A stretch of 64,000 nucleotides of DNA, from NCBI GenBank assembly GCA_025358085.1, contig JANYKT010000019.1, forward strand, positions 62,001-126,000. The letters run 5' to 3'. The number at the start of each line of letters is the position of its first letter. Position 1 is the first letter of the stretch. Below the pieces are notes generated by a model. That model was not told the origin of the DNA. It made no database searches and saw nothing but the letters and a program-made list of their open reading frames with translations. Of this stretch, positions 1 through 64,000 are shown piece by piece. The DNA is from Deltaproteobacteria bacterium (lineage in GTDB: Bacteria > Myxococcota > Myxococcia > Myxococcales > 40CM-4-68-19). Position numbers and translations under genes: made by a program.

Positions 1-1
1 G

Positions 2-796
2 TGCGCCGATCTGGACGTGCCCACCGCCGCGTCGATGAAGGAAGCCGCGCAATCGTATGAATATCTCTTCTTCGTCGGCTGCGCGGGCTCCTTCGACGAC
101 CGGCAGAAGAAGGTCTCGCGCGCGCTGATCCAGATCCTGAAAGAAGCCAAAGTCAGTTTCTGCATCCTGGGCGAGGAGGAGACCTGCACTGGCGATTCCG
201 CCCGCCGCCTGGGGAATGAATACCTCTTCCAGGCGCTCGCCACGCAGAACGTCGAGACCCTCAATGGCTATGGGGTGCGAAAGATCATCACGCAATGCCC
301 CCATTGCTTCAATACACTCGGCAAGGAATACCCCCAGTTCGGCGGCGACTTCAAAGTCCTGCACCACAGCGAATTGATTGCCCAGCTCATCGCCGACGGC
401 CGGCTCAAGGTCGGGCAGGTCACGCTCGATGAGCCGGTAACACTCCACGACAGCTGCTACCTCGCGCGCCACAACGGCGTGACCGAAGCGCCGCGCCAGG
501 CGCTGGTCTCGCTCGGAATCAAGATCACGGAGATGGACCGCAATCGCACCGAGACCTTCTGTTGCGGAGCGGGCGGCGGACGCATGTGGCTCGAGGAGAC
601 CATCGGCCAACGCATCAATCAAAACCGGGTTGAAGAGGCGGTCGCGACCATCGGCAACAAAGGCATCATCGCCACCAGCTGTCCTTTCTGTCTGACCATG
701 ATCAAGGACGGCATTAGCGAGACGGGCAATGCCGATACCATGCAGGCAAAGGACATCGCCGAGCTGGTGGCCATGGGTCTGCAAACGCGCCCGTGA
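2..796 (+). CDS. (Fe-S)-binding oxidoreductase with two CCG domains, 5' truncated
   Basis: Seen: the reading frame is open from the first bases, so the N-terminus lies outside the window. Two cysteine-rich CCG modules follow each other. The first has the FFVGCAGSFDD segment and a CPHCFNTL motif. The second has HDSCYLARHNG, FCCGAGGGRMW and TSCPFCLTM. Such pairs bind non-cubane Fe-S centres in HdrB/HdrD- and GlcF-like proteins. In the longer family members an N-terminal ferredoxin or membrane domain precedes them, and the protein passes electrons, often from electron-transfer flavoprotein. The stop overlaps the GTG of the next gene. The family is clear; the redox partner cannot be seen. Confidence 0.85.
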   Translation, partial: CADLDVPTAASMKEAAQSYEYLFFVGCAGSFDDRQKKVSRALIQILKEAKVSFCILGEEETCTGDSARRLGNEYLFQALATQNVETLNGYGVRKIITQCPHCFNTLGKEYPQFGGDFKVLHHSELIAQLIADGRLKVGQVTLDEPVTLHDSCYLARHNGVTEAPRQALVSLGIKITEMDRNRTETFCCGAGGGRMWLEETIGQRINQNRVEEAVATIGNKGIIATSCPFCLTMIKDGISETGNADTMQAKDIAELVAMGLQTRP

Positions 797-1764
797 TCGT
801 CACCGTGCGCGAGTTCCTGCTCGAACAGGACCTCGAACGAGCGTGTGAGTTGGGCGTGCGCGCGCGCGAGGATGACCCAGCGGTGGAACCTTTCGCGCAG
901 CGCTTGCCGGTCATCGCCTCGGGCCCGCGCGCGTTGTTGGAGCTGTGGCAGGTGGCCGAGGGTGAGGACGGACTTTTATATGGCATCGCCTTCGCCGCCG
1001 TCCGCGAGGCGCGAAGGCGTAAGCCCAGCAAGGCCGAGCACCAGTCGCCCATGCTGGCCGGACTCTCGGCTCCCGAGTCTTCGCAGCCTTTTAGCCCCGC
1101 AGATGCGCACCTGAGCATTGAAGTTTACGGAGTGGTCGATCGCACGCTGCGGCGCCAGGGACTGGGCCGGCAGCTCTTCGAGCCTGTCGTTCAGTTCGCC
1201 CTCAATGCGCCGGGCACCACGCTGCGGGCGCGCATCCCCGAGGCGCCGCCGGCGGAGAAGTTCCTCACGGCGTTGGGCTTTGGGCAGGCGTCGGCGCAGC
1301 TGTCTCTGGCGCGCGCCGTGGAAGCGCCGGCGCCGCGCGAGACGCCGGGCGTGATCGTCAAGCCTCTCAACCGGCGCGACCGGCGCTCTACCGAAGCTTA
1401 CCGAAAGTTATCGAATGAAGCCTGGGTGGACGCGCCCGATGCATTCGAGACCCGCGCCGATGAGCTTGCGCAACTGCTCGGCGACCTGGGCCGGGTATTG
1501 CTGCTGGCCGAAATGGAATCGAGACCGGCGGGATACTTGTCGGCGGTCTGGCTGGGGGAAACCCTGGCTATCGAAGAGGTCGCGGTCTTGCCGCACTATC
1601 GCCGGAGCGGAATCGGCCGCGCATTGGTGACCGCGGCACTTCAGCAAGCGCGAACGGTCCTGTTGACCGTCAGCGAAAGGAACGCGGCGGCGCGCGCCTT
1701 GTATAAAGGTCTGGGGTTTCAACAGGTGGGCCGCCGGCTGGTCTGGGAGCTCAAAGCAGCGTGA
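793..1764 (+). CDS. tandem GNAT-family N-acetyltransferase
   Basis: A 323-residue protein with two GNAT-like halves. The C-terminal half is canonical: an acetyl-CoA loop of the RRSGIGRAL type near residue 275, then RNAAARALYKGLGFQ, the usual motif B, as in RimI-like enzymes. The N-terminal half has a weaker copy (RRQGLGRQLF, then FLTALGFG), suggesting an ancient duplication in which one half may no longer be catalytic. The GTG start overlaps the preceding stop and the end overlaps the next gene, so the three genes are probably translated together. Substrate unknown. Confidence 0.8.
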   Translation: MIVTVREFLLEQDLERACELGVRAREDDPAVEPFAQRLPVIASGPRALLELWQVAEGEDGLLYGIAFAAVREARRRKPSKAEHQSPMLAGLSAPESSQPFSPADAHLSIEVYGVVDRTLRRQGLGRQLFEPVVQFALNAPGTTLRARIPEAPPAEKFLTALGFGQASAQLSLARAVEAPAPRETPGVIVKPLNRRDRRSTEAYRKLSNEAWVDAPDAFETRADELAQLLGDLGRVLLLAEMESRPAGYLSAVWLGETLAIEEVAVLPHYRRSGIGRALVTAALQQARTVLLTVSERNAAARALYKGLGFQQVGRRLVWELKAA

Positions 1765-2270
1765 GTGTTCTCGTGCGCCGGGCGCGGCCGGAAGACGACG
1801 CGGCCATCGGTGAGGTGTTGATTCAGGGATATGTCACCGCTTATGCGCGGAAGATGCCGCACGTCATCGTCGGAGAGGAGCGCCGCGCGGACTTGCGCAA
1901 CGTTTCCCAGCGCCGCGGGTATGCAACCATACTCGTTGCCGAGCTTGACGGCCGCGTCGTCGGCACCGTCGCGCTGTTTGCCTACGGCGCGCCGACCTGC
2001 GAGGCCTGGATTGCGGGCGCGGCCGATCTCCGGCACCTCGCGACCGACCCGTCCGTGCAGGGCCGCGGCTTCGCCAAGCCATTGCTCGACCAAGCCGAGC
2101 GCATCGCCCGCGATGACTTCCACGCGCCCGCCGTCTGCCTCCACGTCCGCCGCGGCAACGCCGGCGTCGCCCGCCTCTATGAATCCCGCGGCTATCTTCG
2201 CGACCCCCAGGGCGATCTCAGCCGCCCGGAAGATTCGCTCGAACTCGACGCCTACGCTCTCCGCTTTTAA
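1761..2270 (+). CDS. GNAT-family N-acetyltransferase
   Basis: 169 residues, single GNAT domain. The acetyl-CoA-binding loop is VQGRGFAKPLL (about residues 96-106), preceded by the beta-4 strand LRHLATDP and followed by RRGNAGVARLYESRGYL, the usual C-terminal motif. The GTG start overlaps the stop of the upstream acetyltransferase (GTGA), so this is the last gene of a short cotranslated unit. The substrate is not predictable. Confidence 0.8.
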   Translation: MSVLVRRARPEDDAAIGEVLIQGYVTAYARKMPHVIVGEERRADLRNVSQRRGYATILVAELDGRVVGTVALFAYGAPTCEAWIAGAADLRHLATDPSVQGRGFAKPLLDQAERIARDDFHAPAVCLHVRRGNAGVARLYESRGYLRDPQGDLSRPEDSLELDAYALRF

Positions 2271-2465
2271 TCCGGGGACACCATACTCATTTCAGTGCTT
2301 CATCCAGGAACGCTCGCGAACCGAGGTGCCAGCTCTCTCGTCCGAGCGTTCGGCAAGGCGTGGTCTCTGAAGCCTTGGCTGGTCATTGTCGCCACAGCCG
2401 CCTGTGGCGCTTACGGCCTGCCGCGGTAAAGGTCACCCGACGCCGGATATCGCAACGTCGACCTG
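2268..2465. other. convergent intergenic region with a GGGGACACCATACT motif and a small hairpin
   Basis: No gene is supported here between convergent genes. Immediately after the acetyltransferase stop lies ccggggacaccatactcatt (2272-2291). It resembles the short motif commonly found beside Y1-type (REP-associated) transposase genes; this is recalled knowledge, not a search. At 2391-2408 a perfect 7-bp stem gccacag/ctgtggc with a 4-nt loop could act as a weak terminator, but no T tract follows. Confidence 0.4.
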
Positions 2466-2795
2466 CTATTGCGCGTCGAGAACCGAGGCGAGTCGCTCCT
2501 GGTCCACCTCGGACACATCCGTGAACCGGAGGCCGAGATCGAAGCGCGCCGGCGAGCCCGCCGGCAGGGGCTCGATCCACGCGACCACTGCGTTGCAGAC
2601 GATGGTAGACGAGTCGGGCAGCACCAGCTCCAGCTCGAAGTGGGCACCGACCGAGACCTGCTCGTCGGCGAAGATGCGAGCGCCGCCGAGGCCAATGTCC
2701 AGTGTCTCTCCCGCGCTGTGAAAGCGGAGGCCCGCAGGGCGGCAGAACACGGGTGCCTTCAGCCGGGGAAAGCGTCGACGATCATTTTCTTTCAT
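2466..2795 (-). CDS. PilZ-domain protein
   Basis: 109 residues, essentially a lone PilZ domain, the family that binds cyclic di-GMP. The N-terminal RRRFPRLKAPVFCR segment supplies the RxxxR motif. The second motif, normally (D/N)xSxxG, reads DIGLGGARI, so the conserved Ser is Gly. This could weaken c-di-GMP binding. The ATG at 2795 is chosen because GAGGAG lies just upstream. It sits 7 nt after the WecG-type glycosyltransferase, so it may regulate polysaccharide output. A diguanylate cyclase is also present at 22 kb. Confidence 0.8.
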   Translation of the reverse strand: MKENDRRRFPRLKAPVFCRPAGLRFHSAGETLDIGLGGARIFADEQVSVGAHFELELVLPDSSTIVCNAVVAWIEPLPAGSPARFDLGLRFTDVSEVDQERLASVLDAQ

Positions 2796-2802
2796 GGCTC
2801 CT

Positions 2803-3588
2803 CTATCGGGACTTGAGCCGCGCTTCGCGAGGCGTCCGCAGCATGCGCCAGACCACCAGCGCAAACAAAGGATCGTTCAGTAGATATCGCCGCGCCAACC
2901 TGCGCGGCTCACATGCCAGCCTGTACAACCACTCGAGCCCCGCGTTGGACATCCAGCGCGGCGACCGCGTCGCGGTGCCTGCCAAAAAATCGAGGCTCGC
3001 GCCGATGCCAAGCAGCACCGCGGGAGCAAGATCGCGCTGCGTGCGATGAATGAAACGTTCTTGCTTGGGCGAACCCAGGCCGACGAGGACCAGATCCGCG
3101 CCGGCCGCCCGCACGCGCGCGACGAGAGCGGGCTCCTCGGTGCCGGCTTCGAGCCCCACGAACGGCCCCTCGGCGCCCGCAATCACAACGCCCTGCTCCG
3201 ACAGCCGCGCCGCCGCCAGCTCCGGAGTGCTCTGTCCGCCGCCGAGAAGGTAGACGCGCCAGCGCCGCTCGCGCGCCCGGTCAAGCAGCCGGGGGACGAG
3301 ATCCGAGCCCGAGATCTTTTCCGGCAGTGGCGTCCGAAGCAGCCGGGAGGCCCACACCACCGGCTGTCCGTCCGCGAGCGAGAGGTCGACGCTCTCGTAG
3401 GCGGAGCGCAGCGCGGCGTCGTTTTCGGCATTCACGACGTGGTCGACATTCGGTGTGAAGATCGAGCCGCCTCGGCGCTCATCAACGAGGCGCTCAATCT
3501 CGGTGAGCGCCTCGCTGAAGGTGAGCGCGTCGATCCACAACTCACCGACACGGACCCGGGCACCTGGGCGGCTTGAAGTCGCGGTCAC
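2803..3588 (-). CDS. WecG/TagA/CpsF-family glycosyltransferase
   Basis: 261 residues, the normal size for the family, which transfers ManNAc or ManNAcA-type sugars to undecaprenyl-linked intermediates in teichoic-acid, ECA and exopolysaccharide synthesis. Family hallmarks visible: FTPNVDHVVNAEND (about residues 44-57), LADGQPVVWASRLL, and the C-terminal LVGLGSPKQERFIHR with LLGIGASLDFLAGT and RSPRWMSNAGLEWLYRLACEPRRLARRY. GTG start. It is followed by the PilZ gene and lies divergently from the sugar-phosphate transferase at 3.95 kb, so the two enzymes probably serve one surface-polysaccharide pathway. Confidence 0.9.
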   Translation of the reverse strand: MTATSSRPGARVRVGELWIDALTFSEALTEIERLVDERRGGSIFTPNVDHVVNAENDAALRSAYESVDLSLADGQPVVWASRLLRTPLPEKISGSDLVPRLLDRARERRWRVYLLGGGQSTPELAAARLSEQGVVIAGAEGPFVGLEAGTEEPALVARVRAAGADLVLVGLGSPKQERFIHRTQRDLAPAVLLGIGASLDFLAGTATRSPRWMSNAGLEWLYRLACEPRRLARRYLLNDPLFALVVWRMLRTPREARLKSR

Positions 3589-3641
3589 GATTGTCAGGGA
3601 AGGCTGCCCGTTGGAGGGGATTCGAGGCTGGGCGATTTCAA

Positions 3642-3740
3642 CTATCGAATCGAAAGGAGCGCGAGCCAGAAGACGCCAGAGCCGAGGCAGAGCAGACTCC
3701 AGACGACCATCAGGTTTTTCGGCGCAGCGACTTCGGTCAT
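3642..3740 (-). CDS. small single-pass membrane protein, hypothetical
   Basis: A 32-residue frame starting at the ATG at 3740, with GAGG about 5 nt upstream. One hydrophobic segment (VVWSLLCLGSGVFWLALLS) fills most of it. It lies 53 nt upstream of the WecG-type gene on the same strand and could be its leader gene. No family recognised; the frame could be chance, though ribosome-site placement and hydrophobicity favour it. Confidence 0.35.
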   Translation of the reverse strand: MTEVAAPKNLMVVWSLLCLGSGVFWLALLSIR

Positions 3741-3951
3741 TGTGACCTCGGCTTCAAAGACGCGTACCCTAGCCTTTAGCATCAAGGAGGTGGACAAATT
3801 CGGGTCGAGGCGCTTACGGGGCCGCCGGAACAAAAAGTTGAAACCTAGCAATTCCAACTACTTGCGTCTGTGACGTTGATCCTCCGTTTGACGGTGGAAC
3901 CCTACCCGCGTACACAGTCTCGAAGGGGGAGGAAGCGGTCCCACTGCATTT
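3741..3951. promoter_or_regulatory. divergent control region of the polysaccharide genes
   Basis: This stretch separates the minus-strand WecG/PilZ unit from the plus-strand glycosylphosphotransferase, so both promoters should lie here. I see no convincing -35/-10 pair. A GG-N10-GC match occurs near 3893, but its -12 half is poor. Confidence 0.3.
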
Positions 3952-5442
3952 GTGAATGCGGGGCGACCAAGACAAGCCATGACCACTGCAAAAGTGGACG
4001 GTCCGGCTGTGATTGGCGTAGGCCGGCTCGCGCCGGGCGTCGTCTCAAGCGCGAACCTCGCCACCGATCTCGGAATCGTGCTCGCGGCCACCTTCGGTGC
4101 GCACTTGTGGAAGTGGCCTGGCCCGCTCGGAGATACGACGGCTGCCACGCTCTTATGGACGGGCCTGGCGCTCGTCTCCGTCTGGGTGGTGGTCGCGGCC
4201 GCGCTGCGCCAATACGCTTCGTTCGCTTACGATCGCACCCTGCTCGACGAAACCGCGATGTTGACCATCCAGGTGACCGCGATGGTCACCGTCCTCGCCG
4301 TGCTGCAGCTCTTCACCCACGCCGGTGGACCGCTGCCGCGAATTCCAATCTTCCTCGCCCTGGTGTGGTGCCCCACCCTGCTGTCGCGCATCTTCATCTT
4401 CCGCCCGCTCGCACGCAGAGAAGAGCCTGCCGACGAAGTGTTGGTCGCGGGCATCGGCCCCATCGCGCGCCTCACGGCCCAGGACATGCGGTCGCGCGGA
4501 CGGCATCGAGTCGTCGGTCACCTCACGTTTGCGGGCGAAAGCGAGAAGGAGACAGGACTCCTGCACCGCAGCTACTCGGCTGACGGTGCTCAGTGCAGCA
4601 TCCTGGGCCCGGTCAGCGAGCTGCAAGAAACCCTGCGGAAGACCCCGGTTGGCGAGGTCTATATCGCGGGCGACACGCGCAGGCATTCCGACGAGATGCA
4701 GGAGATCATCCGCGTCTGCGAAAAACTGGGCCTCCCGTTCGCCCTGCCGCCCTATGCGTTCCGGCTGGAGCGCGCGCAGGCGGTGGACACGCACCTGCTG
4801 CGGGACGGGTACCTGCATTACAAACAGGACAGCGCACGCCCGTCGCACATCGCGATGAAGCGGCTGCTCGACGTGGTCACGTCCGCCGTCGCGCTCTGGC
4901 TGCTTCTACCGCTCATCGTGATTGTCGGCGTGGCGATCAAACTGAGTTCCCGCGGCAACATCTTCTTCAAGCAGGCCCGCGTCGGCATGCACGGGCGCTC
5001 CTTCAACATGCTCAAGTTCCGCTCCATGGTGGTCAATGCGGAAGCTCTCAAGGCGATGCTCGCCTCGGCCAATGAGCAATCTGGCCCGGTATTCAAGATG
5101 CGCCGCGACCCGCGCGTGACACGCATTGGCCGCTTCATCCGCAAATATTCGATCGACGAACTGCCGCAATTGATCAACGTGCTGCGCGGCGACATGAGTC
5201 TTGTTGGACCGCGGCCACCGGTGCCTTCCGAGGTTTTGCAATACGAGGCGTGGCAGCGGCGCAGATTTTCAGTGCGGCCCGGACTCACCTGCATCTGGCA
5301 GGTGTCCGGAAGAAACCAGCTCTCGTTCGAAGAGTGGATGTATCTCGATATGCAGTATATCGACCATTGGAGTCTGGCCGGCGACTTCAATTTGCTCTTC
5401 CGGACAGTGCCCGTCGTGATTACCGGCCGTGGCGCAAGCTAG
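3952..5442 (+). CDS. polyprenyl glycosylphosphotransferase (WbaP/WcaJ-type sugar transferase)
   Basis: About 496 residues. An N-terminal membrane region with roughly four hydrophobic segments (residues 30-150) is followed by a degenerate nucleotide-binding-like domain (VLVAGIGPIAR) and then the catalytic bacterial sugar-transferase domain from about residue 300. That domain contains KRLLDVVTSAVAL, FKQARVGMHGRSFNMLKFRSM, the DELPQLINVLRGDMSLVGPR block and RPGLTCIWQVSGRN. The family moves a sugar-1-phosphate onto undecaprenyl phosphate, the first step of exopolysaccharide or O-antigen assembly at the inner membrane. Start is GTG 3952 or ATG 3979; neither has a strong ribosome site. Confidence 0.92.
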   Translation: MNAGRPRQAMTTAKVDGPAVIGVGRLAPGVVSSANLATDLGIVLAATFGAHLWKWPGPLGDTTAATLLWTGLALVSVWVVVAAALRQYASFAYDRTLLDETAMLTIQVTAMVTVLAVLQLFTHAGGPLPRIPIFLALVWCPTLLSRIFIFRPLARREEPADEVLVAGIGPIARLTAQDMRSRGRHRVVGHLTFAGESEKETGLLHRSYSADGAQCSILGPVSELQETLRKTPVGEVYIAGDTRRHSDEMQEIIRVCEKLGLPFALPPYAFRLERAQAVDTHLLRDGYLHYKQDSARPSHIAMKRLLDVVTSAVALWLLLPLIVIVGVAIKLSSRGNIFFKQARVGMHGRSFNMLKFRSMVVNAEALKAMLASANEQSGPVFKMRRDPRVTRIGRFIRKYSIDELPQLINVLRGDMSLVGPRPPVPSEVLQYEAWQRRRFSVRPGLTCIWQVSGRNQLSFEEWMYLDMQYIDHWSLAGDFNLLFRTVPVVITGRGAS

Positions 5443-5457
5443 GACCGGGATCGAACC

Positions 5458-5871
5458 GTGGAACCTGTCAGGAAGAGCGCGATTGTTGTCGAGGACGATC
5501 CGGCGATTCGCAAGCTGCTGCGAAAGTACCTCGAAAAACTGGACTTCGACGTTCGAGAAGCAGGGAACGGCAGAGCCGCGCTTTCCCTGCTCAAGGAAGA
5601 GCAGATCCCTTCTCTCGTTTGCCTCGACGTGATGCTGCCCGAACTGAGCGGCTATGAGATTCTCGAATACATCCGCGCGACCCCCAGACTCAAGGAGGTT
5701 CCCATCTTGATCGTCTCGGCGCGCGCGCTGCCGACAGACCGCGCCTTGGCGGAGGATCTCGGCGCCAATGCCTACCTGGTCAAACCGATTCGATGGACTA
5801 CCTTTGCAAGCTCGGTCAAGGAGCTCTTCAAAAAGGAGAGCGCGCAGGGAGCAGGGGATTTACCTGACTAG
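5458..5871 (+). CDS. single-domain response regulator
   Basis: 137 residues forming one CheY-like receiver with no output domain. Acidic pocket E12/D13/D14, phospho-acceptor D57 (CLDVMLPELSG), switch S87 and K109 (LVKP) are all present, so it should be phosphorylatable. It starts with GTG 15 nt after the glycosylphosphotransferase and so is probably cotranscribed, which suggests a role in timing or localising polysaccharide synthesis. No partner kinase lies in the window. Confidence 0.88.
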   Translation: MEPVRKSAIVVEDDPAIRKLLRKYLEKLDFDVREAGNGRAALSLLKEEQIPSLVCLDVMLPELSGYEILEYIRATPRLKEVPILIVSARALPTDRALAEDLGANAYLVKPIRWTTFASSVKELFKKESAQGAGDLPD

Positions 5872-5902
5872 GTCGCTGGCAAGAAATTGCGGCCAGCGTG
5901 AT

Positions 5903-6694
5903 TCAGAGAGACTGGCAGCGGTCGCAGGCATAAGCCCAGCGACCGGCGAGGTCCCAGCGGCGGACCTTGTCACCGCAAGAAGGACACGAGTCGGATTTGT
6001 AGATATGGACCCGCTCTGAACGAAGCCTGGGAATGGGTGATTTCCCGAACGCCGCCGGAACGGTGATGATGCGGCGGTCCCGGACGCCGCGGGCGAGCGC
6101 CTCGACAAGCCAGCTCCAGAGCGTGTCGAACTGCGCGCGCTGTAGAGTATTCGAGGGCATTAATGGATGTATCCGATTCACGAAGAGCGCCTCGGCGCGA
6201 TAGACATTGCCGACCCCGGCAATCAGCGATTGATCCATCAGAGCGACCCCAATCGGACCTTTGCGTCGCAGCAGCTTCTCCCAGACGAGCCCGGGCTCGG
6301 CGTCGACGCTCAACGGATCTTCGCCCAGCCGCGCCCGCAGCGCGCGCTCCTCGCCGCGCGTCAACAGCTCGCACGCGGTCGGTCCGGTGAGATCGAGAGT
6401 CAACAAAGGCTCCGCGCGCACGATGCGCATGCGCACGGTGTCGCGCGGGGCCGGCTCGCGGCCGAGGTGCCGGCGGAACTTGCCGAAGAGCCCTAGATGC
6501 ACATGCACCAGGCGCGCACCGGCATAGCGGTGGAAGAGGTGCTTTCCGTGTGCTTCCGCGCGCAAGAACTTCGTGCCGTCGAGCAACGCGGCGCACTCGA
6601 ACCGTCCCTGCGGCGAGCTGACCTGCACCACGCGATTGCGCAGCTCGCGCGTGTGGTCCAGCGCCAGCCGGTGGATGGTATGTCCTTCGGGCAT
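5903..6694 (-). CDS. nei: Fpg/Nei-family DNA glycosylase (endonuclease VIII-like)
   Basis: 263 residues with the family architecture. The N-terminal MPEGHTIHRLA supplies the catalytic Pro2 and Glu3 and resembles Nei more than MutM. The helix-two-turn-helix region contains LMDQSLIAGVGNVYRAEALF. The C-terminal zinc finger is CPSCG...CDRC, with FGKSPIPRLRSERVHIYK before it. It excises oxidised bases and nicks at the abasic site. Convergent with the receiver gene; the upstream CNNM gene ends 77 nt away on the same strand. Confidence 0.9.
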   Translation of the reverse strand: MPEGHTIHRLALDHTRELRNRVVQVSSPQGRFECAALLDGTKFLRAEAHGKHLFHRYAGARLVHVHLGLFGKFRRHLGREPAPRDTVRMRIVRAEPLLTLDLTGPTACELLTRGEERALRARLGEDPLSVDAEPGLVWEKLLRRKGPIGVALMDQSLIAGVGNVYRAEALFVNRIHPLMPSNTLQRAQFDTLWSWLVEALARGVRDRRIITVPAAFGKSPIPRLRSERVHIYKSDSCPSCGDKVRRWDLAGRWAYACDRCQSL

Positions 6695-6771
6695 CGCGTT
6701 CAGCCTGCTCCCCGGGCGCTACCCGCGCACGCAAATGCGACGGGGAGCCTGGAGCGAAGTTGCACCTGAAT

Positions 6772-8058
6772 CTATCTGGCGGGCAGCGGGGGCAACGCTT
6801 TCCCGCGCGCCACCCGGACCAGCTGCACGTGGCGCTCGTCGCGCTGCGCGACGGTCAGCTCGAGGCCGCCGATAAAGAAGCGATCACCCGTCTGCGGAAT
6901 CGCCCCCGCGCAGGAGTTGAGCAGCCCCGCGAGAGTCTCGAAATCGCCCCCACCCGGCAGCGTCGCGCCCAGCGTGCGATTCACATCCTCGATACGAGTC
7001 TCGGCGCCCAGCAAGGCCGTTCCGTCAGGTCCCAGACCGGGCATCGGCTGTTCGATATCGTGCTCGTCCCGGATCTCGCCGACGATCTCCTCGAGGATAT
7101 CCTCGAGGCAGACGATCCCCATGAACCCGCCATACTCATCAATGATCATGGCGATATGACTTCGCCGCTGCTGCATCTCCCGCATCAGCTCGCCCACCGG
7201 CTTGGTCCAGGGCGCGAATTGCGCGGGCCGCAGCAGGTCTTGCAGGACGATCAGCTCGGGATGCGCCAACAATGGAATCACGTCCTTCGTGTGCAGCACG
7301 CCTTTGATGTGATCGAGATCGCCATCGAAGACCGGCATGCGCGTATGACCTTCCTCGGCCAACAGGTCGATCACCTCGGCTGGGGTCGCGCCGAGAGGCA
7401 CGCCAACGACGTTGGTGCGCGGGACCATGATCTCCTTGGCGGAGCGGTCCGCAAAAGTAAACAGGCCGTGAATCATTTCGGCGGACGGCGCGCCGGCCGC
7501 GCCTCCGCGGGCTTCCTCGGTGAGCAACTTTTCGAGTTCCTCCAGCGGCGGCGGCGGCGGCGTATACCGCGCCACCGCTCCGCGGTGCAGGAGCAGGGCA
7601 TCGAAGAAGCGGAGCATCAGGAGCACCGGCGGCCGCAGCACGAAACACACCGCGCGCGCCGGGCCAGCGAGCGAGAGACCCCACACGAGCGGGCTCGCTG
7701 CCGCGAGCGATCGCGGCGCCAGGTCGATGATCAGCGCCACCGCGCCGGCCAGCAGCCCAGCCAATAGTTGCAGCGAGCCGCGCGAGGCGGTGTACATGCC
7801 GGCCTTGAGCAGCACGTCGCCGACCACGATGGCGCAGGCCACCGCGGCGAAGGCGAGCAGGCCGGACGAGGCCCCGCGCAGCGCAGCGGCGGTCGGCTGC
7901 GGATCCTGCTTCAGCTGGAGCAGCCAGCGGGCGCGGTGCGGATGGGCCACGCCGCCGGTTCGGATCTCGTCCTCGCCGAGCGCGATGATGGCCGCGTCGG
8001 CTGCCTGAAGCAACGCGCGCCCCGCGAGTGCCGCGCCAGCTGCCAAGAGCTCAAGCAC
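6772..8058 (-). CDS. CNNM/CBS-domain transporter-like protein (HlyC/CorC family)
   Basis: 428 residues from the GTG at 8058. N-terminal CNNM membrane domain with several hydrophobic stretches (about residues 1-150), then a CBS pair (VPRTNVVGVPLGATPAEVIDLL ... RRSHIAMIIDEYGGFMGIVCLEDILEEIVGEI) and the C-terminal CorC_HlyC domain (DFETLAGLLNSCAGAIPQTGDRF). The family is linked to Mg2+/Co2+ efflux or membrane-ion homeostasis. The same frame stays open upstream, but that part looks like the antisense of purS and was excluded. Divergent from purS with 97 nt between. Confidence 0.87.
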   Translation of the reverse strand: MLELLAAGAALAGRALLQAADAAIIALGEDEIRTGGVAHPHRARWLLQLKQDPQPTAAALRGASSGLLAFAAVACAIVVGDVLLKAGMYTASRGSLQLLAGLLAGAVALIIDLAPRSLAAASPLVWGLSLAGPARAVCFVLRPPVLLMLRFFDALLLHRGAVARYTPPPPPLEELEKLLTEEARGGAAGAPSAEMIHGLFTFADRSAKEIMVPRTNVVGVPLGATPAEVIDLLAEEGHTRMPVFDGDLDHIKGVLHTKDVIPLLAHPELIVLQDLLRPAQFAPWTKPVGELMREMQQRRSHIAMIIDEYGGFMGIVCLEDILEEIVGEIRDEHDIEQPMPGLGPDGTALLGAETRIEDVNRTLGATLPGGGDFETLAGLLNSCAGAIPQTGDRFFIGGLELTVAQRDERHVQLVRVARGKALPPLPAR

Positions 8059-8155
8059 GGGGGTGAGCCTACCAGATCCCTGGCCCCCGACCTTCGCCTT
8101 GAAAGCTGCCGCAAACGCTCCTATGGTGCGCGCCTCTGCAGCGGAGGTAGGTTCC

Positions 8156-8422
8156 GTGAAAGCGCGCGTCGTCGTCACGCTGAAGCGTTCAGTGCTGGAT
8201 CCGCAGGGCCAGGCCGTCGGGCGAGCGCTCGCGATGCTGGGATTCGGTGAGGTGCAAGGAGTTCGGCTCGGCAAAATCATCGAGCTCGATCTCGATGCGA
8301 CCGACGCCGCGGAGGCGCGCAAACGCATCGAATCAATGTGCGAGAAATTGCTCGCCAACACCGTGATCGAGGAGTACCGGGTCATCATCGATCCGGCGCC
8401 AGGCGTCGAGGCGGTCGGCTGA
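8156..8422 (+). CDS. purS: phosphoribosylformylglycinamidine synthase subunit PurS
   Basis: 88 residues, the normal size. Begins [21 protein letters not shown], the PurS signature, and includes GKIIELDLD and [13 protein letters not shown]. The GTG at 8156 has GGAGG about 9 nt upstream, which decides the start over in-frame codons further up. PurS bridges PurL and PurQ in the FGAM synthase complex of de novo purine synthesis; a separate PurS implies the small-PurL type of enzyme. The stop overlaps the purQ ATG (TGATG). purL is not in the window. Confidence 0.93.
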
Positions 8423-9114
8423 TGCTGTTCGCCATCGTTGTCTTTCCCGGCTCGAACTGCGACCACGACGTCTATCACGTCGCGAAGCACGTCCTCGGCC
8501 GCGCGGCGCGCTACATCTGGCACAAGGATCGCGACTTGCGGGGCGCCGACGTGGTGGTGCTGCCGGGCGGTTTCTCTTACGGCGATTACCTGCGCACCGG
8601 CGCCATCGCGCGCTTCTCCCCGGTCATGGAAGAGGTCAAGAAGTTCGCCCAGCGCGGCGGCCATGTCATCGGTATCTGCAATGGCTTTCAGATCTTGCTC
8701 GAGGCGGGGCTGCTGCCCGGCGCCATGCGCCGCAATGATTCGCTCAAGTATGTCTGCCGCGATGTCTCATTGAAGGTCGAGAACGCCACGACGCCCTGGA
8801 CTCGCCGCTATGCGCGCGGCGAAGTGATCAAGATCCCGATTGGCCACGGCGACGGGAACTATTACCTCGATGATGACGGCGTGAAGCGTCTGGAAGGCGA
8901 AGGGCAGATTGCCTTTCGTTATACCGACGCCCGCGGGGCCCGCGGCACGCCGGGCGCCAATCCCAATGGCTCACTCGCTGATATCGCCGGCATTACCAAT
9001 GCGCGCGGCAATGTCATTGGAATGATGCCGCACCCGGAGAGGCTGGCCGAGAAGGTGCTGGGCGGCGAGGACGGACTGCGGCTCTTCGAATCCATCGTCG
9101 AGGCCATCGAGTGA
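8422..9114 (+). CDS. purQ: phosphoribosylformylglycinamidine synthase, glutaminase subunit PurQ
   Basis: 230 residues, class I glutamine amidotransferase fold. Begins [18 protein letters not shown]; the oxyanion region is [17 protein letters not shown], the nucleophile Cys is in [10 protein letters not shown], and the His/Glu pair is in GMMPHPERL. It releases ammonia from glutamine for FGAM synthase. Overlaps purS by one base and the following gene at its stop, so the three are likely cotranslated. Confidence 0.95.
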
Positions 9115-9653
9115 TGCTTTTGCTGGCGGCGCTGCTGCTCGCGATGCCGGCCGACAAGCGACTGCAGCTCTCGGTCAAAGCGCCATTGATCGAGCGCGTC
9201 GATCCGGGGACGCTCTTCATCGAGACCGAGGGAGACGTCCACGCCGAGCTTTTGCCTTCGGACGAGATACTGCTCGAGGCGAAGAAGCCCGGCGTGTCGC
9301 GCGTGTTCCTCTTCTCGAAGTTCCTGGTGCGGGTCTACGAGGTGGCGGTGGAGGTGCCGCTGCCCGCCCTCGGACCCGGCGGCTGCGCGCCGGTGATCGA
9401 TGCAAAGACTTATGAAGCTTGCCGCGCGTGCATCGGCCCCGGCGAAAAGGTTGTCTTCGAACTCGAGGGGCTGCAGGCCGTGGCAAGGGCCGCACAGGTC
9501 GAGCTTTCGAAAGCTTCATTGGCGCATCTCTCGGTCGGTTTTTCTCCCTACGGGTTGAGACTCAAAGGCGCGCGCGATGAGGCGGAGCGCCGGCGCGCGC
9601 TGCGGGCAGTCTGGCCGGCGTTGCTGGGGCCGGTCCGCCTCGACAACCCTTGA
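9114..9653 (+). CDS. secreted protein resembling a pilus-assembly N-terminal (CpaC/RhcC-type) domain
   Basis: 179 residues. A short hydrophobic leader ([13 protein letters not shown]) precedes a beta-rich domain with LIERVDPGTLFIETEGDVHAELLPSDEILLEAKKPGVSRVFLF. This pattern matches the N-terminal domain of secretins and pilus formation proteins, in which a signal for position and a KKPG turn recur. The rest, with two Cys near residue 100, is not recognised. The ATG overlaps the purQ stop (GTGATG), odd for an envelope protein following purQ. Assignment is from sequence pattern only. Confidence 0.5.
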   Translation: MLLLAALLLAMPADKRLQLSVKAPLIERVDPGTLFIETEGDVHAELLPSDEILLEAKKPGVSRVFLFSKFLVRVYEVAVEVPLPALGPGGCAPVIDAKTYEACRACIGPGEKVVFELEGLQAVARAAQVELSKASLAHLSVGFSPYGLRLKGARDEAERRRALRAVWPALLGPVRLDNP

Positions 9654-9796
9654 TTGCGCCGGACGCCCGTCTTCAAAAAAAACGTTCTCGCGCCGCTGCC
9701 GTAACCGGACCCAGCGCGCGGGCATCGCGATTCTCTGCACGGGTCGGCCGGCTCGCGAAGGGCATCGCGGAGACTGTCGCGCGGCCGTTGCCTTTG

Positions 9797-9964
9797 CTAC
9801 CGCGGCGGATGCGCCTCGAGATGCTTCCGCGCGCCTTCGGACAGCATGTCCTCGTGCAGCCGGGCCGCGTCGCCGAAGGAGGCCTCGCCTGTGGCTCCGT
9901 CGATGAGGTGCGTGGCCAGTAAATCGAGCGCTTTTTGCGCGCCCCAGAGGCCCTCTGCAAACAC
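9797..9964 (-). CDS. hypothetical 55-residue protein
   Basis: A short minus-strand frame directly after the metallophosphoesterase, starting at a GTG. It reads as a plausible soluble helical peptide (QKALDLLATHLIDGATGEASF) with the high GC at third positions expected of real genes here. No family recognised and no clear ribosome site. It could equally be a remnant or a chance frame. Confidence 0.25.
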   Translation of the reverse strand: MFAEGLWGAQKALDLLATHLIDGATGEASFGDAARLHEDMLSEGARKHLEAHPPR

Positions 9965-10019
9965 GACGCGGCCCCTCGCGCGCGGCTCGCCGAGGAGCCG
10001 CGCGGTCCCGCCCGGACTC

Positions 10020-11528
10020 CTACGCCAACGAAAGAATCGGCTCCTGCAACGACTCGCTCGGAAGCTTCCCGATCGACAGCGTCCGCTGTGGCAGCAGCGC
10101 AGGCACTCGCGACTCTTGCGCCGTCGGCAGCTTCCACCGGCGCAGTTCGGCGACGCCGTTCTCGATGCAGACGTGCGGGAATCCTTCGCCGGCCTTGGTC
10201 CACGCCCCCAGATTGAAATAGCGCGCGCCATTGCCCACCGCCTGCTCCAGCGGCCGGTGGCTATGCCCCATGACGATGAATTTGACGTCGAACACCTGGG
10301 CCACGCGGCGCGCGGCCTGCAGCAGCATCGGGTGCGCGTCGGTGCGGCGCTTGCCGCCCAGCAGCGCATTCAGTGCGGCAAAGCCGATGCCGACACCGGT
10401 GAGCGCAAAAGCCTTGGCCCAGAAGCCGTCCATCATCGACGACAGCAACGAGGCGGCGCCCAGGGACAAGAGCGCCAGCAGCATCCGATCCATATAAAAG
10501 AGCTGCATTGAATCAAACAGGCTCTGCTCGGCCGGCCGCGAAGCCATGGCGATCAATTGCTGCGCTTGTTTCTCGGTGCCCTGGAATTTCGCCAGCATCT
10601 GGCGTAGGTGCGGCGAGGCCACCGGCGCGATGGCCTTGTCGGCCGCCCGCCAGAAAGCGCGGGACAGCTTCAATGATTGCCGCAGGATTGGATAGAGCAC
10701 GCGAAAGACCATGACGAAGTAGTCGCCCGCGATGCGCAGCGGATTGCCCGCCTTGAGCACCCAGTCGAGGTACTCCTTCACGCCCCAGGTGTCGGCGTCG
10801 TCCATGTCCACCTGCTCGGAATAGCGATTGACGAAGTAGCGGACGACAAGTGAACTCATTGGCAGGTTCATTTCGCCAGCCGCCTGCCGGTGCTCGTCGA
10901 AGAAGCCGTCCTGCACTGAATAATGATCGTGGGCATTGCCGTGCTCGGCATAGAAGAAGCCCGGCTCCAGGTAAAACCAGTCGTGAAAGACCACATTGCG
11001 CGCCAGCCGCCGCTCCATCCCGCAGCGCAGCGAAAGTTGCCGGCGGAACTCCGCCTGCACGGCAGGCCAGCGAAACTCGGCGTCGTGATTCCCACGGATG
11101 ATGTGGACAGAATTTCCCTTTTGGAGAAAGCGTGCGAGCGCGTCAAAGACCTGGGGATGACGCTCGACGGTGCGCTGCAGCTTCCAGACGCACTTCAACT
11201 CCTCGGGCGCAAGTCCATCCTCGCGTTCGTCGGCGCGGACCTGGAACGGCACCTCCGCGCCTGGCGGGGGCGTCATCGTGATCGCGACGAAGTCGACGAT
11301 GTCGCCGTTCAGAATCAAACGCCAGGGCTTGCCCTTGGTACGGTGCGACGCGTGGTGGTCGAGAAAGGCCGCCAGCGGCGCGTCGATTGCACGGGGCCGC
11401 AGGATCTGGGCGGGCTTCATTCGGCTCTTCAAGTCCGCCCCGAGATGCAGATCGGAGATGGCGAGCAGGTTGTGCGAACGCTCCGCCAATGATCCCCGAA
11501 CGTGCCGCCACATCCTGGTCAGACCCAT
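10020..11528 (-). CDS. metallophosphoesterase with an inserted transmembrane hairpin
   Basis: 502 residues. All calcineurin-like metal motifs are present: AISDLHLGAD near the N-terminus, LNGDIVDF, IRGNHDAEF, EHGNAHDHYS and, near the C-terminus, VMGHSHRPLE. Between the fourth and the last motif are about 200 extra residues that include two adjacent hydrophobic segments (LLALLSLGAASLL and AFALTGVGIGFAALNAL), so the enzyme is probably membrane-anchored through its middle. ATG 11528 has AAGGAG at good spacing; a longer frame upstream lacks this. The substrate could be a nucleotide, phospholipid or lipid A-type molecule. Confidence 0.78.
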   Translation of the reverse strand: MGLTRMWRHVRGSLAERSHNLLAISDLHLGADLKSRMKPAQILRPRAIDAPLAAFLDHHASHRTKGKPWRLILNGDIVDFVAITMTPPPGAEVPFQVRADEREDGLAPEELKCVWKLQRTVERHPQVFDALARFLQKGNSVHIIRGNHDAEFRWPAVQAEFRRQLSLRCGMERRLARNVVFHDWFYLEPGFFYAEHGNAHDHYSVQDGFFDEHRQAAGEMNLPMSSLVVRYFVNRYSEQVDMDDADTWGVKEYLDWVLKAGNPLRIAGDYFVMVFRVLYPILRQSLKLSRAFWRAADKAIAPVASPHLRQMLAKFQGTEKQAQQLIAMASRPAEQSLFDSMQLFYMDRMLLALLSLGAASLLSSMMDGFWAKAFALTGVGIGFAALNALLGGKRRTDAHPMLLQAARRVAQVFDVKFIVMGHSHRPLEQAVGNGARYFNLGAWTKAGEGFPHVCIENGVAELRRWKLPTAQESRVPALLPQRTLSIGKLPSESLQEPILSLA

Positions 11529-11673
11529 GAGACGCTCCTTCGAAAGGTCTCCTCCTGAGCAAGGGGCGTGCCGATGCGTAGCATTCCGGACCGACAGACC
11601 AGCCTGTCTTGTCATTGACAATCAACCGATCAATGGAGTCTGGCGTTGGGCAGCAGAAGGAGCGGTGATTAAA

Positions 11674-12819
11674 TCAAAGCGCCTTCTCGTAGACTCGATA
11701 GGTCTTGTATTTCTTCGCGCCCATCCGCTCAATGCCGCGGTTGATCATCACGTTGTCCTCAAGGGTCCAGCCCAGCTCCCCGCCGACATAGCCGCGCCTG
11801 GCGCCGCGCTGGGCCACCTCGACATAGAGCACTGCCGCCAGCGTCCCGTACTTATGCGAAGCGCGAAATTCCTCCTTCACGCCCAGCAAGATCAGCCGCG
11901 CGTGCTTCGGCCGCGCGAACTTCAGGCGCCAGAGGAGCTTCGCCAGGTTCAGCGGCCGCCTCATCAATTCGCCGTCGAAATCCTTGACCAGCTCATTGAC
12001 GTCCGGAATGGCAAAGCACATGGCCGCCGGCTTCCCGTCGACTTCAGCCACCAGTGCGATCTCGGTATCGACGAACATCTTGTATTCGGAAGCGATGATC
12101 TCGAGTTCGGCGCTGGTAAAAGGAGTGAAGCCCCAATTGCTGGACCAGGACGAATTGTAGATATCGCGGATGATATCGACCTCGCGGCGGAAATGTTTCA
12201 GGTCCATCGGCCGCACGCGCACATTCGGCAGCTTGCGGGTCCGTTCGGCGATGCGTTTGGTGCGCTCGTCGATGGAGCCAGAGGTATACCACCAGCAAAA
12301 GAAGTCCTTTGCCTTGGCGTATCCCGCGTTCTCGATCAGCGGGCCGACATAAGGCTTGTTGTGCGGCATTCCGATCCGCGGCGGGGTCGTAAAGCCATCG
12401 ACCAGGATGCCTGTCTCTCCCTTCGAGTCCAGCGTCAGCGGGCCGCGCAGCCGGGTGCGGCCGTGCGCCCGCGCCCACCCTTCGGCCCGGGCGAATAGAG
12501 CACCGGCGACCGCTGGATCGTCCTTGCTGTCGAAGAAACCAAAGAAGGCAATGCCCGTCTCGGTGGGCCACTGCTGGTCGAAATCACTGTCGGTATGAGC
12601 GGTGATGCGGCCCACCGGCTTGCCGTTCTGCCAGGCGACAAAGGCCGCGAGCTCGCCGTGCTTGAGGAACGGGCTCTTCTTCGGGTCGAGCAGGCGGCGG
12701 TAGTCGTCGAGCAGCGGCGGCACCCAGAGCGGGTCGCTCTTCATGCCCAGCGTCCAGGGCATGTGCAGGAAGATCTCCTGCTCCTTCTTGTTGGCGACTT
12801 CGCGGACGTCGATGGCCAT
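11674..12819 (-). CDS. GNAT-fold protein of the ~380-residue YghO-like family
   Basis: 381 residues. The N-terminal part (FLHMPWTLGMKSDPLWVPPLLDDYRRLLDPKKSPF) and the middle part (LRGPLTLDSKGETGILVDGF, PPRIGMPHNKPYV, NSSWSSNWGFTPFT) match a widespread acyltransferase-like family related to E. coli YghO. The C-terminal half has a weak GNAT fold. Function is not established for the family. Divergent from ileS with about 150 nt between the starts. Confidence 0.65.
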   Translation of the reverse strand: MAIDVREVANKKEQEIFLHMPWTLGMKSDPLWVPPLLDDYRRLLDPKKSPFLKHGELAAFVAWQNGKPVGRITAHTDSDFDQQWPTETGIAFFGFFDSKDDPAVAGALFARAEGWARAHGRTRLRGPLTLDSKGETGILVDGFTTPPRIGMPHNKPYVGPLIENAGYAKAKDFFCWWYTSGSIDERTKRIAERTRKLPNVRVRPMDLKHFRREVDIIRDIYNSSWSSNWGFTPFTSAELEIIASEYKMFVDTEIALVAEVDGKPAAMCFAIPDVNELVKDFDGELMRRPLNLAKLLWRLKFARPKHARLILLGVKEEFRASHKYGTLAAVLYVEVAQRGARRGYVGGELGWTLEDNVMINRGIERMGAKKYKTYRVYEKAL

Positions 12820-12970
12820 TTGAGGAGGAGCCTCTATCAGCCGCGACCGCCGCTGGAAAGGGGCCCGCGAGGTCTTCAGCCCGGCCGCAAAGCATTGCCG
12901 CCGCGCGGGCCGCGTGATACGGCAACCCGCTTTTACAACTCGCTTTTATCCTCTGCAATGCAAAGGAAGC

Positions 12971-15823
12971 ATGGACTTACGCGACACCGTCCACCTCCCG
13001 AAGACCGACTTCCCGATGCGCGCGGCCCTGGCGGAGCGCGAACCGCAGCAGATCGAGGCGTGGCGGGCGTCAGGGCTCTACGAGCAGATCCTCGCGGCCA
13101 ATGCCGCTCGGGAGAAGTTCGTACTGCACGATGGGCCTCCCTATGCCAACGGCTCCCTGCACGCCGGCCACTTCCTCAACAAGATCTTGAAGGACATGGT
13201 GGTGAAGTACCGCTCGATGAGCGGCCGGCTGGCGGACTTCGTGCCCGGCTGGGACTGTCACGGATTGCCCATCGAGCGCCAGGTGGACAAACAGCTGGGC
13301 GCGAAGAAGCGCGAACTCACTCCCGGCCAGTTCCGCCGCGCGTGCCGCGCCTATGCCGCGGAACAGGTCGACATTCAACGCCGCGAGTTCCAGCGCCTGG
13401 GCGTCTTCGCGCGCTGGGACGAGCCTTATCTGACCATGGCCTTCAGCTACGAGGCGCGCATCGTCCGCGAGCTTTCGATCATCGCCGCGCGCGGCGCGCT
13501 CTACCGGCGCAAGCGGCCGGTGCACTGGTGCTCGGCCGACGCCACCGCGCTCGCCGAGGCCGAGGTCGAGTATGCCGACAAGACCAGCCCTTCTATCTAT
13601 GTCGCGTTCGAGATCACCGAGCTCGGCAAGCTGCCGGTGACGCTGGCACAAAGGCCCGGACTGGCACTTGCCATCTGGACCACGACGCCGTGGACCATTC
13701 CGGCGAATCTCGCCATCGCCGCGAATCCAGAGATTGAATACCTCGCTTATGAACTCGGCGCGCGCACGGTCATCGTCGCCAAAGAGCTGCTGCAAAGCTT
13801 CCTGAAAGAGTGCGCGCCCGGTGAGCTGAGCGACGATCCGATTCGAAAGATCACCGAAGCGCCCTCGCACGCGGCCCGCTTGCCGGCGCTGAAGGACCAC
13901 ACGAAGATCGTCGCCAACTTCTCCGGCGCGGAGCTGGAAGGAGTGAAGTACCGGCACCCGCTCCTGGGCCGCATTTCGCCGGTGCTGCTGGGCGAGCACC
14001 CGACCATCGAAGCGGGTACCGGGCTCGTGCACACCGCGCCGGGCCACGGCGAGGACGACTATCGAATGGGCCTCAAGTATGGCCTCGATATCCTCACGCC
14101 GGTGGACAGCCACGGGAAGTTCACCGACGAGGCCGGGCTGCCGCAGCTGGTGGGCAAGAAGGTCTTCGACGCCAACCCGCTGATTGTCGAGCTGCTGCGC
14201 GGTGCCGGGGCGCTGCTCGGGGCGCTTGAGATCCGGCATAGCTATCCGCACTGCTGGCGTTGCAAGAACCCGGTCATCTTCCGCGCCACCGATCAATGGT
14301 GGATCGGGCTCGATATCGAGCTGGGCGGGACGACCATTCGCAAGGCCGCATTGCAGGCAATCGATCAGATCGACAAGAGCGGCGGCTGGATCCCGGGCTG
14401 GGGCAAGGAGCGCATTCGCGGCATGGTCGAGAATCGCCCCGACTGGTGCGTCTCGCGCCAGCGCCAGTGGGGCGTGCCGATTCCAGTGGCTTACTGCGCG
14501 CGGGACAGGGAGGCATTCATTTCTCCTGCCTTCATGGAGCGCGTGGCGACATTCTTTGATACCGAAGGCGCGGACGCCTGGTTCGACCGGCCATTGAGTG
14601 AGCTGCTGCCTGAAGGTGCGCGCTGCGCAAAGTGCGGCGGCACCGAGTTCGAGAAAGAGACTGACATCCTCGACGTGTGGTTCGACAGCGGCAGTTCGTT
14701 CGCGGCAGTGCTCTCGCGCCCGACGCTGCAGATGCCGGCTGACCTGTATCTGGAAGGCTCGGACCAGCACCGCGGCTGGTTCAACTCGTCGCTCACCATC
14801 GGCGTCGCCACCCGCGGCGAGTCGCCCTTCAGGGCCTGCCTCACCCACGGCTTCGTCGTCGACGGAGAAGGCCGGAAGATGTCCAAGTCCCTGGGCAACT
14901 ACGTGGACCCGGCCCAGATGATCAAGAAGTACGGAGCAGAGGTGGTGCGGCTCTGGGTGGCCGCATCGGACTATCGCGATGACATCCGGCTCTCGAACAA
15001 CATCCTCGATACCTTGTCGGAGGGATATCGGAAGATCCGCAATACTTTAAGATACTGCCTCTCGCAGCTGTTCGACTTCGACCCCGAGTCCGATTCTGTC
15101 CCTGTTGAATCTTTACTACCCATCGACCGGTGGGCGCTGAGCCGCCTCGAGCGCTACCGCGCGCAGGTGACCAAAGCTTATGAAGCGTATGAGTTCCACC
15201 GCATCTATCACGCGACCGTGGATCTTTGCGCCACCGATCTCTCGGCTTTCTACTTCGATGCTTTGAAAGACCGCACCTATTGCTCCGGCAAGCGCTGGCC
15301 CGAACGGCGCGCGGCGCAAACAGTCTTGTATCGAATCGCCCGCGACCTCTGCCGGCTGCTGGCGCCGATGAGCTCGTTCACGGCAGAGGAGGCGTGGCAG
15401 CACTTGCCGCGCAAGAGCGTGCCGTCGGTGTTCCTGGCCGGGCTGCCCGTGGAAGACGGCTCGTTGATCGACGAGCCGCTCGAAGAAGAGTTCCGCGAGC
15501 TCGCCCAGCTGCGCCTGGTGGTCAACGGCGCCCTCGAGCTGAAGCGGGCCGCCAAGGAGCTCGGGAAGGCCAGCGAAGCCGACGTCATCCTGCGCCTGCC
15601 GGGCGACGCTACGCCGGCGCTGCGCGAGGTGGTCGAGAAGTACGAGCACCAGCTGGCAGATCTTTTCCTTTGCGCGAGCGTGACCCTCGCCGAAGGGGTC
15701 AAGCTCGCGGCGGAGGTGCGGAAGAGCACCAACGTTCCGTGCGAGCGCTGCTGGCGCGCGTTGCCCGAGGTGGCCGCGCACCCGCAAAAGCTGTGCGCGC
15801 GTTGCACCCGGGCGGTGGCTTAA
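12971..15823 (+). CDS. ileS: isoleucine--tRNA ligase
   Basis: 950 residues, typical of bacterial class I IleRS. HIGH motif in PPYANGSLHAGHFLNK (about residues 55-70), the WxxGWDCHGLP segment, the CP1 editing domain (TTPWTIPANLAI, GTGLVHTAPGHGEDDY), DQHRGWFNSSL, and KMSKS as GRKMSKSLGNYVDP. The C-terminal zinc module is CERCW...CARC. ATG 12971 is preferred over an upstream in-frame ATG at 12914 because MDLRDTVHLPKTDFPMRA aligns with the usual N-terminus and AAAGGA precedes it. lspA follows with no gap. Confidence 0.97.
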   Translation: MDLRDTVHLPKTDFPMRAALAEREPQQIEAWRASGLYEQILAANAAREKFVLHDGPPYANGSLHAGHFLNKILKDMVVKYRSMSGRLADFVPGWDCHGLPIERQVDKQLGAKKRELTPGQFRRACRAYAAEQVDIQRREFQRLGVFARWDEPYLTMAFSYEARIVRELSIIAARGALYRRKRPVHWCSADATALAEAEVEYADKTSPSIYVAFEITELGKLPVTLAQRPGLALAIWTTTPWTIPANLAIAANPEIEYLAYELGARTVIVAKELLQSFLKECAPGELSDDPIRKITEAPSHAARLPALKDHTKIVANFSGAELEGVKYRHPLLGRISPVLLGEHPTIEAGTGLVHTAPGHGEDDYRMGLKYGLDILTPVDSHGKFTDEAGLPQLVGKKVFDANPLIVELLRGAGALLGALEIRHSYPHCWRCKNPVIFRATDQWWIGLDIELGGTTIRKAALQAIDQIDKSGGWIPGWGKERIRGMVENRPDWCVSRQRQWGVPIPVAYCARDREAFISPAFMERVATFFDTEGADAWFDRPLSELLPEGARCAKCGGTEFEKETDILDVWFDSGSSFAAVLSRPTLQMPADLYLEGSDQHRGWFNSSLTIGVATRGESPFRACLTHGFVVDGEGRKMSKSLGNYVDPAQMIKKYGAEVVRLWVAASDYRDDIRLSNNILDTLSEGYRKIRNTLRYCLSQLFDFDPESDSVPVESLLPIDRWALSRLERYRAQVTKAYEAYEFHRIYHATVDLCATDLSAFYFDALKDRTYCSGKRWPERRAAQTVLYRIARDLCRLLAPMSSFTAEEAWQHLPRKSVPSVFLAGLPVEDGSLIDEPLEEEFRELAQLRLVVNGALELKRAAKELGKASEADVILRLPGDATPALREVVEKYEHQLADLFLCASVTLAEGVKLAAEVRKSTNVPCERCWRALPEVAAHPQKLCARCTRAVA

Positions 15824-16435
15824 ATGAAGAACTCGAAGTGGAAGCTGCTGGCGCTGATTGCGGGCTTCGTCCTGATTGCCGACCAGTGGACCAAGTATCT
15901 GGCGGTCCAGCATCTGACGCGCATCGATCAAGTGGTCGGCGCGCAGGACACGGGCGCGCGCTTCCAGGCCTTCATTGCCGAGAAAGATCTGCAGGAGCGG
16001 GGGCTCTCCGATGCTCCAATCGTCGTGCTGCCCGGCTACTGGCAGTTCGTCTATGCGCAGAACCGCGGCGCGGCTTTCAGCTTTCTCGCCGGCGTGGGCG
16101 AGAAGTTCCGCGTGCCCTTCTTCTACCTGGTTTCCATTGCCGCGGTGATCTTCATCTTCTCTTATTATCGCAAGCTCACCGAGCAGCAGCGTTATCTGCA
16201 GGTAGCGCTGGCGCTGGTGCTGGGCGGCGCCATCGGGAACGCGCTCGACCGCGTCCTGCGTGGCTATGTGATCGACTTCATCGACTGGCACCTGCACGAC
16301 CTGCACTGGCCGGTCTTCAACGTGGCTGACAGCGGCATCTCGGTCGGCCTCGTCCTCTTGTTCCTCGATATGCTGCTCGCGAAGAAGAGCCCGGCGGCTG
16401 GCGTCCGGGAAGCTCCGCGCGCCGGCGCGCGTTAG
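15824..16435 (+). CDS. lspA: lipoprotein signal peptidase (signal peptidase II)
   Basis: 203 residues with four membrane segments. Catalytic aspartates are expected at D151 (GYVIDFIDW) and D169 (VFNVADSGI). The NRGAAFSF and GGAIGNALDR motifs are intact. It cleaves the signal peptide of diacylglyceryl-modified prolipoproteins in the inner membrane. About 40 extra residues lie between the first membrane segment and the NRGAAF motif (residues 32-72), making the protein longer than the usual ~165. Starts at the base after the ileS stop, so cotranscribed. Confidence 0.95.
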   Translation: MKNSKWKLLALIAGFVLIADQWTKYLAVQHLTRIDQVVGAQDTGARFQAFIAEKDLQERGLSDAPIVVLPGYWQFVYAQNRGAAFSFLAGVGEKFRVPFFYLVSIAAVIFIFSYYRKLTEQQRYLQVALALVLGGAIGNALDRVLRGYVIDFIDWHLHDLHWPVFNVADSGISVGLVLLFLDMLLAKKSPAAGVREAPRAGAR

Positions 16436-16444
16436 AGAGAAATC

Positions 16445-17524
16445 ATGCTCCCCGTCCTGTTCAATATCGTCCTGCAACCTTCGTGGGCCATCTATGCGCT
16501 CGCCGTCCTCGCGCTGGCCATCGGCGCCTGGCAATGGCGCGGCGTCCGCCAGGCCGGTGGCACTTCCAAAAAGGCGCTCGAAGCATTTGCGACCTGGACG
16601 GCCGGCGCGGGGGTCGTCTTCTTCCTCGCCGTCCGGACCTTGGGCGACCCAGGCAACCAGGATCTGTTTCACCTGACCCGCCCCATCGTCGTCCCGCTGC
16701 ACACGTACGGTCTGTTGGTCGCGAGCGCCTTCCTGGTAGCCATGCACCTGGCCGCGCGCGCCGCCGAGCGCTCCGGCCTGGACCGGGAACGCGTCATGGA
16801 TCTGTCGTTCTGGATCCTGCTCGCCGCCATGATCGGCTCGCGCGTTCTTTTCATCGTGGTCAATTGGGACGAGTACGCGCACGACCCCTTGAGCATCTTC
16901 GCCTTCTGGAAGGGCGGCTTGGTGTTCTACGGCGGCTTCCTCGGCGCGGTGGCCTGTTCAATCCTTTATATGCGCAAGCACCAGATGGAATTCTTTCCCT
17001 ACGCTGACGTGCTCGGACCGAGCGTGGCCATCGGGCAGGCGCTGGGCCGGCTGGGCTGCTTCTCCGCGGGCTGCTGCTGGGGCGGGGCGTGCGATGTGCA
17101 CTACGCGCTCGCGGCGCGCTTTCCGCCCGACTCGCTGGCCTATCAATCGCAGGTGGCCAATCACCTGATCGAATCAGGCGCCGCCACCACCATCCCCATT
17201 CATCCGACGCAGCTCTATGAGTCCATCGGCTGCGCCTGCATCTTCCTGTTCCTGACATTCTGGCGCTCGCGAAAGCGGTTCCACGGCGAGCTTTTGTCGC
17301 TGTACCTGATGCTCTACGCGCCGCTGCGCGCTACCGTCGAAGTCCTGCGCGGCGACGAGGAGCGCGGCCGGGTGCTCAACTTCCTCGGACCCTGGGCGCG
17401 GCACGCCTGGTGGAATCTCTCGACCAGCGAGACCATCAGCGTGGGCATCTTCCTGGCGGGCGTAGCCGTTTACGTCACGCAGAGCCGCCGCGCCCTCGCG
17501 CTGCAGCAGCCTGCCGCAGCCTGA
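16445..17524 (+). CDS. lgt: phosphatidylglycerol--prolipoprotein diacylglyceryl transferase
   Basis: 359 residues, polytopic. The Lgt core starts at PLHTYGLLVASAF (about residue 85) and continues with GSRVLFIVVNW, GGLVFYGGFLGA, GQALGRLGCFSAGCCWG, IHPTQLYESIG and ATVEVLRGDEERG. The GCCWG form of the signature is the variant with Cys in place of the enterobacterial N/E residues. About 80 residues with two more hydrophobic segments precede the core. It attaches diacylglycerol to the lipobox Cys, the step before LspA, whose gene lies 9 nt upstream. Confidence 0.93.
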   Translation: MLPVLFNIVLQPSWAIYALAVLALAIGAWQWRGVRQAGGTSKKALEAFATWTAGAGVVFFLAVRTLGDPGNQDLFHLTRPIVVPLHTYGLLVASAFLVAMHLAARAAERSGLDRERVMDLSFWILLAAMIGSRVLFIVVNWDEYAHDPLSIFAFWKGGLVFYGGFLGAVACSILYMRKHQMEFFPYADVLGPSVAIGQALGRLGCFSAGCCWGGACDVHYALAARFPPDSLAYQSQVANHLIESGAATTIPIHPTQLYESIGCACIFLFLTFWRSRKRFHGELLSLYLMLYAPLRATVEVLRGDEERGRVLNFLGPWARHAWWNLSTSETISVGIFLAGVAVYVTQSRRALALQQPAAA

Positions 17525-17542
17525 TCTGGTATCGTCACTTTC

Positions 17543-18145
17543 GTGGCCGGCCCCAACGGATCGCAGCAGCTGCCGCAGCAGAAGCTTGCCGAGGACCTCG
17601 ATGTCCTCGACGAGGACATGACCCTCTTGCAGGTGCTCTACGAAAAGTACTTTCTCGGCATTGACCGCAAGCCGCCCGATCAAGAGCGCAAGAAGGTCGG
17701 CAGCAAGATGCGCACGCTGCGCACCACGCTGGTCAAGAACACCGCCCTCAAGTTCCGCATCAATACGATGTTCGCGAAGCTGATTTCCTTCGAGCGCATG
17801 TGGGACCGCACGCTCATGGAGATCGAGAACGGCACCTACACGCGCGATGTCTTCAAAGCGAAGATGCGCTCGAAGGAGCAGGCAAAGGCGGGGGCGGTCA
17901 AGCCCGCGGTGGCGGCCGCGGTGCCCGAGATCTCGGAAGACAAGCTGCGTAAGCTTTATGACACTTACCTGGTGGCGCGGCAGCGCTGCGGCGAGCCGAC
18001 CGAGGGCATCAGTTACGACTCGGTAGCCAACCGCATCCGCTCGCAGGTCCCGCAGCTGATGGAGAAGCACGGAGCGCGCAACATCGAGTTCAAGGTGGTC
18101 ATCAAGGCCGGCCGGGCCGTGCTGAAGGCGATCCCGCGCACTTGA
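17543..18145 (+). CDS. MXAN_5187 C-terminal-domain protein
   Basis: 200 residues, GTG start. The N-terminal half is helical and charged (coiled-coil-like, EDLDVLDEDMTLLQVLYEKYF...). The C-terminal half carries KLYDTYLVARQRCGEPTEGISYDSVANRIRSQVPQLMEKHGARN, then FKVVIKAGRAVLKA. This is the pattern of the domain named after M. xanthus MXAN_5187, restricted as far as I know to myxobacteria and relatives. It is the main lineage hint in this window. Function unknown; it follows lgt by 18 nt. Confidence 0.75.
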   Translation: MAGPNGSQQLPQQKLAEDLDVLDEDMTLLQVLYEKYFLGIDRKPPDQERKKVGSKMRTLRTTLVKNTALKFRINTMFAKLISFERMWDRTLMEIENGTYTRDVFKAKMRSKEQAKAGAVKPAVAAAVPEISEDKLRKLYDTYLVARQRCGEPTEGISYDSVANRIRSQVPQLMEKHGARNIEFKVVIKAGRAVLKAIPRT

Positions 18146-18202
18146 CGGGCAAGCGGGCGCTCCCCATGTTCCTCGCGTTGAATGGCGTTCAAGGGGGGCG
18201 GA

Positions 18203-18565
18203 ATGCGAGGATCGTTGGTCGGATTGCTGGTCGTCGTTGTCTCGGGCTGCGGCGCGCTGTCGGCGGAGACGCCGCGTGTGCCCTCCGAGGCGCTGGAGCG
18301 CTCCGCGCGAATGCTGCGGGCGCTCGACCGTCTCGAGGCTGACCTGCACGGGCAGTCGGCCGAGACCCATACATTCGCGGTGCTGGTCGACCGCCACGGC
18401 GAGGCGACCCAGCTCGCCTGCCAGGTCACTGACACGCACGTCCGCGAGATCGAGCGCCTGGACCTGGCGCAGCGCCAGAAGCGTCAGGAGAAGCTGAACA
18501 AGAAGCACCGCGCGATGGCGATGAACACAGCCATGGCGCCCGGCACCAAGCTCGCGTCGCGGTAA
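18203..18565 (+). CDS. small lipoprotein
   Basis: 120 residues. Signal peptide MRGSLVGLLVVVVSGCG with lipobox VVSGC, then a helical charged region ending in a basic stretch (AQRQKRQEKLNKKHRAM). The ATG at 18203 is preferred because the signal then has a normal short n-region; an in-frame ATG at 18182 would add seven residues. It lies just after the lgt/MXAN_5187 genes. No family recognised. Confidence 0.6.
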   Translation: MRGSLVGLLVVVVSGCGALSAETPRVPSEALERSARMLRALDRLEADLHGQSAETHTFAVLVDRHGEATQLACQVTDTHVREIERLDLAQRQKRQEKLNKKHRAMAMNTAMAPGTKLASR

Positions 18566-18659
18566 GCGACCCGAGCCCGCTCGTCGCACGAGCGCGCAAT
18601 TCCCCAGCGCGCAATCCCCCTTGCCCAATCAGCGTCGGGGAGCGCAGGGGTCCGCGAGG

Positions 18660-18745
18660 CGGTCGTACGGTTCGTACGTTCCGAGCGATTTGAGCGGCCT
18701 GTTTTGACCGCCCGAATCGCCGATTCGTACGGTTCGTACGCTCGC
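18660..18745 (+). repeat. dispersed palindromic element, copy A
   Basis: In the gap between convergent genes, the 15-mer cgtacggttcgtacg occurs at 18664-18678 and again, in the same orientation, at 18726-18740. Between them cgatttgagcgg and ccgcccgaatcg can pair (10 of 12) around a 10-nt loop. A related element lies in opposite orientation at 53100-53190. The copies share cgagcgatttgagcggcc and the CGTACG-rich arms. Could be a REP/MITE-like family or a bidirectional terminator. Confidence 0.75.
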
Positions 18746-18778
18746 CGCCGAAAGAGCCGTCCCCCCTCCGCGGGCCCG

Positions 18779-20458
18779 CTACTCGAAGAGCTTCTCCACC
18801 GGAACCACCAGGACGTCCGCGTCGGTCTTGGCGCCAAGCGCCAGCTTCTCGATCACCGCGTCGACCGCCGTCAGCGCCGTGGGCTTCTCGGACACCTTGC
18901 CCTGCGCGTCCTTCTGGTAGTGCATCGGAGAGGGCGTGCCGTCGAGGATGGCCTTCTTCACCTCAGCCATTCCTGGCCCGACCATCACGATCTGCAACTT
19001 CGAAGGATCGACCCGCTTGCGCCAGGCGGCATTCACCTGCTCCGCGGTGACCGAGCGCAACTGCGCGCGCCAGGTGCCGATGAAGCCGTTCGTTCCATAG
19101 AAGGCGTCGTCGAGCGCATAGCCCAGCCGGCGCGCGTCTGTCTGATCGAAGAGCAGCAGATACCCGTCGAGGAATCCCTTGGTATTGGAGACTTCCTCTT
19201 CGGTGAACGGCTCTTCGGTGAGTGATTGTTGCAGTTCGTACAGCGCGGCGCGCAGCGCGAAGAGGCGATTCTCGTTCTGCACCGGACGCAGCCAGATGCT
19301 GAATTGCTGCTGCCGCCGCGCGCGGCCCGTCTGCGCGGTCACGGCGTCGCCGCCCTCCTGCTGGAAATACTCGGCATAGGCGTAATCGCCATAGTTCAGC
19401 CCGCGGGCCTCGCGCAGGCGACTCATCAGGCGGCCATTGAATTGCCGGTGCTCCCCGAACGCGCTGCGGGCAATGGACATCGCGGCCCAGTCAGCATCTT
19501 TGTGGGAAAGCGTCCAGGGCATCCCCAATGAGATAGCGGTCGAGTCGGTGATCTTCTCGATCAATTCAATGCGCGGCCCGGTTGGCCCGGTCTGCGGCAT
19601 TGGCTCCTCAACGGCGCTCTTCTCTGGCAATGTCGAAAGCGTCTTCGCGAGCTTCTCACCGAGCTGCTCCGGATAGCCGCCCGAAACGCCGATGACGAGC
19701 CGGTCCGCGGTGAACACACGGTGCGCCTGCGCCTTCAAATCATCGAGCTGCAGCGACTTGAGATCGCTTAAGTGCCCAAGCGTCAAGCGCCCGTAGGGAT
19801 GATTGCGATAGATGAGCTCCCAGAGCGCTTCCTTGCCCAGATTCTCGTCGTCTCCCTGGCGCAGCCGCTTCTCGACATCGTTCACCGCCGCCTCGCGCAG
19901 CCGCCTGAATTCGGCAGGATCCCAGCGCGGGTTCAGCAGCACGTCGGTGAGGATGGGCAGCAACTTCTCGAGATTGTCTTTGTGGACGCGGGCGGAGAAG
20001 GTGGTGAGTTCCTTATCGACGCGAACGTCCACTTCGACTGCCAGCGGGAAAAGCGCATTGAGCAGCGCCTTCGAGTCCAGCGCGCGGGTGCCGCCCTCGG
20101 TCATGATGCGAGCGGCGAGATAAGTAGCGCCGGCCTGGCCAGGCGGGTCGTCGACGGCGCCGCTGCGAAACCGCAGCTGGACATTGACGATCGACGTTTC
20201 GTTCAGCGGCAGTTCGAGCAGGCCGACGCCGCCCTCGGTGCGCGTCACGGTCGGCGCGGCGACCGTGGCCGTGGTTACAGGCGCCGCACTCGTGTTCGCG
20301 CCGGCCGTCGTTTGACCCGCGCCCGTCGGGGTTGCGGAAGCCTTTGTGTCGATCGCAGGTGTTGTCTGCGCCGCGCTCGCCGTCGGTTCCCTGACCTTCT
20401 GCTGCGCGCAAGCGGCTATCACCGCTACCGCAAGCATTCCGCTGCTGATCCGCTTCAT
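18779..20458 (-). CDS. M16-family peptidase-like lipoprotein (non-catalytic partner)
   Basis: 559 residues. Lipoprotein signal MKRISSGMLAVAVIAAC, then an Ala/Thr-rich linker (about residues 20-70) and two M16 halves. The first half lacks HxxEH: the corresponding place reads TYLAARIMTEGGTRALDSK. The second retains the usual MPWTLSHKDAD...SRLREARGLNYGDYAY pattern. In M16 pairs one subunit is catalytic and the other structural; this is the structural type. Its start overlaps the stop of the upstream catalytic partner by 4 nt. Confidence 0.85.
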   Translation of the reverse strand: MKRISSGMLAVAVIAACAQQKVREPTASAAQTTPAIDTKASATPTGAGQTTAGANTSAAPVTTATVAAPTVTRTEGGVGLLELPLNETSIVNVQLRFRSGAVDDPPGQAGATYLAARIMTEGGTRALDSKALLNALFPLAVEVDVRVDKELTTFSARVHKDNLEKLLPILTDVLLNPRWDPAEFRRLREAAVNDVEKRLRQGDDENLGKEALWELIYRNHPYGRLTLGHLSDLKSLQLDDLKAQAHRVFTADRLVIGVSGGYPEQLGEKLAKTLSTLPEKSAVEEPMPQTGPTGPRIELIEKITDSTAISLGMPWTLSHKDADWAAMSIARSAFGEHRQFNGRLMSRLREARGLNYGDYAYAEYFQQEGGDAVTAQTGRARRQQQFSIWLRPVQNENRLFALRAALYELQQSLTEEPFTEEEVSNTKGFLDGYLLLFDQTDARRLGYALDDAFYGTNGFIGTWRAQLRSVTAEQVNAAWRKRVDPSKLQIVMVGPGMAEVKKAILDGTPSPMHYQKDAQGKVSEKPTALTAVDAVIEKLALGAKTDADVLVVPVEKLFE

Positions 20459-21867
20459 CGCGCACCTCCGCCCCTGGCTGCCGGCTTGCCAGCTGCCGCC
20501 GCCGACACCAGCGTCACCGTGGTCCGATTCAAATTCAGCAGGTTCTTTCTTACGAACGTCGACAGGTCCGCGGGCTTGAGCTGCTCAATCCGCGCATAGA
20601 GTTGATTGACGTAATCGATATCACCCGTCAGCGTGGTCGTGGTCGCCAGCAAAACCGCCAGCGAGTCGGCCTTGTCGAGCCCCATGATGTTCCCGTACTT
20701 GAGGTTCGACCGGACCGCGTTCATCCGCTTCACATCCACCTGCCCCCGGGCCAGCGCATTGACATCCTTGAGCACCGCCTGCTCCACCGTCTTCAAATTT
20801 TTGGCGTCTTTCACCCGCAGCAATACGCCAAAAAGAAACGGGTCGCGGTGGTCGTAATAAGCCGGGTCCAGTGAATCGACCAGCTGCTTGTCCAGTACAT
20901 AGGTCTGGTACAGCCGGCTGGTGGGGCCGAACAGATAGGCATTGAGCAGATTCTCGGTCGCTGCGCTGGTCAAGTCGCCCGCGCTCGGCGCATGCCAGAC
21001 AATGGTCAGCCGGGGCAGTGTCGGGGTCGCCCATTTGATCTGGGCGCGCGTGCTCTTCATTTGCTTCGGCTCGCTGGGGATCCTGGCGGGATCCACCTTT
21101 CCCTGCCAGCCGCCGTAGGCCTTTTCGATCCGCGCGAGAGTCGCGGCCTTGTCGAAATCCCCGACGATCACGATGGTGGCATTGTCCGGGGTGTAATAAC
21201 GCTTGAAGAACTCGCGGGAGTAAGTGAACCCGCCCGGCATCGCCTTCACGTCGTCGAGAAAGCCAATCACTGTGTGCTTGTACGTATGCTTCTCGTAAGC
21301 AGTGTCGAGCACCTTCTCGAACAACAGCTCCTCGGGATTGGACGCGCTCTTCGCATATTCACCGAGGATTGCGCCGGCCTCGGTCTTGAAGCCCGCCTCG
21401 TCATAGAAGAGGTTCTGGAAGCGGTCGCCCTCGTAATCAATGATGGTCGGCAAGGCCTTGGCCGGCCCATACAGGTGATACACGGTCATATCGAAATCGG
21501 TAAAGGCGTTGGTGTTGAGTCCGAGCTTCGTGACGGTCTCGTTGTATTCCTTGCCCGGGTGCGCCCTGGTCCCGCGGAACATCATATGCTCGAAGAAGTG
21601 GGCATATCCCGAGCGTCCCTTCTCGGGCTCGTTGCGGCTGCCGACGCGCATCAGCGTGTAATAGGCGACCAGCCCTGGCGAGTCATAAGGAACCAGCACG
21701 ATGCGCAGCCCATTGGGGAGCGTGTGCAGCTCGGTGGGGAACGGGAAGGCCTTGGTGGCGGGCTCGGCCGGCGCGGCGGCCCGAGCGACGGCGACGGCAG
21801 GATTCTGCGCTTTGGCGACAGCGAAGAGCGGCATCGCGATGAACGCGATGGCGAGCGGCAACAGCAT
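20455..21867 (-). CDS. M16-family zinc metallopeptidase (catalytic subunit)
   Basis: 470 residues with a Sec signal (MLLPLAIAFIAMPLFAVAKA). The inverted zinc motif HxxEH is HFFEH (H90, E93, H94), followed by GTRAHPGKEYNE and the downstream Glu in KTEAGAILGEY. Further on come YYTPDNATIVIVGDF and the inactive second half. These periplasmic enzymes degrade peptides. With the overlapping downstream gene it forms a catalytic/non-catalytic pair. Confidence 0.92.
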   Translation of the reverse strand: MLLPLAIAFIAMPLFAVAKAQNPAVAVARAAAPAEPATKAFPFPTELHTLPNGLRIVLVPYDSPGLVAYYTLMRVGSRNEPEKGRSGYAHFFEHMMFRGTRAHPGKEYNETVTKLGLNTNAFTDFDMTVYHLYGPAKALPTIIDYEGDRFQNLFYDEAGFKTEAGAILGEYAKSASNPEELLFEKVLDTAYEKHTYKHTVIGFLDDVKAMPGGFTYSREFFKRYYTPDNATIVIVGDFDKAATLARIEKAYGGWQGKVDPARIPSEPKQMKSTRAQIKWATPTLPRLTIVWHAPSAGDLTSAATENLLNAYLFGPTSRLYQTYVLDKQLVDSLDPAYYDHRDPFLFGVLLRVKDAKNLKTVEQAVLKDVNALARGQVDVKRMNAVRSNLKYGNIMGLDKADSLAVLLATTTTLTGDIDYVNQLYARIEQLKPADLSTFVRKNLLNLNRTTVTLVSAAAAGKPAARGGGAR

Positions 21868-21939
21868 GTGATTCTCCTTCCCCCGCAGAAGCGTCGAGGG
21901 CGGCGCACCATAGCCGAGCCGTTCGGCATTGCAACGACC

Positions 21940-22836
21940 TTAGACCTGCAGCACCGGCTTGCGCGCGTCGGCAGCCCAGAGCGAAAAGCGATGCTTGCCG
22001 GCGCTCTTCGCCTGGTACATCGCTGCATCGGCGCGCTGCAGGATTTCTTCGGCGTCTGCGGGCGACGCGTCGAAGTGTGCCATCCCGATGCTGACGCCGA
22101 GATCCAGATCCGGATAGCGATCGCCCATCCCGCGGATCCGCTGCAACAGCCGCTGTGCCAGCGCCTCAGTGGTCCCGGGCTTTGCATCGATGAACAACAC
22201 CGCGAACTCGTCACCGCCGAGCCGCGCGGCGACGTCGCTCGACCGGACCGTGTCGCGGATGGCTTGCGCGACCCCGGTGAGGAATTCGTCGCCCTCGGCG
22301 TGTCCCTTGCGGTCGTTGAGCCGCTTGAAGTTATCGACGTCCAGGTACGCGACGCAGAGGGGGCCGCCACTCCTCTTCGAGCGTGCCAGTTCGTCCGTCA
22401 GCCGCTCGAGGAACGCGCGCCGGTTCGGCAGCCCCGTCAGCGGGTCGGTCCGCGCCAGCCGCTGGGCGCTGTCGAGCAGCCCGGCCAGCTGGGCATTGGC
22501 CGCGTACAGGCGCTCGCGATCGGCGCGAATGCGGACCACCATCAAGCCCATCGCGATGAGCATCACCAGCCGCGAGCCGCCGTTCCAGAGGAGGTCGCGC
22601 GTGGGTTCGCTACGACGATTCCACGCTTCTGCGAAGAACCAGGCCACGCTCGCCGTCAATCCAGCCGTGACCGTCGGCGCTCGACCCAGCCACCACGCGG
22701 CCGCCAGCACCGGCGCGACGTAGAGAAGGGCGAAGGACAGCCAGGGACCGGTCAGGTAGTCGAGCCAGCCCACCAGGGCGAGCGCTGCGACCAGCAAAAG
22801 TGCCAGGGCCGTCCGGGCCCGCTTGTCCAGCGTCAT
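21940..22836 (-). CDS. membrane-anchored diguanylate cyclase (GGDEF)
   Basis: 298 residues from the ATG at 22836. Four or so hydrophobic segments in the first 105 residues, a short coiled linker, then a GGDEF domain opening with RTDPLTGLPNRRAFLERL. The catalytic motif is intact GGDEF (207-211). An inhibitory I-site RxxD (RSSD, 198-201) lies five residues before it, so product feedback is expected. It should make cyclic di-GMP; the PilZ protein at 2.5 kb is one possible effector. Divergent from the sigma-factor gene with 56 nt between. Confidence 0.92.
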   Translation of the reverse strand: MTLDKRARTALALLLVAALALVGWLDYLTGPWLSFALLYVAPVLAAAWWLGRAPTVTAGLTASVAWFFAEAWNRRSEPTRDLLWNGGSRLVMLIAMGLMVVRIRADRERLYAANAQLAGLLDSAQRLARTDPLTGLPNRRAFLERLTDELARSKRSGGPLCVAYLDVDNFKRLNDRKGHAEGDEFLTGVAQAIRDTVRSSDVAARLGGDEFAVLFIDAKPGTTEALAQRLLQRIRGMGDRYPDLDLGVSIGMAHFDASPADAEEILQRADAAMYQAKSAGKHRFSLWAADARKPVLQV

Positions 22837-22892
22837 AGGTAGCCTGACTATCCCTCTTGCGATGCTCGTTCCGTTGCGATTTGTTGTCGCCA

Positions 22893-23510
22893 ATGGACGA
22901 CCGGGCGCTGGTCGCGCTCTGCGCGCAAGGGGACCGAGGCGCCTGGCTCATCCTGACCGGGCGCTATGACAAGCGCATCCTGCGGCTGCTGGCTCGCGAT
23001 TGCCCCGCCGAGGACACTGAGGATTTGCGGCAGGAGGTCTATTCGCGCTTGCTCTCGAAGGACCGCGCGGCGCTGCTGCGCTTTCGCGGCGAGCATGGCG
23101 GGTCGCTGGGCTTATTGATCAGGCAGATCGCGAAAAACGTGGCGCTCGACCACGTCCGCACGCGCCGCCCGGTCGAGGAGCTGACTCGGGCGCAGCAGGA
23201 GACGCTCGCGTCCGACGAGCCGTCCCCCGAGCGCCGCGTTGCTGAGCTGCGCTGGTCCCGCTGCCTTGCCGCCGCGCTCGACCAGGTCGCGGCCGAGTCG
23301 AAGAATTCCGCCCGCGACCGCGATATCCTCCGCCTGCACTACGAGGAGAACTACACGGTCCCGGAGATCGCCGAGATGGGCCTTGGCCTCCTGCACGACG
23401 GGGTCGAGTCGCTGCTGCGACGCACGCGTGCGAAGGTTCACGCCGCGGCGGCCGCGCAGCTACGCGCCGTTTCCGACGACGCCGAGGGCCCCGAGCCGGA
23501 AGACTCTTGA
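22893..23510 (+). CDS. ECF-type sigma-70 family RNA polymerase sigma factor
   Basis: 205 residues. Region 2 contains ALCAQGDRGAWLILTGRYDKRILRLLARDCP and AEDTEDLRQEVYSRLL; region 4 contains RDRDILRLHYEENYTVPEIAEMG with a helix-turn-helix. ATG 22893 (MDDRALVALCAQGD) is the natural family start. No anti-sigma factor gene follows; tRNA-Phe begins 42 nt downstream. Confidence 0.82.
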   Translation: MDDRALVALCAQGDRGAWLILTGRYDKRILRLLARDCPAEDTEDLRQEVYSRLLSKDRAALLRFRGEHGGSLGLLIRQIAKNVALDHVRTRRPVEELTRAQQETLASDEPSPERRVAELRWSRCLAAALDQVAAESKNSARDRDILRLHYEENYTVPEIAEMGLGLLHDGVESLLRRTRAKVHAAAAAQLRAVSDDAEGPEPEDS

Positions 23511-23552
23511 CGAAGGGCCGCGCTCGCGGCATACGGACCGGGCCCTCGATAC

Positions 23553-23625
23553 GCCCGGGTAGCTCAGTCGGTAGAGCAGGGGATTGAAAATCCCCGTGTC
23601 ACTGGTTCGATTCCGGTCCCGGGCA
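23553..23625 (+). tRNA. tRNA-Phe (GAA anticodon)
   Basis: Complete cloverleaf: acceptor gcccggg pairs with cccgggc, D-arm gctc...gagc, anticodon stem gggga/tcccc with loop ttgaaaa (anticodon GAA), and T-arm with ggttcgattcc. Discriminator A; CCA is not encoded (actcca follows). Its 3' half is repeated, degenerate, at 37475-37521, which suggests this gene served as the attachment site of an integrated element filling the interval. Confidence 0.96.
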
Positions 23626-23957
23626 CTCCAGACCTCGACAATTTGCGCACTTGCCTCGGACGGACCAGTCCGATGGGTCCGCCGGATCCGGCCGGATCTG
23701 GGGTTGCTGTTACAACTGTGCTACAGCGCGCTGGGGTCGGTTGCGGGCTTTTTCTCGCAGTCGCCTCAACGGCATAGGTGTCGATCGCCGAGCGCGCCGG
23801 GCCGTCAAGGGAAGCCTCCAGCCGCGCCGCGAGATCATCGTCAGACGACGCCCACAACTCCATGACGGGGTACTCGCCGATGCGAACAAACAAGGGCCCG
23901 TGCGAGTGCTCGGATCTCTTCGCTTTGATGGCATCCTTCAATTGATCGTTGCTGTAT
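23626..23957. other. island edge next to tRNA-Phe, no gene supported
   Basis: Just downstream of the tRNA. A minus-strand frame runs through here and into the antisense of the tRNA, giving the known spurious peptide GIEPVTRGFSI, so I do not accept its end. Upstream in that frame, SNDQLKDAIKAKRSEHSHGPLFVRIGEYPVMEL looks protein-like but matches no family I know. An integrase gene, expected here, is absent. Confidence 0.4.
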
Positions 23958-23959
23958 CT

Positions 23960-24335
23960 AGAATGGGATGTGGGCAACCTGTCGCAATTGCCGCATTCCT
24001 TGGATGTGTGAGCCTGACAAGACCTCCTCCTGAATGCCCCCGGCGCCTGCATCATGATGTCCATGACCTGCTTGATCCGCGCGCCCGCGACCTCCGCGCC
24101 GCACAGCACCCTCCTGAATCCCCGGCGCCAGCATCAGCAAATCCATGATCTGCGTGACGAGCGCCCGCGATAGGCGCCCCAGCCGATCAGAACCATCTCG
24201 CTGACCGACCTCGCCTGGGCTCTGCTGCGAAGGACGATACGCGCGAGTCAACGCGCCTGCTCGACGAGGCGCGCGTGAACCGTCCCTGCGATACCTGGAG
24301 GGAACTCCGCGCGAAGCAACCAGGTGGATCGACAC
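23960..24335 (-). pseudogene. remnant of a recombinase-type helix-turn-helix protein with an internal duplication
   Basis: The minus strand encodes RLGRLSRALVTQIMDLLMLAPGIQE, matching the HTH segment typical of proteins encoded with serine recombinases (usual form: VSRARVTQIMNLLNLAPDIQE). About 88 nt further on, in another frame, comes a second version, ARIKQVMDIMMQAPG, followed in the first frame by IQEEVLSGSHIQG. At DNA level the two stretches (about 24021-24090 and 24108-24172) are imperfect direct repeats. No recombinase catalytic domain remains. This fits the eroded integration module of the island. Confidence 0.5.
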
Positions 24336-24438
24336 CTGTCGGTCCCTCGCGCTGCTGAAGCTCGCACATCAATCAAATTCGAAGTCAGAATGCGGTCCTG
24401 GGCGCGAGGCTCCGGTCGTTACTGCGCTTCAGCGCGGC

Positions 24439-26409
24439 TCACTGGCTCGCGACCGCTGCCTGCGCGCGGACCACGCCCTGCCCGAGATCCGCCAGCATGT
24501 CGCCGCGGCCGACGAGATCCTCCGCGCCGCCGCGGTCGAGGATGACCTTCGAATTGACCGCGCTCGCGACGCGCAATGCGATCTTGCCGCCGAGGTTCGC
24601 TTTCAAGACCGGCGGCACCGTCTGGCGGTCGGGCCGCTGGGTCGCCAGCACCAGGTGCACTCCCGCGGCGCGCGCCTTCGCGCCGAGCCGGCCCACCGCG
24701 GTGCAGAATGCTGCCGACGCCTTCTTCTCCGCGGTGAGGTCCTGGAATTCGTCGATGACCACCACGTGGCGCGCGAGCCTTTGCGTGGTCGAGACCGCTT
24801 GATTGTATTCGTGCAGATCCGAGACCCCCTCCTTCTCGAACTGCGCATACCGTTCTTCCATCAACTCGACGTAGCGCTCGATGCAGGGCATGGCGTCATC
24901 GATGCTGTAGAGCAGCGGACCGTCGAGGTGCGCCCCCAGCGCGGCCTGGAATCCGCCGCTCGTGAAGGTGACGCGCTTCGGGTCCAGCAGCGTGATCCGC
25001 AATGACGACGGATCGTGCCAATGCACCAGACTCGCTACGATCGACCGCAGCAGCCAGGACTTGCCGCTGCCGGCCTGCCCGCCAATCAAGAGATGGGGAG
25101 TCGCGGAATCGGAGAGATCGCAAGTGACGATCGCACCGTCAGGCTGCTCGCCCAAGACCAGCCGGCCGGGGCGCTCCGAGAGCCACTCGCGCCTGGCCTC
25201 GAGGAGCTTCGCCAGCAGCACCGGCCGCGGGTGGGCGCGCTTGACCACGAATGAGCGGCGAGGCCCATCTTTGACATAGCTCGCTTCGCAGACCTTCACG
25301 GAACTCAGCCGGTGACAGACGTCGAGCGCATTGCGATCGAGTTGGGCCAGCGACCCGCGCGGCCGTGAAATGAAGATCTGATAGATGGTCGGCCCGACGA
25401 CAGGCGCGGGCGAGACGGCCGTGACCCCGTCCTTCCGCAGCTCGTCAATGATCCGCTTCTGGATCGCGAGGGCCTCGCGCAGCCCGTCCTCGTCGGAGGA
25501 CGCCGCGGTCGGTGGCTGCACCGGAACCGGCGCCGTCATGCCGCCTGAGGCCGCCGAACGAGGGCGCGACGCGGCCATGGGCGGGTCGTCGCGCGCAGGC
25601 AGCCGGCCCGGGTAAAGCTCGGCGCAATCGGTCGCGACCGGACAGGCGGCGCACAGGTCGCGCCGCACGGTCGCGGGCGCGCTGTCCGGGTCGTCCAGCC
25701 AGCGCGCCATCCGGCTGAGCAGCGGCACGAGCTGCGTGCGCACCATCTCGTCGGCGCGCTCCTCGCGGACCTCCACGACCGTCAGCGCCGGATTGAACCG
25801 CAGGATGACCGGCCGTGCCGAGATCCCCTCCGCGCGCTGAAGCAACTCGCGATAGAGCGCCACCTGCGCGCGATCGACCGCTTCGTTCTCCTGGTCGGTG
25901 AGTTTGTATTCGATGACATCGATTCGCTCGTCGCCCAAGGCGTGAAGCGCGTCGATGCGTCCGGTCAGCAGCACGGACGCTTCGGGGAGGTGCGCCTCCA
26001 CGGAGCGCTCGCCGGCGCGCAGCAGCGAGCGAAGCGCCGCGGCAGGCTCGCCCTTGCCAATGCGCTTGGCCAGATAACCCGCGAATTGTCGCAGCGCTTC
26101 TGCGAGGTCGTCCACCTCCGCCGGCATGCTGCGATAGGAGGGATCGCGCTCGAGTTCCTCAATCAGGAAGCCCAGGATCCAGCGAGCGATTGCCGCCGCG
26201 GCTTCGTCGCCTTCCCGCAGTCTCGCGATGTAGTCAGGCGGCGCATCGACTGTCTGCGCGAATCGATCGACCACGCGGTGGAAGGTGCCGCCCAGGCACG
26301 ACGACCCGACCGGGAACGTCACCTGCCGGTGGAGGCGCCTCCCGATGGTGAAGACGCGAGGGCAGCGCAGGGCGTTCCGGACCTCGGTCACCGAGACTCG
26401 CGCGGTCAT
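24439..26409 (-). CDS. RecB/Cas4-like Fe-S nuclease fused to FtsK/SpoIIIE-type DNA translocase
   Basis: 656 residues. Residues 1-265 form a PD-(D/E)XK nuclease of the RecB/Cas4 type: H44, D153 (GRID), E167-x-K169 (IEYK) and QxxxY at 182-186. Four cysteines, C16, C253, C256 and C262, are spaced as in the Fe-S cluster of Cas4/AddB. After a Pro/Ala-rich linker (270-340) comes an FtsK motor: Walker A GGQAGSGKS (443-451), LLDPKRV, Walker B VVVIDEFQDL (D553, E554) and LATQRPD. The membrane and gamma DNA-reading domains of true FtsK are missing. Predicted to translocate on and cut DNA. The ATG overlaps the stop of the AAA gene (ATGA), so the two are cotranslated. It is the last gene of the cassette. 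Confidence 0.85.
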   Translation of the reverse strand: MTARVSVTEVRNALRCPRVFTIGRRLHRQVTFPVGSSCLGGTFHRVVDRFAQTVDAPPDYIARLREGDEAAAAIARWILGFLIEELERDPSYRSMPAEVDDLAEALRQFAGYLAKRIGKGEPAAALRSLLRAGERSVEAHLPEASVLLTGRIDALHALGDERIDVIEYKLTDQENEAVDRAQVALYRELLQRAEGISARPVILRFNPALTVVEVREERADEMVRTQLVPLLSRMARWLDDPDSAPATVRRDLCAACPVATDCAELYPGRLPARDDPPMAASRPRSAASGGMTAPVPVQPPTAASSDEDGLREALAIQKRIIDELRKDGVTAVSPAPVVGPTIYQIFISRPRGSLAQLDRNALDVCHRLSSVKVCEASYVKDGPRRSFVVKRAHPRPVLLAKLLEARREWLSERPGRLVLGEQPDGAIVTCDLSDSATPHLLIGGQAGSGKSWLLRSIVASLVHWHDPSSLRITLLDPKRVTFTSGGFQAALGAHLDGPLLYSIDDAMPCIERYVELMEERYAQFEKEGVSDLHEYNQAVSTTQRLARHVVVIDEFQDLTAEKKASAAFCTAVGRLGAKARAAGVHLVLATQRPDRQTVPPVLKANLGGKIALRVASAVNSKVILDRGGAEDLVGRGDMLADLGQGVVRAQAAVASQ

Positions 26410-28289
26410 TCTTCCACCCAGCGGACGATGGCGTCGCCGATGAAGGCCACGCTCTTTGACGAGCCAAGCTCGCGCAGCACGTCGGCGCGGTTCGCATGCG
26501 CCTCCCGAATCAGCCGCTCGAGCGACATCACCCGCAGCGCGCGGAGAATGGCAATGGCCCCTGCGGCCGAGGCGGGATGTTTCTCAAGCACCGTCGACTC
26601 CGGTTGCTGCTCCTTTGGCGTCGCACCGCAGAGCGCCTGCGTAAGGGCCCAGCCGCGCACCTCAAGCTTCGCGCGCGCCCATCCTTTCACGGCCTCGAAC
26701 GCGAGCGACTTGCCATCGCGTCCCGAGACGTCTCCCGATCGCGCGTCTTTCAACAGCTTGGCAAGCGCGAGCATATTCACCGCTTCGTCTCTATCGAGCC
26801 ATTGCCAACCGACCGAAGGAGCCTTGCGGAACGATTCCCACTGCGCGCGCGTCTGCTTCCAGGTCGGAGGCCACTCGCGCCAGCGCTCTCGCAACGCCAC
26901 GACGCCCCCTGGCAGGCCCGCGAGCGTACGCAAGAACGCCAGCACCGAGGCCGGGTTCGCCTGATTCAAGATCGCGATGAATGCGGGACCTTTAGGCTGC
27001 ACCATCCGCAACAGGTTCGGCCGCTCGATCTTGATCGGTCCGAGGTCAGGCAGGAGCGAAGCCAGCGCAACGAATCCCTCGAGAAGAAAAGCCATCTCCG
27101 GACCGTGACCGGTGAGGGCCATTTCGTCGATATGATGGCGGGCGAAGGCGAGGCAGCCCTCCCACGCCGCGAGGCAGGCGTCGTCCGGTGGCTCCGCGGC
27201 CTTCTCCGCCGGTGCATTGCCTTCCAGAGCTTCACGCAGCTCCTCCAGGAGCATTCGGGGCGTGAGGCCCACTGTGTCGCAGAGCGTAGCCAGCTGGCCG
27301 TCGGTCAGCGGCGAGGCCACGTTCTTGAGCCAGAGCTCGACCAGCGCGCGGCGTTCCGACGGCGTCGGCAGCAGAAGCGGTATTCGCCTTCCGATCACGC
27401 GCGATCGCTGTGACGGGCCGAACCTGCGCTCGATGTTCGCGTCCCACTCGGTGCTCAGGCCCATCTGCACGATCACCAGGTCGCGCACTACGTCCACCAA
27501 CTCCGCGATCAGGTTCCCATAGGCGATGATGCGCGAGCCGCTACCGCCGGGATCAATCAGGTTCTCCAGTTGGTCAAAGACAATCACCAAGGGCGAGGTC
27601 GCCGCGGCCACCGCCGCGATGGTGCGCAGCGCGGAGATCACCTCACCATCGGGCAGAGCGTCCCGCACGCCAACTCGACGGGCCTGCGCGTCGTCGAGGT
27701 CGCGGCCGCTCAGCCAGACCAGCAGCGCCGTGCGCGGGAGCGGCTCGGCGAAGGGGACGCGCAACAGCCGCTCGAGATAGCTTGTGTCAATCCCGGCGGC
27801 GGACGGCGCGAGGCTCTCGATGGCCTGCTCGACGCGCGCCTGCCGCTCCTCGGCGGACAGCTCGCGAAGCTGCTGCAGCATGGCAGCTGGAAACCTGGGG
27901 TTCTCGCCGCCCGCCAGCGCGAGCGTCGTGCCGGCGATGACGTCGATTTGCGACTGGCCATAAGAGTTGTACCCGAGCTGCTGCACGATCTGGCCGAGCA
28001 GGAATCGCGGCGTCATCTCGCCGCCGATCAGCGGCCGGACGTGAACGAAGACCCCTCGCGCGCCTACCTTCCGCCGCAACCTGCCGAAGAGGTGAGTCTT
28101 GCCGACGCCGGCAGGGCCTACCGCGACGATGGCCAGGGGCGGCTCACCGCGCTCCCGGGCCTGCGCGCGGCGCCGAAGGTCTTCAATCGATTGCACCACT
28201 GCATTGGTGGCGGCGGCGTTGAGGGAATCGAGATCGAGGATCTCCGGCGCCCAAGGCTCGGCGTGCGTCGGCGCAAGCTGGTTCGTCAT
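26406..28289 (-). CDS. AAA/STAND-like ATPase of the island cassette
   Basis: 627 residues from ATG 28289. P-loop GPAGVGKT (58-65), then ARGVFVHVRPLIGGEMTPRFLLGQIVQQL, which recalls Orc/Cdc6-like or BREX-type ATPases. Walker B is LVIVFDQLENL (D239, E242). A probable sensor/arginine region follows (RRFGPSQRSRVIGRRIPLLLPTPSERRALVELWL). The C-terminal 300 residues are helical and unrecognised. Start and stop both overlap the neighbouring genes (TAATG upstream, ATGA downstream), strongly suggesting one protein complex with the winged-helix protein and the nuclease-FtsK fusion. Role inferred, not known. Confidence 0.7.
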   Translation of the reverse strand: MTNQLAPTHAEPWAPEILDLDSLNAAATNAVVQSIEDLRRRAQARERGEPPLAIVAVGPAGVGKTHLFGRLRRKVGARGVFVHVRPLIGGEMTPRFLLGQIVQQLGYNSYGQSQIDVIAGTTLALAGGENPRFPAAMLQQLRELSAEERQARVEQAIESLAPSAAGIDTSYLERLLRVPFAEPLPRTALLVWLSGRDLDDAQARRVGVRDALPDGEVISALRTIAAVAAATSPLVIVFDQLENLIDPGGSGSRIIAYGNLIAELVDVVRDLVIVQMGLSTEWDANIERRFGPSQRSRVIGRRIPLLLPTPSERRALVELWLKNVASPLTDGQLATLCDTVGLTPRMLLEELREALEGNAPAEKAAEPPDDACLAAWEGCLAFARHHIDEMALTGHGPEMAFLLEGFVALASLLPDLGPIKIERPNLLRMVQPKGPAFIAILNQANPASVLAFLRTLAGLPGGVVALRERWREWPPTWKQTRAQWESFRKAPSVGWQWLDRDEAVNMLALAKLLKDARSGDVSGRDGKSLAFEAVKGWARAKLEVRGWALTQALCGATPKEQQPESTVLEKHPASAAGAIAILRALRVMSLERLIREAHANRADVLRELGSSKSVAFIGDAIVRWVEE

Positions 28290-29083
28290 TACGCAGCTCC
28301 GGTCAGGCGTGCCCAGGAGAGCCGGGTACCGCGCGGACCGGGCGGACACAGATCCAACTCTTCCGGCGAGAGGCGGTCGAGACCCGAATCGGGCTGCAAC
28401 TCGATGCGCCCGCCTCGCGCTGCCTCGAGAATCGCCGCGTGCACCTCGCTGGGCCGGTGAGCGGACAGCGCGCGAACCGTGTCCGGCACGAAGCTCAGGC
28501 CCACGGACACGCGCACGTGGCGGCCCAGCTCAGCGACGGCCGTGTCCAAGAGCGACACTGCCTTACGAGACTGCACGAACTCCAGAAGCTGCTCGCGCAC
28601 GTCGTCCTGCAGCACCGTCGCGTCGCGTCTCAACGCCTTGGCAGCGAGGGTGGCGAGGAGCTTGCTCGCCCGCGCGAGCGCCACGAGTTGTTCGCGAGAA
28701 AGGGTCGCGGCCGAGACGTGAGCCAGAATCTCGACCTTGCCGCGGAGCACGGTCTTGGCGCGCCCTTCGCTCACCAGGGCGGCGGCCACCGCTTTGACCT
28801 CTTTCACCGTGGCGCCGCGTACGGCTTTGACAAGCTGCGAGGGCGCGATCTGCTTCCGCTCCTCGAGGTTTTTTATGAGCTGCTTCCGGAGCGGGACGCG
28901 AACAGCCTTTGGCGTGCGCTCGAATCCGTCCGCCTCCAGGCGCGACAGCGCAGCTGCATGCTGGGCGCGCGGAACGCCCGCTTTCGTGAGGGCTGGCGCG
29001 TTCAGCGCTTTCTCGCGCTCGAGCGCGGCGCGGAGAGCGGGAAGCACTGAATCGAGATCGATCGTCTTTGCGCGCGAGGCCAA
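28289..29083 (-). CDS. multi winged-helix-like protein of the island cassette
   Basis: 264 residues starting at TTG 29083 with AGGGGAGA just upstream. No family recognised by name. It looks like serial winged-helix units: PALTKAGVPRAQHAAALSRL, then SQLVKAVRGATVKEVKAVAAALVSEGRAK, and a C-terminal one (VHAAILEAARGGRIELQPDSG). The last residues, LSPEELDLCPPGPRGTRLSWARL, look like a conserved signature. Probably the DNA-binding or target-recognition part of the cassette. Its stop overlaps the ATPase start by one base. Confidence 0.6.
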   Translation of the reverse strand: MASRAKTIDLDSVLPALRAALEREKALNAPALTKAGVPRAQHAAALSRLEADGFERTPKAVRVPLRKQLIKNLEERKQIAPSQLVKAVRGATVKEVKAVAAALVSEGRAKTVLRGKVEILAHVSAATLSREQLVALARASKLLATLAAKALRRDATVLQDDVREQLLEFVQSRKAVSLLDTAVAELGRHVRVSVGLSFVPDTVRALSAHRPSEVHAAILEAARGGRIELQPDSGLDRLSPEELDLCPPGPRGTRLSWARLTGAA

Positions 29084-29454
29084 TTTCTCCCCTCTGGTTG
29101 CAGGGCACTGTACCAGTCTCGCTTGCCTCGAGTGGGTTCTGTTACCGCGCGCCTCCCTCTCGGCATCGGGCGTACCTGCGCAAATTTGGCGCGTCGCCGA
29201 AATACGATCTCCCGCGCGCTTGATTAGAGCTTCATCGGATCTCGGTCAGGGCGAAGGGAGCTGAATCGGGCGGTGGTTTTCTTTGAGGCGGGTCAACGCT
29301 GACAGCCTGCGCCTTCAGCGAGCGTCCGGCGGTCAGCCGGGTTGCGTGATGATGCGCACGACCTGCGAAACGACCATGTCGCTTGGACCCTTATCGGCGA
29401 GTTGGCCGTCAACCGCCATCGAGGCGAGGCCGTCCGCGTGCTCCCTCGCGAACC
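29084..29454. promoter_or_regulatory. 371-nt spacer upstream of the three-gene unit
   Basis: Lies between the SNF2 gene stop and the winged-helix gene start, both on the minus strand. Long enough to hold its own promoter, so the helicase and the three downstream genes may be separate transcripts. No coding frame is convincing. Near the start codon the minus strand reads tggtacagtgccctgca, which resembles a sigma-54 site but has 11 rather than 10 nt between GG and GC. Confidence 0.3.
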
Positions 29455-32043
29455 TCACGCCTGTTGGGCGCCGAGCCTGCGGGCGAGCTCGGCGAAGAAG
29501 CCGGCCAGCGTCGCAGCGGCCTCCGCCGGTGCCTCGATGCGCAGCCCGCCGCCCGCGGTCGGCTCGATCCGCACCTGCGCGAGAGTGTCCATCAGGATCG
29601 AGCTGGCGTTGGCACCGGCCCTCGCGGACTCGTTCGCGGGCGGCGCGGCCGTCCCGGCGTCGAGGGCCCCATCGGCTGGCGGAGAAGGCAGGTCGAGAGA
29701 GGCGTCTTCGGCTGCAGAGCGCGCTCCTTCGCCGAGGGCCGCCGGCAAGTCGACCAGCTTTTCGACGCGCGAGAGAAACGACCCGCCGCCGTCGTAGCGC
29801 ACTTCGTCCGAGGCGCCGTCGAAGAGACCGGAGAAGAGCGCCCTCTTGTCGCCGAGCAGGCCCGCGATGCGCGCTTCGATGCCAGCCTCGGCGACGAGGT
29901 TGTAGACCTCGATGCGGTTCTTCTGCCCCATCCGCCAGATGCGGGCGATGCGCTGCTCGAGCACGGCAGGATTCCAGGGCAGCTCAAGGTTGATGCAGCT
30001 ATCGGCGGCGTGCTGGAGGTTCAGGCCGACGCCGCCCGCGTCGGTCGCGAAGAGGACGCGGGTGCGCGCGTCGTCGTGGAAGTCGACCAGGTTCTGCGTG
30101 CGCCGCTTCGGCGACTCTTTGCCGCTGAACCAGACCGCGCGAAGCCCCGCGGCTTCGAGAAGGTCCCCGATCGCCCAGTGCGCGAGCGTGAGCATGCGCC
30201 GCCACTGGCTGAAGACGACGATGCGCCGCTCCTGCACCACCGCCAGCTGGCGGACGAGCTCCCGCAGCTCCCCGAGCTTGGGCGAGCCGAGCGTGGAGAG
30301 CACCGCGGGAGTGGGCCGCTCGCGGGCGATGCCTTGGCCAAGCTCGTCGTAGCGCGCGAGCGCGAGCCCGTTGCAGAGCATGCGCTGCTCGGTGAGCATG
30401 GCCATCAGGCGCTGGAACTCGGGCGGAGTGAGCGGCCGCCGCCGCCCGCGGGCCGCGAGCGCAGCGATAGGAGGGATGAGCGCGTCGTGCTCCTCGAGCT
30501 GCTGCGGCGTCAGCTCGACCGGAACGCGCGTGTCGATCCGAGCCGGCAGCTGCTGCAGCACCTCCTGCTTGCGGCGGCGCAGGAACGACGGGGCCATGCG
30601 GTCCCGAAGCGTGTCGAGGTGCCGCGCGCCCGCCACCTCGCGCTTCCCGCCTTCGTGCAGCGTGTGCCACGGCGTGAGCCGCCATTTGGGCTCGAGCGCC
30701 GTGTCGTCCACCCAGTCGTAGAGGGAAGCAAGCTCGTCGATGCGGTTCTCGAGCGGCGTGCCCGTCAGCACCAGCCGGAACAAGGGCTGCAGTTGCTTCA
30801 CGCTCGCCGCGGTCTTCGTCTGCCAGTTCTTGATCCGCTGCGCTTCGTCGAGCACCACCAGCTCCGGATCCCAGGCCCGCATCGCCGCGAGATCGCGCAC
30901 CGCCTGCTCGTAATTGGATATAAGGAATCCATTGCCTGCCTGATAGAACGCCTGCCTCTCGCTCGCGCTGCCTTCGACGAGGCGGACCGGCACATCGGTA
31001 AACGAACGCCACTCTCGCAGCCATTGTGGCTTAAGGCTCGCCGGCACGATGAGCAGTCCGCGTCGCACCTTGCCCAGCTTCCAGAGAGCGTGACAGGCGC
31101 CGATCGCCTGCGCCGTCTTACCCAGCCCCATGTCGTCGGCCAACAGCAGCCGCCCGGTAGTGACCGCCCGGCGTACGCCTTCTCGCTGGTACGGGAAGAG
31201 CCGGTGCTTCAGGCTGCGCAGGACCGCGCCGAGACGTTCGCCGATCGGTGCGAGTGAAATCAGCCTCTGCAGCCGCTCGGCTTCCTCCGTGAGCAGCGGC
31301 AAGAGCGCTGGGTCGGAGGGCAGTGAACCTCCGCCGGAGGTATGGCCAGCGAGGCGGAGCAGCGCAGCTACCAGCGCACGGCGGCGTTCAACATTGCGCG
31401 GGTGCGTGCTGCTGAGAGAGCGCGCCTCGCCGCGGCCGGCGAAGCCGGCGTCGATAAGCTTGCGGTGCGGCGACGTCGGGAGCGGCCCCAGCCACCGGAT
31501 GCGAGCGAGCACATCGTCCTTGCCGAGAAGCGGCCGAACGGGGTCCCACACGAGACGTCCCACGGCGGGCGACGCGGGCGCGTGCGGTTCCCGGGCGCTC
31601 CGAGGCTTTTGGTGGGCATGAGTGAGCGCGACCAGGAGGTGCTTGCAGAGGGCCAGTCCGTTGCGCACGAAGTCCCGGCAGTCGCAGCTGCCCGACAGTC
31701 CAGCGCCGGCGGTGAGCAGCGTGCGGTAGGGGCGGCGGCTCGCCTTCGACGCGATGGTATAGAGGCCAGTGGCCGAGCGCGCCGGCACATGCACGGCGCG
31801 AAGCGCCTCTCGCGTGGCCGCGGCCTTTCGTCGCAAGAGCGCCTCGAGCGCGGCCCGGCGAAGCGGGAAGTCTCCTCCCTTGGTGACCTCGAGGATGTGG
31901 AGCGCGACCAGCCTCGCGGGAATCGCTCCGAAGCGTTTCCCCGCCATCCCCTCGAGCTCGCGCCGTGCATCGTCGTCGACGACCGAGGTTCTGAGGGAGG
32001 CCCCCGGCTCAATGAGCGCTGGTGGTTGTGACAAGCTCGGCAC
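29455..32043 (-). CDS. SNF2-family helicase-like ATPase with N-terminal SWIM zinc finger
   Basis: 862 residues. The SWIM finger is C120-x-C122...C133-x-H135. The SNF2 core begins near residue 275: LFPYQREGVRRAV, motif I DDMGLGKT (303-310), motif II DEAQ (399-402, Gln instead of His), LTGTPLENR, and in the second lobe IVVFSQWRRMLTL, ATDAGGVGLNLQ and the arginine-finger motif RIARIWRMGQKNRIEVYNLV. About 120 C-terminal residues are low-complexity and end helical. Such enzymes translocate on duplex DNA and recur in DISARM, Zorya and Dpd systems. GTG start with GGGGAGG at good spacing. First gene of the putative cassette. Confidence 0.88.
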   Translation of the reverse strand: MPSLSQPPALIEPGASLRTSVVDDDARRELEGMAGKRFGAIPARLVALHILEVTKGGDFPLRRAALEALLRRKAAATREALRAVHVPARSATGLYTIASKASRRPYRTLLTAGAGLSGSCDCRDFVRNGLALCKHLLVALTHAHQKPRSAREPHAPASPAVGRLVWDPVRPLLGKDDVLARIRWLGPLPTSPHRKLIDAGFAGRGEARSLSSTHPRNVERRRALVAALLRLAGHTSGGGSLPSDPALLPLLTEEAERLQRLISLAPIGERLGAVLRSLKHRLFPYQREGVRRAVTTGRLLLADDMGLGKTAQAIGACHALWKLGKVRRGLLIVPASLKPQWLREWRSFTDVPVRLVEGSASERQAFYQAGNGFLISNYEQAVRDLAAMRAWDPELVVLDEAQRIKNWQTKTAASVKQLQPLFRLVLTGTPLENRIDELASLYDWVDDTALEPKWRLTPWHTLHEGGKREVAGARHLDTLRDRMAPSFLRRRKQEVLQQLPARIDTRVPVELTPQQLEEHDALIPPIAALAARGRRRPLTPPEFQRLMAMLTEQRMLCNGLALARYDELGQGIARERPTPAVLSTLGSPKLGELRELVRQLAVVQERRIVVFSQWRRMLTLAHWAIGDLLEAAGLRAVWFSGKESPKRRTQNLVDFHDDARTRVLFATDAGGVGLNLQHAADSCINLELPWNPAVLEQRIARIWRMGQKNRIEVYNLVAEAGIEARIAGLLGDKRALFSGLFDGASDEVRYDGGGSFLSRVEKLVDLPAALGEGARSAAEDASLDLPSPPADGALDAGTAAPPANESARAGANASSILMDTLAQVRIEPTAGGGLRIEAPAEAAATLAGFFAELARRLGAQQA

Positions 32044-32178
32044 CGAACCTCCCCGTGAGCGGCGCGCACGTTAGGGAGAGTGTGATGCCATGACAAGAAG
32101 ATTTGCCGCGGGCCGATGGAATACCGGTATCTGCCGGGCTTATCGTGCGCGTCGAGGACGATCGGTCTCGGTAATGAA

Positions 32179-32526
32179 TCAAGGGCGAACCACCGCGCAG
32201 TCACTTGTTCCAAAGTCGATCGAACCGCGCAAAGACCTTCTCGAGGTCAAAGCCGGGGCGTCCGGCCGGAGCACGCTGGGCAGGTCTCGCGCCAGCCCTG
32301 CTGCAAAGATCCGTCGGCGGCATTCTGTCATGCCGAATGAGCGGCGTTGCTTCGACAAAGGATCTACTTTGAGTTCGGCCAACTTGCGATCGACCAGCGC
32401 GACGAAATCTGCCGAGGTGAAATCAGCGCGCCGGTCGCGCAGCCTGTCGAGATCGTAGAAGTCGCGGATGGCGTCGCGCGTAAACGCCGCACGTACCTTC
32501 TCTGCCCGCGCTTCCGCAGCGGCCAA
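32179..32526 (-). pseudogene. 3' fragment of an AbiEii/AbiGii-type nucleotidyltransferase toxin gene
   Basis: Only the C-terminal part is present. The start of the frame, AAAEARAEKVRAAFTRDAIRDFYDLDRLRDRR, matches the EEALAEKlRAal...iRDfYDL block that lies past the middle of AbiEii-like toxins. The nucleotidyltransferase core that should precede it is missing; that space is taken by the next, different gene. Possibly a separate decayed system or the scar of a deletion. Confidence 0.55.
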
Positions 32527-32567
32527 CGCCCAACAGGTGGCGTTGCCGTAGCCGGAGCGACGCGCCT

Positions 32568-32732
32568 TCAGCTGGAAGGCTTGGCCTGCTTCAACTGCCG
32601 GCTAAGCTTCTGCATCTGGAGGACGATCAGAATCTTTTCTTGGAACGGAAGCTCCGCGAGTTTGCGCCGCTGGGCCACCTTCGCCGCGAGGATCCGGTCG
32701 AACGCTTGCTGTCGCGTCAGGTTCTCAGCCAC
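32568..32732 (-). CDS. 54-residue partner protein of the MNT nucleotidyltransferase
   Basis: Short gene starting at GTG 32732, overlapping the end of the nucleotidyltransferase gene by 8 nt. Sequence is basic and helical with LPFQEKILIVLQMQKLSRQLKQ. Short proteins with an F-EEKI-x-x-V-x-x-LQK core often follow MNT-like genes in toxin-antitoxin-like loci, so the pair may form a two-gene module. The function of these partners is not established. Confidence 0.5.
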   Translation of the reverse strand: MAENLTRQQAFDRILAAKVAQRRKLAELPFQEKILIVLQMQKLSRQLKQAKPSS

Positions 32733-33264
32733 GAGTCAATTCCTCGAACTTGCGCCAGCGGTTGAGCATGCCGTGGCGAAGCAGAATGGACTCTAACGCC
32801 GCGCGATCCAGCGGGGTAGTGGCGGTCTCCTGCAGGTGCAGAATCTTCATCCGGTCCTTGGCCCGGTTCGCCTGGAGCGCAACCGCGACCGCGTGCTCGG
32901 CCGTGAAGATCCGAGCCGGTGCCCTTCCGATCGTGATGTCCCGGGCTTGTTGAATAGCTTCCTCAACCAACGGCCCCGTAGCCGGCAGGATCTGCACGGG
33001 AACGCCCTCGATCAAGATCTGCTCGTTCTCGGCCGAGTAGCCCAGGTTGCGCAGATATTCATAGATGGGAGCCAGACTGATCAGGTCGCCCGCCGACGGG
33101 AAATGAGCGAACACGTCGAGGTCGCCGGTCTCGAAGGGCTCTGCGTAGTAGATGAACGCGAAAGCGCCGCCGATCGCGTACCGACCTATCAGTCCCGCGC
33201 TCTCCAACTCGTTCAGCCGCTGGAAGACGACTTCGATGGAGGCGCTGGTCGCATCGACCGGCAT
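32725..33264 (-). CDS. MNT-type nucleotidyltransferase-like protein
   Basis: 179 residues from ATG 33264. The minimal nucleotidyltransferase signature is present: YAIGGAFAFIYYAEPFETGDLDVF, giving G32-G33 and the metal-binding D48-x-D50. The rest (YEYLRNLGYSAENEQILIEGVPVQILP, then a helical C-terminus) fits the AbiEii-related nucleotidyltransferase fold. Such proteins act as toxins, or as antitoxins that modify HEPN toxins. Coupled to the 54-residue gene downstream. AGAAGGGG precedes the start. Confidence 0.65.
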   Translation of the reverse strand: MPVDATSASIEVVFQRLNELESAGLIGRYAIGGAFAFIYYAEPFETGDLDVFAHFPSAGDLISLAPIYEYLRNLGYSAENEQILIEGVPVQILPATGPLVEEAIQQARDITIGRAPARIFTAEHAVAVALQANRAKDRMKILHLQETATTPLDRAALESILLRHGMLNRWRKFEELTRG

Positions 33265-33367
33265 GCCCCTTCTGTACCCGAACGGGGCCCCGCAGGTCGA
33301 GTGGACCTCAGGGATTCGAGAACGGACGTGGCTGACCGTTGTTACGCGCGAGCGGTACACTGGCTAC

Positions 33368-34302
33368 GTGCCAAAGACATCTGCACGTACGCTCATGCTC
33401 AAGCCGGCGGACCCGTTCGATCTCATCCGCTGGCTCGCGCGCTCGGACCCTGGTGGCTGCTGACATTGCCGAGTTGCACGTGCTTGACCTCGCCGAGGTG
33501 CCGTGGGTCGGTCGCGACCTGGAGGGACTCATCGAGTTTCCAGGGTTCACGGTACCTCCCGGTTCGCGTCGGGGAGTGGTGCCCAACCACGCGGCCGAGG
33601 CGTTCACCCATGCGATGGCAGAATTACGGCCGCTGGTCGAGGACGAGTTAAAGCGCCTGGAGCGCGAGCGGCGGGCCGGTGCCAGAGACCGAAGACGTCC
33701 CGATGGTCCAGCCGACGCTCTTCCCCGAAGGCCCGCTCGCTGCTGTGCGAATCTCGCCCGATCCAGTCGAGGTCGCGCCCGGCCACGAGCACCGCGTGCG
33801 CGCAGCCGCGCTCGATAACGACGGCCGACTCATTCGTCACGGAGTCAGTTTCCGGTGGTCGCTCGACGGGGCCGGCTTTTCTGTTCACGGTGAAGGTCCG
33901 CGCCCAGCCATCACCGCAGATGCCGCGCTCCGTCCAGGAACTGTCGCACGGCTGCGGGTCGAAGCCGAGCGGGGGCCACAGCGCGCCGGCGCGGAGGCCA
34001 CCGTTGAAGCCGTCGAGCCGCGCGTGGACGAAGCGGGTTTCGGCATCCCCGAGCCGCATCTCGTCGACGCGCTCGGCGAGACCTGGCGTAGTCGCTTCGA
34101 CGGCAAGCGTTGGGAGGTAAACCAGATGCACGAGGACTACCTCGCGTTGAAGGGGGAGTCGCGCTCCCGCCTGCGCTACCTCCTCGCGCTGCTAGCGAAG
34201 GACCTGGCACAACACGCGCACCGCGTGCCGGGAGCAGTCGAGGCCTCGGAAGACGTGGCATCGATACTAGCGCTTGTCGAACGGAACCTTCGCGGGGCGT
34301 GA
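33368..34302 (+). pseudogene. decayed GHKL (Hsp90/MutL-like) ATPase gene
   Basis: Three pieces in three steps. The start (MLKPADPFDLIRWLARS, from about 33394) is the N-terminus seen in these ATPases, which normally continue with an AELVQNSLDA motif; here it runs into a stop. Then VPWVGRDLEGLIEFPGFTVPPGSRRGVVPN...VEDELKRLERER (to about 33665) continues in another frame after an internal deletion that removed the nucleotide pocket. Finally, after one more frameshift, an Ig-like domain (VRISPDPVEVAPGHEHRVRA) and the usual C-terminal KRWEVNQMHEDYLALKGESRSRLRYLLALLAKDLA run to 34302. Not functional as an ATPase. Confidence 0.6.
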
Positions 34303-34387
34303 GGAAAGCTGGCCGAGGGTTGCAATGCGCAAAGTCGTTCGGGACCTGGTCTCCTTGCGCGCGAAAGGCCGCCGCGGTCGCAGCCAG

Positions 34388-34534
34388 ATCTCCAAACCAT
34401 TGGTGCGCTTGCTCGTGCGCGATGGTGTTGGCGACCAGGAAGCGCTGCTCGTCGGACGTCATGCCCTTCTTGGCGAAGAAGACGTCCTCGGCATAACGGA
34501 CAGCGCCCGCGTTTTCCATCGCGTAGGTTGCGTC
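34388..34534 (-). pseudogene. internal fragment of an M1-family aminopeptidase
   Basis: About 49 codons encode YAMENAGAVRYAEDVFF, then VANTIAHEQAHQWFGD. This contains the two M1 hallmarks, the (G)AMEN exopeptidase motif and HExxH. Nothing before or after in this frame belongs to an aminopeptidase; the sequence goes straight from AMEN-HExxH to unrelated residues. It is a broken remnant just downstream of the DUF5117 metalloprotease. Confidence 0.65.
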
Positions 34535-34547
34535 GGGCCCCTCGGCG

Positions 34548-37007
34548 TCAGTCGCCGATCGGCGGCCCGTCTGGCGGCTCCGCGGGAGCCGGCAGCTCGA
34601 GCCCCTTCGGCTCGCGCTGGAACTCCGCGATCTGCCCCTCGGCAAAGAGCAGGTGCGCGCGCTCGGCGAGGTCCTTGCTCTTCGCGCCTGCCGAGGCGAG
34701 CCAGCCCTTGAGCTCCTGCAGCTTCAAAGCGGCGACCGCGCGCACCTGCGCAGCCGCCTTGTCGTCGCGCGACAGCGCCATCAAATCATAGAGCGCGACG
34801 GAGTTGACGGTGCGCGCGACCTCACCGCGCAGCGCTGCAGGCCGCGGCGCCTTCCAAGTGGCCGCAAGGATCGCATCGAGCACCTCGTCAAGGCCGGGGC
34901 TCTCGGGCCGCCGCGCGTGCTGCTCGAGCAGGCGGGTGGCGCGCGCGGGGTCGAAGAGAAACCGCAGCGTGTGCTGCGCCGCTGCTTCTGCCGGCGCGAG
35001 CGCGTCGAAGGCGGGCGCGGTGCGCGGCTTGAAGTGCTCGCGGCCGCGCTCGTACATCGGCGGCCGCGGGGGGATGAGATCGAGCAGCGAGTCGGTCAGT
35101 GTCAGCGCGTCGGGCGAGAGCGTCGCGAGCACGGCGCCGAGAGCCCGCCGCTGCTCGGCAGGAGCTATCGGGTGAGTGGCAATCTGCCCGTCTCCGCGGA
35201 GGGCAAATACATAGTCCATTCCGCCGACCAGCTTCGCCGCCGCCTCCACCTGATACCGATGCAGCAGATAAGCAGTCACCAACGGGTCTTCGATGGTGGC
35301 GAGCGGCGCACCCTTGCGGATGTTCCGCTCGCCGAAGCGGGCCAGTGCGGCTGCGCGCACCTGCATGAGCCGGTTCAATTCGTCGACGGGGTTCGATCCT
35401 GAGTCCCAGAGGTGTGCGACGCTGCTCGACGAGCCCGCGGGCCGCGCGTCCTGATCGGTGAGATAGCGCAGGCCGCGCGCAAAAGCCTTGTCGAGGATGT
35501 CATTTAGTGCGGCTGACTCATCGGTGCCTGCCGCGAACTGCTGGTAACCCCAGGCTATGGCCGTCTTGTCCCACTCGCCGATTCCCTTTGCATAGGCGTC
35601 CGACACATCGGGAATACCGTCGCCGCCCAGCGTCGCCACCGGCGGCGGATAGTCCATCACCGAGGAGCGCTGAACCGTGCTCGCCGCATAGTTATGCATC
35701 AGCCCCAGCGTGTGCCCGACCTCGTGCGCAGCCAGCTGGCGCAAGCGGGCCAGCGCAAGCTCCTGCATCCGAGGCGAGAGTGGCTTGCCCGCCTCGTGCG
35801 GCGCGAGCAGCCCTTCCGCGACGAGATAGTCCTGCCGCACCCGCAGCGAGCCCAGCGTCACGTGGCCTTTGAGGATCTCACCCGTGCGCGGGTCGATCAC
35901 GCTCGCGCCATAGGACCAGCCGCGCGTCGAGCGGTGCACCCATTGGATCATGTTGTATCTGAGGTCCATCGGATCGGCCCCGTCGGGCAGTAGCTCGACG
36001 CGAAAGGCGTTGAGATAGCCCGCGGCTTCGAAGGCCTGGCTCCACCATCGCGCGCCCTCGAGCAGCGCCGAGCGGATCGGCTCGGGCGTACCCGGATCGA
36101 GATAGTAGATGATCGGCTTGACCGGCTCGCTCGCCCGCGCCGACGGATCGCGCTTCTCCAGCCGGTGCCGCACGGTAACGCGCTTCGCGATAGGCTCGCT
36201 GATCGGCGTCGCATAATCGAAGTACGAGATACCCTCGAAGCTCGAGCGGGGATCATACGCCCGCGGCTGGAAGCCGGGCGGCGGCAGCGCGACGAACGAG
36301 TGGTGCTCGCGCACGGTGATCGCGTCGGGTGAAGGAGTCACTTGCCGGACCCATTCGCCGGGCTCTTCGCCCGTGAAGGTCAGCGTGGCTTCTACCTCGG
36401 TGTTCAGCGGAAACCCCTTTGTGCGAGGAAGATAGAGCGCGCAGCGGGATGGCTCGAGCTTGTAGGTCCCCTGCTTCAGCTTCTTCAGCGCAGCCGGGAT
36501 CTCCCGCGCGTCGCTGAGGAAGAAGTCGGTCGCGTCCACCAGCGCGGTCTCGCCCGTGGCAGCAGAGACGGCAAAACCCCATAAGGCAGACTCGGCGAAG
36601 GACTCCCTCACCGCGCGGCGCTCGTTCTCGTCCGAAGTCACTGCGCGATAATCGAGGTTCGATTGCACGAGCAGCACCCGGGGCCCGATGCGCTGAAAGC
36701 GCACCACGCGTGTCGCGCCGAGCCGGCCGCGATCGAGGCCCAGGTCATTGGACCCGACGCCGGCGGGCAGCGAGGTCTGATAGAGAAACTCAGTCTCCCA
36801 GCGGTCGATCTCGAGCCATAGCTTCCCCTGCCTCGGGTCCCAATAGAGATTGAAATAGCCGGGTAGCTTCTCAAAGCCGGCGACCTTGTCGGCGATGGGC
36901 GGGAGCGGCTTGATCTCCGCGTCCGCCTTCGGCTCGGGCTGCGGGGCGGCGTGGGCCGCGCAGGCGCAGAGGAGCAGCGCGAGCGCAGAGACGGAGCGGT
37001 TGTTCAT
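34548..37007 (-). CDS. secreted zinc-dependent metalloprotease (DUF5117/DUF4953 type)
   Basis: 819 residues with a signal peptide (MNNRSVSALALLLCACAAHA). The N-terminal DUF5117-like domain contains GYFNLYWDPRQGKLWLEI and FLYQTSLPAGVGSNDLGLDRG. The metzincin-type site is HEVGHTLGLMHN (H428, E429, H432, H438). SSVMDYPPP follows, then a helical C-terminal domain. It probably degrades proteins outside the cytoplasm; the substrate is unknown. The gene looks intact although it lies inside the proposed island, so the island may be composite. Confidence 0.88.
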   Translation of the reverse strand: MNNRSVSALALLLCACAAHAAPQPEPKADAEIKPLPPIADKVAGFEKLPGYFNLYWDPRQGKLWLEIDRWETEFLYQTSLPAGVGSNDLGLDRGRLGATRVVRFQRIGPRVLLVQSNLDYRAVTSDENERRAVRESFAESALWGFAVSAATGETALVDATDFFLSDAREIPAALKKLKQGTYKLEPSRCALYLPRTKGFPLNTEVEATLTFTGEEPGEWVRQVTPSPDAITVREHHSFVALPPPGFQPRAYDPRSSFEGISYFDYATPISEPIAKRVTVRHRLEKRDPSARASEPVKPIIYYLDPGTPEPIRSALLEGARWWSQAFEAAGYLNAFRVELLPDGADPMDLRYNMIQWVHRSTRGWSYGASVIDPRTGEILKGHVTLGSLRVRQDYLVAEGLLAPHEAGKPLSPRMQELALARLRQLAAHEVGHTLGLMHNYAASTVQRSSVMDYPPPVATLGGDGIPDVSDAYAKGIGEWDKTAIAWGYQQFAAGTDESAALNDILDKAFARGLRYLTDQDARPAGSSSSVAHLWDSGSNPVDELNRLMQVRAAALARFGERNIRKGAPLATIEDPLVTAYLLHRYQVEAAAKLVGGMDYVFALRGDGQIATHPIAPAEQRRALGAVLATLSPDALTLTDSLLDLIPPRPPMYERGREHFKPRTAPAFDALAPAEAAAQHTLRFLFDPARATRLLEQHARRPESPGLDEVLDAILAATWKAPRPAALRGEVARTVNSVALYDLMALSRDDKAAAQVRAVAALKLQELKGWLASAGAKSKDLAERAHLLFAEGQIAEFQREPKGLELPAPAEPPDGPPIGD

Positions 37008-37016
37008 CGCTGCATC

Positions 37017-37467
37017 TTATAACTCAGCGTGGAATACGCCGAGGGGGACCTCGCGCCAGCGGGCCGCGAAATCAATCTCGACGGGGAGGTCGCCGCGAAG
37101 AACCGGGTCGCGCGCAAGCCGCTCGCGGGCGCGTTCGGCCATCGCCGCCACGTCCATTCCTGTCGTCAAAGCACCCGCATCGAGCATGACTTCTATCGCC
37201 ACCATGGTGGACATGGAGATGCAGGACGGTCTGACCGGCGGCAGCGCCCGCGTTGAAACCGACGTTGTAGCCGTGGGGATGAAGCTCGCATCCAGCGCAG
37301 TCTTCACCGCGGCCACGGCGCGCCAGATCTCGCGGTGCTCGTCCGCGGTGGCATCGAAGTACGACTCGATGTGACGGCGAGTGATGATGAGCGTATGTCC
37401 TGGACTGACCGGGTAACGATCCCGGACGGCGATGGTGAGCGGCGACGCTCAACTTTTGCAGGTTCAA
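37017..37467 (-). pseudogene. frameshifted HIT-family hydrolase gene
   Basis: Minus strand, three frames. Upstream: RDRYPVSPGHTLIITRRHIESYFDATADEHREIW, then a shift near 37290, then ELHPHGYNVGFNAGAAAGQTVLHLHVH, which includes the histidine triad HLHVH. After the triad the expected IPR...GD tail is lost in a further change near 37200. The last part, to the stop at 37017, is unrelated (MAERARERLARDPVLRG). The normal start is also missing. Confidence 0.65.
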
Positions 37468-37474
37468 GCTGGAC

Positions 37475-37521
37475 GGGAGATTGAAACTCCTGTGTCAGTG
37501 TTCGATTCCGGTCCCGGCACC
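37475..37521 (+). repeat. degenerate 3' half of tRNA-Phe, probable attachment-site remnant
   Basis: Starts in the anticodon stem (gggagattgaaactcc, anticodon GAA kept) and runs through the T-arm to the acceptor 3' strand. An 18-nt core, gttcgattccggtcccgg, is identical to 23605-23622 in the intact tRNA and in the same orientation. Upstream and acceptor-end bases differ, so it is not a working tRNA. Integrating elements that use a tRNA gene leave precisely such a 3' copy at the far end. Confidence 0.75.
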
Positions 37522-37614
37522 TTCAAGCATCCATTAACATCAATCGGCGTCTGGCATCCCCGCCTCCCCGATGCGTCGGCGTTGATGCTCACTCGACAGG
37601 TTTGCTTTCGCGGC

Positions 37615-37989
37615 TTACTGACGGACGAGCCAATCGAGAGCCTGCTCGCGGCTTTGGAAAACCGAGATATCGCGGCCCGTGACAAGAATGAGGACGCGAA
37701 AGACCACGCGCTTGATGGCATTCACACCTATGATCGCGCTCGCCAGCACGTAGGGTTTGTTGTACTTCGCCATCTCTCTCAGGGCGTCGATAATGGGAGG
37801 GCTGAAGCTCGACTCCGAAACGTCCGTCAGGATCCGCAAAGTTTTACCCGTGCTCGCGGTCGTGAGCGCAGCCGCGAAAGCGCTCGCCGCCGCGAGGATG
37901 CGAAGAAGTTCTTCCTGGTCTGTCACATTGGAGAAATCCTGGAAAAATATTTGTTTGCCCTGATAATCAATCAATCTCGCGCGTTCCAT
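37615..37989 (-). CDS. STAS/SpoIIAA-like domain protein
   Basis: 124 residues. Fold pattern: IDYQGKQIFFQDFSN, then a helix, LRILTDVSESSFSPPIIDALREMAKYNKPYVLASAIIGV, then VFQSREQALDWLV. This resembles small STAS/SpoIIAA-like proteins in which LRILTDVS is a beta strand. No serine phosphorylation motif is certain. First complete gene beyond the tRNA remnant, probably ordinary chromosome. Confidence 0.55.
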   Translation of the reverse strand: MERARLIDYQGKQIFFQDFSNVTDQEELLRILAAASAFAAALTTASTGKTLRILTDVSESSFSPPIIDALREMAKYNKPYVLASAIIGVNAIKRVVFRVLILVTGRDISVFQSREQALDWLVRQ

Positions 37990-38030
37990 GGCGGCAGCCT
38001 ACACTGTTCAGGAGAGCTCTATGCACGGAG

Positions 38031-38171
38031 CTCGCCCAGCACGGCCTTGGAGGCGAGCGCGAATCCACCGCGGCGCTAGACGCGTTGATTGCCCAATATG
38101 GCCAGGGTTGGGCGAACCAGGTGGCTCAAAGTTTCGCCTGGGCGGGCGCGCGAGACCGCGCTTTCGAGTGG
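38031..38171 (+). pseudogene. fragment of a TPR-repeat protein C-terminus
   Basis: Encodes LGGERESTAALDALIAQYGQGWANQVAQSFAWAGARDRAFEW, the TPR block typical of the ends of large kinase- or cyclase-TPR proteins (usual form: IAQVYAWRGExDRAFEWLERAY). It breaks off at FEW, where an intrinsic terminator begins. No N-terminal part is found upstream on this strand. Confidence 0.5.
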
Positions 38172-38202
38172 CCGTCCTTTGAGGGCGGCCACCCTTTTTC
38201 TT
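38168..38202 (+). terminator. rho-independent terminator
   Basis: gtggccgtcc (38168-38177) pairs with gggcggccac (38183-38192), one G-U pair, 5-nt loop, followed by cctttttctt on the plus strand. A good intrinsic terminator that ends the TPR remnant. Confidence 0.75.
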
Positions 38203-38208
38203 GCGGCC

Positions 38209-38239
38209 TCCCGGCGCCGTGGTTGCCCCGGCGCCGGGA
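38209..38239. terminator. perfect inverted repeat between convergent units
   Basis: tcccggcgcc and ggcgccggga (10 bp, 11-nt loop). Lies just after the stop of the minus-strand DUF4232 gene; probable transcription terminator, although no T tract follows on that strand. Confidence 0.45.
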
Positions 38240-38267
38240 TGATTGCTTTCGTGCTGGTGTCCACGTG

Positions 38268-39206
38268 CTAGCGAGCCACCTCGCGCAGAGGAACGTTGGT
38301 GCCCGCGGTCGGCCCGCCCTCGAGCTTCCAACTCAGCTTGGCGGCGTCCGCCGTGACGTGGGCGGGGATAGCGAGCTGCATCTCGAAGGCGATGCTCTTG
38401 CCCGCGGCGATCTCGTTTCCGGTCGCGGCGCAGTTGAGGCGCAGAGTTGCGGAGCTGAGCTCGCGATCGCCGAACAGCGATTGCGTGAACGACGGGCAGG
38501 GCGTCAGGGCGATGACCTTTGCCGTCGGGTTCGTCAGGGTCACCGTGTAATGGAGCTCGCTGCCGGGCATGGCACGGCCCTCGAGATGAACCGTGCTCTG
38601 CAGGAGTGCCAGTGGAGTGCCAGTGGAGTGCTCGCCGTGCAGGACGTGCATATCGACAACGGTCGCGGGACCGCAGAGCGTGTCGACATAGGCATTCTCG
38701 AGCGCCTTTACGCCGCCGCCCGGGAATCCGACCTGCAAGTGTGTATTGACTTTACGGTCCGGTCCGATGGCTGCGTCGCACGAGCCGGGAGTCCCGACCA
38801 GGACGAGCGCGGTGTCCCCCGGCGCCAGATCAGTGCGCTCCTGCAGCGCCGCGAGCGCGCCCGGATGCCGTGCGATGGCCTGCGCCGCGCCCTTGGGCCC
38901 GAGGAAAAAGTCGGGCGTGCCGGTCAGGTAGCAAGCCTCAGCCCCGCGATTGGTCACCTGCACCTCTTGCGTGGCAAAGCCCTTGCGCGCGCCCTGGGCC
39001 CCCGTCGCCACCTCGAGGTTCGCGGCGGCACAGGCGCGGCTGGCGGCCGCGCTGGTCGCCGCGGGAACAGGCGGTGGCGCGGGCGTACGCACGAAGGGAA
39101 CGAGCGCGTTCGATTCCGCGGCGAGCGTCGTGCCGGGGAGCAGCCCTGTGAGCATCAGGAGGGTCAGGGATACAAAGGATTTGCGATTCAGGGTGATTGT
39201 CGACAT
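38268..39206 (-). CDS. secreted DUF4232-like protein
   Basis: 312 residues. Signal peptide MSTITLNRKSFVSLTLLMLTGLLPGTTLAA, a Pro/Ala-rich spacer, then a beta domain with CAAANLEVATGAQGARKGFATQEVQVTNRGAEACYLTGTPDFFLG, which has the DUF4232 pattern (paired Cys, NxG turn). A second beta half contains LHYTVTLTNPTAKVIALTPCPSFTQSL. The start at 39206 gives a normal n-region; longer in-frame starts exist to 39257. Likely cotranscribed with the DUF1906 gene 48 nt upstream. Function unknown. Confidence 0.6.
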   Translation of the reverse strand: MSTITLNRKSFVSLTLLMLTGLLPGTTLAAESNALVPFVRTPAPPPVPAATSAAASRACAAANLEVATGAQGARKGFATQEVQVTNRGAEACYLTGTPDFFLGPKGAAQAIARHPGALAALQERTDLAPGDTALVLVGTPGSCDAAIGPDRKVNTHLQVGFPGGGVKALENAYVDTLCGPATVVDMHVLHGEHSTGTPLALLQSTVHLEGRAMPGSELHYTVTLTNPTAKVIALTPCPSFTQSLFGDRELSSATLRLNCAATGNEIAAGKSIAFEMQLAIPAHVTADAAKLSWKLEGGPTAGTNVPLREVAR

Positions 39207-39253
39207 GAATGGAGGCCCCATTTGAATGGTCATTGTAGAAGTCGAGGAGGGGA

Positions 39254-40096
39254 TCAATTACAGGCGCTGGTGTAATAGGCGCCGCTCGGCGCGACTGGCC
39301 CGTTCGCGCAGTTGCTGTCGATGTTGATTGTGACGCCGCCCCAGGACTCGTTGTGGCCGCCCTGGTATTGCTTGATGCGCTGGTGAGTGGTCCAAAAGCC
39401 GCTCGGGATGCAGGCCATCGCGGAGGTCGAGGGATTGTTGTCCCAGTCTGCCGGAACGATATAGGCCGGCGGCGGGGCGTTGCCGGCGAGGTCAGAAAGA
39501 TACGAGTTGCAGGCGGAACCATAAACCCCGGAGACTTGCGCGGGCGCGATCGCGAGCTGGTCGACCCAGCCCTGCATGAACGACTTGACGGCCGCGCGGC
39601 AGCTGCTGCCGTTCGGATAGCCTTCCAGGTCATAGACGACCGGCGTTCCCTGCGCCGTCCCGAACCCGAAGTTCTGGAGCGCGTGGTAAGCGCCGTTCGC
39701 CTCGCTCTGGCCCTGCTGGTAAGCCGTATTGATGTCGTAGCTCATCCGGTTTGCGAAGGTCGTGCAAGGCGCCTGCGGTCCGACCCAGAGGAGCTCGTAG
39801 CGCCAGCCCTGGGCATTGGTCGTATTGAACCACGAAGAGGTCAAGTTGGGCTGCGAGCAGCCGCGCGAGTTGCCGCCGACATACACGCCGACGAAGCTCC
39901 AGGGCGTGCCCGACCACCAGGCCGACATCGCGGAAGTCGAGGGCGCGGTGCAGGCGTCGAATCCCTTGCCCTGGAGGACGCCGCCGCCGGCGCCGATCGC
40001 CTGGGCCGGAGGGCTCGCAATCAAGAGCGAAAGGCCGACGGCCGCGGCGGGGAGTAGTGCTGTCAACGAGGAGAGACGCGCCAATCTAATGGTCAT
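39254..40096 (-). CDS. secreted DUF1906 (glycoside-hydrolase-like) protein
   Basis: 280 residues. Signal peptide to about residue 33 ([23 protein letters not shown]). The domain opens with [19 protein letters not shown] and [15 protein letters not shown], then contains [20 protein letters not shown] (a likely acidic catalytic pair), YGSACNS and QYQGG. This is the GH25-like DUF1906 family, thought to act on cell-wall glycans. ATG 40096 follows GGAGG at 5 nt, which decides the start over one 12 nt earlier. Confidence 0.78.
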
Positions 40097-40403
40097 TTGA
40101 ACCTCCATGCGAAACGTTTGGCGAGGCGGCGACTCCCTACGCCTGCTGTTGCAATGGGCGCAAGGGGTGATGCGAAATCCCAGTTTCTATCGCTGTTTGC
40201 CAAGGCGGCATATCGCACCCATTCAATGCATTCCGATATCTCACCCGGTGGAAAAACTGATATCGCACCTGAATCCCGGTCAAGCATTCAAGAGTTGCCG
40301 TCGCCGCCCCGCTGCTCGTGCTGGGATTTCTTGATAGACAAGACCGACATCCAGCGTGAGCTTGGTCACGCCTTCACCCCGCCAGGCGCTCTAAGATGAT
40401 TTG
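40097..40403. promoter_or_regulatory. divergent promoter region
   Basis: 307 nt between the minus-strand DUF1906 unit and the plus-strand DUF1800/DUF1501 pair. It is relatively A+T-rich in the middle. No gene is supported; promoters for both units should lie here. The strings ccgatatctcaccc and ctgatatcgcacct (about 40234 and 40258) share a gatatc core and could be an operator pair; this is weak. Confidence 0.3.
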
Positions 40404-41930
40404 ATGAAGATCCACTACGCGTGTGCGCTGCTGCTTCCGGTCGCGCTCGGGTGCGGCAAGCGGCAGACGGCCCTGGCTCTGCCCACCGCCGCGGCGGCCG
40501 CGCGTTTCCTGGAAACGGCCTCCTTCGGCCCCACGCCCGCCGAGGTCGCAAGGCTTCAGTCCATCGGATACGAAGCCTGGCTGGACGGGCAGTTCTCCGC
40601 CGCGCCGTCCGGCTATGACGACCCCGCGCCGGTGGATATGGACCTCTCGGTGCTGCAACAACGCTTCTTCGTCAATGCGTTGAAGGGAAACGACCAGCTC
40701 CGGCAGCGCCTGGCGTTGGCGCTGGGGCAGATCTTCGTGGTCTCGGGAAACAAGCTCGATGACCCCCAGGCCTTCGCGCCCTGGCTGCGGCTGCTCTCGG
40801 CCGATGCCTTCGGAACCTACGCCGCGCTGCTCAAGGACGTGACCCTCAGCCCGGCGATGGGCTTCTATCTGGACCTGGTCAACAACGACAAGCCCGACCC
40901 GGTGGCGCAGACCACGCCGAATGAGAACTACGCGCGCGAGGTGCTGCAGCTGTTTTCAATCGGGCTCGTGCGCCTGAATCAAGATGGCACGACCATGCAT
41001 GATGCCGCGGGCGCGGAGATCCCCACCTACGGCCAGACAGTCATTGAAGGGTTTGCGCATGTCTTTACCGGCTGGACCTATGCCCCGGCGGCCGGGGCTC
41101 CGCCGTCCTTTCCGGATGACACTCGATATGATCTCCCGATGCAGCCCGACGAGGCCCACCACGACGCCGGGGAAAAGCTGCTCCTGCGCGGTGTGCGGCT
41201 TCCCGGGGGACGCACCGCGGCCGCCGATCTCGACGCCGCAATCAACAATATCGCTGGCGATCCCAATGTCGGGCCATTCCTCGCGCTCCGCTTGATCCAG
41301 CGGCTGGTCAAGAGCAACCCGACTCCGCCTTATGTGGAGCGCGTTGCTGCCGCCTTCGCGAACAATGGCGCGGGCGTGCGCGGCGACTTGAAGCAAGTCG
41401 TGTGTTCCGTCCTGTTGGACCCGGAGGCGCTGGGGGAATCAGGGGCAGCGGGCGGCAAGCTCAAGGAGCCGGTGCTGCTGATCTCGAGCCTCCTTCGCGC
41501 ACTCGGCGCAGAATCCAACGGCAACGGGCTGCCGGATTACGCCGCAGCCATGCGCCAAAAACTCTTCTATCCAACCAGCGTCTTCAATTACTATCCGCCC
41601 ACCTATCGAGTTCCCGGCAGCACGCTGCTGGGTCCAGAGTTCAAGCTGCGCACCGGCCCGGCCCTGATCGCCAAGGCAAGCTTCGTCAACGATCTTGCCT
41701 TCGGGGCCATCGACGGAACCCGCATCGACTTCGCGCCGCTGACAAACTTGGCGGGCGACCCTGCGGCGCTGGCGGCATACCTGGACCTGCTTCTCCTCAG
41801 AGGACGAATGTCCGCGGGAGCGCGAACCGTGCTGATCACCGGACTTGCTTCCGTCGCCGATCCTGACGCGCGCGCGCGCACCGCTGTCTATCTCGTTGCG
41901 ACTTCCACTCAATATGAGGTGCAGCGATGA
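40404..41930 (+). CDS. DUF1800-domain lipoprotein
   Basis: 508 residues. Lipoprotein signal MKIHYACALLLPVALGCG. DUF1800 hallmarks: AAARFLETASFGPTPAEVARLQSIGYEAWLDGQF, NENYAREVLQLFSIGL, FAHVFTGWTY, HHDAGEKLLLRG, NVGPFLALRLIQRLVKSNPTPPYVERVA, and FYPTSVFNYYPPTYRVPGSTLLGPEF. Proteins of this family occur next to DUF1501 proteins, as here, with a 4-nt overlap. Function unknown; probably periplasmic. Confidence 0.88.
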   Translation: MKIHYACALLLPVALGCGKRQTALALPTAAAAARFLETASFGPTPAEVARLQSIGYEAWLDGQFSAAPSGYDDPAPVDMDLSVLQQRFFVNALKGNDQLRQRLALALGQIFVVSGNKLDDPQAFAPWLRLLSADAFGTYAALLKDVTLSPAMGFYLDLVNNDKPDPVAQTTPNENYAREVLQLFSIGLVRLNQDGTTMHDAAGAEIPTYGQTVIEGFAHVFTGWTYAPAAGAPPSFPDDTRYDLPMQPDEAHHDAGEKLLLRGVRLPGGRTAAADLDAAINNIAGDPNVGPFLALRLIQRLVKSNPTPPYVERVAAAFANNGAGVRGDLKQVVCSVLLDPEALGESGAAGGKLKEPVLLISSLLRALGAESNGNGLPDYAAAMRQKLFYPTSVFNYYPPTYRVPGSTLLGPEFKLRTGPALIAKASFVNDLAFGAIDGTRIDFAPLTNLAGDPAALAAYLDLLLLRGRMSAGARTVLITGLASVADPDARARTAVYLVATSTQYEVQR

Positions 41931-43270
41931 GATCGCGCAGAGACTTCCTGAAGGCACTGGGCGGCGGGCTCACATTCGGGCTCGCTTCCAGCCTGGGCCG
42001 CTTCGAGGCGCTTGCGCAGGGCGCTCCGGGGCCGTCCGATTACAAGGCGCTGGTGGCAGTCTTTCTTTTTGGAGGCAATGACGGCAACAACCTGCTCGTT
42101 CCGAATGATGATGCGGGATATGCGTCCTATGCGCGCGCGCGGCCCGCAATCGCGCTGCCGCGCGGCGCACTGCTGCCGATCCAGCCGGCCAGCGGCGGGC
42201 GCGCATTTGGATTGCATCCGTCGATGCCCGGTCTGCAGTCGCTCTTTGCCGCGCGCCACGCCGCGCTGGTCGCCAACGTCGGGACGCTGGTGCGACCGCT
42301 CACGCGCGCGCAGTCGCAGGCCGACGGCGCGCCCCTCCCGTTCAACCTTCTTTCGCACGAAGACCAGCAGCTGCAGTGGCAGACGGCGCAGCTCTTGCGC
42401 AGCCCGGAATCAGGTTGGGGCGCGCTCGCCGCCGAGCGCTTGCAAGCGCTGTCGCCGCAGGCCCGGTTTCCACCGGTCGTGACGGTCGCTGGCGCCAACA
42501 TTTTCTGCGAGTCGCCCGAGGTCCGATCTGCCGCGGTGAGCGCGGACGGGAGCTCGGCCATCGCCGGCATCGACCCGAACGACGGCTCGCCGCTCGCTCT
42601 TGCCATGCAGCAGCTGCTGTCCCTCGACAACGACCTCGAGCTCGTGCGCGCGGCGAGCGCTACCACCCGGACCGCATACACCGACGCCAAGGTCCTGGCC
42701 GCTGCGCAGGCAAGCGCCACCCCACTGGCCACGCCGTTTCCCGACTCCGACCTGGGCCGGCAGCTGCAACAGGTTGCCCGGGTCATTCAGGTCCGCGAGG
42801 CGCTCGGCTTGCGCCGGCAGGTGTTCTTCGTCGCGCTCGACGGCTTCGATACTCACTCCGATCAGCTGGCCCAGCAGCGGATCCTGTTCGCAACGCTCGA
42901 CGGTGCGCTCGACGCCTTCTACCGTGCAACCACCGAGTTGGGCGTCGAAGGTCAGGTCACCAGCTTCACGCTCTCCGATTTTGGCCGCACCTTCGCCGCC
43001 AATGCGAACGGCGGCACCGACCATGCCTGGGGCAATCACCACCTGATGGTCGGCGGCGCAGTGCGCGGCGGCGAGCTCTACGGCACCTTCCCCACGCTCG
43101 AGGTGGGCGGGCCCGACGACGGCAGCGACGAGGGCCGCTGGATCCCGACCACCGCGCTGGATCAATATGGCGCCACGCTCGCCAGCTGGTTTGGGGTGAA
43201 GAGCGCGGACCTGCCGGGGCTGTTCCCGAATCTGTCGCAGTTCGGCGGGACGCTGCCCATTCTTGGGTGA
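41927..43270 (+). CDS. DUF1501-domain protein with a Tat signal
   Basis: 447 residues. Twin-arginine leader SRRDFLKALGGGLTFGLASSLG. The alkaline-phosphatase-like fold is suggested by VFLFGGNDGNNLLVPND, FFVALDGFDTHSDQLAQQ, TLSDFGRTFAANANGGTDHAWGNHHLMVGG and GGELYGTFP. Tat export suggests a folded, possibly metal-containing, periplasmic protein. Overlaps the DUF1800 gene (ATGA); the pair is probably a functional unit. Confidence 0.88.
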   Translation: MRSRRDFLKALGGGLTFGLASSLGRFEALAQGAPGPSDYKALVAVFLFGGNDGNNLLVPNDDAGYASYARARPAIALPRGALLPIQPASGGRAFGLHPSMPGLQSLFAARHAALVANVGTLVRPLTRAQSQADGAPLPFNLLSHEDQQLQWQTAQLLRSPESGWGALAAERLQALSPQARFPPVVTVAGANIFCESPEVRSAAVSADGSSAIAGIDPNDGSPLALAMQQLLSLDNDLELVRAASATTRTAYTDAKVLAAAQASATPLATPFPDSDLGRQLQQVARVIQVREALGLRRQVFFVALDGFDTHSDQLAQQRILFATLDGALDAFYRATTELGVEGQVTSFTLSDFGRTFAANANGGTDHAWGNHHLMVGGAVRGGELYGTFPTLEVGGPDDGSDEGRWIPTTALDQYGATLASWFGVKSADLPGLFPNLSQFGGTLPILG

Positions 43271-43289
43271 AATGGATTGCAAATGCAAA

Positions 43290-43315
43290 GGCCCGCGGAC
43301 TTGCTTCCGCGGGCC
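43290..43315. terminator. hairpin between convergent genes
   Basis: ggcccgcgga and tccgcgggcc form a perfect 10-bp stem with a 6-nt loop. It lies 20 nt after the DUF1501 stop and 28 nt before the 3' end of the next, opposing gene, so it may terminate both. Confidence 0.6.
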
Positions 43316-43342
43316 CTCGCTAGTACCCCTGATTGGATATCG

Positions 43343-46040
43343 CTACTGAAGCACGACGTCGTCGTAGAGCGTGTAAGTCGCGTCACCCGCATAGTTGTCG
43401 TCGTGGCTCGTCAACGTCAGTGTGTAGCTGCGGCCCGCGGTAACGGCTGCGCTGGTCTGGGTCCAGACAGAGCTGTTGGTGCAGGTCTTCGCCAGCACTG
43501 TTGCCGTCGTCGAGGCCGCGTTGTCGCGCAGGGTCGCCGTCGACCAGTCGTAAGTCACCGAGTCGGGACAAACGGTCTTGTACCAGAAGCTCAGCGTGGC
43601 CTTGCCGGCGGGCACGGTGAAGGTCTGCGCCAGGGACGAGTCGCCATTCGTTGGCGAGGTCGAGCCCAGCCGCGCGGCCCAGGTTCCGGAGTGAGCACCT
43701 GAGTTGACCGCGGCGGTGGTGCCGGAAGGCGTCCAGCCCGACAGCGAGCCGGTCTCGAAGCCGCCATTGGCAATGCCGCCTCCGGTGCTGACCGCGGTGA
43801 TGGTGAGTGACAGAGAGGTCGAGTGGGCTCCGCTCGCGGCGGAGCCAGTGATGGTGACTGTGCTCGAGCCGATGGTGGCGCTGCCGGTAGCAGCGAGCGA
43901 GAGTGTCGAGCCCGAGCCCGAGCTTGCGGAGCCGGGGCTGAACGTAGCGGTGACGCCGGCCGGCAGGCCAGTGGCGGAGAACGAGACGTTCTCCGCCGCG
44001 CCCGCCGTGATCGAAGTGGTGACGCTCGCGGTGCCCGAGGCGCCCTGCGCGACGGTGAGGGAGGAAGGAGCAACGGCGATCGAGAAATCGCTGGGCGGCG
44101 GCGCGCTGTTGAAGGCGACATCGTCGAACCAGGTATAGGTCGGATCACCTGCATAGTTGTCGTCGTGATTCGCGAGCGTCAACGTATAGCTGTGTGCAGC
44201 GGTGACGGCGGCGGTGGCCTGAACCCAGGAGCCGGTGTTGCTGCAGGTGTTGGCGAGCATGGTGGCAGTCGAGGCCGTCGTGTTGTCCTTCAGGGTTGCC
44301 GAGGCCCAGTCGTAGGTAATCGAATCGGGGCAATGGACCTGGTACCAGAAGCTCAATTGCGTCGCGCCCGCCGGGGCGGTGAAGGTCTGCGAAAGCGAGC
44401 TGTCCGTGGTGGGACTGGTCGAGCCGATCTGCGCGGCCGAGCTGCCGCTGTGCGAGGTCGCGACGGCCGAGGTCTGCCCCGTCGCCGTCCAGCCGGTCAG
44501 CCCGCTCTCGAAGCCGCCGTTCGCCAGGCCGCTTCCGCCGGCGCCCGTCACCGTCAGAGTGATGGCCGCCGCGTGCGTGGCGCTGCCCTCGGTGCCGGTA
44601 ACGGTCACCGTGTAACTGCCGGCGGTGGCCCCGGCGCCCACGGTCAAGGTCGAGCTGCCGCCCGCCGTCACCGACGCGGGAGACAAGGAGACGGCGGGCC
44701 CCGCCGGGCTGACCGTCGCGGTTAAGTTGATGGTCCCCGCGCTGCCGCTGGTGACTGCCGTGCCGATGGCGCTGGTGCCGCTGCCGCCCGTCGCCAGAGT
44801 CAGCGTGGAAGGCGAGGCATTGATGGAGAAGTCATTGCCGGCGGCGCCGGTCGCGGTCACCAGCGCCGCAGCGGTATGCGTATGCAAGCCGTCCGCGCGC
44901 ACCACCACCTGCGCGGCCGCCTGCGCCGAGGAGGCAGTGACAGTCAAAGTCGCTGATTGACCCGAAGTAATGGTGGCCGGCGAAATGGAGGCCGTGATTC
45001 CGGACGGCGCGGTGACGGTCAGCGCGAGCGATTCGGCCGCGCCCGCGGTGGTCGCCGTCTGGATGGCGAAGGTATGCGCGACTCCCGTGCTCAGCGTCGC
45101 GGTATTGGGTGAGAGCGCTACATTGAAGTCCTGCGCGTCGGTGGTGAAGGTTTTGCAGCCCTGCGAGCGCTCATCCCAGATCCCCTGGACATTGAAGTTG
45201 CCGAAGGCGGTAACGACCGTGCCGCTCGATGACTGGCAGAGATCACCGACTTCGCTGCCGGCGGTGTTGTTCCACGCCTGGGGATAATCAGGGCTGCTGC
45301 CCGGGGTGGGCTGCGCGTCGGTGGTCGCCTCGATCAGCTCGTGCGAGCTGACGCTGGTCGTGCCGCTGAAGGTATCTCCGCAATCAGGCATCACCAGGTA
45401 ATAGGCATTGTGGCGGACGGTCTCGACGGTGTTCTCATGATAGGCGCCGAAGGAAGTGCAGCTGGTCGAGGTGCCGAGTGTAATGGTGACGGCCCTGGGG
45501 AAGTAGATGGCGTAGATGGTGTTCTCGTCGGGCTGCGGGAGCGTATTGGCAGAGAACGCCTGGTCCAGCGTCTGTTGAATCTGCGCGTCCGTGACGGTGC
45601 CGCTGGTGGCCACGTTGTTGAGCTGCAGCGTGCTCACATAATCGCCGCGCCCGATGCGCTGGTTGGTGCCGGCGAGGCCGGAGCGGGAACCGGCATTGGC
45701 ATTGATGGTGGTGTTGTATTCATTGAGCCAGTCCATGTAATTGCTGTTGGTCACGCCAGCAAAGAAGTCGGCGATACCGCCGCTGGCGGCGGTCACCGCC
45801 GGATTGAGATTCGAAGGGCTCCCCCACCACACGACATAGACCTTGGGATTGGGAATCACCGGGCCGCCATAATAGAACATCGTCTGCGCGGTCGCGATGT
45901 TGGGGGTGGGCGTGACGTGCGACTTAAAGCGGGAAGTCGACCGGCCGCTCCTGCAGCGAGGAGGTACTTTCGCTGCCGGGCAGATTCGAGCACCCGGTTG
46001 CGAGCAGCATTCCGACGGCGACGGCGGCAAAGTGCTTCAT
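43343..46040 (-). CDS. large secreted lipoprotein with Ig-like and jelly-roll modules; leader out of frame by one base
   Basis: The body frame (to about 45930) begins with TMFYYGGPVIPNPKVYVVWWG. A domain with SSHELIEATTDAQPTPGSSPDYPQAW follows, resembling secreted EXORDIUM-like proteins. Several Ig-like repeats (DFNVALSPNTATLS, DFSINASPSTLTLA, DFSIAVAPSSLTVA) come next. Two copies of a beta-sandwich module open with NGGFES/NGGFET and end HDDNYAGDxTYT. The start is split: ATG 46040 encodes a good lipoprotein leader, MKHFAAVAVGMLLATGC, but its frame stops at 45924. Removing one C from the ccc at about 45930-45932 joins leader to body. Sequencing error or recent mutation. Confidence 0.7.
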
Positions 46041-46194
46041 AGGTCTTCCCCTTTTGAGACGGTCAGTCCGGCCCCGGGCTCCTACGTTTCGGGCTTGGAC
46101 TTCGTCAATGGAGTCCTACCTGTGGCATCGGACAGAGGTCGTAGGGCCTCCTCCTTCGGAAGGGGCTCGCGGCACCGACTTCCAAGGCGCGGTG

Positions 46195-47403
46195 TCACGA
46201 GATCCGCGGCAAAGCTCCGATGCGGCGCCAGAAGTCGAGCACGCCTGTGGCGAAGCGGTCCTGCGTGAAGGCTTCGGCGCGCTTGCGGGCGGCGGCGCCC
46301 AGCTTGCGCGCGAGTGAAAGGTCTCCGAGCAGCTCGGCCAGCGCGGCGCCGATGGCGTCGACGCTTCCGGGATCGACGACGCGGCCGCAATCGGTATCGG
46401 CGATCTCTGAGTCGCCGAGAAGCTCCGGGGGCGCGCCGTCGTTGCCGACGATTAGAGGAACGCCGCAGGCCATCGATTCGAGAACCCCGCGGCAGGCGCC
46501 GTCGTTGCCTTCGCGGAGCCAGACCGCACTATCGAGCGCTCGATAGGCGGCGATCAAGTCGTCGCCGCGGGCATAGCCGCCGAAAACGATGCGGCGGCCC
46601 GGCTCGCCCAGCTCGCGAGCGAGCGCGCGCAATCGCTCCTCTTCTTCGCCGCGGCCAATCAAGACCAGCCAGGCATCGGCAGGGGCGGCGCGCGCGAAGG
46701 AGTGCAAGAGCTCGCGGTGGCCGCGCTCGAGCTTCATCCGCGCCACGATGCCGAGAAGCGGCGCGTCGCGCGGGATGCCCCAGCCATCCCGAAGCTCCGG
46801 CGCGCGACCCGGCGAGAAGCGCGCGGCATCGACGCCGCCGGCGACGGCTGCGACGCGGCCTTGCGACAGGCCCTGATCAATCAATGACTTTCGATAAGCC
46901 TGCGAGTGAACGATGACGCCGTCGGTCCAGCGCAGCGCGCGGATGCGGAACCCGGGCTCGACATCACGGCGCCGGTGCGCGGTCCGGAAGACGCGCACGC
47001 CCGCGACGCCGCGCGCTGCCCATAAAGCCAATAGATGGTCGTGCGGGAAAGAAGCGTGCAGCAGATCGGGATTGCCCGATCGCACCCACGCGCGCAGCGA
47101 GCGCGCGTCGTGCAGCACATCGGCAACTCGCACTTTGCGCGAGAGCTTGAGTTCGCGTATCCACGGCAGGCCAGCGTCGGCGAGGTGCTCGTCCAGCTTT
47201 TCCCCGGGCCGCACGGTGTCGCCGGCGAAGCGGGCGTCGATGCCGCGCGCGCGCAGAAAGCTGCCGAGCGCGAGCAGGCCCTCGACTGGCCCCGTACGCG
47301 AAGAGCTGGCGCAGAGCAGCAGCGGCGATCGCGGCCAGGCCGGAGGCGCGCGTGCCGCGGGGTTCGGCGAAGTCGCGGCCGGGTATGGATCGGCGGCGCT
47401 CAC
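46195..47403 (-). CDS. GT4-family glycosyltransferase
   Basis: 402 residues. GT-B fold: N-terminal half with LGSFLRARGIDARFAG and HASFPHDHLLALWAARG; the donor-binding half with LGIVARMKLERGHRELLHSFA, LVLIGRGEEEERLRALA, VFGGYARGDDLIAAYRALD and ESMACGVPLIVGNDGAPPELLGD, the usual E-x7-E position. Probably adds a sugar to lipopolysaccharide. GTG start overlaps the upstream heptosyltransferase-like gene by 4 nt. Confidence 0.88.
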   Translation of the reverse strand: MSAADPYPAATSPNPAARAPPAWPRSPLLLCASSSRTGPVEGLLALGSFLRARGIDARFAGDTVRPGEKLDEHLADAGLPWIRELKLSRKVRVADVLHDARSLRAWVRSGNPDLLHASFPHDHLLALWAARGVAGVRVFRTAHRRRDVEPGFRIRALRWTDGVIVHSQAYRKSLIDQGLSQGRVAAVAGGVDAARFSPGRAPELRDGWGIPRDAPLLGIVARMKLERGHRELLHSFARAAPADAWLVLIGRGEEEERLRALARELGEPGRRIVFGGYARGDDLIAAYRALDSAVWLREGNDGACRGVLESMACGVPLIVGNDGAPPELLGDSEIADTDCGRVVDPGSVDAIGAALAELLGDLSLARKLGAAARKRAEAFTQDRFATGVLDFWRRIGALPRIS

Positions 47404-48437
47404 GCGGAGAGCGGTGCCCGGCGGCCGCCGGTCAGCAGTGGCACAAGCTCGCGCCAGGCCCGCTCCTCGTCCAGATCAAGCATGCAGCGGAAGTGGCCGC
47501 GCGGGCAGCGCGAGCGGCCGAAGAACGAGCAGGGTGAGCACTCGACACCGGCGAAGAGCGCGCGGTGGCCGGTGAACTCGAACATGCCCGGATCGGTCGA
47601 GCCGAAGAGTGCCAGTGTGGGAACGCCCAGGCCGCGCGCGATGTGCATCGGTCCGCTGTCATTGGCGACGAAGGCGCTGCAGCGCGCGATGAAGCCGCCC
47701 AGCGTGGGCAGGTCGAGCTTTCCGGTTAGATTGACCGCGCCGGGCGCGTGCGCCGCAACGAACCGACCCAGCTCCGCCTCGTCGTGGCTGCCCTGGACCA
47801 CCACCTGCATTCCCGCTTTGAGAGCGCGCGCGGCCAGCGCGGCGAAGCGCTCCACCGGCCAGCGCTTGGTCTGCCAGTTCGCGCCGGGTGACATTCCCAG
47901 AATCGGGGCAGCGGAGGGCGAGACGCCGGCCGCCAGAAGAGCCGCGTCTGCATTGGCCAGGTCGTCGGGACCGAGGAAATAGCGCAGCTCTCCGCGCGGC
48001 AGGCGGGAGCCCACCAGCTCCTCGACGGCAGCGTGATAGCGGTCGGAAAAGAGCATTGATGAATGATACGGCTTGAGAGCCAGCTTGACCGGCAGGGTGT
48101 CCTTGAAGTCTCGCTTGTGCCAGACGACCGTGCGTCGCCGCGGCAGCAGCGCCCGCAGGATCTTGCTGCGGATCTTGTTATGCAAATCAAGCACCGTCTC
48201 GCAGCCGGCCGCGCGCAGCTTGCGGGCGAAGGCGAATGGCCCTTCGCCGGGGTCCAGGGTCAGTACCTGATCGATATTGGGATTGGCCCGCACCAGGTGA
48301 GCGAGCCGCGCCTTGACGGCATAGACGATGCGCGCCTTGGGCCAGGCGCGCCGGAGCGCGTCGATGGCGGGCGAGGTCAGCACCACATCACCGACGGCGC
48401 TGAAGCGGAGAATCAAGACGCTCTCGGCGGGAATCAA
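47400..48437 (-). CDS. GT9-family glycosyltransferase (LPS heptosyltransferase-like)
   Basis: 345 residues from TTG 48437. Starts LIPAESVLILRFSAVGDVVLTSPAIDALRRAWP, the typical heptosyltransferase N-terminus. Acceptor/donor motifs: TVLDLHNKIRSKIL, GMSPGANWQTKRWPVERFAALA, FVANDSGPMHIARGLGVPTLALFGSTDP. C-terminal CSPCSFFGRSRCPRGHFRCM carries several Cys, as in RfaF-type proteins. The TTG is chosen because it overlaps the preceding stop (TTGA) and fits the family start. Lipopolysaccharide core synthesis. Confidence 0.88.
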   Translation of the reverse strand: MIPAESVLILRFSAVGDVVLTSPAIDALRRAWPKARIVYAVKARLAHLVRANPNIDQVLTLDPGEGPFAFARKLRAAGCETVLDLHNKIRSKILRALLPRRRTVVWHKRDFKDTLPVKLALKPYHSSMLFSDRYHAAVEELVGSRLPRGELRYFLGPDDLANADAALLAAGVSPSAAPILGMSPGANWQTKRWPVERFAALAARALKAGMQVVVQGSHDEAELGRFVAAHAPGAVNLTGKLDLPTLGGFIARCSAFVANDSGPMHIARGLGVPTLALFGSTDPGMFEFTGHRALFAGVECSPCSFFGRSRCPRGHFRCMLDLDEERAWRELVPLLTGGRRAPLSA

Positions 48438-49351
48438 GCGATCTCGCGACGGGGCAACGAGGCCCCTTGCAGTCCGCGCGCGAGGATATGGAACGGCGCG
48501 TAGTCGCGAGCGGTGCAATTGCGCAGCGGCACCAGAAAGGTATCGACAAAGGCGTGCTGGCCCTCGATGCAAGCGTGGCTCACGGTATCGGTCAAGACCA
48601 TCCAGGCGGAGAATGGCTTGAAGGCAAACCGCTGCAGGCCCTCCTGGTTGTCGCGGAACGAAGGGTCGTCCTTCATATAGTTATGGAACTTGCGCATCGC
48701 GCGGTCGTAGGCCGACGAGTCGACCGCGCGCAGCATCGGGAACGCGCGCATGCCGGCGCGCAAGGCGCTCGAGTACAGCTTTCCCAGCGCGCCGTCGTCG
48801 CGCAGCGGCGCGGAGATGCCGGCAGCCCGCGCGTGCTTTTCATACAGCTCGCGAAAGCCGCCTTTCGTCAGCCAGACGCGGTCTTCCAAAGGATTGAGAT
48901 TGACGAAGAAGCGCAAGACGCGGTCGCCGTGGGTCGCGCCGTAAGCCCCCGCATCGACATGCACCAGCTCATTCGAGGCATGCGCCGAAAGCTCGCGCCC
49001 TTTCTCCTGCATCGGGCGGAAGCTGCAGGTGCCGGCCTTCCAGCCTTGCGCCAGCCGCGGGATGGCTTGCGTGGTCAGAAAGTCGCGCACGCGCTGCGAG
49101 TGCTGGCGGAGAATGCGCGCGGTGCGCTCGCGGTCTTCGGGCGCGGCGTCGAGCCCGACCAGCTTGTTCGCGTCGGGATACCAGCTGACGTTCTTGCCTT
49201 TGAGGCCGCGCGCGAGCTGGGTGCGCAGGAACTCGGCGTCGCCAGCCGCGGGCAGGTCAACGGGGCTGCCCGGAAAGTAAACGATGCGCCCCTGCTCCAG
49301 CTCGGCGGAAAGGTCGAGCAAGGGCCCAGTCCTATCCACGGTCGTCAGCAT
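48434..49351 (-). CDS. Kdo hydroxylase-like Fe(II)/2-oxoglutarate oxygenase
   Basis: 305 residues. Recalled family features: LEQGRIVYFPGSPVDLP near the N-terminus, KNVSWYPDANKL, TCSFRPMQEKGRELSAHASNELVHVDAGAYGATHGDRVLRFFVNLNP, with HVD as the iron ligands, and a distal His in SHACIEGQHAFVDTFLV. KdoO-type enzymes hydroxylate Kdo of lipid A to make Ko at the membrane. Position next to GT9 and GT4 genes, linked by overlaps, supports this. The frame stays open far upstream but that part is antisense to the methyltransferase gene. Confidence 0.8.
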   Translation of the reverse strand: MLTTVDRTGPLLDLSAELEQGRIVYFPGSPVDLPAAGDAEFLRTQLARGLKGKNVSWYPDANKLVGLDAAPEDRERTARILRQHSQRVRDFLTTQAIPRLAQGWKAGTCSFRPMQEKGRELSAHASNELVHVDAGAYGATHGDRVLRFFVNLNPLEDRVWLTKGGFRELYEKHARAAGISAPLRDDGALGKLYSSALRAGMRAFPMLRAVDSSAYDRAMRKFHNYMKDDPSFRDNQEGLQRFAFKPFSAWMVLTDTVSHACIEGQHAFVDTFLVPLRNCTARDYAPFHILARGLQGASLPRREIA

Positions 49352-49368
49352 GGCGCGGAGATTAACAT

Positions 49369-50304
49369 TTACTTCGCAATGCGGAATGACCGGTGGACGG
49401 CGCGATTTCGATAGTCCGGCGGCACGGTCTTGCCGGTCATCTCCACCGCGGCGGCGGGGAGGTTGGGCTCGAATCGCTGGTGATTGGTGGAGAACCAGAG
49501 CACGCCGCCCGGCTCCAGCAGCGCCAGGCATTGCTCGACCAGCGCGCGGTGGTCGCGGCCGACGTCGAAGCCGTCGGAGAAGGTCGGCGGGTCGCAGACG
49601 ATCAGCGAATACCGGCGCCCTGCATGGTTCTCGAGGAACTCGCGCGCGTCGGCGCGCACCAGCTCGTGCTGGGGCCCAAAGAGCTTGTTCAATTCCAGGT
49701 TGTCCTGCGCCCAGCGGAGATAGTTCTGCGACAGATCGACCGTGGTGGTCGCGGCCGCGCCGCCTGCCGCCGCGGCGCAGGTGAAGCTGCCCGTATACCC
49801 AAAAAGATTGAGCACCCGCGCGCCGCGCGATTCGGCGCGGACCAGCGCCCGCGTCTCCCGGTGATCGGGAAAAAGCCCGGTATCGATAAAATCGTCCAGA
49901 TTGCAAAGAAAGCGCAGACCGCGCTCCCGCACTTCGATGCGAGCGCCCGTGGCAGCCAGCCGTTCATAGCGCGCACCCTCGGTGGGCCGGGTGCGCCGTT
50001 GCTTGAGGTGCACTTTCTCCATGGGAACTTCGAGTGCCGCCGCCACCGCGCGCGCCATGGTGCCGAGCCAATCCTCGACAGCAAGAGTCTGCGTTCGGGT
50101 GTACTCGGCCATCACCAGATTGCCCTCGTACCAGTCGACCACTGCGCGGATTTCGGGGATGTCGCGATCATAGAGACGATACGCGCCGATTCCCTGCTGC
50201 TCGAACTTTCCGTGCAGCTGCCGCTGCGTCTTGCGGACGCGGTTTGCCAGCATCTCAGCCTGCTTGATGAGGTCCAAGGGACTAAGCCGGTCCAAGCCTG
50301 ACAT
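49369..50304 (-). CDS. class I SAM-dependent methyltransferase (RlmK/RlmI-like)
   Basis: 311 residues from ATG 50304. Pattern of the RlmKL C-terminal module: GAYRLYDRDIPEIRAVVDWYEG, LKQRRTRPTEGARYERL, LDDFIDTGLFPDHRETRALVR, motif I RVLNLFGYTGSFTCAAAAGG, motif II TVDLSQNYLRWAQDNLELN, motif IV VCDPPTFSDGF. E. coli RlmK makes m7G2069 in 23S rRNA; here the domain stands alone. The start lies 23 nt inside the P450 gene. Confidence 0.85.
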   Translation of the reverse strand: MSGLDRLSPLDLIKQAEMLANRVRKTQRQLHGKFEQQGIGAYRLYDRDIPEIRAVVDWYEGNLVMAEYTRTQTLAVEDWLGTMARAVAAALEVPMEKVHLKQRRTRPTEGARYERLAATGARIEVRERGLRFLCNLDDFIDTGLFPDHRETRALVRAESRGARVLNLFGYTGSFTCAAAAGGAAATTTVDLSQNYLRWAQDNLELNKLFGPQHELVRADAREFLENHAGRRYSLIVCDPPTFSDGFDVGRDHRALVEQCLALLEPGGVLWFSTNHQRFEPNLPAAAVEMTGKTVPPDYRNRAVHRSFRIAK

Positions 50305-51625
50305 GCAGGCCGCCCGCAGGGGTGGCGAACAGTTTGTCCTTGGTCGGCGAGAGGTCTTGTCCGGGCAGGAGCTGCAGAGTGTGCTCGCGCAGCAAGAGCA
50401 CCGCAAAGGTCTTGAGCATCAAGGTGGCCAGCGCCTCGCCCGCGCAGCGATGCCCTTCAGTGTGGACGCCGCCGCCGTGCGGGATCCAGGCCGCTTTCTG
50501 CTGCTCGGTGGGATTGAGCCAGCGGTCGGGATTGAACTTCGACGCGTCCGGATAAGTTCGATCTTCGAGCACGGTGGCGCCGATGCAGCCCACCGCGCTG
50601 AAGCCCGCGGGAATGCGAAACCCTTCGAAGACCAGCTCCCGCTTGATCTGGCCGAAGAAGGTGATTGGCAGCGTGGGTGCGACGCGGCGCGATTCCTTGC
50701 AGACGCGGTCGAGGTATCCGAGCTTGCTTGCAGTGGCAAGCGCAAGCGGGCCCGGGGGAACCTCGCGGCTGATCTCCTCGCGCACCCGCGCCGCGACCGC
50801 GGGATCTTCCGCCAGGCACTTCGCCAACATGGAAAGGCCGCCAATCACCGCGGCATAGGCGCCGAAGAAATGAAATGTCTCGATGCGCACCTCATCCTTG
50901 CCGAGCTTCTCGTCGCCCACGCGCGCCGAGAGCAGCCGCGAGAGCACGTCCTTGCGTGGCACCTGCTCATGCGCGGCGATGGCCTTGTCGATGATACCAA
51001 GCAGGTATTCCCGCGCCTTCAGCGCGCGGGCATAAGGCGTGCCCGGAATCGCCACTGGAATCGAGAGCAGGCCCGCACCGATCTGGCCAAACGCAGTCTC
51101 GATGTCCGCTGCGCTCGCCTCCGGGTCTGCGCCCGTGAAGAGCGTCGCAGCGATGCTGAAGCCCATCGCATTCAGTTCGGGAACCAGGGCGACCGTGCCG
51201 AGCTTTTCCCAGCGCTTCTGATAGCGAGAGATGATCTGCTCAATGACCGGCAGATACTCTTCGAGCGCCGCCGGCGTGAAAGCTTCCATCAAGAGCTTCT
51301 TGCGGCGACGGTGCGTCTCGCCGTCAAGAAACGGCACGGCGTGCGGGTCGAAGAGCTTCTCCACGTGCGGCGCGTTCGCTCCCTTGCGCTGCGCATTGGC
51401 CTCGTCGAGCAGGAGCGAAAATGCCTCGGGCCCCACCAGGCAGACGGTCTTCTTGCCGAGGATGTTGACCATGAACACGCGCCCCAGCTCGTGGGAGCGG
51501 CGGATCATGAAGCCGCCCGGGTCCTTGATGAAGTTGAGCGTTTCGCCGATGAGCGGCAGCGAAAATTTCGACGGCAGCGGGCGCGGCGACGACGGCGCAG
51601 ACCCGGAAGAATCGACCTCGGACAT
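50282..51625 (-). CDS. cytochrome P450 with CYP152-like haem loop
   Basis: 447 residues. K-helix ExxR is KESRR. The haem-binding loop is IPHGGGVHTEGHRCAGEAL, longer than the normal FxxGxxxCxG and like the GGG...GHRCPGE loop of CYP152 fatty-acid peroxygenases. The I-helix reads FFGAYAAVIGGLSML and lacks the acid-alcohol pair of monooxygenases; the Arg-Pro of CYP152 is also not seen. Upstream, LDGETHRRRKKLLMEAFTP is the C-helix. No ferredoxin or reductase is nearby. Reaction unclear; peroxygenase or an atypical P450. ATG 51625 follows a GGGG run. Confidence 0.85.
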   Translation of the reverse strand: MSEVDSSGSAPSSPRPLPSKFSLPLIGETLNFIKDPGGFMIRRSHELGRVFMVNILGKKTVCLVGPEAFSLLLDEANAQRKGANAPHVEKLFDPHAVPFLDGETHRRRKKLLMEAFTPAALEEYLPVIEQIISRYQKRWEKLGTVALVPELNAMGFSIAATLFTGADPEASAADIETAFGQIGAGLLSIPVAIPGTPYARALKAREYLLGIIDKAIAAHEQVPRKDVLSRLLSARVGDEKLGKDEVRIETFHFFGAYAAVIGGLSMLAKCLAEDPAVAARVREEISREVPPGPLALATASKLGYLDRVCKESRRVAPTLPITFFGQIKRELVFEGFRIPAGFSAVGCIGATVLEDRTYPDASKFNPDRWLNPTEQQKAAWIPHGGGVHTEGHRCAGEALATLMLKTFAVLLLREHTLQLLPGQDLSPTKDKLFATPAGGLHVRLGPA

Positions 51626-51651
51626 GGAGACCCCTTGAGAGGCCGCGCACT

Positions 51652-52329
51652 CTACTTCGTCGCGCCCGCCTGCGGAGCAGCTTTCCGAGGCAGCGGCACG
51701 GGGCAGCTCACGCCGGTGCCACCCAGCCCGCAATACCCGCCCGGATTCTTGTGCAAATACTGCTGGTGATACTCCTCGGCGTAATAGAAGGGCGGGGCGT
51801 CGACAATTTCAGTGGTGATCGGATTCAGGCCTGCGCTCGCCAGTTCTTTTCCGTAGGCCGCTTTGGAGGCCTCTGCCGCCGTCTTCTGCGCTGGGCTGGT
51901 GACATAGATCCCCGAACGGTACTGCGTTCCGGCATCATTGCCCTGCCGCATGCCCTGGGTTGGATCGTGGCTTTCCCAGAAGATCTTCAGGAGCTGCTCA
52001 TACGAGATCTGGCGCGGGTCGAAGACGACCTGCACCACTTCGGTGTGGCCCGTGGTGCCGGTGCACACTTCTCGATAGGTGGGATTGCGGGTGAAGCCGC
52101 CCGCATACCCCACGGCCGTGCTGAACACGTTTTTCGTTTCCCAGAACTTGCGCTCGGCACCCCAGAAGCAGCCCAGGCCGAAGACCGCTACCTCGGTCCC
52201 TTGCGGGAATGGGGCTTTGAGCGGCGCGTCGAGCACAACGTGCCTCGCTGGAACCGGGAGGGGAGTATCGCGGCCGGGAGGAGCGTCGGCGGCCGCGGGC
52301 ATCTTTGACTTGTCCGGGTTGAGCCACAT
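51652..52329 (-). CDS. msrA: peptide-methionine (S)-S-oxide reductase
   Basis: 225 residues. Catalytic [14 protein letters not shown], then [78 protein letters not shown]. The C-terminal Cys residues ([13 protein letters not shown]) are the resolving ones. About 50 residues precede the MsrA core and have no hydrophobic segment. It repairs oxidised Met. No msrB nearby. Confidence 0.95.
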
Positions 52330-52364
52330 GGCGTCATTATAACGGGCGCTGTATGTCTCCGCAC

Positions 52365-53032
52365 ATGGACGTCGCGCTGTTCGTGCCATGCTACATCGAT
52401 CAGCTCACTCCGCAGGTCGGGATGGCGATGGATGGTGCGCAATCATTACGTCACCGACAGTCCGGTGCGGCGCCATTCATTTGAAGAAGGAGGAGATTGG
52501 CGAGCTGTTTCACGAGAAGCTCGGGACTCCCGCCGGCCTGTCCGACCCGAAGGCGCTTACCGAGGCGGCGCGGCACCACCTGCGCGGCGCGGCGTTCGTC
52601 AAGCCGGGCGGACGCTGCGCATTTGGCGAGGTCGAGGCTGTGCTGCAGACCGTGCCGGAATATAGCGCCGCGCTGAAGGTCCTCTCGGTGGTGCCGGGCG
52701 TGAGCAAGGCCAATGTCTTCGAGGTGCTCGACCCGCACGAGTACGCGAGCCTCGACTTCTGCGTGCTGCAGGGCGAGTTGGGCGTGGCCGAGAATGCGGC
52801 CATCTGGGTGCGCGACTTTCCTAATCGCGCGGCGGCTTATCTCGCGCAGCATATCGCTATCGTGGTCAGCGGGGACGCCCTGGTGCACAACCTGCATGAG
52901 GCCTGTGCGCGCCTCACCATCGGTCCTGGCTTCGGGCAGTTCATCGCCGGACCGTCGAAGACCGCCGTATCGAGCAGGCCCCTGGTCATTGGTGCTCACG
53001 GCGCGCGCTCCTGCACCGTCATCGTTACATGA
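52365..53032 (+). pseudogene. collapsed lutA-lutB-lutC (lactate oxidation) operon
   Basis: Three gene pieces in 670 bp. ATG 52365 gives [21 protein letters not shown], the start of LutA (CCG Fe-S protein), which ends within 25 codons. Next, in another frame, IHLKKEEIGELFHEKLGTP and ARHHLRG match the middle of LutB. Then, in that same frame, VPGVSKANVFEVLDPHEY, LQGELGVAENAAIWVRD, and GPGFGQFIAGPSKTA with VIGAHGARS match the C-terminal half of LutC, ending at a stop. Two internal deletions would explain it. The fused B-C frame could be translated but lacks the Fe-S domains. Confidence 0.7.
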
Positions 53033-53099
53033 GGTGGGCCTCCATTGCGCCCCAGCTGTTGCCTGCGGTCCGCCGACGGGAGGTGGGCCTGTCGCGCGA

Positions 53100-53190
53100 G
53101 ACTCGTACAGTTCGTACGAAAGGGGCGTTTCCAGCGGTACAAATTGGCCGCTCAAATCGCTCGTTTCGTACGAACCGTACGGTCGTCCCG
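53100..53190 (-). repeat. dispersed palindromic element, copy B
   Basis: Arms cgtacagttcgtacg (53104-53118) and cgtacgaaccgtacg (53167-53181) are inverted relative to each other. The middle, read on the minus strand, contains cgagcgatttgagcggcc, identical to copy A at 18.68 kb. In copy A the arms are direct repeats, so one arm has flipped. Located between the lut remnant and the next gene. Confidence 0.75.
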
Positions 53191-53223
53191 CGAGAGCCTC
53201 CCTCCCCCCGCCCGGTAATTTGA

Positions 53224-54018
53224 ATGGGCAGCGCGCGGGCCGGCTCGACAGCGCAAGAAGCCCGCGCAGGGTTTCCTTCTCGCGGCGGCCGGCCGAAGCT
53301 CATTGCCGCGCGCGCGGCGGTGGCAAGATTGTTGTGGACCGCAACCGGAGAGCGCCGAGTCTCGCCAGCGGCGGCGCTCGACGAAGTGCTGTCTGCGCTG
53401 CCGCGCGGCGAGCTTGCCTGGTTGAGCGAGTTCTCCGCGCTGGGGCCGCAATACCTCTTTGCCACAGCTCCTTTTCTGCGCGCGCTCCGAGCGCGCATCC
53501 GCGCGTGCGGAGTCAAAAGAGTCGTCGAGGTCGCGGCTGGCGACGGGTTTCTCGCGCGGTCCCTCGCGCGGGTCGCACCGGAGTTGAAAATCATTGCTAC
53601 CGACTCGGGCGCGTGGGAGCGGCCCTTTGCGCGCATGAACAGCAAGGAGCGGCGCACGCTGCGCAAGGAGGAAGTGACGGGATTGATGCCGGGCGAAGGC
53701 GTGCGCAAGCTGGAGGCGCGCGCGGCCATTGCCGAGTTCAAGCCGGATCTCGTCCTTGCCTCCTGGTTGCCGCCCGGCCCGACGCTCGCGCGTTTAATCA
53801 AATCGCAGGTGCGCTATGTGTTGGAGATCGGGGCCGGCAGCGGCATTACCGGCGACGCCCGGTGCTGGCGTTTCGAGCACGAGTTCTGCGACGAACTCGA
53901 GCGGTCCGCGCGCTGCCGCCTCGACGAGCGTCCGCGGGAAGAGCTGCACACCACTGTCACCCTTTATCTGGGAGCGGCGCACGAAGGCTACGCCGAGCGC
54001 AGGCACTGGCTCTTCTGA
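53224..54018 (+). CDS. SAM-methyltransferase-like protein
   Basis: 264 residues. VKRVVEVAAGDGFLARSLARVAPELKIIATDSGAWE resembles motifs I and II of a class I methyltransferase; motif IV may be PDLVLASWLPPG. The first 60 residues are basic and Arg-rich. The C-terminal part (VRYVLEIGAGSGITGDARCW) is reminiscent of a second such motif but probably is a strand-turn. Exact family not recognised. Ends 15 nt before the end of the opposing lipase gene. Confidence 0.5.
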   Translation: MGSARAGSTAQEARAGFPSRGGRPKLIAARAAVARLLWTATGERRVSPAAALDEVLSALPRGELAWLSEFSALGPQYLFATAPFLRALRARIRACGVKRVVEVAAGDGFLARSLARVAPELKIIATDSGAWERPFARMNSKERRTLRKEEVTGLMPGEGVRKLEARAAIAEFKPDLVLASWLPPGPTLARLIKSQVRYVLEIGAGSGITGDARCWRFEHEFCDELERSARCRLDERPREELHTTVTLYLGAAHEGYAERRHWLF

Positions 54019-54032
54019 TTTTGGCTACTCTT

Positions 54033-54746
54033 TCAAGCGACCAAGCGTTGGGTCACCGCGGCGAAGACCTGTCTTGAAAAGAGCAAGCCTAAGTGACCGG
54101 TGTCCTCGATGCGGAGACAATCGTCGTCGGCACCGGCGAAGACGCGCGGGAGCACAATGTTGTCGGAGCCCGCCGCGATAGAGGTAAAGCGCACCGAGGT
54201 TGCTCGCGCACGCGAGGCTTCGAGACGCGTCAAGAGAGGCGAGCCCGGCCGCAGCTCGTCGCCAATGCGGGAGGCGACCCAATAGGCGTTGTAAGTCCCC
54301 CGGTGCGGTGTGCCCAAGGTGATGCAGCGGTCAACCCGGCGGGCTCCGCCCAGCTCTTGCAGATAGACGCGTGCGACCAGCCCGCCCAGGCTGTGGCAGA
54401 CCAAATCGATGCGGCCACCGCGGACGTGCTCGCGAAGGAAGCGGCGCAAGCCAATGGCCGCCTGCTCGATACCAGCGCCCGACGCGTAGTCGTACGCGAG
54501 CACCTGCTTGACGCCGTGCGTGCGCAGCCAGGCGCGCAGCGGAAGGAACGCGGAGCGGTTGCCGAGCCAGCCGTGAACCAGCACCACGGTGCGCTGCTGG
54601 CGTCGCCGCGCGGTGCGAGCCCGCGCCGCGCGAAGCCCGAAGGGATAGAGCAGGCCGGAGGCGAGCAGCGACAAGACTTCGCGGCCGACAATGGGCAGCG
54701 CGGGCTTTGTTGATGGCGGGAAGTCTTGCACCATTGAAGCGAGCAT
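54033..54746 (-). CDS. alpha/beta-hydrolase, lipase-like
   Basis: 237 residues. TVVLVHGWLGNRSAFLPLRAWL is the oxyanion strand and LVCHSLGGLVARVYLQEL the nucleophile elbow (Ser in CHSLGG). ITLGTPHRGTYNAYW follows, with a likely acid in the DDDCLRIEDTGHLGLL region, whose His completes the triad. The pattern matches triacylglycerol lipase/PGAP1-like esterases. A weak N-terminal hydrophobic stretch (VLSLLASGLLYPFGL) suggests membrane association. Confidence 0.8.
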   Translation of the reverse strand: MLASMVQDFPPSTKPALPIVGREVLSLLASGLLYPFGLRAARARTARRRQQRTVVLVHGWLGNRSAFLPLRAWLRTHGVKQVLAYDYASGAGIEQAAIGLRRFLREHVRGGRIDLVCHSLGGLVARVYLQELGGARRVDRCITLGTPHRGTYNAYWVASRIGDELRPGSPLLTRLEASRARATSVRFTSIAAGSDNIVLPRVFAGADDDCLRIEDTGHLGLLFSRQVFAAVTQRLVA

Positions 54747-54773
54747 AGCGCTCTCCCGCGGTCGTCGCTCGAT

Positions 54774-56501
54774 TTAGAGCGCGTTCAAGACCGCCTTGCG
54801 CAGCAGATCAGGAGGTAGCAAGCCCTGCGCCAGGATCAGATCATGGAACTTCTGCGCGTCGAAGGAAGCGCCCAGCTTCTTCTCCGCGTCGGCGCGCAAT
54901 TCAATCAGCCGGGTATATCCATAGAAATACGCGGTGGCCTGCGCGGGACTGCGGAAGGTGTACCGGTCCACTTCGCTGGTGGCGAAGGCGGGCGAGAGTC
55001 CGACCTCCTTCATCAGGAATTGGCGCGCGGACTCATAGCTCCACTTTCCTTGCTGCAACTCCGGATCAACAAAGGCGCGCGCTGCCCGCTGCAGGCGCAA
55101 CTGCAGCGAGATCAGCTGACCTTCGGCAGGCATATAGGGAAGCGAGATCGCCTCGGAATAGAGTCCCCACCCCTCGGCATTGACGCTGTTGAAGGCGAAT
55201 TGCGCGCGCGCAATTGAGACGCCGCGCTCCAGCATGGTGGCGAATTGCAGCTCGTGGCCGGGGCGCGCCTCGTGAGCGGTCAAGGTCCACGACGCGGCGG
55301 CAAAGGTGAAGTCGTCATATTTGGCGTCGGGCGCGCCCGGCACCGAGAGCGGCAGTACGAATTCGCCCTGTTCACCGGTGTTGCCAATCAGGCGCGGCGG
55401 CACCATATGCGGCGCGGGCTGCTGCGCGTTCTCCGCGGGCGTGCCGAGCCGGATGCGCGCTGGCCGCTGCGGCAAGGTCACTAAATGGTGCTCGCGGATG
55501 ATCTGCTCGAGGTCTTTCAGACGGCTCTGATAGTGGGCGAGAATCTGATCGTCGGGAATGACCTCTTTCTTCAGTTCGCGAATGACGTCGTGGTAATCGG
55601 CGCTGGCCAGCCCGCGCGCTTTCGCCACCTGCGCCGCGACTCCTTGCATCTCGCCCTGGATTTCAACGAAGGCCTGGTGTGCCATCGCGGTGAGCTGGGC
55701 GGGCGCGATATCGACGCCCACGCGCTTGAGCTGGAACGCATAGACGGCCGGCGGGAGGCGGAAGTCCGTGCGTGCCTTGGGCAACACCTCCTCACGAAGG
55801 AAGCGTTCGCGCTCGACGAGCTGCTGGTGCAGCTTCGCCAGCGGTTCGGTCGCGTCCAGCTTGTAGTCAGCGAAGAGCTTGTCGATTCCCTGCTCAGTCA
55901 CCTTCCAGGTCTTGAGCTCATTTTCGACATCAAGCTTGCTGGGCGGCGCCAGCTGCGGATTGAGCAGGCCCTCCCGTGTCTCGCCGTCGGCCAGCTCGAC
56001 CAGCGACGGGCTCCCCACGTACTTCTGCAGGCGGGCGAGGGCGGCAGGCCAGCGATCCTTCGCGACCTGCGGGTCAAGGAGCGAATGAATGCTGCCAAAG
56101 ATGAAGCGGGCGGGCTGCTGGTATTGCACTTCATACTTCTCGGTCAGCTCCGAACCTTCGATTTCTTCCTGCGCGGCGCGGACGAGAATGGCCAGATCCT
56201 GCGCGACCAGCGGGTCCCGCTCCCTGGGCGCGCGACCCTGTAGCTCGGTCATGGCTGTGCGCGTGGCCGCGCGAAACCGTTCGCGGTGGCCGGGGGTGAA
56301 GTCGCTGATGTGATCATCGACGCCGGTCATGCCATTGCGCGCGGCGCCCTCGGGCCGGAACTTCGCGCCGACATCAAGGAGCAATTGCGCGTTCTCGTTG
56401 CTGCGCTCGATCCAGCTCGAGGGAATCGGAGCCGGTGCCGCTTTTGAGTGGGAGCAGGAGACAAGCAGGGCCGCGAGGCAGGCAGAGTTCCGCAAGTTCA
56501 T
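54774..56501 (-). CDS. DUF885 peptidase-like lipoprotein
   Basis: 575 residues from ATG 56501. Lipoprotein signal MNLRNSACLAALLVSCS. DUF885 features: helical N-terminal part, then LTAHEARPGHELQFAT with the HExxxGH-like metal motif, NSVNAEGWGLYSEA, and QATAYFYGYTRLIELRADAEKKLG near the C-terminus. The family is related to gluzincin-type peptidases and is usually secreted. A longer open frame upstream is antisense to yaeQ. Confidence 0.85.
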   Translation of the reverse strand: MNLRNSACLAALLVSCSHSKAAPAPIPSSWIERSNENAQLLLDVGAKFRPEGAARNGMTGVDDHISDFTPGHRERFRAATRTAMTELQGRAPRERDPLVAQDLAILVRAAQEEIEGSELTEKYEVQYQQPARFIFGSIHSLLDPQVAKDRWPAALARLQKYVGSPSLVELADGETREGLLNPQLAPPSKLDVENELKTWKVTEQGIDKLFADYKLDATEPLAKLHQQLVERERFLREEVLPKARTDFRLPPAVYAFQLKRVGVDIAPAQLTAMAHQAFVEIQGEMQGVAAQVAKARGLASADYHDVIRELKKEVIPDDQILAHYQSRLKDLEQIIREHHLVTLPQRPARIRLGTPAENAQQPAPHMVPPRLIGNTGEQGEFVLPLSVPGAPDAKYDDFTFAAASWTLTAHEARPGHELQFATMLERGVSIARAQFAFNSVNAEGWGLYSEAISLPYMPAEGQLISLQLRLQRAARAFVDPELQQGKWSYESARQFLMKEVGLSPAFATSEVDRYTFRSPAQATAYFYGYTRLIELRADAEKKLGASFDAQKFHDLILAQGLLPPDLLRKAVLNAL

Positions 56502-56555
56502 AGCGGCGGACCATAACAGGCTCCTTTTCAATCGCGGGCAGTGTATTCGAGGCGT

Positions 56556-57104
56556 ATGGCCCAGGCTCCGGTTCTCTACGATTTCGAGGTCGCGCTCGCC
56601 CATGTTGACCGTGCGCTCGAGGAGAAGCTCAGCGTCCGCACCGCGCGGCATCCCTCCGAGACGCTCGACCGCGTCTGGCTGCGGGTGCTCGCGTTCTGTT
56701 TCTTCCAGGAGGAGCGGCTTGCTTTCGGCAAGGGACTGTCCGATCCCGACGCGCCGGACCTCGAGACGCGCGACCTCACCGGAGACCTGACGCTCTGGGT
56801 CCGCGCGGGCAAGGCCGAGCCGTCCACGGTCCATAAAGTCGCCAACAAGAACGGCCGCGCGCGGGTGGCGGTCTTTTTCGAGTCGCCGCGCCGGATGGAG
56901 GAATTCATCCTCGACGCGCGCGAGGAAAAGTTGTCGAAGCTGGCGCGCGCCGAGCTGTTCGCCGTGGAGCCGGGGCTGATCGCGGCGCTCGCCGAAAAAG
57001 ATGAGCGGCGCAACAAGCTCTCGGTCACCATCGTCGGCGACCACTTTTATGTCGAGCGCGGCGGCCGCAGCGTGGACGGCGCACTCTCGCGCGGGCAGGT
57101 CTGA
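56556..57104 (+). CDS. YaeQ-family protein
   Basis: 182 residues, the usual family length. VLYDFEVALAHVDRALEEKLSVRTARHPSETLDRVWLRVLAFCFF, FGKGLSDPDAPDLETRDLTGDLTLWVRAGKAEP and KLSVTIVGDHFYV match YaeQ, a PD-(D/E)XK-fold family; the acidic residues of DAPDLE and the ...W-V pair fit. Biochemical role not settled. Divergent from the DUF885 gene, 55 nt between starts. Confidence 0.9.
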   Translation: MAQAPVLYDFEVALAHVDRALEEKLSVRTARHPSETLDRVWLRVLAFCFFQEERLAFGKGLSDPDAPDLETRDLTGDLTLWVRAGKAEPSTVHKVANKNGRARVAVFFESPRRMEEFILDAREEKLSKLARAELFAVEPGLIAALAEKDERRNKLSVTIVGDHFYVERGGRSVDGALSRGQV

Positions 57105-57135
57105 AGCCTTTCGAAACGTTCGCTACGGAGCGCGG

Positions 57136-57588
57136 CTATGCGGCGGGCCGGCGGCCGATCAGCGCGGGCCAGCGGATGAAGAAAACCCGCTCGTCGCGCT
57201 GGTTGAAAAACTCACCGAGGAGGACCAACGTGCCGCGGTTGGGGTGCTTCTCCGACTCGCGCTTCGAGAGCACGCTGAGTCGCCCGCGCAGCACGTCTTT
57301 GGGACGGACCGGCTTGAGCCAGCGCAGCTCGTCGAGGCCGCCCGCGCCCACGCTCGCGACGTCGTGCAGGAGCCCACGCACCAGCAGGCCCATGAACGCC
57401 GACCCGGTATGCCAGCCGCTCGCGACCAGCCCCTTGAACATTGATTGAGCCGCTGCTTCGTGGTCGATATGGAAGGGCTGCGGATCGAAGCGGAGCGCGA
57501 ACTCGAGGATCTCCGCCTCGGTCATTGTCACTTCGCCCAACTCGAAACGATCGCCTTCATTGAAGTCTTCAAAGTAGCGCATCGCCAT
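57136..57588 (-). CDS. MaoC-like hydratase/dehydratase
   Basis: 150 residues, hot-dog fold. YFEDFNEGDRFELGEVTMTEAEILEFALRFDPQPFHIDHEAA contains the catalytic D-x4-H of R-hydratases, and SMFKGLVASGWHTGSAFMGLLV follows. The C-terminal RPKDVLRGRLSVLSKRESEKHPNRGTL is the usual last strand set. Probably acts on an acyl-CoA or acyl carrier intermediate. Start at 57588 or 6 nt later. Confidence 0.88.
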   Translation of the reverse strand: MAMRYFEDFNEGDRFELGEVTMTEAEILEFALRFDPQPFHIDHEAAAQSMFKGLVASGWHTGSAFMGLLVRGLLHDVASVGAGGLDELRWLKPVRPKDVLRGRLSVLSKRESEKHPNRGTLVLLGEFFNQRDERVFFIRWPALIGRRPAA

Positions 57589-57657
57589 CTCTTGCCAGAC
57601 AGCGGTGCTTTTTTCGAGACAGGGGGCGCGATCAAGTCGCATAGAGTGCAGGCACGG

Positions 57658-59022
57658 ATGAGCGGAAACCTGGAACAGCTGCTGGAAGACGGCGTCATCG
57701 ACGAAGTGCTCTCGCGCCTGAAGAGCGGCAAGGAAGCCGACGTGTGGCTGGTGCGCCACCGCGAGGAGGTGCTCGCGGCCAAGGTCTACAAGGAGCGCAG
57801 CCTCCGAAGCTTCAAGAACAACTCCGGCTACAAGGAGGGCCGCACGGTCCGCAACACGCGTACCCAGCGCGCCATGGATCGCGGCAGCCGCTTTGGCCAG
57901 GAGGCGGCCGAGGAAGAGTGGAAATCCGCCGAGTCGGATGCGCTCCACAAGCTGCATGCGCAAGGCGTCCGGGTGCCGGCGCCGGTGCTCTTCTACGAAG
58001 GGATCCTGCTGATGAAGCTGGTGCTCGACGCCGAGGGCCGGCCGGCGCCGCGCCTGATCGACGTGGCCTTCGAGCCGGCCGCGGCCGCGGAGGTCTACGC
58101 GGACCTGCGCGCGCAGGCGGTGCGCATGCTCTGCAGCGATCTCATTCACGGAGATCTCTCGGCCTATAACGTGCTGATGGCGGCCGAGGGGCCGACCATC
58201 ATTGACTTTCCGCAGGTGATCTCAGCGGCGCAGAACAGCACTGCAGCCGAGTTTTTTCAGCGCGACATCGAAAATTTGCGGACGTTCTTTGCCGGCTTCG
58301 ACCCGGCCCTCGCCACGCGCAATGGCGACGGCCCCGAGATCTGGCAGGCCTATGTGCGGCGCGAGCTTTCGCCAGGGTTCGTCCCGAGCGGCAGGCCCCT
58401 GCGCGAGCCGCCGCCGAAACGCAATGTGGAGCCGCGGGAGCGGCGGGAGCACGTCTCGCAACACCGCCCGCTGTCGAGCGGTCGTCCCCCACAGGTAAGC
58501 CGGCAGCAGCACGGCGCTCCCCCGCAACAGCAGCAGGCCCAGCGCGGACGCGGGGAGAAACGCGGGCCGGACCGCACGCAGCACGCGGGGCACGGGCGTC
58601 CGCAGCACGGTCCGCCGGCGACGCCAGCGCAGGCCCCGCACGCGCGCCCTCACCCGGCTGCGCGGCAGCAGCCGTCTACGCAGCCTGGTTTGCAGAAGCC
58701 TGCGCAAGCTCACTCCTCGGGTCACAACGACAGGCCGCCGCCAGGAGCGCAGCCGCGGCGACACCACGGCGCAGCGCCGCGGCCCCAGCATGGCGCGGCG
58801 GCAAGGCTGCACAAAAGTGGAGCGGGACGGCCGCAGCAGGGCGCACAGGCGCGCCGGCCGAATCCTTCGCCGCCCGGAGGAGCGCGCAGGCCACAGCCGG
58901 GAGCACCTGCGCGGCCTCGCAATCCGCAGCGGACCGAGCCGATCATCGAGCGCATCGAGCGCCCGGTCCTGCCGGGAGCAAGGCCGCTTCCTCCCTCCGC
59001 GCGCCGGCCTCCGCGCCACTAA
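57658..59022 (+). CDS. RIO-type protein kinase with a long disordered tail
   Basis: 454 residues. RIO domain in the first 250: ISGKEADVW-like KSGKEADVWLV (P-loop region), AAKVYKERSLRSFKNNSGYKEGR, AMDRGSRFG, HGDLSAYNVL (catalytic loop) and IIDFPQVI (metal-binding loop), all intact. The remaining 200 residues are built from Pro, Gln, Arg, His and Ala, with several HGAPPQ/RPQHG-like repeats, probably unfolded and perhaps RNA-binding. RIO kinases help ribosome maturation in eukaryotes and archaea; the role in bacteria is little known. Confidence 0.88.
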   Translation: MSGNLEQLLEDGVIDEVLSRLKSGKEADVWLVRHREEVLAAKVYKERSLRSFKNNSGYKEGRTVRNTRTQRAMDRGSRFGQEAAEEEWKSAESDALHKLHAQGVRVPAPVLFYEGILLMKLVLDAEGRPAPRLIDVAFEPAAAAEVYADLRAQAVRMLCSDLIHGDLSAYNVLMAAEGPTIIDFPQVISAAQNSTAAEFFQRDIENLRTFFAGFDPALATRNGDGPEIWQAYVRRELSPGFVPSGRPLREPPPKRNVEPRERREHVSQHRPLSSGRPPQVSRQQHGAPPQQQQAQRGRGEKRGPDRTQHAGHGRPQHGPPATPAQAPHARPHPAARQQPSTQPGLQKPAQAHSSGHNDRPPPGAQPRRHHGAAPRPQHGAAARLHKSGAGRPQQGAQARRPNPSPPGGARRPQPGAPARPRNPQRTEPIIERIERPVLPGARPLPPSARRPPRH

Positions 59023-59023
59023 T

Positions 59024-59479
59024 TCAATGCTGGTGAATGGAGTCGATCCACTTCACCTCTTCAGGCTCTTCGGCAGCCGCGATATCAAGATTGACCACCA
59101 CCGGCTCCTGCCCGCTGCGCACCAGCACGCAGTCGAGCGGCTCGTCGCGGCTGGCGTTGATCTCCTGGTGCGGAACAAACGGCGGCACGTAGATGAAATC
59201 GCCGGGTCCCGCCTCGGCGGTGAATTCAAGTGCCGCCCCCCAGCGCATCCGTGCGCGGCCGCGCAAGACATAGATCACCGACTCGAGATCTCCGTGGTGG
59301 TGCGCGCCTGTCTTTGCATTGGGATGAATGGTGACCGTCCCCGCCCACAGCTTTTCGGCGCCCGCGCGCGCGTGGGTAATGGCCGCCGCGCGCGTCATCC
59401 CGGGTGTCTGCGCCGTGTTGGGATCGAGAGCGCGCCCGCTGACCACGCGGACTCCACGGTTTCGGAAGTCATCGGCCAT
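59024..59479 (-). CDS. cupin-domain protein
   Basis: 151 residues, one beta barrel. Metal-type motif 1 is AKTGAHHHGDLESVIYVLRGRARMRWG and motif 2 is PGDFIYVPPFVPHQEINA, so the His/His/Glu/His set is present. No more exact function can be given. Ends one base before the end of the RIO kinase, convergent. Confidence 0.85.
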   Translation of the reverse strand: MADDFRNRGVRVVSGRALDPNTAQTPGMTRAAAITHARAGAEKLWAGTVTIHPNAKTGAHHHGDLESVIYVLRGRARMRWGAALEFTAEAGPGDFIYVPPFVPHQEINASRDEPLDCVLVRSGQEPVVVNLDIAAAEEPEEVKWIDSIHQH

Positions 59480-59506
59480 GCCCTCGTTGTATGACCGGCG
59501 ACCGTG

Positions 59507-60505
59507 ATGCGCCAGCTCCTCCTCCTCGTCCTTCTCTGTACCGGCTGCCTGGCGGTGCATGCCGCGCTGCAATCGACCGAAGGCGAGCTCACGCTGCTCG
59601 CGTCGCGGAAGCCTGTTCCCGAGGTGATCGCGAACCCGAACACCAAGCCCAGGCTGCGCGCGCTGCTGCGGCAGATCGATCAGGTCAAGCGCTTCGGCGA
59701 AGAGAATGGCCTTACGGCGACCGACAACTACCAGGACTATGTCCAGCTGCACCGCGGCGCCGTCGTCTATGTGGTGAGCGCCTGCGAGCCGCTGCGCTTC
59801 GTCTCGAAGACCTGGAGCTTTCCCATTGCGGGCGACTTTCCCTATCTGGGCTGGTTCGACCTGCAGAGCGCGCAGGACTATGCGCGAGATCTCAAGCGCG
59901 ACGGCTGGGACATTGATTTGCGCGGCGCGTCCGCCTATTCGACGCTGGGATGGTTCCATGACCCGGTGCTCTCTTCGATGATTGCGCCTGGCCCCGCGGC
60001 GCTGGGCGACCTGGTGGACGTGGTGCTGCACGAATCGGTCCACGCGACACTGCATCTGGACGGGCAGGCGCTCTTCAATGAGAGCCTGGCGAGCTTCGTT
60101 GCCGATGGCCTGACAGAGCGCTACCTGCAGCGTTCCCCGCGCGCGCGCGCGGCGTGGGAAGAGCAACAGCGTCGCGGTGAGGCCGCGTCGAAGGAGCTGC
60201 ACCAGGCTTATATCGAGCTGCAGCAGCTCTATGATTCAAAGCGGTCCGATCCCGACAAGCGCGCTCGAAAAGCGGCCGTACTGGAATCGCTGCAGCAGCG
60301 ATTGCGGATGCGCGCCATTACCAATGCCACGCTGGTGCAGCACCATACCTACAGCTCGGGAGGGCAGGGCTTTACCCGCGTTCTCGAGGCGTGCCGCAAT
60401 GATTATCGCTGCTTCTTTGCGCGGCTGCGGACGCTGACGCCGCGGTCCTTCGCACGGCCGCACCAAGAAGACCTGGACGCCGTACTGCTGCCGCTCGCGC
60501 GTTGA
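59507..60505 (+). CDS. predicted aminopeptidase lipoprotein (PF10023-like)
   Basis: 332 residues. Lipoprotein signal MRQLLLLVLLCTGC. TLGWFHDPVLSSM and LVDVVLHESVHATLHLDGQALFNESLASFVADGLTERYL give a zinc HESxHAT...E metallopeptidase site. A helical C-terminal half follows. It matches the recalled family of predicted lipoprotein aminopeptidases. An in-frame GTG directly before the ATG would add one residue. Confidence 0.82.
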   Translation: MRQLLLLVLLCTGCLAVHAALQSTEGELTLLASRKPVPEVIANPNTKPRLRALLRQIDQVKRFGEENGLTATDNYQDYVQLHRGAVVYVVSACEPLRFVSKTWSFPIAGDFPYLGWFDLQSAQDYARDLKRDGWDIDLRGASAYSTLGWFHDPVLSSMIAPGPAALGDLVDVVLHESVHATLHLDGQALFNESLASFVADGLTERYLQRSPRARAAWEEQQRRGEAASKELHQAYIELQQLYDSKRSDPDKRARKAAVLESLQQRLRMRAITNATLVQHHTYSSGGQGFTRVLEACRNDYRCFFARLRTLTPRSFARPHQEDLDAVLLPLAR

Positions 60506-60562
60506 TCAAGACCGCTTCCTTCGTCGCCTTGATCGCCACGCGGTTCGGCAGGGTCTCCTCAA

Positions 60563-61030
60563 TCAGAAGGTATCGAGTCGGGTTGCATCCGGAGCAGCGA
60601 AGTCGGTCGCCGGGCGCACCGTGCCATTGGCATAGCGCCAGCCGGTTCCGTCGTGGAGGAAGTCCGAGCGCTCCAGGAACGACAGGTCGCGGCCGCGGTC
60701 GCCCACCTGGGCGAGAAAGAGCACCCGGGCGCGGTCGGCCGTGGCCGTGCTGTCGAGGATGCTGAGCGCGCGATACTCCATGGTGCGGCTCGCGCGGCGG
60801 AAGTTGCGCAGGATCTCTGCCTCGGGCCGTGCGCGGTCGGGATGAGACGGATGCAGGGTCCGCCAGAGATAGGCAGGGTAATCGAGCGCGAAGGCGCTGA
60901 AGCGCGAGCGCATCATGGCCACGGCATCGGCCGGTTCGCGCTCGCCGCGCAGCAGCGGGCGGCAACAGTCGCCGTAGCGCTGGCCGGAGGTGCACGCACA
61001 GGCATGCGAGGGTTCGAGATGGCGGGGCAT
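60563..61030 (-). CDS. YchJ-family SEC-C-motif protein
   Basis: 155 residues. The N-terminal CACTSGQRYGDCCRPLL is a zinc-binding SEC-C-like motif, followed by DAVAMMRSRFSAFALDYPAYLWRTLHPS, typical of the UPF0225/YchJ family with an NTF2-like fold. Role unknown. Follows mutH by one base pair, so the two genes are likely cotranscribed. Confidence 0.88.
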   Translation of the reverse strand: MPRHLEPSHACACTSGQRYGDCCRPLLRGEREPADAVAMMRSRFSAFALDYPAYLWRTLHPSHPDRARPEAEILRNFRRASRTMEYRALSILDSTATADRARVLFLAQVGDRGRDLSFLERSDFLHDGTGWRYANGTVRPATDFAAPDATRLDTF

Positions 61031-61031
61031 T

Positions 61032-61694
61032 TCAGGTCCTCAGTGTGAAATTCTCTTCGAGCAGCGCGGCGGTGAAGGAGCGGCGCAGATAAAACGCGCG
61101 CGGCGCGGTGCGGGCCGGCGCGCCCTCTTCGTCGATGGACCAGCGCAGCGCAGCTGCATTGCGGCCTTTGGGGCGCAGCTGCAGCCAGGTGCCCCGGTGG
61201 GCGGTGACCTTGAAGCCTTCGCCAATCAATTCGACGATGTCTTCATAATCGCAGCGCAGGGTCTCGTGTTCTCGCGGCGACGGGCTCCACAACAGCGCCG
61301 CGCCCAGCCTGCGCTCGCCGAGCGGGATGTGCGGCGACGCCTCGACCGCGACCCAGGCGACCCGCGCGAGCTTCTTGCGCACGGGCGAGGTCTCCCAGCG
61401 TCGATCGACCGCGCCGAGGTCGAGAGACGAGACGAAGCAGGACTGAAGCGGCCGCCCGCGCGGATCGACCGGGATGGTCTTGAGTTCGATTCCCAGCTGG
61501 GGAAAGTCGGGCTCGGCGCGCGAGGCCGCGGTGGCGCCCAGCGCGCGCTCGAGCAGCGTCCCTACCCAGCCTTTGCTGCGGCGCAAGTCGACGGGGACCT
61601 CGAACCCGTGGGTCGCCGCGATGGTCGAGAGCCGGTGGCCCGCCAGGCGGCCGAGGCGGCGGGAGAGGTCGGCCTCGTCACGCGGGGGTTCCAT
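61032..61694 (-). CDS. mutH: MutH-type mismatch-repair endonuclease
   Basis: 220 residues, close to E. coli MutH (229). SKGWVGTLLERALGA carries the conserved Glu, AEPDFPQLGIELKTIPVD the D-x6-E-x-K catalytic site, then LQSCFVSSLDLG, VRKKLARVAWV, LGERRLGAALLW and PRAFYLRRSFTAALL. In gammaproteobacteria MutH nicks the unmethylated GATC strand after MutSL. Outside that class it is rare, so this may be transferred or serve as a Sau3AI-like nuclease. No dam, mutS or mutL in the window. ATG 61694 chosen over a TTG at 61700. Confidence 0.88.
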   Translation of the reverse strand: MEPPRDEADLSRRLGRLAGHRLSTIAATHGFEVPVDLRRSKGWVGTLLERALGATAASRAEPDFPQLGIELKTIPVDPRGRPLQSCFVSSLDLGAVDRRWETSPVRKKLARVAWVAVEASPHIPLGERRLGAALLWSPSPREHETLRCDYEDIVELIGEGFKVTAHRGTWLQLRPKGRNAAALRWSIDEEGAPARTAPRAFYLRRSFTAALLEENFTLRT

Positions 61695-61703
61695 CCCCAA
61701 GAG

Positions 61704-61922
61704 CTAGTACCCCAGCTTGATCAGCAGCGCGAGCAGGCCCAGAAGCGCGACCGCGATGCCCACCATCAAGAGAGGACCGGGAATGAAGTAGGGATAAATC
61801 AGCAGGATCAAGCCGACAAAGGCCTGCGGCAGGCGCGCCTGCTTTTTGCCGTAGGCGAGCAGCACGAAGCCGATGGAGCCGATCAGGAGCGAGGCGAAGA
61901 GGGAGCTGGCGTCGAAGCTCAT
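61704..61922 (-). CDS. small two-span membrane protein
   Basis: 72 residues with two or three hydrophobic segments (SSLFASLLIGSIGFVLLAYGKKQARLPQAFVGLILLIYPYF). Short proteins with this SLF-LxGSIGFG-xYGKKQxRxP pattern are widespread and sometimes called amino-acid-transport-like, without proof. Just upstream of mutH, same strand. Confidence 0.75.
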   Translation of the reverse strand: MSFDASSLFASLLIGSIGFVLLAYGKKQARLPQAFVGLILLIYPYFIPGPLLMVGIAVALLGLLALLIKLGY

Positions 61923-61962
61923 GCCGCGAGCATAGCCCCCGTGTTATCCTCTGCCCGTGCGA

Positions 61963-62997
61963 ATGATTCTTTTCACCTTGCTCTGCTTCGGCTGCGCGAC
62001 CGTTCGCGTGCCGGTCGTGACCGCCGCGGAGCCAGCCGATGTGGCGGGCACCGTCGCGGCTCCGCTGCTGGAGCTGTGGCTGGAAAGTTCCCAGGCGGTC
62101 CGGCCGGCGGAGCGCGCCGACGCCGAGAGGCAGGCGCGTGCAGCCATCGATGCCGCGCTCGCCCGCGAAAAGATCTCGCCGGGTGCGCTGGGCGCGGGCG
62201 ATGCGGTGCTCTTCGTTCGCGAGCGCGGCGTGGCGTTGACGACTTCGCGGCAGAGCCAGCAGATTTGGGCGAAGGTCGGCATCGTCGCCGGCATCGTGGT
62301 GGTGGTCGCGGTGGTGGTGATTGCGGCGGTGGCAAGCGGGAAGAACTCGAAGCAATCGACCGGATCGAAGTCGTCGGCTCCGGCGACGGCGGGACCCGCG
62401 CCGGCCGCGGTCGCAGTGAGGCCGCGCGCTGCCGCGGTGAGCCCTCCCGGGCCCTCGAGTCTGGGTGCGGTTGCGTCGGGAGGCCCGCGCGCCGGGCCCG
62501 TCTCCGGCACAGGGCGGCCTGTCGCGCACCCGCCGGCAAAGGGTCCGGCGCAGCTGCCACCACCGCGCGTCTATGTTTACGGCTATGCGCCGGCGCCGCT
62601 GTTCTTCGACTTGCAGTTTTACTACGCCCCCCGGCCGCTGGTGCTGCGATCCGAGGAGCCGCCGGAAGATCAGCCGTATCCGGGCGCGCCGTTGCCGCCC
62701 GGGCAGGACGAGAACGACGCGCGCGAGCCTTCCGTGGAGCGCGTCGCAGAAGCGCCCGACCGGCCCGCGCTGCTGCTTCCCCCACTCGCGCCCGAGGCTG
62801 ATTTCGCCGTTGAGTCGCGGGGCTATTTCTCCTCGGCGCAGACCTCTCTCCAGCTGGACCTGCTCGATCGCGAGACTGGAACCGTGCTCTGGTCCAAGAC
62901 CGTAGCTTCCGGCGCGGACCCGCTCAGCACGGCCGACGTCGCGGCGCTCCTCGACACAGCGCTTGCCGGCGTCGCCTGGGCTCGCCGCGCACGCTGA
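61963..62997 (+). CDS. lipoprotein with membrane span and Pro-rich region, hypothetical
   Basis: 344 residues. Lipoprotein signal MILFTLLCFGCA. An internal hydrophobic segment (VGIVAGIVVVVAVVVIAAVASG, about residues 108-130), a Pro/Ala/Gly-rich linker (140-200), and a final region with tyrosine-rich YVYGYAPAPLFFDLQFYYAP. LQLDLLDRETGTVLWSKTV near the C-terminus resembles a small beta domain. Not recognised as a named family. Start could be GTG 61957. Confidence 0.6.
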   Translation: MILFTLLCFGCATVRVPVVTAAEPADVAGTVAAPLLELWLESSQAVRPAERADAERQARAAIDAALAREKISPGALGAGDAVLFVRERGVALTTSRQSQQIWAKVGIVAGIVVVVAVVVIAAVASGKNSKQSTGSKSSAPATAGPAPAAVAVRPRAAAVSPPGPSSLGAVASGGPRAGPVSGTGRPVAHPPAKGPAQLPPPRVYVYGYAPAPLFFDLQFYYAPRPLVLRSEEPPEDQPYPGAPLPPGQDENDAREPSVERVAEAPDRPALLLPPLAPEADFAVESRGYFSSAQTSLQLDLLDRETGTVLWSKTVASGADPLSTADVAALLDTALAGVAWARRAR

Positions 62998-63022
62998 TTG
63001 CTCCCGCTGTACAGTGCCGGCC

Positions 63023-63697
63023 ATGCGCCGCATCGAATTGATCGCCCTCCGTTCCAGGGCCCTGCGTTGGCCGCGCCTGGGCGAAGTGCTCCCGCCCGCG
63101 CTGGAAACGCTCGGCCTCGCCCACGACGACGCCGAGGGCGACGGCCGCATCACGCTGCAGGACCACGGCGAGCGCGGCTGCGTCCTGCTCTTCGATCACG
63201 CCAAGCTTTCGCGCCGCGCCGCGCTGCTGCTTGCCACGCGCGCGGGCGTCTCCATCGATGTCTTCGAGGTCATTGGCACCAGCGGCGGCAATCGCAATCG
63301 CTTTCGCACCGAAGCCTTTCGCGCCACCGCGCAGGGCGAGCTCAAGCCTGCCGAAGGGCAGGAACTCGACCTCGAAGATCCCCAGCAGCAGTGGGGCGGC
63401 GGCGATCTCGAGGCGCAGGCCACGCGCGTGCTGCGTGAGTTCGCGCAACTGGAAGGAGGCGCGGAGAAGACCTTGAGTCTCGGCTATCGCCGTAAACCCG
63501 CCGCGCGCCCCTCGACCCCGCGGGTGGCAATGCTGCTGGCGACATTGCAAAAGGCGAAGAGCCACCAGGGCCACCCCCAGCCTGGCAACCGCGTCGAGCT
63601 GCGTATCGAGCTGGCCGCGGGCGGGCGCCAGACGAGCTTTTGCAGCACCGCCGAGCACGAGGAGCTCGAACGGCTCCTGGGCGGCTCGAAGAAATGA
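63023..63697 (+). CDS. hypothetical protein
   Basis: 224 residues, no signal peptide or membrane segment. Contains ITLQDHGERGCVLLFDHAKLSRRAALLLATRAGVSIDVFEVIGT and a positively charged C-terminal half. I do not recognise it. The start at 63023 is the first ATG after the preceding stop, 25 nt upstream; the frame is open earlier but overlaps the lipoprotein gene. Codon pattern fits its neighbours. Confidence 0.5.
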   Translation: MRRIELIALRSRALRWPRLGEVLPPALETLGLAHDDAEGDGRITLQDHGERGCVLLFDHAKLSRRAALLLATRAGVSIDVFEVIGTSGGNRNRFRTEAFRATAQGELKPAEGQELDLEDPQQQWGGGDLEAQATRVLREFAQLEGGAEKTLSLGYRRKPAARPSTPRVAMLLATLQKAKSHQGHPQPGNRVELRIELAAGGRQTSFCSTAEHEELERLLGGSKK

Positions 63698-63804
63698 AGA
63701 GCGGGTCCGATTGCCGGGCAAAGGCAAACTGACCAGGTGCCGTAACCGATGGGCGCCGCCGAGCGTCCCCCGATCGGAAAGGTGGATGGGGTAACGTCGG
63801 CAGC

Positions 63805-64000
63805 GTGCCAGATGGACTTGACGATGAAGCTTTGATGGTCGCCTGGATGGGCGGCGACCGGCGCGCTTTTGAAGCGCTGTTCAAACGGCTTGCGCCACGA
63901 GTTCACGGTTTCTTCGCGCGCTCATTCCGGGACGAGGGCATTGCCGACGATCTGCTCCAGGTAACGTTCATGAAGGTTCACCGCGCTCGCGACCAGTACC
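63805..64000 (+). CDS. ECF sigma factor, 3' end outside the window
   Basis: The first 65 codons are present, GTG start. LMVAWMGGDRRAFEALFKRLAPRVHGFFARSFRDEGIADDLLQVTFMKVHRARDQY is region 2 of an ECF-type sigma factor, including the D-A-D-D-L-x-Q-V-T-F helix used for core binding. Region 4 lies beyond the window. Confidence 0.82.
   Translation, partial: MPDGLDDEALMVAWMGGDRRAFEALFKRLAPRVHGFFARSFRDEGIADDLLQVTFMKVHRARDQY

Follow-up and report, generated by a model that had tools for sequence, protein, structure and literature searches.

The closest described counterparts of the locus analysed here are the Orc/CDC6-type HerA/FtsK capture systems, a class that is known from prediction only (Rakesh, Aravind and Krishnan 2024, PMC10853773). 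In the account given in its main text, these systems occur in mobile neighbourhoods and contain an Orc/CDC6 ATPase with an inactive REase domain before a C-terminal wHTH. Variously fused to one another, the other components are an active REase from one of two families, a HerA/FtsK translocase and proteins with a single wHTH or with two to four of them. The role proposed there is the interception of selfish DNA.

Three adjacent genes in the window (the whole 64,000-nucleotide stretch of DNA that was analysed) share this plan. They encode an Orc/Cdc6-like AAA+ protein with a probable inactive REase-like domain before a C-terminal wHTH, an FtsK motor with an FtsK-alpha-like region, a PD-(D/E)XK nuclease with active-site residues and a separate multi-wHTH protein, and the loci are mobile. 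Unlike the class as presented in that account, the nuclease is of the Cas4/RecB type, carries a four-cysteine site and is fused to FtsK. The main text of PMC10853773 contains none of the terms RecB, Cas4, SWIM and Myxococc-, and a literature search for a Cas4/RecB-FtsK system found no described match. Judged by its predicted domains, the triple fits the Orc/Cdc6 HerA/FtsK capture plan and appears to be a new form of it, set apart from the main-text account by the Cas4-type nuclease and its fusion to FtsK. No system in PADLOC, Pfam or NCBIfam fits the cassette, and when the three proteins and that of a neighbouring SNF2 gene were compared with the PADLOC models, they matched only generic SNF2, FtsK, Cas4 and AAA domains. 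The statement in the preliminary description that the locus could not be matched to a name thus holds for PADLOC, but the core does fit the published, predicted capture class.

Organisation of the locus

The three core genes and the SNF2 gene are four minus-strand reading frames (Table 1), located where the preliminary description had placed them. The TAATG and ATGA overlaps that it reported are present on the coding strand as GTAATGAC, where the AAA ATG at 28289 lies inside the winged-helix stop, and as AGAATGACC, where the AAA stop meets the FtsK start at 26409. The AAA reading frame remains open beyond its ATG, up to a GTG at 28349, and the winged-helix gene begins with TTG, preceded by the Shine-Dalgarno-like stretch AGAGGGGAGAAA. 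The SNF2 gene shows no overlap and is separated by a 371-bp gap from the winged-helix gene downstream of it.

The neighbouring tRNA gene mentioned earlier is tRNA-Phe, and the "broken defence genes" around the locus come down to one AbiEii fragment and nothing more. By eye, a frame at 23958-24335 containing 'LVTQIMDLLMLAPGIQE' resembles the remnant of a helix-turn-helix gene often found with recombinases, and a protein encoded at 61032-61694 resembles the MutH mismatch endonuclease.

Table 1. Features of the three-gene locus and its surroundings in the window
Feature	Position	Strand	Basis or remark
tRNA-Phe	23553..23626	+	
Nuclease-FtsK gene (core gene 3)	24439..26409	-	656 aa; Pfam, relatives 50-64% identity, motif check
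FtsK motor, residues about 400-650	24460..25212	-	Walker A GSGKS, Walker B VVVIDEF
Nuclease domain, residues about 1-265	25615..26409	-	PD-(D/E)XK, Cas4/RecB type; motif check
Orc/Cdc6-like AAA+ ATPase gene (core gene 2)	26406..28289	-	AAA_16, AF2 model, Foldseek
C-terminal wHTH of AAA+ protein, model residues 594-643	26418..26567	-	Model and motif check
Probable inactive REase-like domain, model residues 388-536	26739..27185	-	Model secondary structure
AAA+ domain, model residues 44-374	27225..28217	-	GPAGVGKTH, VFDQLENL, TPR
Tandem winged-helix gene (core gene 1)	28289..29083	-	264 aa; AF2, Foldseek, homologues in other loci
SWIM-SNF2 ATPase gene, optional neighbour	29455..32043	-	862 aa; Pfam
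AbiEii fragment, bystander	32182..32526	-	Pfam AbiEii 8.5e-5; match limited to profile positions 139-196 of 238
Degenerate direct copy, tRNA-Phe 3' half	37476..37521	+	Local alignment; possible decayed attachment site

The nuclease-FtsK fusion protein

Pfam assigns both FtsK_SpoIIIE (9.6e-29) and PDDEXK_1 (5.7e-18) to core gene 3. The catalytic residues of the nuclease (H44, D153, E167-x-K169, Q182 and Y186) are kept in all 13 close members, and the same holds for four cysteines, C16, C253, C256 and C262 (13/13). This pattern of catalytic residues and cysteines is that of Cas4/AddB-type Fe-S nucleases and predicts an Fe-S site. PADLOC Cas4 models match the protein at 1.7e-8, while a PDB sequence search with the nuclease domain gave no useful match.

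The FtsK-alpha-like region precedes the motor: the alignment with chromosomal FtsK begins at residue 296, and Pfam FtsK_alpha is found in a distant relative of the protein (L088) at E 0.014. Walker A and B are conserved in the motif check of 14 members. The best PDB relatives of the motor are the FtsK translocases 2ius/2iuu (FtsK structures 9e-56), and 6o1w, a DNA translocase coupling protein, is also among them. In the motor tree, the motors of the triple all group together in a single clade (100/99), and both chromosomal FtsK and the SspH/DndH motors lie outside it. The strong PADLOC match of SspH to the motor (2.7e-58) therefore reflects a shared motor type and not membership. Being a separate clade, the motors of the triple are not those of a chromosomal FtsK paralogue, a candidate that was rejected. 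The remaining matches of the genome searches for the triple are other FtsK motors, among them those of two SspFGH-like loci (L085, L086), a chromosomal-type FtsK (L087) and the motor of L088.

The Orc/Cdc6-like AAA+ and tandem winged-helix proteins

Core gene 2 has an AAA_16 match in Pfam (4e-8). The AF2 model of its product (mean pLDDT 77.8) contains an AAA+ domain, followed by a helix-strand-strand-strand-helix-strand segment and a wHTH. In Foldseek, p97 and HslU rank first, and Cdc6/Orc1 2qby and ORC 7tji are also among the AAA+ matches; a PDB sequence search with the AAA profile yielded no useful match. The middle segment follows the element order of the REase fold (helix, three strands, helix, strand), and (D/E)-x-K is absent from it in 14 members. 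On the basis of the model, this segment is a probable inactive REase-like domain.

A Pfam search of the winged-helix protein gave no match. Its AF2 model (pLDDT 86.5) consists of three tandem winged helices, and the top Foldseek matches of this model are tandem winged-helix proteins, with a best E of 1.3e-3 and none below 0.001. Homologues of this protein occur in other loci of the triple.

Recurrence and distribution of the triple

Conclusions on loci are based on tblastn and open-frame checks. The window belongs to a genome of the myxobacterial group. In a contig scan, the nuclease-FtsK protein was found at five myxobacterial loci (50-63% identity), all with the AAA gene directly upstream and, where the contig extends, with the winged-helix gene before it. 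Counting the window, 13 loci have the winged-helix, AAA and nuclease-FtsK genes in this order on one strand, the genes either overlapping slightly or lying close together. Three further loci are incomplete: L012 begins inside the winged-helix gene, L083 is shortened by an internal deletion, and the copy in genome G261 is split over contigs. The arrangement is not due to chance, since other genomes have the three genes in this order too. The winged-helix, AAA and nuclease-FtsK genes are one translationally coupled, mobile and conserved three-gene unit with the appearance of a conflict system.

The profile search detected members of the triple in 11/379 genomes of the Sandaracinus-like phylum group and in 2/195 genomes of the window's own phylum group, i.e. 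in 13/574 sampled genomes, in addition to two others. A distant second version was found in genome G537 (L088, 6567-11293), the AAA protein of which is 26% identical; its nuclease contains the catalytic residues and lacks the four Fe-S cysteines.

Homologues of the AAA protein are absent from 50,697 phage and 72,556 plasmid records. Viral relatives of the triple were found neither in the search for related loci nor in the phage collection. The FtsK query produced only motor matches against plasmids, covering about half of the query. The AAA region of a Myxococcus-type protein (see below) had no plasmid match, and the L088 AAA protein had one weak match, in Pseudanabaena.

The SWIM-SNF2 neighbour

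The SNF2 gene contains SNF2-rel_dom (1.3e-30) and Helicase_C (6.4e-18) according to Pfam; SWIM is below its cut-off (E 0.015), yet the CxC...CxH motif is complete. The preliminary description had treated this gene as part of an exact set of four. If the four listed genes were one obligate system, its support would be the SNF2 orthologue adjoining the triple in two independent loci, the window (same strand) and L014 (divergent, 47% identical), for which a rough estimate of coincidence is P < 1e-4, as well as a different, large SNF2 protein beside the triple in a third locus, L015, whose genome carries the orthologue of the window SNF2 on another contig. The genome-level overlap of SNF2 and triple also exceeds expectation (3 vs 0.54, P 0.014). 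Such an obligate system is nevertheless very improbable. The orthologue is absent from at least nine loci of the triple with a covered upstream flank, and orthologues (E < 1e-150; 13/379 and 11/195 genomes of the two phylum groups) stand in 18 loci with no part of the triple nearby and with varying neighbours. Moreover, the gene is set apart by its gap in the window, and its orientation differs between the window and L014.

Thus, the four-gene set does not recur, whereas the triple does, and the co-occurrence data rule out SNF2 as a core member. Since adjacency and genome overlap go beyond chance and the orthologues mostly stand alone, SNF2 is best regarded as an optional accessory.

Mobility, selection and the tRNA-Phe site

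At three loci, L077, L078 and L083, the DNA is 88-90% identical across little more than the three genes (4.8 kb), up to a point just past the FtsK stop, and comparison of their flanks showed no meaningful match outside the three genes. Because identity is confined to the genes and the flanks are unrelated, the cassette moves as a unit and is present at three unrelated sites. In L083 (7507-10358), an internal deletion of ~1.2 kb has taken away the last part of the AAA gene together with the N-terminus of the nuclease; this is a decaying copy of the cassette. Between L077 and L078, dN/dS is 0.24 for the winged-helix protein, 0.16 for the AAA protein and 0.12 for the FtsK protein. The triple is under purifying selection, and the winged-helix protein, the presumed recognition protein, changes fastest of the three.

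An alternative function of the triple would be DNA repair, in which FtsK and the RecB-type nuclease would process broken chromosome ends after loading by the AAA+ and winged-helix proteins. The Cas4/AddB-like character of the nuclease agrees with such a machine, as do SbcCD-like genes directly downstream of the triple in L015 and, at a distance of about 5 kb in L081, RecB/RecD-like genes, both recognised by eye. The triple is, however, present in only about 2% of the genomes of the group and moves as an isolated cassette with unrelated neighbours elsewhere, and repair is rather unlikely to be its function.

On its left side, the locus in the window is collinear with G005 and G002, which belong to the same family, up to the 3' end of tRNA-Phe, where synteny stops. 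A degenerate copy of the tRNA 3' half is located 13.9 kb from the intact gene, with a local alignment score of 63; the window was also divided into 313 other pieces of 400 bp, none of which scored above 38. These observations suggest an integration, now decayed, that spans 23.6-37.5 kb, from tRNA-Phe to the degenerate copy. No empty site was found in relatives, and the right flank was not found beside tRNA-Phe in G005 and G002, so that integration between the tRNA and its copy is a suggestion only.

The synteny break and the degenerate copy also agree with another explanation, in which the triple would help an integrative element to be maintained, segregated or transferred and would not defend the host. 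A recombinase-like gene at L012/L045, the coupling protein 6o1w among the relatives of the motor and the change of site between genomes point in the same direction. On the other hand, the cassette moves without an integrase, relaxase or replication gene, its AAA protein has no plasmid or phage match, and an intact nuclease is kept, which makes this explanation unlikely. In L045 (4160-11361, genome G156), the triple is accompanied by helicase, PLD-like and DUF6361-like genes that resemble a known defence set by eye; the recombinase-like gene, of the tyrosine type, lies past this set.

Relation to other known systems

The DndFGH/SspFGH (DptFGH) operons also consist of three genes, for an ATPase, a multi-wHTH protein and an FtsK-bearing nuclease protein. 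However, DndH is much larger, with eight domains (PMC10853773) vs 656 aa here, and the P-loop protein DndF is of a different kind; of six members of the AAA family, one alone had a DndF match (E 0.055). Only the motor part of the nuclease-FtsK protein aligns with SspH. Membership in DndFGH/SspFGH is ruled out, since only the FtsK motor matches and the motors form separate clades. Two other loci, L085 and L086, contain SspFGH/DndFGH-like operons beside genes for a DNA cytosine methylase-like protein and a Vsr-like nuclease; no phosphorothioation genes were noticed in the stretch around these operons.

BREX-related capture systems (PMC12839542) have PglZ, BrxB- and BrxC-like parts, of which the triple has none. 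Zorya, DISARM, Dpd and BREX do not fit, as PADLOC shows no match to a ZorAB, DrmABC, DpdA or BrxC/PglZ partner among the four proteins.

In Myxococcus-like genomes, L042 (6971-13196) and L044, with which L046 is also listed, encode a DUF559-type nuclease, a wH-like protein and an AAA-HerA fusion of the 1,200-aa class near pabAB-like genes. The AAA half of this fusion is homologous to the AAA protein of the triple (E about 1e-17) and is present in many genomes of genus g24. The Myxococcus-type locus has the same functional modules as the triple, but its DUF559 nuclease is separate, its HerA is fused to the AAA protein, and it occupies the same chromosomal place in L042 and L044, whereas the triple is scattered. 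It seems to be a related version of this set of modules that has been passed on vertically.

Proposed function

The reading favoured here, with some reserve, is that the triple is a compact three-gene DNA-interception system that recognises, pumps and degrades invading DNA. It is supported by the conserved gene order, by the domain plan shared with the capture systems, by the sparse distribution, by the conserved nuclease, Fe-S and both sets of ATPase residues, by the movement of the three genes as a cassette and their dN/dS values, by the separate clade of the motors, by the synteny break at tRNA-Phe, and by the recombinase-like gene and the defence-like genes beside L012/L045. Several findings count against defence. 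The cassette travels without a modification enzyme, and no other means of self/foreign discrimination is visible; most loci have no evident defence island around them; and the phage and plasmid records, which contain no AAA homologue, give no direct indication that invaders carry the system or counteract it. On balance, the cassette probably restricts invading DNA.

For interception, the tandem winged-helix protein and the Orc/Cdc6-like ATPase would recognise particular DNA, load onto it and recruit the FtsK motor. The role of recogniser would fall to the fast-changing winged-helix protein. FtsK could then pump the duplex past the fused Cas4/RecB-type Fe-S nuclease, and invading DNA would be degraded during entry, replication, segregation or transfer, while SNF2, where present, may remodel DNA-bound protein as an optional accessory. 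We infer that the triple forms a complex, pumps and degrades DNA and is specific for invaders. The fullest version of this proposal is an undescribed, self-contained anti-invader system in which FtsK feeds duplex DNA straight into the Cas4-type Fe-S nuclease to which it is covalently joined, an Orc-like loader and a tandem winged-helix recogniser exert control, and myxobacteria exchange the three genes as a cassette with nothing added; it is believed and doubted in about equal measure.

The HerA/FtsK capture class, as published, rests on sequence and structure analysis. With only three genes in 4.8 kb, intact catalytic residues and near-identical copies at unrelated sites, the cassette is a practical object for a restriction test, and the combination of a Cas4-type nuclease and a dsDNA motor in one chain offers a simple design for studying motor-coupled degradation.

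Follow-up and report, generated by a model that had tools for sequence, protein, structure and literature searches.

A 656-aa protein encoded on the minus strand joins a putative Fe-S nuclease of the RecB family to an FtsK alpha+beta motor in a single chain and is the last member of a three-gene module, missed in the original prediction, that consists of a 264-aa protein, an AAA ATPase and the nuclease-FtsK. The set spans ~4.6 kb of the window (the whole stretch of 64,000 nucleotides analysed), and all catalytic residues of the nuclease-FtsK are intact. The operon probably encodes a rare three-gene anti-invader system of the Myxococcota, one that represents a variant, with a nuclease of the Fe-S RecB family, of the HerA/FtsK capture class, which is itself a prediction. 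The features on which this reading rests are the following.

24439..26409, minus strand: nuclease-FtsK, a fusion of a putative Fe-S RecB-family nuclease and an FtsK alpha+beta motor; 656 aa, ATG start
25609..26409, minus strand: its nuclease domain, residues 1-267 (PDDEXK_1, invariant residues, fold matches)
24442..25512, minus strand: its FtsK alpha+beta motor, residues ~300-656 (FtsK_SpoIIIE, fold match to 6t8b)
26406..28286, minus strand: Orc/Cdc6-TnsC-like AAA ATPase (Pfam AAA_16, model mebf7df2348f1, TnsC/Cdc6 fold matches)
28289..29083, minus strand: 264-aa protein that probably binds DNA through several winged helices; its gene is conserved ahead of the AAA gene
29455..32043, minus strand: SNF2 helicase (SNF2-rel_dom, E 1.3e-30; also a weak match to a SWIM finger), upstream of the operon
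23553..23626, plus strand: tRNA-Phe, left end of a presumed island
37476..37520, plus strand: decayed copy of the tRNA-Phe 3' half (48-column match), presumed other end of the island

A RecB-family nuclease domain ahead of an FtsK motor

The open reading frame and all residues named in the original prediction were found in place. Two Pfam families were matched over their cut-offs: PDDEXK_1 (PF12705) at residues 4-262 (E 5.8e-18) and FtsK_SpoIIIE at residues 401-593 (E 9.6e-29). The nuclease domain carries C16, H44, D153, E167, K169, Q182, Y186, C253, C256 and C262, and the motor carries Walker A (GSGKS, 447-451), LLDPKR at 474, Walker B (D553-E554) and LATQRP at 588. The nuclease domain stands in place of the N-terminal membrane region of FtsK, and FtsK homology stops near residue 650 of 656, leaving no room for a gamma domain; the absence of both FtsK regions had been correctly anticipated. 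Five full-length homologues (L004-L008), 50-64% identical to the window protein, were identified in metagenome-assembled genomes of Myxococcota. In an alignment of these six proteins, all ten of the nuclease-domain residues listed above are identical in 6/6 sequences and Walker A, Walker B and the TQR motif are likewise invariant, whereas C38, which was never claimed as a ligand, varies. Five full-length homologues with invariant key residues exclude chance, frameshift and mis-assembly as the source of the fusion, and the conservation of active site and cysteines at six independent loci indicates that it is real and constrained.

The cysteines are laid out as one N-terminal residue and three C-terminal residues in a CxxCx5C pattern. 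In the crystallised Cas4 protein Pcal_0546 the cluster is held by Cys200/203/209 (PMC4176176), and the C-terminal cysteine spacing of the two proteins is the same. The label Cas4-like, which the domain had been given earlier, holds in the broad sense of membership in PDDEXK_1 but not in the narrower sense of Cas_Cas4, whose Pfam score of 22.2 bits narrowly misses the cut-off of 22.7. A search of PDB sequences with the nuclease part returned chance-level matches only, besides a weak match to EXO5.

All six sequences went into a structural model of the nuclease-FtsK (mean pLDDT 74, pTM 0.54), which contains both the nuclease and the motor fold; with so low a pTM the model does not define how the two halves are arranged, and residues 613-656 have pLDDT below 50. 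In fold searches residues 1-267 matched AdnA of AdnAB (Z 16.5, 225 residues aligned), human EXO5 (Z 16.3), Cas4 (Z 15.0) and AddB (Z 14.2). Because these matches are nearly tied, we prefer the name iron-staple RecB-family nuclease over Cas4 proper, and sequence and model together support a RecB-family nuclease of the Cas4/AddB/AdnA/EXO5 type. Residues 300-656 matched the alpha-domain-containing FtsK motor (6t8b, Z 29.6) and also the conjugation coupling protein TcpA (Z 22.8). The predicted order of a Cas4/AddB-type nuclease followed by an FtsK motor is thus upheld by sequence, conservation and fold match. For the protein itself we infer Fe-S binding, ATPase activity, DNA cutting, translocation and ring formation. 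In a small tree the six nuclease-FtsKs were separated from the cellular FtsKs of the phylum (support 100/100); this tree was built without a DndH/SspH panel and does not settle the origin of the motor.

Partner genes and an optional SNF2 helicase

The AAA gene is present at 6/6 loci, and at all of them its stop overlaps the start of the nuclease-FtsK gene by 4 bases (ATGA in the window). Its own start is likely the ATG at 28286 rather than the GTG at 28349, since the homologues begin at the corresponding residue; the stop codon of the 264-aa gene overlaps this likely start in the window (TAATG). In the AAA model (mean pLDDT 77), structural re-alignment gave TnsC (Z 15.3), Cdc6 (Z 13.9) and ORC (~13.5); an HslU-type AAA had ranked first by Foldseek but fell below TnsC and Cdc6/ORC on re-alignment. 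Residues 419-488 are modelled as a helix, three strands, a helix and a strand with no conserved D or ExK, and form a predicted inactive REase-like core, while the last ~50 residues (595-647) are modelled as a C-terminal winged helix. The AAA profile matched a 1221-aa Myxococcus-type protein that begins with the same AAA and ends in a HerA motor, all in one chain (probability 98.3%, E 1e-14, 538 columns), and this single-chain relative ties the AAA protein to the capture class discussed below.

The 264-aa protein had no family match in the libraries searched and chance-level matches only among PDB sequences; judging from its sequence it is probably a multi-winged-helix DNA binder. Its gene was recognised by similarity at L004, L006 and L008 and by position at L007, and at L005 it is cut by the contig end.

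The SNF2 gene upstream of the operon was considered as a fourth core gene. A homologue 47% identical to it lies divergently beside the L007 operon, but none is found near the L004 and L006 operons, and close homologues occur in 21 of the 195 genomes of the phylum, 20 of which do not have the operon. Being common without the operon and missing beside two of the relatives, it was rejected as a core gene and is regarded as a loosely linked, optional accessory.

Genomic setting, distribution and alternative functions

The operon is rare and patchy in the Myxococcota. The nuclease-FtsK is present in 2 of the 195 genomes of the phylum, and the close form of the AAA protein and the 264-aa protein are likewise confined to these two. 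No full-length nuclease-FtsK was detected in 72,556 plasmids or 50,697 phages, where the FtsK half alone was matched, and scans of viral contigs with the nuclease-FtsK and AAA alignments gave no relative. The search beyond the Myxococcota was one scan of 84,980 genomes by exact short peptides, a method by which absence outside the Myxococcota is not implied.

The tRNA-Phe gene and its decayed copy bracket ~13.9 kb with the operon inside. The local score of the copy is 55, whereas random places scored no higher than 22. The backbone to the left is collinear with that of two relatives up to and including the tRNA-Phe; gene-by-gene searches, which replaced a six-frame comparison of the right flank that was discarded as too noisy, gave no match in those two relatives for any gene right of the tRNA. 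Integrated islands usually show this arrangement of a tRNA gene and a decayed copy, and we presume that the operon sits on one.

Several other features lie within or near this segment. At window positions 24038-24169 there are two diverged tandem copies of ~50 nt, 76% alike, with short frames like LVTQIMDLLMLAPGIQE; the LVTQIMDLLMLAPGIQE frames have no Pfam match, and we take them to resemble the tail of serine-recombinase-associated genes. A truncated piece of an AbiEii-type nucleotidyltransferase (32179-32526, 115 aa), covering only family positions 139-196, is adjoined by a small nucleotidyltransferase-looking protein (32725-33360) without a Pfam match. A DUF5117/DUF4953 metalloprotease gene (34548-37007) lies within the presumed island and has no match in 11 other genomes of the family.

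Defence genes adjoin two of the related operons. Directly beside the L005 operon, and oriented towards it, is a complete Azaca set (positions 4160-10474 of L005) with full-length ZacA, ZacB and ZacC (E 1.7e-124, 2.5e-166 and 0, respectively). The neighbours of the L008 operon are a DpdE-like SNF2 protein (E 5e-236) and, directly after the nuclease-FtsK (9278-14347 of L008), a large SMC/SbcC-like gene with mad3/LmuB/DndD-like matches. Other than the SNF2 gene of L007, no named defence neighbour was found at L004, L006 or L007, and the upstream genes of the G147 copy had no clear defence match. The Azaca system beside L005, the DpdE-like and mad3-like genes beside L008, the patchy presence of the operon and the island at tRNA-Phe are part of the case for defence.

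Rarity and setting also bear on whether the operon could instead serve DNA repair or the resection of DNA ends, working like HerA-NurA, AddAB or AdnAB, with motor and nuclease in one chain. The nearest nuclease folds, AdnA, AddB and EXO5, are those of repair nucleases, and HerA-NurA, a hexameric motor paired with a nuclease (PMC9960219), provides a precedent for such coupling. A repair function would, however, have to be reconciled with occurrence in so few genomes of the phylum, with an apparent island and defence genes next to relatives, and with a partner of the Orc/Cdc6-TnsC type, and we consider it unlikely. Transfer, maintenance or exclusion machinery of a mobile element, pumping or destroying the DNA of rival elements to the advantage of that element, would account for the likeness of the motor to TcpA, the resemblance of the AAA protein to TnsC and the apparent island around the window copy. 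Yet the operon shows no relaxase, transposase or intact integrase, its relatives are found in unrelated surroundings, and full-length copies are absent from the plasmids and phages searched; this explanation, which partly overlaps with defence, appears improbable to us.

A Cas4 of CRISPR adaptation that has acquired a motor would fit the Cas4 fold and the cysteine pattern, but the genome itself (98% complete) has no Cas1 match, a search that was positive in 9 of 14 control genomes, and the neighbouring genes that were checked at the operons include no cas genes, so that we give this origin hardly any credence. Phosphorothioation was considered in the same way: a PAPS-reductase family gene (PF01507; DndC/SspD-type) was not matched in the genome, and the control was positive in 14/14. 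With neither Cas1 nor PF01507 in the genome, CRISPR adaptation and phosphorothioation are not the context of the operon, and partners from both were rejected.

Relation to HerA/FtsK capture systems and proposed mechanism

HerA/FtsK capture systems are a predicted class described from genomes by Rakesh, Aravind and Krishnan in 2024 (PMC10853773). They combine an Orc/Cdc6 ATPase, in which an inactive REase separates the AAA core from the C-terminal winged helix, with an active nuclease and a HerA/FtsK motor that sometimes has the FtsK alpha domain, and a subset includes a DndG/SspB-like multi-winged-helix protein; the motor was proposed to intercept invader DNA and deliver it to the nuclease, and an anti-invader role was predicted class-wide (PMC10853773). 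The module layout of the operon fits this description, and we regard it as a probable variant of the class: common to both are the Orc/Cdc6-type AAA, the alpha-domain FtsK motor, a nuclease and a patchy distribution, and probably also the REase-like insert before the C-terminal winged helix and an extra DNA-binding protein. The four-cysteine RecB/Cas4-class nuclease N-terminal to the FtsK motor appears to be particular to the operon, whereas the fusion in the capture paper involves a 3'-5' exonuclease. That paper makes no mention of Cas4, AddB, RecB or Fe-S (PMC10853773); it has two REase families, of which the text names only the AbiJ-linked one; the operon nuclease is intact and of the RecB/Cas4 class.

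Among known defence proteins, PADLOC matched the nuclease-FtsK best to the FtsK end of SspH (E 2.8e-58, profile positions 1480-1751 of 1766). SspFGH resembles the operon in having three genes, a Walker-A ATPase and a third protein with an FtsK-like end (PMC8092258). However, the nuclease-FtsK has 656 aa compared with the 1766 positions of the SspH model and does not have the long N-terminal region (>1000 residues) of SspH and DndH, and its own genome is without a phosphorothioate gene. DndFGH, which may occur without such a gene, likewise has a winged-helix partner, comparable to the probable one of the operon, and, in DndH, a type-II-like REase and a HerA/FtsK domain in one chain (PMC10853773). 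DndH differs in averaging ~1700 residues in eight domains, and DndF is a P-loop kinase whereas the AAA protein of the operon is of the Orc/Cdc6 type. Cas4-like PF12705 proteins joined to helicases, such as UvrD-Cas4 and the links to COG1205 (Hudaiberdiev 2017, PMC5704561), unite the same nuclease class with a DNA motor, but those motors are SF1/SF2 helicases, and the Cas4 family census mentions neither FtsK nor HerA (PMC5704561). HerA-DUF4297, HerA-SIR2 and HerA-NurA also pair a ring motor of the HerA/FtsK class with an effector, and solved HerA-effector structures were among the matches of the nuclease-FtsK fold search; in these systems a HerA-type motor works with an effector on a separate chain, unlike the one-chain FtsK-type protein described here. 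The fusion had been called an unusual architecture. Text searches of open-licence papers found no earlier description of it, but a one-chain nuclease with HerA/FtsK was already known in DndH; what differs is the predicted Fe-S RecB/Cas4-class domain ahead of an FtsK motor. An FtsK-class pump of double-stranded DNA thereby joins SF1/SF2 helicases among the motors fused to Cas4-class nucleases.

We propose a DNA-binding role for the 264-aa protein, through which it would contribute to picking the target, and that the Orc/Cdc6-TnsC-like AAA protein, as its fold class suggests, would assemble on DNA and recruit or load the nuclease-FtsK. The motor, modelled with the FtsK fold, would form a ring that pumps double-stranded DNA, while the nuclease domain of each subunit, its two ends joined by the Fe-S staple, may degrade the DNA during pumping; alternatively, the nuclease may act at ends and gaps met by the motor. 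The SNF2 helicase would be an optional partner. Because the operon comes without a cognate DNA-modification gene, the choice between self and non-self probably depends on the state of the DNA (ends, or intermediates of replication or transfer) or is made by the AAA and DNA-binding partners. We suggest only tentatively that this is the first defence machine in which an FtsK ring carries its own Fe-S nuclease on each subunit, one protein thus both pumping and shredding the DNA, and is targeted by an Orc/Cdc6-type loader with no protective DNA modification. Capture systems are so far proposals drawn from genomes alone, and a compact set of ~4.6 kb with motor and nuclease in one chain would make the idea directly testable: the operon could show whether the pump feeds invader DNA to the nuclease and how the host is spared without a methylation or phosphorothioate mark.

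Many genomes of one genus in the same order encode a protein of ~1200 aa that combines an Orc/Cdc6-type AAA with HerA (for example, at 6505-10170 of locus L042). The L042 copy adjoins an anthranilate synthase gene, and on that account the protein may represent a relative of capture systems that has become fixed and domesticated.

Follow-up and report, generated by a model that had tools for sequence, protein, structure and literature searches.

The segment at positions 52365–53032 of the window, the window being the whole 64,000-nucleotide stretch analysed (contig 88 of the genome, 62001–126000), is very probably, as judged from its sequence, a pseudogene left over from a formerly intact lutABC (lldEFG) operon for L-lactate oxidation. 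Comparison by tblastn with the intact LutA, LutB and LutC proteins of six relatives, as proposed in the preliminary description of this DNA, matched pieces of all three genes, which lie collinearly on the forward strand in the operon order LutA-LutB-LutC (Table 1); the retention of the LutA start, the LutB middle and the LutC end in this order, as described there, was thus confirmed. The genome comprises 5.42 Mb in a draft of 217 contigs that is 98.11% complete and 3.07% contaminated.

Table 1. Features in and around the lutABC remnant (window coordinates).
Feature	Position	Strand	Basis and remarks
msrA, left neighbour (presumably peptide methionine sulfoxide reductase)	51652–52329	-	ORF list; divergent, 23 bp from ATG at 52353
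Open frame from lutA start	52353–52484	+	ORF list; 43 codons, then stop
LutA residues 1–21 (remnant S1)	52365–52427	+	tblastn, six queries, 62–81% identity, E 1e-7 to 3e-10 (for 800-bp target only)
Open frame through LutB-LutC chimera	52388–53032	+	ORF list; 214 codons, its start lies in lutA DNA in a different frame
LutA residues 82–87 (remnant S2), likely, not certain	52432–52449	+	Exact 6-residue match at its ordered place
LutB residues 151–188 (remnant S3)	52472–52585	+	tblastn; TIGR00273 positions 139–177, 15.5 bits
LutB-LutC joint, exact place uncertain	52586–52606	+	tblastn, relatives' DNA
LutC residues 44–194 (52598–53029) and stop codon at 53032 (remnant S4)	52598–53032	+	tblastn, PF02589
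Cancelling -1/+1 frameshift pair replacing LutC DIEQ motif	52967–52982	+	DNA alignment with five relatives
Right neighbour, methyltransferase-like (name by inspection only)	53224–54018	+	Present in 10 of the 12 family genomes (including its own)

The strongest match is that of the LutC piece, which is 41–58% identical to the intact LutC of all six queries, with E-values of 1e-35 to 1e-58 that hold for the 800-bp target only. It contains a PF02589 LUD domain match covering positions 83–188 of 189 at 28.2 bits (cut-off 22.6); the match in intact relatives likewise starts only at 81–83, and the LUD range alone is not diagnostic. The comparison of the LutB piece rests on five queries, of which three gave 79–82% identity over 38 residues, a fourth 74% over 47 and a fifth 43% over 99, the last alignment extending beyond the joint; the sixth query (L037) consisted of the LutB tail only and was uninformative, the LutB of that locus being in fact long. 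Among the 39 genomes searched besides its own, 13 contained matching relatives, and in each of these the LutB piece and the LutC piece align to different portions of a longer locus. A separate scan of named genomes, which yielded Anaeromyxobacter loci, retained 80 of 144 confirmed stretches, the highest identity being 51%. Two further matches were rejected, namely a LutC-end match at 52310–52393 (E 0.0009 to 0.008), which in a different reading frame extends over the start of msrA and the LutA piece and was attributed to chance, and a TP_methylase (Pfam) match of 17.6 bits, which lies below its cut-off.

From the lutA start to the lutC stop, the relatives contain 2655 bp (G002 and G010), 2673 bp (G001), 2736 bp (G016) or 2702 bp (G031), and G007, with a shortened LutB, contains 2370 bp. 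Since the scar measures 668 bp as against 2655 bp in intact operons, about 2.0 kb, approximately three quarters of the operon DNA, is missing, rather than the 2.5 kb assumed previously. Three gene pieces imply at least two deletions, and the two deletions of the preliminary description therefore stand as a minimum. The second LutA piece (residues 82–87), overlooked there, is read in another frame than the first and makes a third deletion likely, so that there were probably three. By chance, an exact match of six residues to the lost portions of Lut turned up in 64 of 20000 shuffled versions of the gap and, among 20000 random stretches of 44 bases, in 121 (0.3–0.6%); the 22 bases that separate this second piece from the LutB piece were left unassigned.

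None of the three proteins is left with a complete domain. LutA, which carries two CCG (PF02754) domains, is reduced to residues 1–21 and probably 82–87, and all six PF02754 matches of the genome lie outside the scar. LutB reaches the 15.5 bits of Table 1 against a TIGR00273 cut-off of 444.8; its iron-sulfur cysteine motifs lie outside the retained residues 151–188, and with only about 38 residues kept all of them are gone. LutC lacks residues 1–43, and its conserved DIEQ is replaced. As far as can be read from the DNA, any product of the scar cannot work as LutABC. Elsewhere in the window, the span 2–796 on the forward strand holds the terminal part of a frame of 777 codons that bears two CCG domains and is cut by the window start; this frame looks heterodisulfide-reductase-like.

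The damage to LutC was located by DNA alignment with five relatives (L036, which the search pattern did not match, was left out): one base is lost and one is gained a few codons later in a C run, after which the frame is restored. At the 38 invariant columns of 13 intact LutC proteins the scar departs seven times, as compared with zero to three times for the intact proteins when left out in turn; four of the seven departures form the single frameshift patch, and the excess elsewhere is small. In the LutC piece, the GC content at the three codon positions (0.69/0.47/0.82) is close to that of the four closest LutC genes (0.70–0.74/0.46–0.49/0.84–0.90). Identity to the nearest LutC relatives is only about 60%. 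Because the GC signal is still coding-like, the decay looks fairly recent. In the course of events that we infer, at least two and probably three internal deletions would have taken about 2 kb out of lutABC, removing most of LutA, all of LutB except about 38 residues and approximately the first quarter of LutC, and the remaining LutC end would additionally have acquired the pair of single-base indels.

The preliminary description had drawn attention to the open frame running from the LutB piece into the LutC piece. Such a frame is indeed present, and it might be taken to indicate that the chimera is a still translated small protein under selection, perhaps starting at the TTG at 52481: a single frame spans both pieces, the two LutC indels offset each other, which would fit a preserved frame, the codon-position GC is coding-like, and the TTG overlaps the TGA (52482–52484) that closes the lutA frame, an arrangement that could allow coupled translation. 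However, when random 645-base stretches of the window were drawn, 1844 of 3000 contained at least one fully open frame among the six, so that open frames of this length are common in the window and the one observed means little; one in three random fusions falls in frame, and an antisense frame of 234 codons also overlaps the scar. Furthermore, the putative protein would be devoid of the LutB cysteine motifs and would miss part of LutC, its most conserved LutC motif is destroyed, and the ATG at 52353 is only 23 bp away from the divergent msrA. A selected protein therefore appears extremely unlikely, and a chimera frame coupled to the short lutA leader through the TTG/TGA overlap, with a new role, is likewise extremely unlikely. 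The open frame should not be annotated as a working LUD-domain protein.

It is also highly unlikely that the strain carries an intact operon of which the assembler skipped or mis-joined parts. The draft state of the assembly, with the contig number, completeness and contamination given above, would leave room for such an error, and the base gained in LutC sits in a C run, a common site of sequencing error. On the other hand, the missing parts of LutB and LutC were found on no other contig, and inspection by eye of the relatives' DNA at the joints revealed no long shared repeat able to collapse; a short repeat or microhomology at the first joint, likewise judged by eye, is possible but not proven. 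Two or three errors within about 250 bp would be needed, and the LutC damage is distant from the joints, so that a false assembly joint offers no explanation for it. The collinear pieces, the lack of any further LutB or LutC over cut-off in the genome and the destroyed conserved motif together make the decay of lutABC by deletion well supported, and the scar is ordinary gene decay.

Both flanking genes were searched across the 12 family genomes, and synteny was compared in a subset of seven right-neighbour loci, five lut loci and six of the msrA loci, the msrA loci extending only about 1.5 kb to each side. In these loci the flanking genes adjoin neither each other nor lut, and no lut piece lies beside them. 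With the flanks unlinked in the compared loci, the event is not datable by synteny; deletion in place, as originally suggested, fits the collinearity of the pieces but gains no support from the neighbourhood.

The profile search of the genome found no other LUD domain over cut-off (one sub-threshold match, 11.4 bits) and no LutB over cut-off (five other weak matches). A second lactate dehydrogenase, which had been proposed as a check, was looked for as well. The FMN_dh matches are weak (best 37.3 bits), two lying over and a third below cut-off; by inspection the two do not look like LldD and presumably represent an IMP dehydrogenase and an isopentenyl-diphosphate isomerase, and an Ldh_1_C match was similarly taken to be malate dehydrogenase. 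No LldD-like FMN_dh protein over cut-off was thus found, and other candidates are present. Contig 143 encodes an LctP-family permease that exceeds the TIGR00795 cut-off with 538 bits but does not reach those of the equivalogs for L-lactate permease and glycolate permease. Next to it come malate synthase A, above its cut-off with 748 bits, and GlcD-, GlcE- and GlcF-like proteins, all below their equivalog cut-offs. From what is generally known of GlcDEF, this gene make-up suggests glycolate as the substrate, perhaps with D-lactate. Two further FAD-oxidase_C proteins are encoded on contigs 95 and 73. On the latter (L173, G000:C73, 1354–4581, reverse strand), a 1075-codon frame fuses an FAD-oxidase part to a GlpC-like iron-sulfur part; its scores against the YdiJ and GlcD models are far under the respective cut-offs. 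Since the permease, malate synthase A, the GlcD/E/F-like genes and the two FAD oxidases remain, the loss of lactate oxidation stated in the preliminary description is too strong as a general claim and holds for the Lut enzyme: oxidation of L-lactate via Lut has likely been lost, and the genome should not be scored as capable of this route. The Lut route may have been dispensable because other genes for organic-acid oxidation were retained.

Within the family, LUD-domain matches occur in six of the 12 genomes (own included): five have both LutB and LutC, and the sixth, the present one, has nothing but the scar; the remaining six have no LUD-domain match, two of these being only 74% and 61% complete. 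The LctP-family permease is present in three of the 12. In G002 (L034, G002:C58:35000-50000) lutABC, malate synthase, GlcD, GlcE and GlcF stand in one row at 8–8079 on the reverse strand. In the genome studied here, contig 143 carries the malate synthase-GlcDEF block together with the permease, and contig 88 carries the lut scar. A malate synthase gene also comes after lutBC on a short contig of G008 and roughly 5 kb past lutC in G007; the stretches of G010 and G001 that were inspected showed none. The LutB of G007 has 361 residues as compared with 448, 449 and 455 in three family members; in its lutB (L036, G007:C153:11000-21731, approximately 6716–7786, reverse strand) about 87 residues including the second cysteine motif are absent in frame, and its LutA is five residues shorter than that of G002. 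This short LutB may reflect either the same decay at an earlier stage or a gap in the assembly. The scar is a clear snapshot of operon removal by piecemeal deletion in a family with a patchy distribution of lut.

The scar still has the gene order of the LutABC/LldEFG operon, and parts of each of the three proteins can be recognised in it; it differs in being without about three quarters of the DNA and any complete domain. The operon is treated as one unit for L-lactate, and GlcA is said to carry glycolate and both lactates, in PMC4117512. An inactivated locus under removal by deletions also corresponds to the deletion-eroded pseudogenes described by Kuo and Ochman 2010 (PMC2916853), a study of Salmonella, whereas here three adjacent genes are united in one remnant. 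Among free-living bacteria, damage to a lut gene is known from Deinococcus radiodurans, whose lutB is noted as a pseudogene in a passage of PMC11219805; the passage names lutB alone, and the paper deals with how two sequenced strains differ.
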